21,673 bases of DNA from a virus, in the IMG/VR virus record IMGVR_UViG_3300042446_002214, positions 1 to 21,673 of that record; one strand, given 5' to 3'. How positions within the stretch are numbered: the first letter of the stretch is position 1; each line of letters opens with the position of its first letter. Positions 1 through 21,673 of this stretch are shown piece after piece. A program made the position numbers and the translations under genes. The notes beneath the pieces are model-generated. The model did no database searches and was not told the DNA's origin. It saw only the letters and a list, made by a program, of their open reading frames with translations.

Positions 1-355
1 CTACAAGAAGGGAGGTTTCCTTCTCATTTAGAATTTCCCCGATTTTATCAACAAGGGGTCTCATGTATGGATCGAACTTCTCATCAAGAGAACCTTTAAG
101 GAACCCTAAGCTTTTTTGGGAGGATTCAACTACCGTTCTTAAGTAGTTTATCTTGATGTTTTTAGAATCTTCGTTAAAAAGATGAAGGGCGGCATATACT
201 GCTAAAAAGGTTTTTGATGTTCCCGCTGGTCCACTAAGGAAAACTATTTTTGTTTCCCTTTGGGTCATTATTTTAAAGAATTGTTGTTGTTTGGGGGTCA
301 GTTCGATGTTGCCCAAGAGCAACCCTGTCTTAAAGTTCTTTTTACTTGACATCAT
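1..355 (-). CDS. phoH: PhoH-like P-loop ATPase, N-terminal part (cut by left edge)
   Basis: Reading leftward from ATG 355-353, 118 codons are open to the window edge. The N-terminus reaches a Walker A motif GPAGTSKT at residues 42-49, preceded by the Q-motif-like stretch LTPKQQQFF (19-27). This arrangement and the following NYLRTVVESSQKSLGFLKG segment are typical of PhoH-family ATPases, common in phages and probably acting on RNA; their exact role is unsettled. A second ATG at 352-350 lies 6 nt after a TAAATT box (364-359), so the true start may be the second Met. The stop lies outside the window. The gene diverges from the plus-strand array that starts at 446. Family assignment is firm, function is not. 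Confidence 0.88.
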   Translation of the reverse strand, partial: MMSSKKNFKTGLLLGNIELTPKQQQFFKIMTQRETKIVFLSGPAGTSKTFLAVYAALHLFNEDSKNIKINYLRTVVESSQKSLGFLKGSLDEKFDPYMRPLVDKIGEILNEKETSLLV

Positions 356-396
356 GGTAATTTACACTGTTTCTTTTTGGAAAAGAAGGAAGGTTA

Positions 397-428
397 TTGT
401 TTTATTTTTGTGCCGAAATCGTTATAAT
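397..428 (+). promoter_or_regulatory. Promoter of the gene at 446
   Basis: A consensus -10 TATAAT lies at 423-428; the only -35-like hexamer is TTGTTT at 397-402 with a long 20-bp gap. The predicted start near 435 would leave a leader of about 11 nt holding AGGA (436-439), so this is one of the few genes here with an SD-like site. Confidence 0.5.
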
Positions 429-445
429 AAAGTGTAGGACTTATT

Positions 446-646
446 ATGACCTTTCTTTATGAGATAAAAGATTATCCAACTGGCTTTTTTCAAGTCATAA
501 CGCCAGAGAGCGATATAACTGGAGAAATCATTCATATAAATAAAGAAGGCCAAGTTCGATTCATCGGCGCAGATCGCGATTCTTGCGACTATCTTACCTA
601 TAAGGATACGCTTACCGACTTCTCTGAATTCCATAGAATAGAATAA
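446..646 (+). CDS. Small hypothetical protein (66 aa)
   Basis: First gene of the plus-strand array. The 66-residue product is acidic, with no membrane segment or Cys cluster, and I do not recognise it. Its alternating hydrophobic residues suggest a small beta-rich fold. The start is supported by AGGA 6 nt upstream and by the -10 box at 423-428. tRNA-Gln begins 9 nt after the TAA stop, so the two are probably cotranscribed. Confidence 0.7.
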   Translation: MTFLYEIKDYPTGFFQVITPESDITGEIIHINKEGQVRFIGADRDSCDYLTYKDTLTDFSEFHRIE

Positions 647-655
647 AGAAGGAAA

Positions 656-726
656 AACCCTATGGTGTAATGGTAGCACAAAAGATTTTGATTCTTTTGG
701 TTGAGGTTCGAATCCTTATAGGGTTG
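656..726 (+). tRNA. tRNA-Gln (TTG)
   Basis: Complete cloverleaf: acceptor AACCCTA/TAGGGTT, D-arm with AATGGTA loop, anticodon stem AAAGA/TCTTT around loop TTTTGAT (anticodon TTG, reads CAA), T-arm loop TTCGAAT, discriminator G. The 3' CCA is not encoded. It lies just after the gene ending at 646 with no promoter of its own. Confidence 0.93.
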
Positions 727-760
727 CTTATAGATAGTATGATATAGAATAATATGAAAA

Positions 761-813
761 GCCGAAAAATGGTGAAATTGGTAGTGTGAACCACCCCCCC
801 TCACTTTTTCGGT
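761..813 (+). pseudogene. tRNA-Leu-like relic: acceptor stem and D-arm only
   Basis: GCCGAAAAA (761-769) pairs perfectly with TTTTTCGGT (805-813). The enclosed start (TGGTGAAATTGGTAG) is the classic 5' end and D-arm of a bacterial tRNA-Leu, but the anticodon arm, variable arm and T-arm are replaced by about 20 nt of C-rich sequence. It is best read as an internally deleted tRNA gene; it could also act as a hairpin terminator for the tRNA-Gln transcript. Confidence 0.55.
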
Positions 814-858
814 TTAGATCACCCCAACTCGATTTTAATTAACCCCACCCCCTTTGGG

Positions 859-885
859 TGTTCAAGTGAACATGGCGCAATCGCG
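859..885. promoter_or_regulatory. Operator-like composite: palindrome plus CGCAATCGCG
   Basis: Perfect 14-bp palindrome TGTTCAAGTGAACA (859-872), then, 1 nt on, GGCGCAATCGCG (874-885). The same composite recurs upstream of other promoters in the first 4 kb. Here it lies 35 bp upstream of the -35 box of the gene at 953, suggesting a regulator-binding site. Confidence 0.5.
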
Positions 886-919
886 GTTGGCTTGGTCAAA
901 AGAAAATGCACAAAAGGAT

Positions 920-947
920 TTGCGCATCACGTTGGGTGTGGTATACT
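920..947 (+). promoter_or_regulatory. Leaderless promoter for 953
   Basis: -35 TTGCGC (920-925), 16-bp spacer, -10 TATACT (942-947), then 5 nt to ATG 953. Transcription would start at or next to the A of the start codon. Preceded by an A-rich stretch. Confidence 0.75.
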
Positions 948-952
948 AGGAC

Positions 953-1111
953 ATGAAAGAAAACAACCAACTCCAGAAACTGAAAGACGAATTGAAAAAG
1001 CTTGATACCTATATCGGCTACATGGAAGATTGCCAAGGTTTCTGTGAAAGAAAATACAAGGAACAGTTTTGGAATCTTAAGAAAAAGATCGAAGAAACAA
1101 TTGGAAAATAA
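953..1111 (+). CDS. Small coiled-coil protein (52 aa)
   Basis: A Lys/Glu-rich 52-residue product with heptad-like Leu/Ile spacing (LQKLKDELKKL near the N-terminus, LKKKIEETI near the C-terminus), predicting a short helical or coiled-coil protein. Two Cys sit mid-protein in the DCQGFCE stretch. No family recognised. The start is fixed by the promoter 5 nt upstream. The AGGAC before the ATG resembles an SD site but would lie upstream of the predicted transcript start. Confidence 0.68.
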   Translation: MKENNQLQKLKDELKKLDTYIGYMEDCQGFCERKYKEQFWNLKKKIEETIGK

Positions 1112-1135
1112 TCGAAAGAAAAAGCACAAAAGGAT

Positions 1136-1163
1136 TTGCGTATCACCTAATCTGTAGTAAATT
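1136..1163 (+). promoter_or_regulatory. Leaderless promoter for 1169
   Basis: -35 TTGCGT (1136-1141), 16-bp spacer, -10 TAAATT (1158-1163), then 5 nt (AAAAC) to the ATG. The block AAAGGATTTGCG is shared with the promoter at 920. Confidence 0.7.
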
Positions 1164-1168
1164 AAAAC

Positions 1169-1381
1169 ATGAAAAAGAACCTTCAACTTGGCCAGATCGA
1201 AACCTTCGCACCTTCCACCCGCACTCTTCCCCGCACGGGTGAGGTTGTCAATACCTTCAAACAAGTTCCTAATGGAACCGAAGGGGAAGGCGTCAAGCTT
1301 TACCAGTGGGTTGTAAACTCTCTCACGGGAGAGTCTGTCATCCTTCTCCCTATCGAAAAGGCGAAAGCTTTCATCGCCTAA
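1169..1381 (+). CDS. Small hypothetical protein (70 aa)
   Basis: The 70-residue product opens with a Lys-rich N-terminus, has a Thr/Pro-rich stretch (STRTLPRTGEV, about residues 16-26) and ends in a hydrophobic beta-like segment (ESVILLPIEKAKAFIA). No membrane helix or Cys. Not recognised. It has its own leaderless promoter and its own intrinsic terminator (1389-1411), so it forms a monocistronic unit. Confidence 0.72.
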   Translation: MKKNLQLGQIETFAPSTRTLPRTGEVVNTFKQVPNGTEGEGVKLYQWVVNSLTGESVILLPIEKAKAFIA

Positions 1382-1388
1382 AGCGAAA

Positions 1389-1411
1389 GGGGAAGCGAAA
1401 GCTTCCCCTTT
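1389..1411 (+). terminator. Intrinsic terminator with GAAA tetraloop
   Basis: Stem GGGGAAGC (1389-1396) and GCTTCCCC (1401-1408) close a GAAA tetraloop (1397-1400) and are followed by a short T run. It begins 7 nt after the stop of the 70-aa gene. Same design as three others in the window. Confidence 0.82.
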
Positions 1412-1429
1412 AAATAATCAAAAAAGAAA

Positions 1430-1458
1430 TTGCTTCTTCTCCATTTTTCGCCTATAAT
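1430..1458 (+). promoter_or_regulatory. Leaderless promoter for 1465
   Basis: -35 TTGCTT (1430-1435), 17-bp spacer, consensus -10 TATAAT (1453-1458), then 6 nt to the ATG. Confidence 0.75.
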
Positions 1459-1464
1459 CTAGTC

Positions 1465-1560
1465 ATGATCAAAGAAATCCTTTACTTCGCTTTTCACGCC
1501 CTTCTTTCCTATGCTGTCATCATCGCGATTGCGGCCTTTGCCCATGCTGTTTGCCATTGA
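1465..1560 (+). CDS. Membrane microprotein (31 aa), family 1
   Basis: A 31-residue protein starting MIKEIL, with a run of about 20 hydrophobic residues forming one transmembrane helix and ending AHAVCH. A paralogue at 4103 (14 of 31 positions identical by eye) shares the MIK start and the H-x-x-C-H end. That repetition, with a consensus promoter 6 nt upstream, argues for a real gene. Function unknown; small phage membrane proteins often modulate host membrane complexes or lysis, but nothing here is specific. Confidence 0.68.
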   Translation: MIKEILYFAFHALLSYAVIIAIAAFAHAVCH

Positions 1561-1580
1561 AAGAAAAGAGAGAAAAGAAT

Positions 1581-1608
1581 TTGCATCTTACCCTTTTACC
1601 CTTATCTT
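1581..1608 (+). promoter_or_regulatory. Leaderless promoter for 1614
   Basis: -35 TTGCAT (1581-1586), 16-bp spacer, -10 TATCTT (1603-1608), then 5 nt to ATG 1614. Preceded by a purine-rich AAGAAAAGAGAGAAAAGAA tract. Confidence 0.7.
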
Positions 1609-1613
1609 ACTAC

Positions 1614-1787
1614 ATGAAAGAAAAACAAATCATTGCCATTGCTGTCGCTTCTCTCTCCCTCCTTCTCCTTTTCGGGTTTTGTTACCTTTGCATTGTAACG
1701 TCTCTTGAGCAAGAGAACCAACGTATCGAAAAAGAAGCGAAGGAGAAGATCATGCAAGAACGTATTCTTTTCCTAAATAATCGTTGA
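1614..1787 (+). CDS. Small membrane protein with cytoplasmic helix (57 aa)
   Basis: Residues 1-5 are charged, about 6-30 form a strongly hydrophobic helix containing two Cys, and about 31-52 are a Glu/Lys-rich amphipathic helix (LEQENQRIEKEAKEKIMQER). This suggests a single-pass protein with a coiled-coil tail. The layout resembles an i-spanin or other small anchored phage protein, but the length and context do not prove that. Start chosen because the promoter ends 5 nt upstream. Confidence 0.7.
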   Translation: MKEKQIIAIAVASLSLLLLFGFCYLCIVTSLEQENQRIEKEAKEKIMQERILFLNNR

Positions 1788-1796
1788 AAAAAACCC

Positions 1797-1824
1797 TTGC
1801 GCTTTTCTCTTAATCGCTTATACT
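1797..1824 (+). promoter_or_regulatory. Leaderless promoter for 1831
   Basis: -35 TTGCGC (1797-1802), 16-bp spacer, -10 TATACT (1819-1824), then 6 nt to the ATG. Confidence 0.75.
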
Positions 1825-1830
1825 TACAAC

Positions 1831-2034
1831 ATGAAAGAAAAACAAATCCTCATCGCCAACGTTTCCGATCTTGAGTTCGCCGAATCCGGTTACATTGCTT
1901 ACAATACGCTTAATGGAACCTATTGTGATTGGACGGTTTACTTTCTTCATGAAGGGGAAGAGAAGCAAGGAAAGCTTTACGCTTCTCTTGAAAATCCAGA
2001 AGCGGACCACGGTAACACGATCACCCTCCTCTAA
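1831..2034 (+). CDS. Small hypothetical protein (67 aa)
   Basis: Begins MKEKQIL, like the gene at 1614 (MKEKQII); the first codons are probably under selection for initiation. The rest is acidic and likely beta-rich (GYIAYNTLNGTYCDWTVYF, then LYASLEN), with no membrane segment. Not recognised. It has its own promoter 6 nt upstream and an intrinsic terminator at 2060-2086. Confidence 0.72.
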   Translation: MKEKQILIANVSDLEFAESGYIAYNTLNGTYCDWTVYFLHEGEEKQGKLYASLENPEADHGNTITLL

Positions 2035-2059
2035 GGGTGGGAAATAGTAAAGGCAAAGA

Positions 2060-2086
2060 GGGAGGCGAGAGCCTCCCATTTTTTTT
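2060..2086 (+). terminator. Intrinsic terminator with GAGA tetraloop
   Basis: Stem GGGAGGC (2060-2066) and GCCTCCC (2071-2077) around loop GAGA, followed by A and eight T. It terminates the unit ending at 2034. Confidence 0.88.
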
Positions 2087-2108
2087 AGTTAGCACAAACC
2101 GCTTGTGC

Positions 2109-2122
2109 TGTTCATTTGAACA
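2109..2122. promoter_or_regulatory. Operator-like palindrome
   Basis: TGTTCATTTGAACA, a copy of the TGTTCANNTGAACA palindrome, followed by CGGCGCATATACG, a degraded form of the GGCGCAATCGCG partner motif. Confidence 0.45.
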
Positions 2123-2139
2123 CGGCGCATATACGTTAG

Positions 2140-2153
2140 TGTTCAATTGAACA
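2140..2153. promoter_or_regulatory. Operator-like palindrome
   Basis: TGTTCAATTGAACA, a perfect 14-bp palindrome 17 bp downstream of the previous copy. Confidence 0.45.
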
Positions 2154-2179
2154 CCTTTTACCCCCCATTAAAAGGGCTT

Positions 2180-2257
2180 CGTAAGTCGTTCAGTATCAAC
2201 GAGTTACGAGCGAGCCGCCCCGCTTTCGTCGTAAGTCGTTGTGTTTCAACGAGTTAC
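2180..2257. repeat. Double stem-loop element E1
   Basis: First hairpin CGTAAGTCGTT (2180-2190) with AACGAGTTACG (2198-2208); GC-rich linker; second hairpin GTAAGTCGTT (2231-2240) with AACGAGTTAC (2248-2257). First of sixteen such elements. Confidence 0.85.
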
Positions 2258-2286
2258 AAAGGAAAGCCTCAAAGGGCTTTTTAGGC

Positions 2287-2314
2287 CGCAATCGCGCCAG
2301 TGTTCAATTGAACA
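2287..2314. promoter_or_regulatory. Operator-like composite, reversed order
   Basis: CGCAATCGCGCC (2287-2298) lies directly before TGTTCAATTGAACA (2301-2314), the opposite order to the other composites. Confidence 0.48.
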
Positions 2315-2352
2315 ACACGCAGCTTTTTTTAGTTAGCGCAAAACGTTTAAGG

Positions 2353-2381
2353 TGTTCAATTGAGCATCACGCAATCGCGCC
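2353..2381. promoter_or_regulatory. Operator-like composite upstream of 2449
   Basis: TGTTCAATTGAGCA (2353-2366, one mismatch in the palindrome), then CGCAATCGCGCC (2370-2381), ending 33 bp before the -35 box of the gene at 2449. Confidence 0.5.
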
Positions 2382-2414
2382 ATGCAAAAAAAGAAAGAAA
2401 AGAGAGAAAAGGAT

Positions 2415-2442
2415 TTGCGCATTAGGCCAAATCTGGTATAGT
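2415..2442 (+). promoter_or_regulatory. Leaderless promoter for 2449
   Basis: -35 TTGCGC (2415-2420), 16-bp spacer, -10 TATAGT (2437-2442), then TAAAAC and ATG. The -10 to ATG segment is identical at 3225-3236. Confidence 0.8.
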
Positions 2443-2448
2443 TAAAAC

Positions 2449-2607
2449 ATGAAAGAAAAAAGCGGATATGTGATGGCCCTTGAAAAAGGAATTGAAGCGT
2501 GGACCGAATTCCTTGGCGGTCGTTTGGTTTTTCGCGTGAAGCGTGAGGGAAAGATTCACACTTTCTCTAGTGATTCTTCCCTTGGAAAATGGGTTGTTTC
2601 TCTTTGA
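2449..2607 (+). CDS. Small hypothetical protein (52 aa), duplicated pair A
   Basis: A 52-residue basic protein with a paralogue at 3237 of identical length: 36 of 52 residues match, including the blocks ALEKG, FRVK and EGKIHTFS. Selection on two copies makes it a true gene. Secondary structure looks like a small beta sheet (RLVFRVKREGKIHTFS). No known family recognised. Leaderless promoter 6 nt upstream; the next gene has its own promoter starting 10 nt after this stop. Confidence 0.8.
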   Translation: MKEKSGYVMALEKGIEAWTEFLGGRLVFRVKREGKIHTFSSDSSLGKWVVSL

Positions 2608-2616
2608 GAAAAGCCC

Positions 2617-2644
2617 TTGCTTTTAATCCTTTTACCCTTACATT
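2617..2644 (+). promoter_or_regulatory. Leaderless promoter for 2650
   Basis: -35 TTGCTT (2617-2622), 16-bp spacer, -10 TACATT (2639-2644), then 5 nt to ATG 2650. Confidence 0.72.
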
Positions 2645-2649
2645 AGAAC

Positions 2650-2901
2650 ATGAACAAAATGAATCAATTCTGGAGCCTTGGAAAAACCTTTAAGAAAAGC
2701 GGAATGAAATACCGCGATCTGATCAACGAAAGCGGAAACGTTTTCATGACGCTGAAAGCAAAAAATGCCCTTTGGGTGGTGGACGGTTACAATGCCCGTC
2801 TTCGAAACAAGATCGAAAGGGAAGACCTTGAGAGGCAAGAGGCTGAGAGGGAAAACCTCGCCTATGGCGAGGCGGTCATGACCGCAATGGATGTCTGGTA
2901 A
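2650..2901 (+). CDS. Hypothetical helical protein (83 aa)
   Basis: Basic N-terminal half with aromatic residues (NQFWSLGKTFKKSG), a mid-region FMTLKAKNALWVVDGYNARL, then a highly charged helix (about residues 55-70, IEREDLERQEAERENL). A second Met at residue 4 could also start, but the promoter spacing (5 nt) favours the first. No family recognised. Ends 25 bp before an intrinsic terminator. Confidence 0.75.
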   Translation: MNKMNQFWSLGKTFKKSGMKYRDLINESGNVFMTLKAKNALWVVDGYNARLRNKIEREDLERQEAERENLAYGEAVMTAMDVW

Positions 2902-2925
2902 ATCGAAAAAATAACAAAGGAAAAA

Positions 2926-2953
2926 GGGGAGGCGAAAGCCTCCTCTTTTTTTT
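2926..2953 (+). terminator. Intrinsic terminator with GAAA tetraloop
   Basis: GGGGAGGC (2926-2933) pairs with GCCTCCTC (2938-2945, one G-T pair) around GAAA, followed by eight T. Confidence 0.88.
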
Positions 2954-2975
2954 AGTTAGCGCAAAATGGTTTTGG

Positions 2976-2989
2976 TGTTCATTTGAACA
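2976..2989. promoter_or_regulatory. Operator-like palindrome
   Basis: TGTTCATTTGAACA; here without the CGCAATCGCG partner, 20 bp after the terminator T run. Confidence 0.42.
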
Positions 2990-3013
2990 GCTTTTTTTCG
3001 TTTAAAAAGGAGT

Positions 3014-3091
3014 CGTAAGTCGTTGATACTTAACGAGTTACGAGGGAGCCGCCCCGCCCCCGTCGTAACTCGTTGAAAATGAACGAGTTAC
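3014..3091. repeat. Double stem-loop element E2
   Basis: CGTAAGTCGTTGA pairs imperfectly with TAACGAGTTACG, then a GC-rich linker, then CGTAACTCGTTGA with GAACGAGTTAC. Confidence 0.85.
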
Positions 3092-3139
3092 AACATAATC
3101 AATTCAAGAGGTGTGCCAATGTCAACACCTTTTTTTCGG

Positions 3140-3166
3140 TGTTCAAATGGACACGGCGCAATCGCG
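3140..3166. promoter_or_regulatory. Operator-like composite upstream of 3237
   Basis: TGTTCAAATGGACA (3140-3153) then GGCGCAATCGCG (3155-3166), the same 1-nt spacing as at 859-885; 36 bp before the -35 box. Confidence 0.5.
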
Positions 3167-3202
3167 TATAGATAAAAAAGGAAAAGAAAAGAAGAAATGC
3201 CC

Positions 3203-3230
3203 TTGCGCTTTTTCGGGAATATGGTATAGT
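3203..3230 (+). promoter_or_regulatory. Leaderless promoter for 3237
   Basis: -35 TTGCGC (3203-3208), 16-bp spacer, -10 TATAGT (3225-3230), then TAAAAC and ATG, identical downstream to the promoter of its paralogue at 2449. Confidence 0.8.
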
Positions 3231-3236
3231 TAAAAC

Positions 3237-3395
3237 ATGAAAGAACAAAACGGTTATCTGGTGGCGCTTGAAAAAGGTTTCGATGCATGGAGCGAATTTT
3301 CGATGGGAAGGCTCCGTTTCCGCGTCAAGCATGAGGGCAAGATTCACACCTTTTCGAATGATTCCTCCCTCCTCTCTTGGATCAAATCCCTCTAA
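3237..3395 (+). CDS. Small hypothetical protein (52 aa), duplicated pair B
   Basis: Paralogue of the protein at 2449 (36 of 52 identical, no gaps). Differences cluster at the N-terminal positions 4-9 and in the last ten residues. As with its partner, a second small gene with its own promoter follows closely (3449), and operator-like sites plus a double stem-loop precede it, so the copy seems to have arisen together with its control region. Confidence 0.8.
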   Translation: MKEQNGYLVALEKGFDAWSEFSMGRLRFRVKHEGKIHTFSNDSSLLSWIKSL

Positions 3396-3414
3396 TAAAA
3401 ACAGCAAAAAAGAT

Positions 3415-3442
3415 TTGCTTTTAATCGAATCGCGCCTATAGT
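3415..3442 (+). promoter_or_regulatory. Leaderless promoter for 3449
   Basis: -35 TTGCTT (3415-3420), 16-bp spacer, -10 TATAGT (3437-3442), then 6 nt to the ATG. The spacer contains AATCGCGCC, the 3' half of the operator-like motif. Confidence 0.72.
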
Positions 3443-3448
3443 CTCAAT

Positions 3449-3604
3449 ATGACAATCAAAGAACTTCAGCATGCCCTTTACATCTTCTCTTCAGACTCTA
3501 ATGAGGAGGCGAAGGTGGTCCTTTTGATCGACGGCAAAGAAATTCAAATCAATTCAATCTATCTTGATTGCAAAGAAGGAAAGGTGGAAATCGTTGGAGA
3601 ATGA
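3449..3604 (+). CDS. Small hypothetical protein (51 aa)
   Basis: Acidic, probably alpha-beta: an N-terminal helix (ELQHALYIFSS), then strands VVLLIDGKEIQI and KVEIVGE around a DG turn. This resembles many tiny phage proteins without assigned function. The TGA stop overlaps the ATG of the next gene (ATGA), implying translational coupling. Confidence 0.72.
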   Translation: MTIKELQHALYIFSSDSNEEAKVVLLIDGKEIQINSIYLDCKEGKVEIVGE

Positions 3605-3858
3605 GCAGAACAAGCAAACGCCCCTACACAAAGTCTAAACGTTTCGATAAAACTTGCCGAAACAATGGATCTTGCCCATACTGTAAAAACAATCGTCTTC
3701 ATAATTTCCATAGAGAAGGACAAAGAGCGATGGATCAAATCAAAGAACAAGAGATTCCACAATTCCCAGAACCACAAGAATTACCACACTCACCAGATCT
3801 ATCAGAATCTCCAGAATTCTTATACTTGCTTCCTGATGCTGAAACTCAGTCTCATTAA
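3601..3858 (+). CDS. Zinc-ribbon-like phage protein (85 aa)
   Basis: Starts at the ATG overlapping the previous stop. The basic N-terminal third contains CRNNGSCPYCKNNRLH (about residues 20-35): a Cys, then CPYC and a His, matching a widespread class of small phage proteins with a C-x5-CPYC-x-x-NR pattern and likely metal binding. The C-terminal half is Pro/Glu/Ser-rich (PEPQELPHSPDLSESPEF) and probably disordered. No enzymatic function known. Cotranscribed with the 51-aa gene. Confidence 0.75.
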   Translation: MSRTSKRPYTKSKRFDKTCRNNGSCPYCKNNRLHNFHREGQRAMDQIKEQEIPQFPEPQELPHSPDLSESPEFLYLLPDAETQSH

Positions 3859-3902
3859 TCGGGGTTCACTATATCGCTATACAGCTATCTCGCTATATGG
3901 CA

Positions 3903-3986
3903 ATGGGACCACGCCACAGGTGGGAACCATCAGAATTCCCAGAACCATCAGAAAAACCAGAAGGCCCGTTGGCCGAAGGGTTTTAA
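3903..3986 (+). CDS. Possible 27-aa Pro/Glu-rich peptide
   Basis: ATG at 3903 opens 27 codons rich in P-S-E and P-E repeats (SEFPEPSEKPEGP). This echoes the C-terminal tail of the protein ending at 3858, in both protein and DNA (recurring CCAGAA). It may be a detached copy of that tail, a true microprotein, or chance from the repeat. A CTATAT box lies just upstream but no clear -35. Direct repeats of the form CTATATCGCTATA lie at about 3869-3898. Confidence 0.35.
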   Translation: MGPRHRWEPSEFPEPSEKPEGPLAEGF

Positions 3987-4067
3987 TCCTATTTGGCCAC
4001 GCTCAAATGAACTTCGCCCCTTTTGCTATTTGGCGGCGTTCAAATGATCTTGATCGTTAAAAACCTC

Positions 4068-4096
4068 TTGCTTTTCTTTCCATCCTCCATTATACT
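4068..4096 (+). promoter_or_regulatory. Leaderless promoter for 4103
   Basis: -35 TTGCTT (4068-4073), 17-bp spacer, -10 TATACT (4091-4096), then 6 nt to the ATG. Two degraded palindrome copies (about 4000-4013 and 4038-4050) lie upstream. Confidence 0.75.
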
Positions 4097-4102
4097 ATTA
4101 AC

Positions 4103-4198
4103 ATGATTAAAGACATTCTAGATTTGGCGCTGGCCTTTGTTGTTGGTTCTTTTGTTATGATTTGTGCGGCTTGGTTTGCTCATGTCATTTGTCATTAA
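4103..4198 (+). CDS. Membrane microprotein (31 aa), family 1 paralogue
   Basis: Same length and plan as the protein at 1465: MIK start, one transmembrane helix (about residues 8-26), ending FAHVICH. The conserved His-x-x-Cys-His C-terminus could bind metal or haem or be a membrane-interface motif; this is inference. It has its own promoter and is followed 19 nt later by the gene at 4218, with no separate promoter in between. Confidence 0.7.
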   Translation: MIKDILDLALAFVVGSFVMICAAWFAHVICH

Positions 4199-4217
4199 AA
4201 ATTCGTTAAGCTTAAAT

Positions 4218-4355
4218 ATGAAAAAAGAATGGTTTTACTTCTGGAACCCGCTTCTGGGTCGCGTCTGGTATAGTGACTATAACGAGGCCGTCGCCGCTCG
4301 CCGCGCCTATGAGTTGGCGGGGCATAAGGTGGGACCGCTCTTGCAAAAGAGCTAA
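4218..4355 (+). CDS. Small aromatic-rich protein (45 aa)
   Basis: MKKEWFYFWNPLLGRVWYSDY at the start is strikingly rich in Trp, Tyr and Phe; the rest is a basic/Ala-rich helix (AVAARRAYELAG). Earlier in-frame alternative starts lie inside the preceding gene. This ATG fits the end of that gene (19-nt gap) and the A-rich ATGAAAAAAGAA start typical of the array. No SD visible. Function unknown. Ends 9 bp before double stem-loop E3. Confidence 0.62.
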   Translation: MKKEWFYFWNPLLGRVWYSDYNEAVAARRAYELAGHKVGPLLQKS

Positions 4356-4364
4356 AAAACCCCT

Positions 4365-4442
4365 CGTAAGTCGCTGATTTTAAACGACTTATGAGGAGCG
4401 GCCCCCGGCCCCGCCGTAACTCGTTGAGAATCAACGACTTAT
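4365..4442. repeat. Double stem-loop element E3
   Basis: CGTAAGTCGCTGA with AAACGACTTATG, GC-rich linker, then CGTAACTCGTTGA with TCAACGACTTATG. Confidence 0.83.
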
Positions 4443-4498
4443 GAAAAGCCTAATCAAAGGATTTATTTACTATTTTGCAAAAATCGGGCATTTTTGAC

Positions 4499-4526
4499 TT
4501 GCCTTTCCCCTTTCTTGGGTTACATT
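4499..4526 (+). promoter_or_regulatory. Leaderless promoter for 4532
   Basis: -35 TTGCCT (4499-4504; TTGACT also at 4494), 16-bp spacer, -10 TACATT (4521-4526), then 5 nt to the ATG. The TTTCTTGGGTTACATTA block recurs at 6901-6917. Confidence 0.72.
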
Positions 4527-4531
4527 ACCTC

Positions 4532-4651
4532 ATGAAAGAATTCCTTTGTAATTTCATTCTGTCCGCCAAGGGTGGGCATGTTTATCTTGGCCACGGTTAC
4601 GAGTATACTTTTAGCGAAATTACTGAAATAGTTTTGGGCTTCTTTTCTTAA
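4532..4651 (+). CDS. Small hypothetical protein (39 aa)
   Basis: A 39-residue product with a hydrophobic N-terminus (EFLCNFIL), a Gly/His-rich centre (AKGGHVYLGHGYEY) and a hydrophobic end (IVLGFFS). Perhaps membrane-associated but without a full transmembrane span. Supported mainly by the promoter 5 nt upstream and by the array pattern. Not recognised. Confidence 0.6.
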   Translation: MKEFLCNFILSAKGGHVYLGHGYEYTFSEITEIVLGFFS

Positions 4652-4660
4652 ATAAAACAC

Positions 4661-4688
4661 TTGATCTTTTCCGCAAATAACCTATTGT
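4661..4688 (+). promoter_or_regulatory. Leaderless promoter for 4694
   Basis: -35 TTGATC (4661-4666), 16-bp spacer, -10 TATTGT (4683-4688), then 5 nt to the ATG. Weaker than its neighbours. Confidence 0.58.
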
Positions 4689-4693
4689 TCCCT

Positions 4694-4840
4694 ATGAACG
4701 AAATCATCAAAGCCGAACTGAACGAATACATCGATTACCTTGATTCCCTCGACTATCCCGAACAGGATGACGCACGGTGGGAAGCGATGGCAGAAGAACA
4801 CGAAAACATTCAATACGGCATGGCCGTGATGGGAGTCTAA
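4694..4840 (+). CDS. Small acidic helical protein (48 aa)
   Basis: Strongly acidic, helical throughout (IIKAELNEYIDYLDSLDY, then ARWEAMAEEHENI). No family recognised. It ends 15 nt before the lysozyme gene, which lacks a promoter of its own, so it probably shares a transcript with the lysis enzyme. Confidence 0.65.
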   Translation: MNEIIKAELNEYIDYLDSLDYPEQDDARWEAMAEEHENIQYGMAVMGV

Positions 4841-4855
4841 AACACACAAAAGAAC

Positions 4856-5449
4856 ATGAGATTCCTTGCCTTTTTCCTTGCCGTTAGCTTTCTTATCTAT
4901 CAAGAGATTAAAAGCTTTTATCCTAAAGACTTCACCGAACAAGTCTTCGAAGAGACAACCGTTGATCCCCAACCTTTGGAGGATTACCCTAAAGAGAGAT
5001 CCTTTGTGCCAATTCTCCCTTTGGAAAAGAAGGAAGATGATGAACTCATTTCTTTAATTAAAGAATTCGAAAGCTTTAGCCCCACGGTCTATAAATGCCA
5101 AGGTGGAGTTGATACCATTGGATATGGCATCACTGATCCAGAGGTTGTAAAAAGGGGAATCCTCACAGAGGAAGAGGCTTCCGAAATTCTCAAAGAAGAA
5201 ATAAACGTTCATCTTTCTTATGTGGATTCTTTTGTAAAGAAACCAATAACAGAACAACAAAGGAATGCCCTAGCTTCTTTCTCCTTTAATTGCGGAGATG
5301 GTAGTCTAAAGAAAATCGCAGCTAGAATTAATAGTGGCAAAATGAAGGAAGCAGGTGAAGCGATCCTCTTGTATGTCTATGCTAAAGGAAAACCATCTAA
5401 TGGTTTGAAAAAGCGTAGAGAGATAGAATATCAAATGTTTAATAGTTAA
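4856..5449 (+). CDS. GH24 phage lysozyme (endolysin) with N-terminal membrane segment
   Basis: A 197-residue T4/P1-type lysozyme. Residues 3-15 are a hydrophobic N-terminus (signal-anchor or SAR-type export signal), 24-60 a charged linker, and 61-197 the catalytic domain. Aligning to T4 lysozyme gives catalytic Glu72 (T4 E11), Cys81 in place of T4 D20, and Thr87 (T4 T26) in the VDTIGYG block. Cys at this position is a natural variant in GH24 enzymes. It cleaves peptidoglycan glycan strands. No promoter or SD is visible, so expression probably depends on the gene 15 nt upstream. Double stem-loop E4 follows. Confidence 0.9.
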   Translation: MRFLAFFLAVSFLIYQEIKSFYPKDFTEQVFEETTVDPQPLEDYPKERSFVPILPLEKKEDDELISLIKEFESFSPTVYKCQGGVDTIGYGITDPEVVKRGILTEEEASEILKEEINVHLSYVDSFVKKPITEQQRNALASFSFNCGDGSLKKIAARINSGKMKEAGEAILLYVYAKGKPSNGLKKRREIEYQMFNS

Positions 5450-5466
5450 CGTGTAACAAAGCTCTT

Positions 5467-5544
5467 CGTAAGTCGCTGGTTTTCAACGACTTACGGGGCG
5501 CGGCCCCGCCGCCCGTCGTAACTCGTTAAGGCTTAACGACTTAC
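5467..5544. repeat. Double stem-loop element E4
   Basis: CGTAAGTCGCTGG with TCAACGACTTACG; linker GGGCGCGGCCCCGCCGCCCG, the most common version; then CGTAACTCGTTAA with TTAACGACTTAC. Confidence 0.88.
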
Positions 5545-5560
5545 AAACAATTTGGCATCA

Positions 5561-5572
5561 CGCGATTGCGCC
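5561..5572. promoter_or_regulatory. CGCAATCGCG-type motif, inverted variant
   Basis: CGCGATTGCGCC, near the reverse complement of the usual motif, between E4 and the promoter of 5630. Confidence 0.42.
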
Positions 5573-5596
5573 ATGCGAAAAAAGACAGAAAAAGAT

Positions 5597-5624
5597 TTGC
5601 GTTCTCCCTTTGGTATGGTATAGT
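5597..5624 (+). promoter_or_regulatory. Leaderless promoter for 5630
   Basis: -35 TTGCGT (5597-5602), 16-bp spacer, -10 TATAGT (5619-5624), then TGGAC and ATG. Confidence 0.78.
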
Positions 5625-5629
5625 TGGAC

Positions 5630-5809
5630 ATGAAAATTGAAGAAGGAACGGAAGTTGTGTTCAAAGGAAAATGGTGGATCGTGCAAGAGTTTTGCCCATC
5701 TTATGATGGCGTTGAAGGTTTTGATGAAGTGGTGATTGCTGATGAAGATGGAGAAGAAAAGGTGGCTTTTGTTTATCAAATCGATACCGTTCTCCCTTCT
5801 TTTTCTTGA
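5630..5809 (+). CDS. Small acidic beta-rich protein (59 aa)
   Basis: Short alternating strands (GTEVVFKGKWWIVQEF, DEVVIAD, KVAFVYQI) suggest a small SH3-like beta barrel; no family recognised. The product is acidic. The ATG at 5630 is preferred over an upstream TTG because the -10 box ends 5 nt before it. The TGA stop overlaps the -35 hexamer of the next gene's promoter. Confidence 0.72.
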   Translation: MKIEEGTEVVFKGKWWIVQEFCPSYDGVEGFDEVVIADEDGEEKVAFVYQIDTVLPSFS

Positions 5810-5834
5810 CAAATAACAAAAACCCTGATATAAT
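5806..5834 (+). promoter_or_regulatory. Consensus leaderless promoter for 5841
   Basis: Perfect TTGACA (5806-5811), 17-bp spacer, perfect TATAAT (5829-5834), then 6 nt to ATG 5841. One of the strongest promoters by sequence in the window. Confidence 0.85.
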
Positions 5835-5840
5835 AACAGT

Positions 5841-6056
5841 ATGAAGAAGGCAATTTATTGGAAGCATGGTGAGGACAAGATGAGCGTTAAGGAGCTTGAT
5901 AAAGCGCTTAAAGATATAAATGAGAATATCGTGAGCGAAGAGAAAAAACAGTCAGGGAGTGAACAGACTAAACTTGTGTTTCCTTCTATTCTCCCTCTCT
6001 TGCTCAAAGCGCAGCAAGGTTTGATGAGGCTGAGAGCAGAAAAAATCGGTAAATGA
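5841..6056 (+). CDS. Hypothetical helical protein (71 aa)
   Basis: Basic N-terminus (MKKAIYWKHG) followed by a charged helix (KELDKALKDINENIVSEEKK) and a second C-terminal helix (LPLLLKAQQGLMRLRAEK). No family recognised. The full-consensus promoter suggests high early expression. Another gene starts 19 nt downstream. Confidence 0.74.
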   Translation: MKKAIYWKHGEDKMSVKELDKALKDINENIVSEEKKQSGSEQTKLVFPSILPLLLKAQQGLMRLRAEKIGK

Positions 6057-6075
6057 GGAACTCTAATATAATAGC

Positions 6076-6315
6076 ATGAGCCAACACTCCAACATCTGTA
6101 AGGAAGTCCTCTCCAAAGCGGTTAAATTTAATCTGTCGCATGGACAAACGTCAGAATTGCTGAACGCTATTTTTGCCGCTGCTGAATATGAGTGGGAAGT
6201 GTCCGAAACAGAAATACCCAATCTTTCTTATTCTTATCTTCGCACTCAAAAGGACGGATTGTATGGAGTGTCTCACGATCAAATTGATTCTTGGATGGAA
6301 ACTTCAGCTAAGTAA
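6076..6315 (+). CDS. Hypothetical protein (79 aa)
   Basis: Two N-terminal helices (CKEVLSKAVKFNLSHGQTSELLNAIFAAAEYEWE), then a polar segment with LSYSYLRTQKDGLYGVSHDQID. No family recognised. The start is preceded by AACTCTAATATAA (6059-6071). A TAATAT box there ends 6 nt before the ATG but has no good -35, so the gene may instead be read from 5841. The same 13-bp string recurs before tRNA-Met. Confidence 0.72.
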   Translation: MSQHSNICKEVLSKAVKFNLSHGQTSELLNAIFAAAEYEWEVSETEIPNLSYSYLRTQKDGLYGVSHDQIDSWMETSAK

Positions 6316-6342
6316 CTCTAATATAAAAGGAACGATAAAAAG

Positions 6343-6414
6343 GGGGGTGTAGCTAATTGGTCTAGCGCTCGACTCATAATCGAAGGAAAGCAGGTTCGAT
6401 TCCTGTCGCCCCCA
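6343..6414 (+). tRNA. tRNA-Met or tRNA-Ile2 (CAT)
   Basis: Acceptor GGGGGTG/CGCCCCC, D-arm GCTA/TAGC, anticodon loop CTCATAA (anticodon CAT), T-arm GCAGG/CCTGT around TTCGATT, discriminator A, no encoded CCA. It is not an initiator tRNA (no C1-A72 mismatch or GGG/CCC anticodon stem). Elongator Met is favoured because a tRNA-Ile(TAT) elsewhere already reads AUA, but lysidine-modified Ile2 cannot be excluded. Confidence 0.92.
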
Positions 6415-6425
6415 TCTCTCACCTA

Positions 6426-6504
6426 CATAACTCGTTGAAAATAAACCACTTACAGGGCGCGGCCCCGCCGCCCTTCATAACTCGTTGATAATAAAAGACT
6501 TACG
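6426..6504. repeat. Double stem-loop element E5
   Basis: Weaker hairpin arms than other copies (CATAACTCGTTGA with AAACCACTTAC; CATAACTCGTTGA with AAAAGACTTACG) around the standard GC linker. It follows the tRNA. Confidence 0.75.
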
Positions 6505-6519
6505 ACACAAAGAATATCA

Positions 6520-6531
6520 CGCAATCGCGCC
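6520..6531. promoter_or_regulatory. CGCAATCGCGCC motif
   Basis: Between E5 and the promoter of 6586, 20 bp upstream of the -35 box. Confidence 0.42.
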
Positions 6532-6551
6532 AAAAAACATCATTAAACTAC

Positions 6552-6579
6552 TTGCATCTTTCCTTTCTTATGTTATCTT
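6552..6579 (+). promoter_or_regulatory. Leaderless promoter for 6586
   Basis: -35 TTGCAT (6552-6557), 16-bp spacer, -10 TATCTT (6574-6579), then 6 nt to the ATG. Confidence 0.72.
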
Positions 6580-6585
6580 TGATAC

Positions 6586-6759
6586 ATGACTGAAGAACAA
6601 GCATACGAACACGGTTTTTACGCAACTCTCACCTTGAACCAAATGCCAGATGACGATGATCTTCTTGCGGCGTTTGATCAGGGCGAGCGGGACAGGCAGG
6701 AGGTCGCTGCCGTTGAGATGGCTCACGAAGCTTACGCGATGGAACTTTACGGCCATTGA
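6586..6759 (+). CDS. Small acidic protein (57 aa)
   Basis: Pattern A-x-x-x-G-x-x-A near the N-terminus (AYEHGFYATL), then PDDDDLLAAFDQGERDRQE. This loosely recalls phage proteins of the ribosome-modulation-factor-like type (alanine/glycine helix, then AF-x-x-G), but the match is by eye and weak. Ends ELYGH. Own promoter upstream, E6 12 bp downstream: a clean monocistronic cassette. Confidence 0.7.
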   Translation: MTEEQAYEHGFYATLTLNQMPDDDDLLAAFDQGERDRQEVAAVEMAHEAYAMELYGH

Positions 6760-6770
6760 TAGCTTTCCCT

Positions 6771-6847
6771 GTAACTCCTTGATATTCAAGGGGTTACGGG
6801 GCGCGGCCCCGCCGCTGGTCGCAACTCGTTGAGAATCAACGAATTAG
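6771..6847. repeat. Double stem-loop element E6 (compensatory changes)
   Basis: First hairpin GTAACTCCTTGA with TCAAGGGGTTAC: both arms differ from the family consensus, yet pairing is kept. Standard linker, then GCAACTCGTTGA with TCAACGAATTA. Confidence 0.83.
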
Positions 6848-6853
6848 ACTATA

Positions 6854-6865
6854 CGCAATCGCGCC
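6854..6865. promoter_or_regulatory. CGCAATCGCGCC motif
   Basis: In the longer block ATACGCAATCGCGCCATA, 7 bp after E6, 23 bp before the -35 of the next gene. Confidence 0.45.
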
Positions 6866-6888
6866 ATAAAGAAAGATGATGAATTAAT

Positions 6889-6916
6889 TTGCACTTTCCT
6901 TTTCTTGGGTTACATT
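6889..6916 (+). promoter_or_regulatory. Leaderless promoter for 6922
   Basis: -35 TTGCAC (6889-6894), 16-bp spacer, -10 TACATT (6911-6916), then 5 nt to the ATG. Confidence 0.75.
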
Positions 6917-6921
6917 ATCAC

Positions 6922-7140
6922 ATGTTCAAATACGAAGTCATTCAGCATCTTGTTGGTCCTTGGCACACTCCCGGTATGGGGAAGGTCGTTTATACTTGGT
7001 TTTCCAAGTCTCCCAAGGAGGCTTGCGCTCGCCGTGGAGCTTTCGCGGCTCATTTCGATGGGGATGACTCCCTCCCCTGCGTGATTGAGGAGGTTCGCCT
7101 TTGGCGCAACGGCAAGCTTCTGTTTTCGAAGTGGTCATAA
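6922..7140 (+). CDS. Hypothetical protein (72 aa)
   Basis: An N-terminal strand-rich stretch (FKYEVIQHLVGPWHTPG, VVYTWFSKSP) leads to a short helix (KEACARRGAFAAHF) and a C-terminal strand (VIEEVRLWRNGKLLF). This beta-beta-alpha-beta plan is common in tiny phage proteins of unknown role. Not recognised. The stop codon lies inside the first arm of E7, so the element's hairpin begins within the coding sequence. Confidence 0.73.
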   Translation: MFKYEVIQHLVGPWHTPGMGKVVYTWFSKSPKEACARRGAFAAHFDGDDSLPCVIEEVRLWRNGKLLFSKWS

Positions 7141-7214
7141 GTGGTTGAGGCTCAAAGCCTTACGGCGAGCCGCCCCGCCGCCCGTCGCAACTCGTTGAGA
7201 AGCAACGACTTACG
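7136..7214. repeat. Double stem-loop element E7, overlapping a stop codon
   Basis: First arm (from 7136) contains the TAA of the gene ending at 7140 and has diverged (ATAAGTGGTTGA with TCAAAGCCTTACG). The second hairpin GCAACTCGTTGA with AGCAACGACTTACG keeps the standard form. Confidence 0.78.
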
Positions 7215-7262
7215 ACATAAACAAAATTCCGCCGCTTTATAAGAAAAAAGAGAGAAAAGGAT

Positions 7263-7290
7263 TTGCATTCTTTCTTTAGAGTGGTATAGT
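7263..7290 (+). promoter_or_regulatory. Leaderless promoter for 7296
   Basis: -35 TTGCAT (7263-7268), 16-bp spacer, -10 TATAGT (7285-7290), then TGGAC and ATG; strongly purine-rich upstream. Confidence 0.78.
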
Positions 7291-7295
7291 TGGAC

Positions 7296-7487
7296 ATGCA
7301 ATACATCATCAAAGCTGAGAGCGGTATCCGTGGAATTTGTAATCTTGGAGCGGGGGTTTCGGAAAAAGCCGCTTGGGAAGACGCTTTTGGCCCCAAGCCT
7401 TGGACCGACTACCAGAAAAAAACTGCTAAAAAATGCTGGTGCGAGCAGGAGGAGTCTGATGAACCCGTGAGCTATTCTGGCTACTAA
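7296..7487 (+). CDS. Small hypothetical protein (63 aa)
   Basis: N-terminal strands (MQYIIKAESGIRGICNLG), then a helix with WEDAFGPKPWTDYQKKTAKKCWCEQ, and a polar tail. The DAFGPKPW element looks like a conserved core, but I cannot name the family. A CWC pair may bind metal or form a disulfide. ATG 7296 is chosen over a TTG at 7290 because that TTG overlaps the -10 box. Confidence 0.73.
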   Translation: MQYIIKAESGIRGICNLGAGVSEKAAWEDAFGPKPWTDYQKKTAKKCWCEQEESDEPVSYSGY

Positions 7488-7496
7488 TCGCAATCT

Positions 7497-7574
7497 CGTA
7501 AGTCGTTGAAAATAAACGACTTACGGGGCGCGGCCCCGCCGCCCGTCATAACTCCTTCATTATCAATGACTTAC
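7497..7574. repeat. Double stem-loop element E8
   Basis: CGTAAGTCGTTGA with AAACGACTTACG, standard linker, then CATAACTCCTTCA with TCAATGACTTAC. Confidence 0.85.
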
Positions 7575-7603
7575 AAAGATGTGCCTCCAAAGGCTTTTTG
7601 CCC

Positions 7604-7615
7604 CGCAATCGCGCC
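7604..7615. promoter_or_regulatory. CGCAATCGCGCC motif
   Basis: First of two copies between E8 and the promoter of 7777. Confidence 0.42.
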
Positions 7616-7646
7616 ATAAGCTATTTACAGAAACACGAATGATCTT

Positions 7647-7660
7647 GGCGCAATCGCGCC
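7647..7660. promoter_or_regulatory. GGCGCAATCGCGCC motif, full form
   Basis: The most complete copy: GGCGC and GCGCC arms around AATC can form a 5-bp hairpin. A second hairpin, TCAATAAG (7697-7704) with CTTATTGA (7715-7722), follows before the promoter. Confidence 0.45.
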
Positions 7661-7741
7661 ATAAAGATATTTGAAGAAAACGCTTGTATTCTTTGCTCAA
7701 TAAGGCTTGGTTGTCTTATTGAATTATTTAAAGAAAGAATC

Positions 7742-7769
7742 TTGACAAACACCGAAAACCTGCTAAATT
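7742..7769 (+). promoter_or_regulatory. Leaderless promoter for 7777
   Basis: -35 TTGACA (7742-7747), 16-bp spacer, -10 TAAATT (7764-7769), then 7 nt to the ATG. Confidence 0.75.
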
Positions 7770-7776
7770 TACCGCC

Positions 7777-8220
7777 ATGAACCTACTGAAAGAAACCATC
7801 TCCGTTTTTAATAGTTACAACCTTGTTCCCCACAACATCCTTTTTATCGGTTGTGAGGAAACTGGTCACCGCTGTTCTTGGGAACAGTTTCAAACCCTTG
7901 CGGATCGCGAATACAATGGCGGTTACGGTTGTGCGGAGGTTTTGACCGACCTTGTGATTATCTTTGTTGACGGAACGAAGCTCTCCCGTAGTGAATACGA
8001 TGGTTCTGAGTGGTGGAGCGTCAAAAAGCCCTTCGTGATGCCAGAAGAAACCAAGGAAATCGATTCTCTTTTTGTTGAGAATTATAATTATCGTTTTCAA
8101 GACCTTAAAGAAGATTATTGGAATGATGTTGCCAGCGATGGAGAAGCCGATGGAGACGCCCTTGCGAGTGCTGGTTTTGGCACGGATGAGGACTATGGGT
8201 TCTTTGGTGATGAGTATTGA
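7777..8220 (+). CDS. Hypothetical acidic protein (147 aa)
   Basis: One of the larger array proteins. The N-terminal 90 residues look folded: helix KETISVFNSYN, strand HNILFIGCEE, a helix around WEQFQTLADREY, strands LVIIFVDGTKL and SEWWSVKKP. The last 45 residues are very acidic (repeated D/E with G and A), which may mimic nucleic acid or be disordered. Five Cys are not arranged as an obvious zinc site. No family recognised. Confidence 0.78.
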   Translation: MNLLKETISVFNSYNLVPHNILFIGCEETGHRCSWEQFQTLADREYNGGYGCAEVLTDLVIIFVDGTKLSRSEYDGSEWWSVKKPFVMPEETKEIDSLFVENYNYRFQDLKEDYWNDVASDGEADGDALASAGFGTDEDYGFFGDEY

Positions 8221-8229
8221 TTTTTAATC

Positions 8230-8309
8230 GTTGTAAGGTGTTGAGCATCAGCGTCTTACGACGGCGCACCGCCCGTCCCGTCGTAACTCGTTCATTCTTA
8301 ACGACTTAG
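8230..8309. repeat. Double stem-loop element E9 (wobble-rich)
   Basis: GTAAGGTGTTGA pairs with TCAGCGTCTTAC using several G-T wobbles, extended by GTT/GAC at the base; divergent linker; then CGTAACTCGTTCA with TTAACGACTTA. The wobbles suggest that pairing matters in RNA. Confidence 0.8.
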
Positions 8310-8315
8310 CCTATA

Positions 8316-8327
8316 CGCAATCGCGCC
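8316..8327. promoter_or_regulatory. CGCAATCGCGCC motif
   Basis: In the block TATACGCAATCGCGCCATA, 7 bp after E9 and 23 bp before the -35 box: the same spacing as at 6854. Confidence 0.45.
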
Positions 8328-8350
8328 ATATAAAATAAAGAAGAAAAGAG

Positions 8351-8378
8351 TTGAACCTTTCCTTTCTTCTGTTACATT
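8351..8378 (+). promoter_or_regulatory. Leaderless promoter for the 8385-9091 operon
   Basis: -35 TTGAAC (8351-8356), 16-bp spacer, -10 TACATT (8373-8378), then 6 nt to the ATG. Confidence 0.75.
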
Positions 8379-8384
8379 ACCTAC

Positions 8385-8570
8385 ATGAACAACGACCTAT
8401 TCGAAGAAATCGAAAACACCGCTGAATGCCTTTTCGAAAAAGAAGAAGCAGATCGAGACTACGATACTGTTGCGAAAGAAATCGCTTCGCGCTATCCCGG
8501 CGCATCTTGGAGCAGTATTCGTCTTCAACTTGAATACATCGTTTCCGATATTGAAAACCTCGCCGCCTAA
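8385..8570 (+). CDS. Small acidic helical protein (61 aa)
   Basis: First gene of a four-gene operon (gaps 4, 1 and 3 nt). Helix LFEEIENTAECLFEKEEA, then a possible helix-turn-helix-like segment (YDTVAKEIASRYPGASWSSIRLQLEYIV) of the kind seen in small DNA-binding domains. The overall charge is acidic, so this is only a suggestion. No family recognised. Confidence 0.72.
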   Translation: MNNDLFEEIENTAECLFEKEEADRDYDTVAKEIASRYPGASWSSIRLQLEYIVSDIENLAA

Positions 8571-8574
8571 TACC

Positions 8575-8802
8575 ATGCAAACCGAACAAGAAATCAAACT
8601 CTCATATCATCGCCTAAAACACGGTAGCCTCTATGATCGTGGCTCCGCTGATGCATACTACTGGCGTGATGCCGATCCGCACTATTACCCCAACGGAACC
8701 TACAATCCTCCCCGCATTGGAAAAGAGGAATTGTCCAAAGAACAAATTGAGGAATACATGTTCGCCTATAACAACGAAACCGACAGAAAGGAATACCAAT
8801 AA
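8575..8802 (+). CDS. Conserved phage protein of unknown function (75 aa)
   Basis: Shows a pattern I recognise from many tailed-phage genomes: DRGSADAYYWRDADPHYYPNG (about residues 19-39), then a hydrophobic-acidic helix with IEEYMFAYNNETDRKEY. It is rich in Tyr, Asp and His and likely a compact single domain. No biochemical role is known to me. No SD; the start follows the previous stop by 4 nt, so reinitiation or coupling is likely. Confidence 0.78.
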   Translation: MQTEQEIKLSYHRLKHGSLYDRGSADAYYWRDADPHYYPNGTYNPPRIGKEELSKEQIEEYMFAYNNETDRKEYQ

Positions 8803-8803
8803 C

Positions 8804-8989
8804 ATGGACGAAGACCAGTATATCGAAAGCTATTGGGAGGCCGATATGTTTGGCAATCCCTACTTGCAGCCCGATCAAGTAGAAGATGATTCTTTTTATC
8901 GAGGTATGGATAGCGAAGAAGAAGAGGCAGAAGAACAAGAAGAAAGCTATCAAGAAGAATTCGGCTTTTCAGAATACAACGACTATTAA
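8804..8989 (+). CDS. Very acidic small protein (61 aa)
   Basis: About one third Asp/Glu, including the run DSEEEEAEEQEESYQEE (about residues 36-52). Starts 1 nt after the preceding stop (TAACATG). Such a composition fits disorder or nucleic-acid mimicry; function unknown. Confidence 0.72.
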   Translation: MDEDQYIESYWEADMFGNPYLQPDQVEDDSFYRGMDSEEEEAEEQEESYQEEFGFSEYNDY

Positions 8990-8992
8990 AAT

Positions 8993-9091
8993 ATGATATA
9001 CGAAGATCCTAGCTTGCTTATAAACATTATTGCAGGAATTTGTGGGGCCGTTTTGATTGTTTGTTTGTTGATTGGTCAATACGGTCATTGA
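8993..9091 (+). CDS. Membrane microprotein (32 aa)
   Basis: Last gene of the operon, 3 nt after the preceding stop. A short polar head (MIYEDPS), then a single transmembrane helix (LLINIIAGICGAVLIVCLL) and tail IGQYGH. Similar size and final His to the 31-aa family at 1465 and 4103, but sequence similarity is too low to claim homology. Confidence 0.6.
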   Translation: MIYEDPSLLINIIAGICGAVLIVCLLIGQYGH

Positions 9092-9102
9092 ATTAAAAGC
9101 TT

Positions 9103-9179
9103 CGTAACTCGTTGATCGTTAACGACTTACGGGGCGCGGCCCCGCCGCCTGTCGTAACTCCTTGATAATCAACGACTTA
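9103..9179. repeat. Double stem-loop element E10
   Basis: CGTAACTCGTTGA with TTAACGACTTACG, standard linker, then CGTAACTCCTTGA with TCAACGACTTA. Confidence 0.85.
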
Positions 9180-9186
9180 GCCCATA

Positions 9187-9198
9187 CGCAATCGCGCC
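9187..9198. promoter_or_regulatory. CGCAATCGCGCC motif
   Basis: In the block CATACGCAATCGCGCCAT, 7 bp after E10: the third instance of this exact spacing. Confidence 0.45.
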
Positions 9199-9221
9199 AT
9201 GTAAAATAAAGAAGAAAGGGG

Positions 9222-9249
9222 TTGCATTCCCCCAAAAATGCATTACATT
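9222..9249 (+). promoter_or_regulatory. Promoter for 9291 (with leader)
   Basis: -35 TTGCAT (9222-9227), 16-bp spacer, -10 TACATT (9244-9249). The gene start is 41 nt further on, so this is one of the few units with a 5' leader. A tiny reading frame TTG-TCG-AAA-GGA-TAA begins 4 nt after the -10 box. Confidence 0.7.
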
Positions 9250-9290
9250 ACTCTTGTCGAAAGGATAAACAAATAACCGAAAGACTAAAT

Positions 9291-9548
9291 ATGAAAGACC
9301 AATTAGATGCTACTGACAAACTGTATGTTGCCGCCCGAATCATCAATGGCGAGGAAGCCATTGCCGAATTCAATTACGAAGACAAATTCGGATGCATTAC
9401 GCATCGTCGCGTAAAGGTTGATTCGGTAGTTACCGACAACCACGGGAACTTCATCTGGTATAACTATTCGGATGGAGGTGGTCACGGTGGTGGTCATCGC
9501 GCCTTCAATGCTGAACGTATCAACGGATTCCGCTTTGTTCGCAAGTAA
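9291..9548 (+). CDS. Small protein with WYL-like core (85 aa)
   Basis: The second half (RRVKVDSVVTDNHGNFIWYNYSDGG...HRAFNAERINGFRFV) has the layout of a WYL core: a strand with a basic R-R-x-K-V motif, an aromatic strand, and R-x-F-x-x-x-R-I before the last strand. WYL domains bind ligands and occur in phage and defence regulators, but there is no HTH here, so this would be a stand-alone sensor or just an SH3-like barrel. A Gly/His loop (GGGHGGGH) is distinctive. No SD in the leader. Confidence 0.7.
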   Translation: MKDQLDATDKLYVAARIINGEEAIAEFNYEDKFGCITHRRVKVDSVVTDNHGNFIWYNYSDGGGHGGGHRAFNAERINGFRFVRK

Positions 9549-9556
9549 TGGGTAAA

Positions 9557-9591
9557 GGGGCGCGGTCTCACATTATGTGACGCCGCGCCCC
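9557..9591 (+). terminator. GC-rich hairpin (possible terminator or processing site)
   Basis: GGGGCGCGG (9557-9565) pairs with CCGCGCCCC (9583-9591); inside, TCACA pairs with TGTGA around TTA. No T run follows and the next gene starts 14 nt later, so it may stabilise or process a joint transcript rather than terminate it. Confidence 0.55.
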
Positions 9592-9605
9592 AACTGTTTC
9601 ATATA

Positions 9606-9971
9606 ATGAAAAAACGAGTTTACTTTAATCTGCACAAACGCCTTTTCTCTGTTCAAGAGAAGGTGAATGGTCAATGGAAGGTTGTCGGTCACACTGATGA
9701 CATCACTCTTTACAATGTTACCTTTAAGGTAAGCGAGGCAGGGCGGCAAAGGGTTCTTAGAGAAAAGAAGAAGAATGTTCATGCTTTTGTTGAGGGAACT
9801 CTTTCCCCTTCTCCTCTTCAGTGCCACAGTCCACTAACCATTCGATACAATCCCTACAAGTGTGGATCGTTTACCTCTGGAGAATTCAACGTCAAGGAGG
9901 CGGGATCGGTTCGCCTTTCAAAGATCGATGGCAAGCCAACTATACAAGCCGATTTCTTTTATACAGCATGA
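9606..9971 (+). CDS. Conserved protein of unknown function (121 aa)
   Basis: Recognisable as a family found in phages and bacteria: starts RVYFNLHKRLFSVQEK, then VVGHTDDITLYNVTFKVSEAG, then RQRVLREKKKNVHAFVEGTL, with a His-rich centre and C-terminal strands. The conserved RVLREKKKNVHAFV block is diagnostic. No activity is established to my knowledge; the basic centre would suit nucleic-acid contact. No promoter is clear (the TATAAT at 9602 overlaps the start), so readthrough from 9291 is likely. Stop overlaps the next start (ATGA). Confidence 0.8.
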   Translation: MKKRVYFNLHKRLFSVQEKVNGQWKVVGHTDDITLYNVTFKVSEAGRQRVLREKKKNVHAFVEGTLSPSPLQCHSPLTIRYNPYKCGSFTSGEFNVKEAGSVRLSKIDGKPTIQADFFYTA

Positions 9972-10270
9972 TCGCAACTATCATTTATCCAAAGGAACTC
10001 GCTTTTCCTTTTAGCATTCCCTGTATTGGGGAATGCAATCAAGCCAATAAGATGAAATTTGCCGAAATGGTAACGGAATGTCTTATGGGCGATGGATGGG
10101 AAACGGAAACAGTAGTTTCTAATAACCTAGAAGTTAGGCCAATGAGATTTGGGGATATGATCCTATTCCCTGATGGAGAGACTTGGGCAGTAGGAAAAGA
10201 TGATTTCTTTCTTTTAGATAGAAGGAAAATGATTGACTTTCAAATCGCGCCAAGCTATTCCTATAACTAA
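9968..10270 (+). CDS. Hypothetical protein (100 aa)
   Basis: Starts at the ATG overlapping the stop of 9606-9971, implying coupled translation. N-terminal strands (IATIIYPKELAFPFSIPC), a helix (NQANKMKFAEMVTECLMG), and strands in VRPMRFGDMILFPDGETWAVGK. The GDMILFPDG and WAVGKDDFFLLDR parts look like a beta-hairpin domain. Not recognised. It may work with the preceding conserved protein. Confidence 0.75.
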   Translation: MIATIIYPKELAFPFSIPCIGECNQANKMKFAEMVTECLMGDGWETETVVSNNLEVRPMRFGDMILFPDGETWAVGKDDFFLLDRRKMIDFQIAPSYSYN

Positions 10271-10278
10271 ATCTACCT

Positions 10279-10356
10279 CGTAAGTCGTTGAGGTTCAGCG
10301 ACTTACGGGGCGCGGCCCCGCCGCCCGTCGTAACTCGTTGACACTTAAGCACTTAC
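10279..10356. repeat. Double stem-loop element E11
   Basis: CGTAAGTCGTTGA with TCAGCGACTTACG, standard linker, then CGTAACTCGTTGA with TTAAGCACTTAC. Confidence 0.85.
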
Positions 10357-10387
10357 AACAAAAGCATTCTTTTCTTTCAAAAGGCTG

Positions 10388-10415
10388 TTGACATTTACAG
10401 AAGGTGTGTTATATT
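10388..10415 (+). promoter_or_regulatory. Leaderless promoter for 10421
   Basis: -35 TTGACA (10388-10393), 16-bp spacer, -10 TATATT (10410-10415), then 5 nt to ATG 10421. Confidence 0.78.
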
Positions 10416-10420
10416 ACCCC

Positions 10421-10597
10421 ATGCAGAACATCGAAGATCATGCTGGCCGCTTTTGCGGATTCACCACCAAAACTCAAAAGAAAACCCATTGTGCAAAAGT
10501 ATATCGAATTACTTCGCACTACATCAAGATTCAAGACCGTAACGACGGCAAGAACTACAAATATAATCGGAATTCTATTTTGGATTGTCGGTTCTAA
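10421..10597 (+). CDS. Small basic protein (58 aa)
   Basis: Basic, with three Cys and several His. The end KIQDRNDGKNYKYNRNSILDCRF suggests beta-hairpins with Asn/Lys loops and possible nucleic-acid contact. Not recognised. The ATG is fixed by the promoter; an upstream in-frame TTG lies inside the -35 box. Confidence 0.7.
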   Translation: MQNIEDHAGRFCGFTTKTQKKTHCAKVYRITSHYIKIQDRNDGKNYKYNRNSILDCRF

Positions 10598-10605
10598 TTA
10601 AAGTT

Positions 10606-10656
10606 TTCCAACAAAGAGTTTATCCGTTTTGCTCAGTTGGAATAATATAAACGGAA
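10606..10656 (+). pseudogene. tRNA-shaped relic / interlocked stem region
   Basis: TCCGTTT (10623-10629) pairs with AAACGGA (10649-10655) like an acceptor stem, followed by ACC; between them is TGCTCAGTTGG, a typical tRNA D-arm start. Anticodon and T arms are missing. Overlapping this, TTCCAAC (10606-10612) pairs with GTTGGAA (10636-10642), so the two stems interlock as an H-type pseudoknot or compete as alternatives. Confidence 0.45.
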
Positions 10657-10674
10657 CCTTTTAAATCGCCGCCC

Positions 10675-10754
10675 GTCGTAACTCTTTGATAATCAACAAC
10701 TTACGACGAGGGCCGGGGCCGCGCCTCATAACTCGTTTACTTTCAACGACTTAT
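10675..10754. repeat. Double stem-loop element E12, inverted linker
   Basis: CGTAACTCTTTGA with TCAACAACTTACG, a linker resembling the reverse complement of the standard one (GGGCCGGGGCCGCGCC), then CATAACTCGTTTA with TCAACGACTTAT. It is preceded by CGCCGCCCG, the tail of a forward linker, as if two elements had fused head to head. Confidence 0.8.
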
Positions 10755-10815
10755 ATCATTTTCCTGTTTGGGGCCATTTTCTTAAATAAGAAAAACACTT
10801 TTTTGAAGAAAGAGG

Positions 10816-10843
10816 TTGCATTATTCCAGAAAGGCATTACATT
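10816..10843 (+). promoter_or_regulatory. Orphan promoter driving the structured region
   Basis: -35 TTGCAT (10816-10821), 16-bp spacer, -10 TACATT (10838-10843), identical in style to the leaderless promoters. Four nt later comes ATG immediately followed by TAA, so no protein is made from this position. Confidence 0.7.
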
Positions 10844-10849
10844 AACTAT

Positions 10850-11021
10850 GTAACGGATCGCAAGCTATCCGTGAATCACCGATAAATCTCGCGAAGCAAA
10901 TCTATTAGTAGGGGGAATATCCCGAACAAAAAACATCCGCAAGGGTTGGAAAATGCCTGTAAGCTGATTAATTATCTGAAACGGTGAGGGTTGGAAAAGA
11001 TAAACGCCAACACAAAATCTA
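10850..11021 (+). ncRNA. Candidate structured noncoding RNA
   Basis: The predicted transcript has no usable reading frame. Visible helices: ACGGAT/ATCCGT (10853-10858 with 10867-10872), GGGA/TCCC (10913-10916 with 10920-10923), ATCC-GCAA-GGGT with a GNRA loop (10935-10946), and a long-range TCACCG/CGGTGA pairing (10876-10881 with 10982-10987) that would close a multibranch domain. GGGTTGGAAAA occurs twice (10943-10953, 10988-10998). It could alternatively be a long leader for the gene at 11056, although that gene has its own promoter. No known RNA family recognised. Confidence 0.48.
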
Positions 11022-11050
11022 TTGACAAACTTCTATTCTTGCATTACATT
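11022..11050 (+). promoter_or_regulatory. Leaderless promoter for 11056
   Basis: -35 TTGACA (11022-11027), 17-bp spacer, -10 TACATT (11045-11050), then 5 nt to ATG 11056. CATTACTCCATG is then repeated so that a second ATG follows 12 nt later. Confidence 0.8.
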
Positions 11051-11055
11051 ACTCC

Positions 11056-11532
11056 ATGCATTACTCCATGACAAAAAACACTCTTCTTCTCTTGGTTGAC
11101 GAAAGCCCTACTTTTCGTAATTTGATTGCGAATGAACTTATCACTAATTTGGATTACCCCATGCCATCCTCAACTATCGTAAGCCTGTTGGAGGAAAGCC
11201 GCACGTTCCAAAATTGGGCCATTGATCAGTTCGACTGCGAAATTACCATCAGCAATAACTTTAAAAACCTCATCGACACCACGCTTAATGCAGTGAAAGA
11301 TAGTCTGCGCCGTGGGAACAAAATCGAAGCCATCAAAGGTTTGCGCGATGCCTCTAAGGACGAGCAAATTCGTAAGGCATTGCTGAAAGAGTTCTTTCAT
11401 TTCGCCAATGAATATAGACGCAAGGGAGATGACATCTCTTATAAAAACTATTACTCAGATACGGAACATTTCACCTTGAAATTCTCACGCGATTTGGTGG
11501 AACACATCGAAGATTGTATCGATCCCTTTTAA
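11056..11532 (+). CDS. Hypothetical helical protein (158 aa)
   Basis: All-helical profile: TLLLLVDESPTFRNLIANELI, PSSTIVSLLEESRTFQNWAIDQF, then FKNLIDTTLNAVKDSLRRG, KIEAIKGLRDASKDEQIRKALLKEFF. It contains an internal repeat-like pair (DESPTFRNLIANEL and EESRTFQNWAIDQF) about 35 residues apart, suggesting a duplicated helical motif. No family recognised. Two starts, 11056 and 11068, arise from a 12-bp duplication; the first matches the promoter spacing. Confidence 0.77.
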   Translation: MHYSMTKNTLLLLVDESPTFRNLIANELITNLDYPMPSSTIVSLLEESRTFQNWAIDQFDCEITISNNFKNLIDTTLNAVKDSLRRGNKIEAIKGLRDASKDEQIRKALLKEFFHFANEYRRKGDDISYKNYYSDTEHFTLKFSRDLVEHIEDCIDPF

Positions 11533-11542
11533 TTTCTAACCT

Positions 11543-11620
11543 CGTAACTCGCTTAAAATCAACGAGTTACGGGGCGGGGCGGGGCCGCGAGTCATAACTC
11601 GCTCATAATCAACGACTTAC
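11543..11620. repeat. Double stem-loop element E13, inverted linker
   Basis: CGTAACTCGCTTA with TCAACGAGTTACG, a linker in the inverted sense (GGGCGGGGCGGGGCCGCG), then CATAACTCGCTCA with TCAACGACTTACG. With E12 it brackets the ncRNA candidate and the 158-aa gene. Confidence 0.83.
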
Positions 11621-11637
11621 GACAGAAGCGATTCAAG

Positions 11638-11665
11638 ATCCATGCCAACCGCATGGATTTTTTTT
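11638..11665 (+). terminator. Intrinsic terminator
   Basis: ATCCATGC (11638-11645) pairs with GCATGGAT (11651-11658) around CAACC, and the stem runs into eight T. Its 5' part, ATTCAAGATCCATGCCAA, recurs at 13128-13145. Confidence 0.85.
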
Positions 11666-11698
11666 GCGATATGGTGTAAAATAAATTGCCTCTTTTCT

Positions 11699-11727
11699 TT
11701 GACATTTAGACGAAGATGGTTTAATGT
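11699..11727 (+). promoter_or_regulatory. Leaderless promoter for 11735
   Basis: -35 TTGACA (11699-11704), 17-bp spacer, -10 TAATGT (11722-11727), then 7 nt to the ATG. Confidence 0.68.
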
Positions 11728-11734
11728 TGAACAT

Positions 11735-11908
11735 ATGAAAGACGAACTCTTCCACAACGAATCCCTCCTTGACATCCTTGACGACATCGCCTCTTTTCGC
11801 GGAGACTACCGCTTCGGCAGCAGTCACTCCCGCTTTGATCGCGAACGCGACGAGCAGGAAGATGATCAGGAAAATACCGAATCTGATCACTTTTCTTTTG
11901 ACAAATAA
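11735..11908 (+). CDS. Small acidic protein (57 aa)
   Basis: N-terminal helix (DELFHNESLLDILDDIASF), an Arg/Ser-rich middle (RGDYRFGSSHSRFDRERDE) and an acidic tail. Mostly disordered-looking. Not recognised. Its last codons double as the -35 box of the next promoter (TTTGACAAATAA). Confidence 0.68.
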   Translation: MKDELFHNESLLDILDDIASFRGDYRFGSSHSRFDRERDEQEDDQENTESDHFSFDK

Positions 11909-11926
11909 GATAAATCGTGATACATT
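11898..11926 (+). promoter_or_regulatory. Strong promoter for 11971, with leader
   Basis: -35 TTGACA (11898-11903), 17-bp spacer, -10 TACATT (11921-11926). The ATG is 44 nt further on, leaving a leader of about 37 nt, A-rich and without an SD site. Confidence 0.78.
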
Positions 11927-11970
11927 ACCTCTCGTTAAAGAACCAAAACAAACCTAACTAAAAAAAACAT

Positions 11971-12966
11971 ATGATCGTTATCGGAAAAAACCACGTTACC
12001 GCTGAACAACTCTTGAACGTTGTCACTCCTCCAGAAACTGAGTCCTTCAAGCCTCTCCCTCACCACATTTTGGTGGAATACACTCGCGAAGCTTTGAACG
12101 ATGCTGGTTTCCAGATCGTGGAAGAGGACCACGTTGTCGCCAAGGACGGTTTGCGCTACTTCGGCGGATTCGCCCTGTCTCACACTTCCCTTTCTGGTGA
12201 TCGTCGCCAGATCGTTTGCGGTGTTCGCAATGCCAACGACAAGTCTTTTCCTGCTGCCATTTGTATCGGCAACCGCATGATGGTTTGCGAAAACCTTTGC
12301 TTCTCTTCTGAAGAAAAGCTTACTCGCCGCCACACCAAAAATATCATGCGCGACCTTCGCGGCGTGATCGTTTGCGCGATCACTCGTTTGATCAAGGCAT
12401 GGAATGACATGGAGACCCGTATCAAGGCTTACGAGAACGTCACTCTTGACGAACAGCAAGCCGCGCACCTGTTGCTTGGTTTGATCGACAATAATGGTCT
12501 TCCCGCCCGTGACTTCTACAATACGATTCTTTGCTGGCGCAATCCCGAAAATGCCGCAACGGACATTGTCGAGCGTAATACTTTCATCATCGAACAGGAA
12601 GACGGTTTCGGGTTTGATGAGGAAGGCTATCAGCAAGCCCTTGCTGCCAAGCAAGCCGAACTGATCGCGGAATTCGGCGGTGATACTTTGTGGGGTCTTT
12701 ACAATGCGGTGACTCACGTTCTCAAGGGTTCCTGCCTTGACAAACTCCCACAACGCACGATGAACATGCAAGCCCTGTTTGACGGGTTCGCGGGAGTCGT
12801 CGTCTCCGTTGGCGAGGCGATCAACACGGCGGGTCTTGACGAAAACGATCAAGAGACCGACGAGGCGCGAGGTGAGTTTATCGAAACCTTCGGTGAGGTT
12901 GTCGAAGAGGTTGTCGAGGATTCTGACTCTAACATTGACACCATCGCGATGCTGATCGAACGCTAA
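11971..12966 (+). CDS. DUF932-like phage protein (331 aa)
   Basis: The region of about residues 60-130 (GFALSHTSLSGDRRQIVCGVRN, then NDKSFPAAICIGNRMMVCENL and RRHTKNIMRDL) matches the pattern of the DUF932 phage/plasmid family: a 'G-R-N-x-x-D-K-S-F-x-A' block, then 'V-C-E/D-N-L', then 'R-x-H-T'. These proteins are common in phages and plasmids, often abundant, but lack a proven activity. The C-terminal 60 residues are very acidic. Codon use is visibly more GC-rich than in neighbouring genes, and the strong promoter plus perfect terminator suggest high expression. Monocistronic. Confidence 0.8.
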   Translation: MIVIGKNHVTAEQLLNVVTPPETESFKPLPHHILVEYTREALNDAGFQIVEEDHVVAKDGLRYFGGFALSHTSLSGDRRQIVCGVRNANDKSFPAAICIGNRMMVCENLCFSSEEKLTRRHTKNIMRDLRGVIVCAITRLIKAWNDMETRIKAYENVTLDEQQAAHLLLGLIDNNGLPARDFYNTILCWRNPENAATDIVERNTFIIEQEDGFGFDEEGYQQALAAKQAELIAEFGGDTLWGLYNAVTHVLKGSCLDKLPQRTMNMQALFDGFAGVVVSVGEAINTAGLDENDQETDEARGEFIETFGEVVEEVVEDSDSNIDTIAMLIER

Positions 12967-12993
12967 CAGAACCACAACTTGGGAAGCTCGGGA

Positions 12994-13022
12994 GGGGAGG
13001 CGAAAGCCTCCCCTTTTCTTTT
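12994..13022 (+). terminator. Intrinsic terminator with GAAA tetraloop
   Basis: GGGGAGGC (12994-13001) pairs with GCCTCCCC (13006-13013) around GAAA, then TTTTCTTTT. Same core as the terminators at 2926 and 2060. Confidence 0.88.
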
Positions 13023-13039
13023 GCTGCAACAACTTAAGT

Positions 13040-13118
13040 CATAACTCGTTGAACGTCAACGAGTTACGAGGGCGCGGCCCCCCGCCCGTCGTAAGTCCCT
13101 GAGAATCAACGACTTACG
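13040..13118. repeat. Double stem-loop element E14
   Basis: CATAACTCGTTGA with TCAACGAGTTACG (GAGTTAC/GTAACTC pairing kept), GC linker, then CGTAAGTCCCTGA with TCAACGACTTACG. It sits just after an intrinsic terminator, so it is not needed for termination here. Confidence 0.85.
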
Positions 13119-13150
13119 AAGAAGCCTATTCAAGATCCATGCCAAGCTTG

Positions 13151-13172
13151 CAGAAATTCTTTTCTGTTTTTT
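13151..13172 (+). terminator. Weak terminator-like hairpin
   Basis: CAGAAA (13151-13156) with TTTCTG (13161-13166) around TTCT, then six T. AT-rich and directly upstream of the next promoter. Confidence 0.5.
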
Positions 13173-13176
13173 GTGT

Positions 13177-13204
13177 TTGACTTCTCCCCTGTTTGCCTTA
13201 CCTT
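13177..13204 (+). promoter_or_regulatory. Leaderless promoter for 13210
   Basis: -35 TTGACT (13177-13182), 16-bp spacer, -10 TACCTT (13199-13204), then 5 nt to the ATG. Confidence 0.68.
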
Positions 13205-13209
13205 TACAA

Positions 13210-13398
13210 ATGAAAGAAATCACTGTCGAGATAATCAATCAATACGGAGTTGAACGGATTCGCGTTGTCGATCAAAAACTGCGTGAAACAATCACTTCTT
13301 TAACTGGAAGAAAAACCATTTTGCAAAGCGACATCAAAGCTCTAAAGGAACTTGGCTTTAGCGTTCGCATGAAATCCGTTGAATCGGTCGAGCTTTGA
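13210..13398 (+). CDS. Small hypothetical protein (62 aa)
   Basis: An N-terminal beta-hairpin (EITVEIINQYGVERIRVV), a helix (LRETITSLTGRK), then DIKALKELGFSVRMKSV. Overall alpha/beta, basic, single domain. Not recognised. Own leaderless promoter; it ends 2 nt before the -35 box of the GP88 gene promoter. Confidence 0.72.
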   Translation: MKEITVEIINQYGVERIRVVDQKLRETITSLTGRKTILQSDIKALKELGFSVRMKSVESVEL

Positions 13399-13400
13399 CC

Positions 13401-13428
13401 TTGACAAAACCCAATCCTGTGTTATACT
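13401..13428 (+). promoter_or_regulatory. Leaderless promoter for 13436
   Basis: -35 TTGACA (13401-13406), 16-bp spacer, -10 TATACT (13423-13428), then 7 nt to the ATG. Confidence 0.8.
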
Positions 13429-13435
13429 TCTCACG

Positions 13436-14125
13436 ATGAAACTACTGAACAGCGGAAACGCAAAAACAAAGAAAGGGGAAGCTGTGGGTTGGAAAACCTT
13501 CGGAATCCATCTCGCCCCATCGCGCCTGTCTGGCTTTAACACTTGCCAACATGCGACGGTTGGTTGTGCTGCCTCTTGCCTTAATACGGCTGGAAGAGGC
13601 GCAATGTCGAGCGTCCAAAAGGCAAGGATTAATAAAACCCTTTTCTTCTTTAAAAACAAAGAAGGATTCCTCGCTGAACTTCGAAAAGAAATTCGGGCCG
13701 CTATCAAATCTAGCGAGCGGCAAGGGTTGAATCCATGTTTTAGGCTTAACCTCACTTCGGACATTCCCTTTCACAAGTTTGGAATCATGGAAGAATTTCC
13801 AGAGGTGCAATTTTATGATTACACCAAGGATTATAAAAGGGCGCTACAATACATGCATGGCGAACTGCCGAAAAACTACCATCTGACTTTCTCCCGCGCC
13901 GAATCGGAAGAGAATCAACAGCAAGCCAAATCCCTTCTTTCTATGGGAATGAATGTTGCGGCTGTGTTTCGCGAATACATTCCAGCAACGTGGAACGGGT
14001 TTAACGTTGTTGACGGTGATGAAAATGACTTGCGGTTTCTTGATCCGCAAGGCGTGATTGTCGGATTGGTTGAGAAGGGAAAAGCTAAACAAGATTCCTC
14101 TGGCTTTGTCCTTTCTCCCGCATGA
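13436..14125 (+). CDS. GP88-family phage protein (229 aa)
   Basis: Matches the phage 'gene product 88' family by its signature: LAPSRLSGFNTCQHATVGC (about residues 26-44) with Cys37, Cys44 and Cys48, then LNTAGRG, RLNLTSDI, FPEVQFYDYTKD, NYHLTFSRAES, and the C-terminal VDGDENDLRFLDPQGVIVGL. The three conserved Cys could hold metal or an iron-sulfur centre; the barrel-like order of motifs recalls radical-SAM-type folds, but this is inference. Function is unproven. Near full length. Its stop overlaps a 20-aa gene. Confidence 0.86.
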   Translation: MKLLNSGNAKTKKGEAVGWKTFGIHLAPSRLSGFNTCQHATVGCAASCLNTAGRGAMSSVQKARINKTLFFFKNKEGFLAELRKEIRAAIKSSERQGLNPCFRLNLTSDIPFHKFGIMEEFPEVQFYDYTKDYKRALQYMHGELPKNYHLTFSRAESEENQQQAKSLLSMGMNVAAVFREYIPATWNGFNVVDGDENDLRFLDPQGVIVGLVEKGKAKQDSSGFVLSPA

Positions 14126-14184
14126 ATGAACTCATAATTTTACTTGCTTTTTGCGTCTTAGGGTATATGGTGTCAAAAAACTAA
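14122..14184 (+). CDS. Membrane microprotein (20 aa)
   Basis: ATG overlaps the TGA of the GP88-family gene (ATGA). The product, MNELIILLAFCVLGYMVSKN, is a single hydrophobic helix with a short basic tail. Its very small size makes it uncertain, but the overlap, typical of coupled genes here, and the clean transmembrane profile support it. Confidence 0.45.
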   Translation: MNELIILLAFCVLGYMVSKN

Positions 14185-14189
14185 GCAAC

Positions 14190-14265
14190 GGGGCGGTAGT
14201 CCAATGGCAGAGACAGGAGACTTAAAATCTCTACAGTATGGGTTCGAATCCCATTCGCCCTACCA
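14190..14265 (+). tRNA. tRNA with Leu anticodon (TAA) on a class I body
   Basis: Acceptor GGGGCGG/TCGCCCT, D-arm with AATGGCA loop, anticodon stem GGAGA/TCTCT around CTTAAAA (anticodon TAA, reads UUA), variable region ACAGT of only 5 nt, T-arm ATGGG/CCCAT around TTCGAAT, discriminator A, encoded CCA. Bacterial tRNA-Leu normally has a long variable arm, so identity is uncertain although the anticodon and A73 fit Leu. Confidence 0.88.
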
Positions 14266-14274
14266 ATTTTTAAA

Positions 14275-14351
14275 GCACCCTTAGCTCAATCGGATAGAGC
14301 AACGGATTTCTAATCCGTAGGTTACAGGTTCGAATCCTGTAGGGTGTGCCA
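14275..14351 (+). tRNA. tRNA-Arg (TCT)
   Basis: Acceptor GCACCCT/AGGGTGT, D-arm AGCTCAATCGGATAGAGC, anticodon stem ACGGA/TCCGT around TTTCTAA (anticodon TCT, reads AGA), T-arm ACAGG/CCTGT around TTCGAAT, discriminator G, encoded CCA. Confidence 0.95.
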
Positions 14352-14372
14352 CTCTTAACAGAAAAAAAACAA

Positions 14373-14531
14373 ATGAACTATTCTAATAAATTCTGTTTTA
14401 TTCAAAAGAAAGAAGAAGCATGGATTGTTTCCATGTATCAACGCGAAGGCAACGAGGCCAAACTAATTAAAGAGATTGCCACCTCTTCGGAAGGGGAAGC
14501 CCGTAAAGCTCAAAAAGAATTCTTTCAATAA
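14373..14531 (+). CDS. Small basic protein (52 aa) between tRNA genes
   Basis: Sits between tRNA-Arg and tRNA-Ile with 21 and 15 nt gaps. Strand FCFIQKKEEAWIVSMYQR, then helix EAKLIKEIATSSEGEARKAQKEFF. Not recognised. The preceding sequence is A-rich with no SD. It is probably carried on the tRNA transcript and freed by tRNA processing. Confidence 0.68.
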   Translation: MNYSNKFCFIQKKEEAWIVSMYQREGNEAKLIKEIATSSEGEARKAQKEFFQ

Positions 14532-14546
14532 AAAACGCCTTTTAAA

Positions 14547-14621
14547 TGGCGCGTAGCTCACACTGGTGAGAGCATCCGCCTTATAAGCGGGAGGTTGCGG
14601 GTTCAATTCCCGCCGCGCCAA
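14547..14621 (+). tRNA. tRNA-Ile (TAT)
   Basis: Acceptor TGGCGCG/CGCGCCA, D-arm GCTC/GAGC, anticodon stem TCCGC/GCGGG around CTTATAA (anticodon TAT, reads AUA), T-arm GCGGG/CCCGC around TTCAATT, discriminator A. CCA not fully encoded (ACCT). Confidence 0.93.
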
Positions 14622-14638
14622 CCTTTTCAGAAAAGATT

Positions 14639-14717
14639 CATAACTCCTTGAGTATCAACGAGTTACGAGGGGGCGGCCCCGCCCCCGTCGTAAGTCCTTC
14701 AAAATAAACGACTTACG
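14639..14717. repeat. Double stem-loop element E15, at a convergent junction
   Basis: CATAACTCCTTGA with TCAACGAGTTACG, GC linker, then CGTAAGTCCTTCA with AAACGACTTACG. It lies between the end of the plus-strand tRNA cluster and the end of the minus-strand operon, where a bidirectional terminator would be needed. Confidence 0.85.
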
Positions 14718-14727
14718 AAGCGGGAGT

Positions 14728-14913
14728 TTAATAGTCTATGTCTGCGTCAACTTCGGGATGCATTTGGCCCGAATAATGAATAGGACATTCCTGCCAATAA
14801 TCGAAAGGATTACAAATCCAGCCATTACTACAAGGGCATTCCTTTCCATCTTCAAGAGCCGCGTGAGCAACCTGACTTGGATAGGCTAAAATTAGATCTT
14901 GAAAATCATTCAT
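14728..14913 (-). CDS. Cys-rich small protein (61 aa)
   Basis: Contains ECPCSNGWICNPFDYWQECPIH (about residues 25-46): four Cys and a His in a pattern seen in many small phage proteins and likely binding zinc. Acidic tail (EVDADIDY). Last gene of the minus operon; its ATG overlaps the TGA of the preceding gene. Function unknown. Confidence 0.78.
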   Translation of the reverse strand: MNDFQDLILAYPSQVAHAALEDGKECPCSNGWICNPFDYWQECPIHYSGQMHPEVDADIDY

Positions 14914-15152
14914 GCTTTAATATAACTGAATTCGCTAAAAAGAGCAACAAAAAGTTCATCTCTTTCATTAAGATAGTCGTTAACTTCAACATCTTTGCCA
15001 CGATACTTTTCGTGAAGATAATCGCGAGCAATTTCTGTCAGATAGCCATTAACGTTTCCTTCTGGAATTCTGCCAGCATCGACAAGTTCCTTTAGCGTCA
15101 AGCCCGTCCAATTAAATGGGGCATCAAGAAGTTTTTTGGCAATTTCTTTCAT
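14910..15152 (-). CDS. Small protein with HTH-like region (80 aa)
   Basis: Start at 15152 chosen because it overlaps the upstream stop (TAATG). Residues 15-45 (WTGLTLKELVDAGRIPEGNVNGYLTEIARDYL) have the spacing of a winged-helix or DprA-like helix-turn-helix: a helix, a turn at Gly, then a recognition-like helix. The rest is a charged helix. Possibly a small regulator; not assigned to a family. Confidence 0.75.
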   Translation of the reverse strand: MKEIAKKLLDAPFNWTGLTLKELVDAGRIPEGNVNGYLTEIARDYLHEKYRGKDVEVNDYLNERDELFVALFSEFSYIKA

Positions 15153-15319
15153 TAGTTTGGTTTTACAAAATAAGCTTGATTCATAAACGTGGACAGCTCC
15201 ATGTTCCGCCCGTCCTTTTCGTAGCCGTAATAAAGCCAACCGTGAAAGGTTGTCATCCACACAAGTCTCCACCCCTTCTCTTTAAGAAGTTCGCTTTTTT
15301 GTTCAAAGGTCTTTCTCAT
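15152..15319 (-). CDS. Small basic protein (55 aa)
   Basis: Reads MRKTFEQKSELLKEKGWRLV, then strands VWMTTFHGWLYYGYEKDG and a polar end. An in-frame start at 15403 would give 83 residues, but the shorter form is preferred because the 43-aa gene upstream occupies that DNA in another frame and has the promoter. The two overlap by 17 nt. Aromatic-rich; no family recognised. Confidence 0.65.
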   Translation of the reverse strand: MRKTFEQKSELLKEKGWRLVWMTTFHGWLYYGYEKDGRNMELSTFMNQAYFVKPN

Positions 15320-15434
15320 TTTTTCGGCAGTGCGATTTGTTTTGTTGTTTCTTTTTGTCTGGAACGCACTTCGTTCCCATGTTGAGAACGAAAGCGGCTC
15401 CACGTTTAACCTTGTAGGGTGGAATGCTTTTCAT
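15303..15434 (-). CDS. Small basic protein (43 aa), operon leader gene
   Basis: Sequence PPYKVKRGAAFVLNMGTKCV followed by a Lys/Asn/Cys-rich tail (PDKKKQQNKSHCRKNEKDL). The 'R-G-x-x-F-V-L-x-x-G-T-K' type core resembles tiny phage proteins seen elsewhere. Start fixed by a promoter ending 5 nt upstream on the minus strand. First gene of the overlapping operon 15434 to 14728. Confidence 0.68.
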   Translation of the reverse strand: MKSIPPYKVKRGAAFVLNMGTKCVPDKKKQQNKSHCRKNEKDL

Positions 15435-15439
15435 GCACT

Positions 15440-15468
15440 ATAATACAATGAAAAGCCAAAAAGTTCAA
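15440..15468 (-). promoter_or_regulatory. Leaderless promoter for the 15434-14728 operon
   Basis: On the minus strand: -35 TTGAAC (15468-15463), 17-bp spacer, -10 TATTAT (15445-15440), then AGTGC and ATG 15434. Upstream AAAAGGA matches the plus-strand promoters. Confidence 0.75.
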
Positions 15469-15481
15469 TCCTTTTCTTCGA

Positions 15482-15751
15482 TTAGATCGTGATTTTAATA
15501 AACACGTTTTTGTCGAAAGAATAGGAGGCAGGATAAGTATAACCAGAGGAATCAAGAGTTCGACCTCCCATCGTCATGCTGGAAACGCTATCGACGCGCA
15601 CCACATGAACATAATTTGACCATTCCTTTTTGGCAACAACCAGAACCAAGTCTCCCTCCTTGATGTCGTAGCTGTTAAGATCCCTTTGAAGATCTTTGAG
15701 TTCTTTTTCCAAAAAGGCGATTTGACGTTCGATTTCTTCTTTAGTTTGCAT
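15482..15751 (-). CDS. Coiled-coil plus beta-barrel small protein (89 aa)
   Basis: Residues 1-28 form an amphipathic helix (TKEEIERQIAFLEKELKDLQ); from about residue 33 short strands follow (EGDLVLVVAKKE, YVHVVRVDSV, FDKNVFIKITI), consistent with an SH3-like barrel. Longer in-frame starts exist, but the promoter 6 nt before ATG 15751 fixes this one. Monocistronic; E16 lies upstream. Function unknown. Confidence 0.75.
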   Translation of the reverse strand: MQTKEEIERQIAFLEKELKDLQRDLNSYDIKEGDLVLVVAKKEWSNYVHVVRVDSVSSMTMGGRTLDSSGYTYPASYSFDKNVFIKITI

Positions 15752-15757
15752 GAGGGT

Positions 15758-15785
15758 AATATACCACCTTTCCGCAAAAGCGCAA
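15758..15785 (-). promoter_or_regulatory. Leaderless promoter for 15751
   Basis: Minus strand: -35 TTGCGC (15785-15780), 16-bp spacer, -10 TATATT (15763-15758), 6 nt, ATG 15751. The same architecture as on the plus strand. Confidence 0.78.
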
Positions 15786-15815
15786 GAGAAAAGATAAAGG
15801 AAAAAGGCGATTCTC

Positions 15816-15894
15816 TGTAAGTCGTTGATAACCAACAAGTTACGAGCCTCGCCCCCCGCCCCGCCTCATAACTCCTTCACACTCAACGACTTAC
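15816..15894. repeat. Double stem-loop element E16
   Basis: CTGTAAGTCGTTGA with CCAACAAGTTACG, GC linker, then CATAACTCCTTCA with TCAACGACTTACG. Upstream of a minus-strand promoter. Confidence 0.82.
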
Positions 15895-15916
15895 GACAAC
15901 AGAAAAATCATGCAGT

Positions 15917-15945
15917 CATAACTACCTGATACTCAACGAGTTACG
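15917..15945. repeat. Half element E17 (single stem-loop)
   Basis: CATAACTACCTGA with TCAACGAGTTACG, without a linker or partner hairpin, 22 bp after E16. Beyond it lies a G-rich patch and a decayed copy of the 34-bp repeat unit of 19841 (about 15971-16005), with no gene until 16018. Confidence 0.7.
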
Positions 15946-16017
15946 GTTTTGTGGGGTTTGGGGGTATATGTTATTTGGCTTATTTAGGGTAAACCTAGGC
16001 GTTTTTATTTGTCTCTT

Positions 16018-16296
16018 TTATAATGAAATTTCTCTTTTCACTCTATCGTATTTGGCGAGAACGCCAAGATTCCTGTCGCCATTGTATTTGACTATTTGAA
16101 AGTAACTATAGTAAAAATCGAGGGCATCGAATCCTTTCCACTTTCCTTTGGTTTGATCGACGTTAAGGTCTATGCCCTGTTCGATATTATCAAACGTCTT
16201 AATGAATTTGTCGGCTTTCATGACGTTATCAAATACTCCAAGAACATCTTCACGATAACTCACATTATTAAAACCAAAAACAAGGTAGGCAACCAT
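16018..16296 (-). CDS. Hypothetical protein (92 aa), repair operon
   Basis: Third gene of the RuvB-glycosylase operon, starting 1 nt after the glycosylase stop (TAA-T-ATG). N-terminal strand MVAYLVFGFNN, a helix (VMKADKFIKTFD), and strands ALDFYYSYFQIVKY and NLGVLAKYDRV. Looks like a small alpha/beta domain; not recognised. Context suggests a repair accessory role, but that is weak evidence. Confidence 0.75.
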   Translation of the reverse strand: MVAYLVFGFNNVSYREDVLGVFDNVMKADKFIKTFDNIEQGIDLNVDQTKGKWKGFDALDFYYSYFQIVKYNGDRNLGVLAKYDRVKREISL

Positions 16297-16297
16297 A

Positions 16298-16843
16298 TTA
16301 TTTATTTGAGTAAGTCTTCCAAATGTGAAGGTCTCTTTCTGCCAAGGTCATATTTGGGAACTCCTGCGCAGACAGGGAAAGAAAGAGGAGACCAAGTTCT
16401 TTATACTTATTTAGATCTTGTGGGGTTGACTTAGGGGCAGCATATCCTTTGACTCTAATGTATTTGAGAATGTGGGTATCAAGGACGGCAATGCTTTCGT
16501 TCTCTCTGGAGTGGGTAAGAAAGAAGGCAGCAGTCTTTGGACCAATCCCTTTTATTTGCATCAACTCAGTGAACCCAACCTTTCTTAAATCAATGCTTTT
16601 AGATTCATGAATTGCATTAGAGATTCTTTCGTATTGCCCAACGTTACAAAGCATCAACATGTTCTTTATTAAAGGCTTATCAAGTTGAAACATAACGTCG
16701 ATACTAAAAACCTTATTTAGTTCCTCGACTTTATTTGCCGCCCAACTGCTCTTCTTCCCTGCTACAAGGATGCAGAACAACCAAAACTCAAGAAGTTCTT
16801 TATCGGACCTGTCGTATTTGGTGATGTTATTTGGATCGATCAT
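16298..16843 (-). CDS. HhH-GPD DNA glycosylase / AP lyase
   Basis: A 181-residue protein of the endonuclease III / Ogg superfamily, which removes damaged bases and nicks the abasic site. The helix-hairpin-helix is IKGIGPKTA (residues 97-105), carrying the expected catalytic Lys103; the catalytic Asp122 is in VLDTHI. No C-terminal four-Cys iron-sulfur motif, so it is closer to the small Ogg/AGOG-like or reduced Nth forms; substrate cannot be read from sequence. It starts 14 nt after the RuvB stop with no SD, so it is probably cotranscribed. Confidence 0.88.
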   Translation of the reverse strand: MIDPNNITKYDRSDKELLEFWLFCILVAGKKSSWAANKVEELNKVFSIDVMFQLDKPLIKNMLMLCNVGQYERISNAIHESKSIDLRKVGFTELMQIKGIGPKTAAFFLTHSRENESIAVLDTHILKYIRVKGYAAPKSTPQDLNKYKELGLLFLSLSAQEFPNMTLAERDLHIWKTYSNK

Positions 16844-16857
16844 AATTGTATAGGGGA

Positions 16858-17817
16858 TTACGCTTGTGAAGCAGTGAGGCGCATGAAGTCCCTACCTCGT
16901 TGACTAATGACCCGTTTGCCGTCAATGTCCATCAGACCAGAGGCAAGAAGGTGCTTCTCATACTTTTGTTGAATGACGCTTCTAGAATAACCAGTAGAAG
17001 CAGACAAGGCTTGAAGAGAAAGAGGACCACTGGAGTAATACATTGTTTTCAAAACCCGAATCTCCGCAGGGGAAAGGCCAAAGTCATGAACTCCCATATC
17101 CTTCTTGAACTTCTCCCAAAGGTCTGGGGTAAGGAAGGTCTTACCGTTGGCGGAAAGGAAATCCTTCAGTTCTTCTGCCTTTGCAACAGCATCACGGGGA
17201 TGACCTCGAAAGGTTTTAGAAACAGCATCTTTCATTGCATCAACAACAGCAATTGCCTTGGGCAGATTGTTCTTGAAGATATCAAACAATTCATCTTTGT
17301 TATACTTGGAAAGGGAGATCTCCGTAAGACGGTCGAGAAGAGGTTCGGGCAACTTCTGGGGATCGGTCGTTGCGAGGATGATTCCCATTTCAGTGAAGTC
17401 AAAGAGCAATTCCATTTCTCCCATCTCGCGATCATTATAAGTAACGCGGCGAATGGGGTTGGGATCACGCTCAAGAATGGTAAGAAGATAAGTGAGAATC
17501 TGTCTACCAGCACCAGTTTCGGCAAGTTCATGAACCTCATCAATAAAGAGAATAGCCTTTTCATTTCTCCAAACAGGATAAACCTGACCAGCAAAGATGT
17601 TCATGCTCTTAATGCTTGCGGCATTAATTTCGATGATCGGAGGAGTCGTGCCGTCTGGACGCTTAAGCGACCTACGGAATTCGCGAACCAGTTTCGTCTT
17701 GCCACCTCCACGCTCTCCTTCAAAGATAAGAAAGGGAAGTCTACCAGAGGTAGAATACGACTGAGAGAAAACGGCAAGTTTTGCTTTAGCTTGATGTTGA
17801 CCAATGATTTGTTGCAT
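16858..17817 (-). CDS. ruvB: RuvB-like Holliday-junction branch-migration ATPase
   Basis: A 319-residue AAA+ protein near RuvB length. Walker A GERGGGKT (34-41), Walker B AILFIDE (88-94), sensor ATTD (149-152), arginine finger in LLDRLTE (R163), a helical lid, and a C-terminal winged helix (about 240-319) ending RGRDFMRL, equivalent to the RuvB DNA-binding end. RuvB drives branch migration with RuvA; no RuvA or RuvC is visible here, so it may use host RuvA or act alone. Walker A lacks the usual GPPGLGKT form. Heads a three-gene repair operon. Confidence 0.88.
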   Translation of the reverse strand: MQQIIGQHQAKAKLAVFSQSYSTSGRLPFLIFEGERGGGKTKLVREFRRSLKRPDGTTPPIIEINAASIKSMNIFAGQVYPVWRNEKAILFIDEVHELAETGAGRQILTYLLTILERDPNPIRRVTYNDREMGEMELLFDFTEMGIILATTDPQKLPEPLLDRLTEISLSKYNKDELFDIFKNNLPKAIAVVDAMKDAVSKTFRGHPRDAVAKAEELKDFLSANGKTFLTPDLWEKFKKDMGVHDFGLSPAEIRVLKTMYYSSGPLSLQALSASTGYSRSVIQQKYEKHLLASGLMDIDGKRVISQRGRDFMRLTASQA

Positions 17818-17823
17818 GGCGGC

Positions 17824-17851
17824 AATATAATCGATCTTCTGCTTTTGTCAA
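17824..17851 (-). promoter_or_regulatory. Leaderless promoter for the repair operon
   Basis: Minus strand: consensus -35 TTGACA (17851-17846), 16-bp spacer, -10 TATATT (17829-17824), then GCCGCC and ATG 17817. Confidence 0.83.
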
Positions 17852-17976
17852 GAGGTTCGGTAAAATATTCTCGTTCACCTTTTTCTTTTGACGTTTTCTT
17901 ATATCTCGTCTTTTCTGGCGAGATGAGGCGAGTTTTAGGGGTTTATCCGTCAGTTATGACGAGTTGCTACCCAGAG

Positions 17977-18105
17977 TTATACTACATCCCAAGAAAAGGT
18001 TGCAGAAATTAAAGTAATAGCTACCATGCCCAAACTAAAACACACAACAAAAAACAAAAATAAAACAAAAGCTAAAAGCACATCGACTATATCATTATCA
18101 TTCAT
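17977..18105 (-). CDS. Membrane microprotein (42 aa)
   Basis: MNDNDIVDV, then about 28 strongly hydrophobic residues (LLAFVLFLFFVVCFSLGMVA...) and end SATFSWDVV: one transmembrane helix. The start is preceded by TTCGCCAAATAAGAT, a motif also before the lipoprotein gene. It lies between the lysis peptidase and the repair operon. It could be a holin-type or regulatory membrane peptide, but size and sequence are not diagnostic. Confidence 0.58.
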   Translation of the reverse strand: MNDNDIVDVLLAFVLFLFFVVCFSLGMVAITLISATFSWDVV

Positions 18106-18138
18106 ATCTTATTTGGCGAAAGTCTGTTAATCTTTGAC

Positions 18139-18594
18139 TCAATTAGAACGTCTTACCCCAAGGATCTTTCCCTTGTAATAATCTAATTCGATCTTTTTGA
18201 TGGGGGAACTTCTGGTAGAACGATGAACACACATTCCATCACCAACATAAATCAAGATGTGTCCACTATTTCCAGACCTAGAACCTCGCCAACATACGAT
18301 AACATCTCCTTTTTTAATTGCAGATAAACTTACAGGCTTGCCCCAATCGAGCCAATTCCTCGCAAGGTTTGGATTTGATGGAGTATTTCCTCCTGCTTCT
18401 TCTACAACGTCAGCTACAAAAGCCGCACACATTAAAGAAGATCCTCTTCGGAATGATCCCCCAATTCGGGATTCTGCTTCTTTAGAGATACTTGTATTTA
18501 AAAAAGAACCATCCTTCTTTAAGAAACTGGAAAAGAAAGGTGCTGCATGTAGTGGATTAATAAAAAGAAAAAGGAGAATAAGAATCAATCGCAT
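18139..18594 (-). CDS. Secreted NlpC/P60-like cysteine peptidase (endolysin or wall hydrolase)
   Basis: A 151-residue protein with a signal peptide (hydrophobic residues 3-15, cleavage likely after NPLHA17). The mature domain has catalytic Cys56 in LMCAAFVADV, a helix with N80-W-x-x-W-G, and catalytic His112 in SGHILIYVGDG, the Cys-His layout of NlpC/P60 and CHAP-type enzymes that cut peptide bonds in peptidoglycan. Export by Sec would place it in the periplasm without a holin. It adds a second wall-cutting activity to the GH24 lysozyme 13 kb away. Confidence 0.85.
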   Translation of the reverse strand: MRLILILLFLFINPLHAAPFFSSFLKKDGSFLNTSISKEAESRIGGSFRRGSSLMCAAFVADVVEEAGGNTPSNPNLARNWLDWGKPVSLSAIKKGDVIVCWRGSRSGNSGHILIYVGDGMCVHRSTRSSPIKKIELDYYKGKILGVRRSN

Positions 18595-18663
18595 ATTATT
18601 TAGGATTTTTGTGGACGAAATTGGAAGGCAGATTGTCGATTTGAAGTGTAAGTATTATTTGAA

Positions 18664-19311
18664 ATGAAAAATAAAAAGTGGTCCGAGTCAGAGATTGACC
18701 TTATAAAAGAATTAGCTTCTAAGGGGGTTGGGTATTCTAAAATGGAAGATCAAATAGGAAGAACAGGTAAAGCTATTTCTGAAAGAATGCAAAAACTTGG
18801 ATATGTATTTGGGGACTTTTATAAGAAAGAAGAAAAGGAATGTTTAAATTGTGGAAAGATTCTTGGCCGTAACCAATATAAATATTGCTCAAGCTCTTGT
18901 TCAGCTAAATGCACAAACCCTAAAAGGGCAAAGAAAAAAACATGCAAAACTTGTGGCGAGGATTTTAGCGGCAGGGGTAAGATGAATAGTATTTATTGTT
19001 CTAGAGAATGTTTCTGGGAAGAAAGGAAAAGGCTCCAAAAAGAAAAGGTTCTAAATAATGATGTATCTATTGGCCAACCTTCTTATAAGAAATATTTGAT
19101 AAATTTATATGGGGCAAAATGCATGGAGTGTGGGTGGGAAAAGATACATCCAATTACTTTAAAAGTTCCTGTTGAATTACATCACATTGACGGGGATAGC
19201 AAAAATAACAAATTAGATAATTTAATTCTTTTGTGTCCATCTTGTCATAGTTTAACTCCATCATTTAGAGGTTTAAATAGGGGAAATGGTCGTAAGAATA
19301 GAAAAGGGTAA
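18664..19311 (+). CDS. HNH endonuclease with SANT/HTH and zinc modules
   Basis: A 215-residue modular protein: N-terminal helical DNA-binding segment (KWSESEIDLIKELASKGVGYS..., about 5-48), a zinc knuckle CLNCGK...YKYCSSSC (about 60-80), a second CKTCGEDF...YCSREC (about 93-117), and a C-terminal HNH core with CMECGW, VELHHIDGD, NKLDNLILLCPSCH. The composition fits free-standing homing endonucleases common in phages. It is the only plus-strand gene between 14.6 and 21.7 kb, and its stop touches tRNA-Thr. Confidence 0.9.
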   Translation: MKNKKWSESEIDLIKELASKGVGYSKMEDQIGRTGKAISERMQKLGYVFGDFYKKEEKECLNCGKILGRNQYKYCSSSCSAKCTNPKRAKKKTCKTCGEDFSGRGKMNSIYCSRECFWEERKRLQKEKVLNNDVSIGQPSYKKYLINLYGAKCMECGWEKIHPITLKVPVELHHIDGDSKNNKLDNLILLCPSCHSLTPSFRGLNRGNGRKNRKG

Positions 19312-19382
19312 AGCTCCTTCCGTGAGTTGCACACGGGACTAACCATTACAAGTGGTTTGTTTTACTGCTAAACTAAAGGAGC
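19312..19382 (-). tRNA. tRNA-Thr (TGT)
   Basis: Minus strand: acceptor GCTCCTT/AAGGAGC, D-arm TAGTTTAGCAGTAAAAC, anticodon stem AACCA/TGGTT around CTTGTAA (anticodon TGT, reads ACA), T-arm CCGTG/CACGG. The T-loop is TGCAACT rather than TTCAAAT and the discriminator is T, so this copy has drifted. No CCA encoded. Confidence 0.85.
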
Positions 19383-19389
19383 ATTAACA

Positions 19390-19545
19390 TTACTTTATGT
19401 ATTTAAGAAGACTGTCGAGATCTTGCAAGAGAGTATTGTTTATTTTATTTGCCTGTTTTCTATTAGAAATTGACTGACAACCAGACAATGCAGCAATATA
19501 AAGGACAGTTGAGATTCCTACAATAAGAAAGAGTTTGTTTTTCAT
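19390..19545 (-). CDS. Small lipoprotein (51 aa)
   Basis: MKNKLFLIVGISTVLYIAALSGC: a signal peptide ending in lipobox LSGC, so Cys23 would be lipidated and the mature 29 residues (QSISNRKQANKINNTLL...) lie outside the inner membrane. Phage lipoproteins of this size include o-spanins (Rz1-type) and superinfection-exclusion proteins. The mature part lacks the Pro richness usual for Rz1, so exclusion or an unknown role is equally likely. Start preceded by TTTTGCCAAATAATAT. Confidence 0.75.
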   Translation of the reverse strand: MKNKLFLIVGISTVLYIAALSGCQSISNRKQANKINNTLLQDLDSLLKYIK

Positions 19546-19578
19546 ATATTATTTGGCAAAATATTGGGCGAAATTGAA

Positions 19579-19652
19579 TCGGAATGACAGGATTTGAACC
19601 TGCAACTTCTTGCTCCCAAAGCAAGCGCACTACCAGATTGTGCTACATTCCG
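19579..19652 (-). tRNA. tRNA-Pro (TGG)
   Basis: Minus strand: acceptor CGGAATG/CATTCCG, D-arm with AATCTGGTA, anticodon stem CTTGC/GCAAG around TTTGGGA (anticodon TGG, reads CCA), T-arm GCAGG/CCTGT around TTCAAAT, discriminator A, no encoded CCA. Confidence 0.95.
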
Positions 19653-19659
19653 TTATTTG

Positions 19660-19818
19660 TTATTCATAATTTATTAATTCGGGGTTTTGTTCCAAAACTC
19701 TCGATACAAGATATACGCATTCTTGTGCGGTAAAATGTGTTTTCCAATCGCATTCATCAAGAATTTTATCTATTTCTTGAACGTAGAGTCTGTGTAGTTC
19801 TTCTTTATTGATTTTCAT
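19660..19818 (-). CDS. Small helical protein (52 aa)
   Basis: KINKEELHRLYVQEIDKILDE, then CDWKTHFTAQECVYLVSRVLEQ: two predicted helices. Basic/acidic mix, two Cys. Not recognised. It lies directly upstream of tRNA-Pro on the same strand (7 nt gap), so a shared transcript is likely. No SD, though TTATTTG-derived repeats lie just upstream. Confidence 0.68.
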   Translation of the reverse strand: MKINKEELHRLYVQEIDKILDECDWKTHFTAQECVYLVSRVLEQNPELINYE

Positions 19819-19840
19819 GTCCACACCCGTTATTTGTTAT

Positions 19841-19942
19841 TTATTTGGGCGAACCTAGACGATCTTGGCTCTTTTTATTTGGAGAAACCTAGACGATCTT
19901 GACTTCTTTTATTTGGCGAAAATCGGACGATCTTGGCTCTTT
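19841..19942. repeat. 34-bp tandem repeat, three units
   Basis: Units begin at 19841, 19875 and 19909 with TTATTTGG and share the core AGACGATCTTGGCTCTT (with changes in units 2 and 3); the period is exactly 34 bp. A partial TTATTTGGCGAA follows at 19957-19968. Read on the minus strand, each unit contains CCAAATAA, the motif found just before several minus-strand starts. No gene lies in 19819-20045. Confidence 0.75.
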
Positions 19943-20045
19943 TTTATTATAGCACATTATTTGGCGAATGTCAAGACATTTTTAGAGATATTCTGCAAAC
20001 TCAATATAAAGCCAAAAAAGAAAACCCATAATAATATATTTGTCT

Positions 20046-20540
20046 TCAAGCATACAATCTTTGTTCTACGTTAATACCACTCTTTAAAAGAAAGGAAAGC
20101 CCATCATCTGATCTATATCTGTCAATAAAGTAAAAGTTCTTGATGTCGCTCATTACAATACCCTTGGCACATTCCATACAAGGGGTATGAGTGCAGAACA
20201 TACTGGCATTATTTCCCGATTCATGAGACGAAGCGAGCTTATGAAGTGCATTCATTTCGGCATGAACGACTTCTGGTTTTGTTTTAAGGCGGGTATATTG
20301 CTTTGTTTTTTCATTAAATGTCCAATCCTTTTCTTCAAAGTAAATCTCTCTTTCGTCGTATGCTACTAGGAGTTCTTCGCATTCATTATCCCAACCGGGG
20401 GGTGTTCCATTAAATCCAATAGAGATGATTCTATTATCCTTAACTATAATGGCCCCAACCTTCAATCTATTTGCATAAGAAAGGTTTGAAATTTCTTGGG
20501 CAATATTATAATATACCTTCTTATATCTTTCTTTAATCAT
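20046..20540 (-). CDS. dCMP deaminase
   Basis: A 164-residue zinc-dependent deaminase converting dCMP to dUMP for thymidylate synthesis. Residues 27-50 give the substrate loop (VGAIIVKDNRI...GFNGTPPGW); HAE at 93-95 carries the zinc ligand His and proton-shuttling Glu; PCMEC at 120-124 gives two zinc Cys. Allosteric dCTP regulation is usual in the family. Start chosen at 20540 because it follows the upstream stop as TAA-T-ATG; an upstream start (20567) would overlap that gene. Coupled to the phosphoesterase. Confidence 0.9.
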   Translation of the reverse strand: MIKERYKKVYYNIAQEISNLSYANRLKVGAIIVKDNRIISIGFNGTPPGWDNECEELLVAYDEREIYFEEKDWTFNEKTKQYTRLKTKPEVVHAEMNALHKLASSHESGNNASMFCTHTPCMECAKGIVMSDIKNFYFIDRYRSDDGLSFLLKSGINVEQRLYA

Positions 20541-20541
20541 A

Positions 20542-21225
20542 TTAAAACAATAGATCAACTTCATCAATCTCCAAACAACGAAACTCGATTCCGTTAACGT
20601 TCTTTATTTGTCTAGTATGGTAATGACCATGCCAAGCTTTTTGAATGTTATTATTAGAGATGAGTTTAAAGGCTTCGGCAAGTTGTTCACCTTCTTCTTT
20701 TAATTCCTTAACTAAGGTAGTATCCCATTCGGAAAAATAGTCTACGATATCTCCTTTGTGCGATACAATAGGCACAACGTAGTTGGGACAACCATGTGAA
20801 ATAACATAATCAATGCCTTGAAGAGAAGAAAGATAATCCCTTTCAAGAATAAACTTCTCATCCCTCCACCAAGATCTTCCTTCAATTCTCCTATACCTAT
20901 CTACAGAGATAGCACCACCCAAAAACAGAATACCTTTATTATTTATTTGTCTGAATGAAGTTGGCGGCAAGAGTTCTAATGATCCAGAATACTTTTTATT
21001 TTCTTTAAAGTAAATTGGTTCGTCATGATTGCCTTGAACGACAAAACATCTACATCCAGCTTCGGAAAACTTATTTGCTAATGATTCTATCCTTTTTTCA
21101 TGGACAAAACCCACGCCAAAGTCACCTACTTGAATTAAAACGTCACCTGTGTTGGCGAAATCTTGCAACCATCGCTCGATGGCTGCGAAATTTCCATGAA
21201 TATCACCCATTACATAAACACTCAT
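20542..21225 (-). CDS. Calcineurin-like metallophosphoesterase
   Basis: A 227-residue protein with the full two-metal motif set: GDIHGN (7-12), GDFG (34-37), GNHD (65-68), SHG and GHYH in the C-terminal third. Such enzymes hydrolyse phosphoesters, from nucleotides to phosphoproteins or nucleic acid ends; the substrate cannot be told from sequence. An upstream in-frame start would add 33 hydrophobic residues, but the promoter ends 7 nt before ATG 21225 and fixes the start. Forms a two-gene unit with dCMP deaminase, hinting at nucleotide metabolism. Confidence 0.88.
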   Translation of the reverse strand: MSVYVMGDIHGNFAAIERWLQDFANTGDVLIQVGDFGVGFVHEKRIESLANKFSEAGCRCFVVQGNHDEPIYFKENKKYSGSLELLPPTSFRQINNKGILFLGGAISVDRYRRIEGRSWWRDEKFILERDYLSSLQGIDYVISHGCPNYVVPIVSHKGDIVDYFSEWDTTLVKELKEEGEQLAEAFKLISNNNIQKAWHGHYHTRQIKNVNGIEFRCLEIDEVDLLF

Positions 21226-21232
21226 ATAAAAC

Positions 21233-21260
21233 AATGTAGCGTAATTCGATAAAAAGTCAA
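21233..21260 (-). promoter_or_regulatory. Leaderless promoter for the phosphoesterase-deaminase unit
   Basis: Minus strand: -35 TTGACT (21260-21255), 16-bp spacer, -10 TACATT (21238-21233), then 7 nt to ATG 21225. Confidence 0.78.
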
Positions 21261-21280
21261 CTAATTTGATTAAAAAAGAT

Positions 21281-21333
21281 AAAATAGAGACAAAATGGCA
21301 CAAAACGACACAAAATAGAGACAAAATGGCACA
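21281..21333. repeat. 22-bp direct repeat pair
   Basis: A 22-bp unit beginning AAAATAGAGACAAAATGGCA occurs at 21281-21302 and again at 21312-21333 (31-bp period). The rest of this 237-bp gap (21226-21462) holds the promoter above and a strongly pyrimidine-rich plus strand (about 21385-21480); no gene seen. Confidence 0.7.
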
Positions 21334-21462
21334 CTTTTTATGGTATTTATATTTAGTGTGTTGGAGATATCACCTAACAAACCAATCCATCCTCCCAATC
21401 TTCCCATACTCTATCATATTCTTATATCTTATCCTATATACTCTATACTATCTTCTCTCTTA

Positions 21463-21673
21463 TCAGTATACTCTTTCTTCTATCATTCTATTACAATAGA
21501 AACAATAATCATCTATTGTTCCTAAACAATTTTCGCATACCGAATCGGCTGGAACCCTTGATATATAAGGGTTTGCAGGTTTTTCTTCGTTAATAAAATC
21601 TTTCTCATTACGAGGAAAAGGACTTTCTTCAGATAGAATTTTCTCCATCAAATTTTTGGTATATTCACTTCCA
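21463..21673 (-). CDS. Cys-rich protein with zinc-ribbon-like end (possibly partial)
   Basis: From ATG 21648 the product is 61 residues: an acidic, Pro-rich N-terminal half (SEESPFPRNEKDFINEEKP) and a C-terminal CENC...CFYC pair (about residues 38-52), likely one zinc ribbon. The frame stays open from 21648 to the window edge and the upstream codons read GSEYTKNL, which looks protein-like. The gene may therefore start outside the window, and the span is given to the edge. No promoter of the usual design precedes 21648. Confidence 0.65.
   Translation of the reverse strand, partial: GSEYTKNLMEKILSEESPFPRNEKDFINEEKPANPYISRVPADSVCENCLGTIDDYCFYCNRMIEERVY

Follow-up and report, generated by a model that had tools for sequence, protein, structure and literature searches.

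A noncoding phage segment with its own promoter that probably specifies a structured RNA

The virus record analysed here (the window, 21,673 bases in all), which over 12,474 compared bases is identical to part of a 57,761-base IMG/VR contig, carries a promoter, P1, with no gene behind it, and the question is what this promoter transcribes. The first-pass annotation, made from the letters alone, had proposed a small phage RNA expressed from a dedicated promoter. This proposal is supported by the absence of a reading frame, by sequence constraint and by apparent compensatory changes in a distant candidate homologue. The segment had also been placed in a block between two inverted linker elements, and both linkers were found (Table 1); from their positions, the block contains the gene of a 158-aa protein as well. 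Such ~80-nt linkers, with two imperfect hairpins around a GC-rich middle, stand between most small genes of the window in both orientations (~15 places within 2177-15895, e.g., 10276-10358). Similar elements occur in L007, L014, and L024, and a search of public phages with one linker copy gave no match.

Table 1. Features of the segment and its surroundings, in window coordinates; the RNA and its helices are predictions.
Feature	Position	Strand	Details
Linker element, upstream of the RNA	10676-10754		Two imperfect hairpins and GC-rich middle; inverted relative to most copies
Promoter P1	10816-10843	+	TTGCAT 10816-10821, 16-nt spacer, TACATT 10838-10843
ATG-TAA (ATG-TAG in L003)	10848-10853	+	ATG 10848-10850, TAA 10851-10853; 4 nt past the -10 box
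Putative noncoding RNA segment	10850-11021	+	Predicted 5′ end 10849-10851; 3′ end at least to the hairpin ending at 11011
5′ hairpin	10853-10872	+	ACGGAT/ATCCGT; one A-U pair is G-U in L003; missing from L024
Closing helix, 5′ strand	10876-10881	+	UCACCG, pairs with CGGUGA 10982-10987; L024, CCCCAA/UUGGGG
Internal hairpin	10908-10927	+	GU-AG-GGG(loop)CCC-GA-AC; two substitutions and an indel in the loop in L003; 8-bp hairpin here in L024
GNRA-capped hairpin	10935-10946	+	AUCC-GCAA-GGGU; L024, CCGC-CCCGU-GCGG
First repeat copy	10942-10953	+	AGGGTTGGAAAA
Closing helix, 3′ strand	10982-10987	+	CGGUGA, directly 3′ of conserved AUCUGAAA 10974-10981
Second repeat copy	10987-10998	+	AGGGTTGGAAAA; 45 nt after the first
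3′ hairpin	10990-11011	+	GUUGG-AAAAGAUAAACG-CCAAC; L024, UCGAGC-AUUGAUGAACG-GCUCGA
Promoter P2 of the 158-aa gene	11022-11050	+	TTGACA-17-TACATT; kept in L003
158-aa gene	11056-11532	+	Short ribosomal-L7/L12-like motif GNKIEAIK..RDAS
Linker element, downstream of the 158-aa gene	11543-11622		

We defined the promoter class by the pattern TTGNNN-15..17-TANNNT followed by ATG 4-7 nt on. The window contains 31 copies, compared with a mean of 2.7 and a maximum of 7 in dinucleotide shuffles, and in 30 of them this ATG begins an ORF of 31-319 aa and lies, in every case, 5-7 nt past the -10 box, indicating that leaderless genes dominate in this phage. These thirty promoters span positions 920-21260 on both strands, and the same class occurs in L003 and L007. 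P1 belongs to the class, as had been annotated, and is its sole member with a spacing of 4 and its sole member without an ORF. A leaderless small protein gene at P1 would require an open frame whose ATG lies 5-7 nt past the -10 box; the spacing of 4 was found there together with a one-codon frame. The ATG with an immediate TAA that the annotation had noticed is present, and it is probably incidental because its spacing falls outside the range seen in all 30 coding members and because the corresponding position in L024 carries no ATG. Judged by the geometry of the other class promoters, the transcript should begin at 10849-10851, inside the ATG or past it, and the start-stop pair is therefore probably not translated. 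The bar minigenes of lambda are AUG-stop elements. In plants, the AUGUAA of NIP5;1 is an AUG-stop element, a start codon with an immediate stop near the 5′ end (PMC11915504). The features of such an element were not found here: in contrast to these cases, the ATG stands 4 nt past the -10 box, likely no later than the transcript start, and L024 lacks it.

The hexamers and spacing of P1 recur at 9222-9249, in front of an 85-aa gene with a ~40-nt leader, so leadered transcripts exist too. The stretch around this promoter (9211-9250) is 85% identical over 40 nt to that around P1 (10805-10844), as if copied. At most non-leaderless gene starts inspected in the window, no Shine-Dalgarno-like motif was seen. 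A promoter of the same class as P1, TTGCTT-16-TATGGT at 14144-14171, lies shortly 5′ of a tRNA-Leu gene at 14190, and the class may therefore also drive stable RNA genes.

We compared the segment with that of a close relative, L003, a 16,364-base contig with the same order of elements in which promoter and segment are kept. The L003 version of P1 is TTGCAT-16-TAAATT, with the same -35 box, one change in the -10 box, and 3 of 16 spacer bases changed. Between 10854 and 11021, only 7 substitutions were found in 168 positions, compared with changes at 35 of ~127 synonymous sites in the flanking 58-aa and 158-aa genes (pooled pS 0.27, i.e., 27%; Fisher p 1.3e-8). A recombination patch could also lower divergence; sequence constraint is the likelier explanation of this unusual preservation because the stretches on both sides have diverged. 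The annotation had described about 170 nt without a usable reading frame before the next promoter, and indeed no ORF of more than 26 aa starts within 10854-11021; just one longer ORF, a 55-aa frame ending at the TAA, overlaps the segment. Furthermore, two 1-nt indels lie 31 nt apart within the segment and exclude a reading frame common to the window and L003, so that the search for a coding frame conserved in relatives came out in favor of a noncoding segment. A further observation concerns the stretch just 3′ of the 58-aa gene (10606-10655), where two interlocking 7-bp stems, TTCCAAC/GTTGGAA and TCCGTTT/AAACGGA, could form an H-type pseudoknot; it is identical in L003, the region is missing from L007, and 24 of 5000 shuffles contain one.

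Next, the predicted fold was evaluated. The annotated helices, including the GNRA-capped stem and the 6-bp long-range closing pair, were all located (Table 1). Folding energies were no better than those of shuffles (z +0.65 for the window segment and -0.68 for the L024 candidate), and thermodynamic stability alone lends the structured-RNA reading no support. All 25 predicted pairs survive in L003, one as an A-U to G-U change, and the remaining changes fall outside pairs. No pair was changed on both sides between these two sequences, and a random-mutant test of structure retention in L003 was not significant (289/1000). Like the families in Rfam, the segment would be a structured noncoding RNA, with a size typical of bacterial small RNAs and leaders. 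The covariance search for a known family that the annotation had suggested was negative: Rfam release 15 (4227 covariance models) gave no family match in the whole window at the gathering threshold, and with E up to 5 it returned one chance match far below the gathering score for the segment and nothing credible for the L024 candidate.

A more distant candidate was detected in L024, which encodes a homologue (44% identical) of the DUF932-like 331-aa protein of the window. A covariance model built from the window and L003 (R1) matched L024:7544-7695 with 22.4 bits and an E-value of 0.015 in 684 kb. With a core model from the same two sequences limited to the helices predicted earlier (R3), L024:7561-7687 was the only outside match below E 1 (24.2 bits, E 0.048; next match, 17.2 bits); these E-values of 0.015-0.05 are marginal and come from a rough calibration. 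An R1 match in L014 with a score like that of L024 was rejected, since it spans a terminator and a linker, lacks the closing helix, and disappeared with R3. By sequence alone, the L024 match is weak, ranking ~410th of 12,782 stretches. Apart from unrelated matches, exact-pattern scans of viral contigs recovered just L003 and the virus of the window itself; scans of genome contigs recovered nothing.

In L024, the helices follow the same order as in the window, and the single-stranded motifs are the same. As in the window, AUAA.UC and AUCUGAAA stand on either side of the closing helix; ACAAAAA is followed by a CCGC/GCGG hairpin where the window has the GNRA stem; and a hairpin of different sequence, two bases past the closing-helix region, replaces the 3′ hairpin (Table 1). 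The energy-minimum fold of L024 contains these helices by itself. In a structure-guided alignment with this one diverged member of marginal E-value, 10 of the 15 scored pairs were changed on both sides, and these both-side changes were lost when the partners were slid by one to three columns. A scan with a descriptor designed after L024 was seen placed L024 well ahead of every unrelated locus (26 versus 20). The candidate is preceded by a promoter of the same class, TTGCAT-17-TAATAT, at the distance expected for an RNA that starts only a few bases 5′ of the closing helix; in this record, the frequency of promoter-like pairs is 0.0017 per base. Like the window segment, the candidate is noncoding and stands, on the same strand, 5′ of the DUF932-like and GP88 genes; it ends at a linker of the same kind, after which a SprT-like gene follows. 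Because its own E-value is marginal, homology is argued from this combination of evidence, which makes L024 very likely a homologue of the segment. The proposed check by folding of homologues and covariation showed helices retained in L003 and apparent compensatory pair changes in the diverged candidate. On this basis, the RNA family comprises three distinct members, the window, L003, and, as a candidate, L024.

We then considered whether the segment serves the 158-aa gene downstream. This protein has no match in Pfam, NCBIfam, or PADLOC, its best relatives share just a short motif that we take to be L7/L12-like, and its structure model (pLDDT 54.7) was unusable for judging the fold. At its start (11045-11067), a 12-nt tandem duplication, CATTACTCCATG, gives two in-frame ATGs where L003 has one. 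In L007, whose 331-aa protein is 83% identical to that of the window, the flanking 58-aa and 57-aa genes are present with a single linker between them, and both the RNA and the 158-aa gene are absent; the whole 30-kb record contains no match to the RNA. The RNA and the gene may therefore be gained or lost together by exchange between linkers. This joint loss in L007, their joint retention in L003, and the lack of any detectable intrinsic terminator between P1 and the gene would suit a long untranslated leader; in this model, P1 yields a leadered mRNA and P2 a leaderless mRNA, with the fold regulating the gene in cis. However, P2 lies between segment and gene, is itself conserved, and has a leaderless start. 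In addition, the L024 candidate is followed by a linker and a different gene, and no 158-aa homologue was matched in its record, a fragment searched without a positive control. We consider a leader unlikely. We also considered, and rejected, base pairing between the RNA and the 3′ region of the 58-aa gene (TTTTCCAAC versus GTTGGAAAA, 9 bp twice), which had shuffle fractions of 0.025-0.09 and no high rank in the duplex search.

The ATG at a leaderless-class promoter could alternatively be the remnant of a small leaderless gene that has decayed. In the window, its frame has stops at codons 2 and 9 and a codon score of 0.002. In L003, the frame reads M*RIASDP*ITDKSREANLLVGVIPEQKISARVGNACKLINYLKR*, is open past the second stop, and has an intermediate score of 0.085 (genes, 0.21; wrong frames, -0.06), as might be expected of a former gene, but its peptide matched no protein family. 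Two frameshifts between the window and L003 despite strong constraint are the opposite of decay, and the spacing of the ATG and its absence from L024 also argue against this explanation, which is quite improbable.

The duplicated sequence reported by the annotation was confirmed and found to be longer than chance would produce. An 11-nt duplicate, GGGTTGGAAAA, at 10943-10953 and 10988-10998 is extended to 12 nt by the preceding A, and a repeat of this length arose in 9 of 5000 shuffles of the segment. In L003, both copies read AGGGTTGGAAATG, one by deletion and the other by substitution, a concerted change; among random mutants with at least two changes in the copies, only 0.9% retained a repeat of at least 12 nt. 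The copies are situated upstream of P2, at distances of 24 and 69 nt, and the segment could instead be a DNA element, e.g., one in which the two AGGGTTGGAAAA copies, 45 nt apart, act as operator or initiator sites controlling P2 or replication. Yet the repeat accounts for only 24 of the ~170 bases under constraint, and its absence from L024 means that it is not a core feature. P1 is conserved, and an RNA would account for the compensatory pair changes in L024. A DNA element is accordingly highly unlikely.

Finally, known pairs of an RNA and a protein were compared. In type III toxin-antitoxin systems (ToxIN, CptIN, and TenpIN), which resemble this locus in that a small protein gene is preceded by a small, structured RNA, a protein toxin is described as being restrained by an antitoxin RNA that in ToxIN consists of repeats (PMC8860590, PMC4627078). 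Unlike those systems, the locus has a 12-nt duplicate in place of tandem near-identical repeats, a separate promoter P2, no neighboring endoribonuclease of the ToxN/CptN/TenpN kind matched in Pfam, NCBIfam, or PADLOC, and in L024 a candidate RNA without a match to the protein; the type III identity was rejected. Phage-encoded AbiF RNA/AbiF protein systems are described from Clostridioides difficile, with a noncoding RNA beside a protein gene (PMC12373285); the arrangement is similar here, and the 158-aa protein has no Abi_2-type Pfam or PADLOC match and the RNA no Rfam match. That the segment is the RNA half of a type III-like pair with the 158-aa protein, as the gene order, the loss as a unit in L007, and the repeat within the RNA might suggest, is extremely improbable given a 12-nt repeat unit without an array, the absence of a terminator between RNA and gene, the lack of a toxin match, and the candidate RNA of L024 without a match to the protein.

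These results suggest that ~10850-11021 is probably a phage-encoded structured noncoding RNA with its own promoter P1, predicted to act in trans. That the segment is structured, constrained, noncoding, and equipped with its own promoter is well supported: the promoter class, the missing coding frame, the constraint, and the retained helices were shown by comparison, and the compensatory change comes from a single distant candidate homologue. These features would best be explained by a discrete trans-acting RNA. In the proposed mechanism, P1 would start the RNA ~6 nt past the -10 box, and the transcript would fold into a branched domain that is closed by the 6-bp helix, encloses two hairpins, and is followed by the 3′ hairpin; the members closest to the window would add the 5′ hairpin. 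Because no intrinsic terminator was found, the 3′ end would arise by read-through and then trimming. Action in trans is suggested by the different downstream genes, the 158-aa gene in the window and L003 and the SprT-like gene in L024. The conserved unpaired stretches ACAAAAA, AAUYAUCUGAAA, and the GAURAACG loop may serve as surfaces for a protein or RNA partner during infection.

We regard the segment as probably a new RNA family, ordinary in kind and outside Rfam. We tentatively raise the possibility of a phage RNA family in which a branched core and single-stranded motifs are conserved and which moves as a cassette, acting in trans independently of neighboring genes; its carriers would be a group of uncultivated phages in which most genes are leaderless, and its targets would be host or phage machinery. 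Uncultivated phages have yielded few described structured RNAs, and the segment, which matches none in Rfam, offers concrete motifs and pairs for testing. The locus also suggests that noncoding segments in gene-dense phages of this type can be cassettes between linker repeats rather than gaps. The main interest of the locus is that fold, promoter, and position seem to persist as sequence and neighbors change, and a promoter-driven RNA that keeps its fold in this way would point to an RNA-based step in infection.
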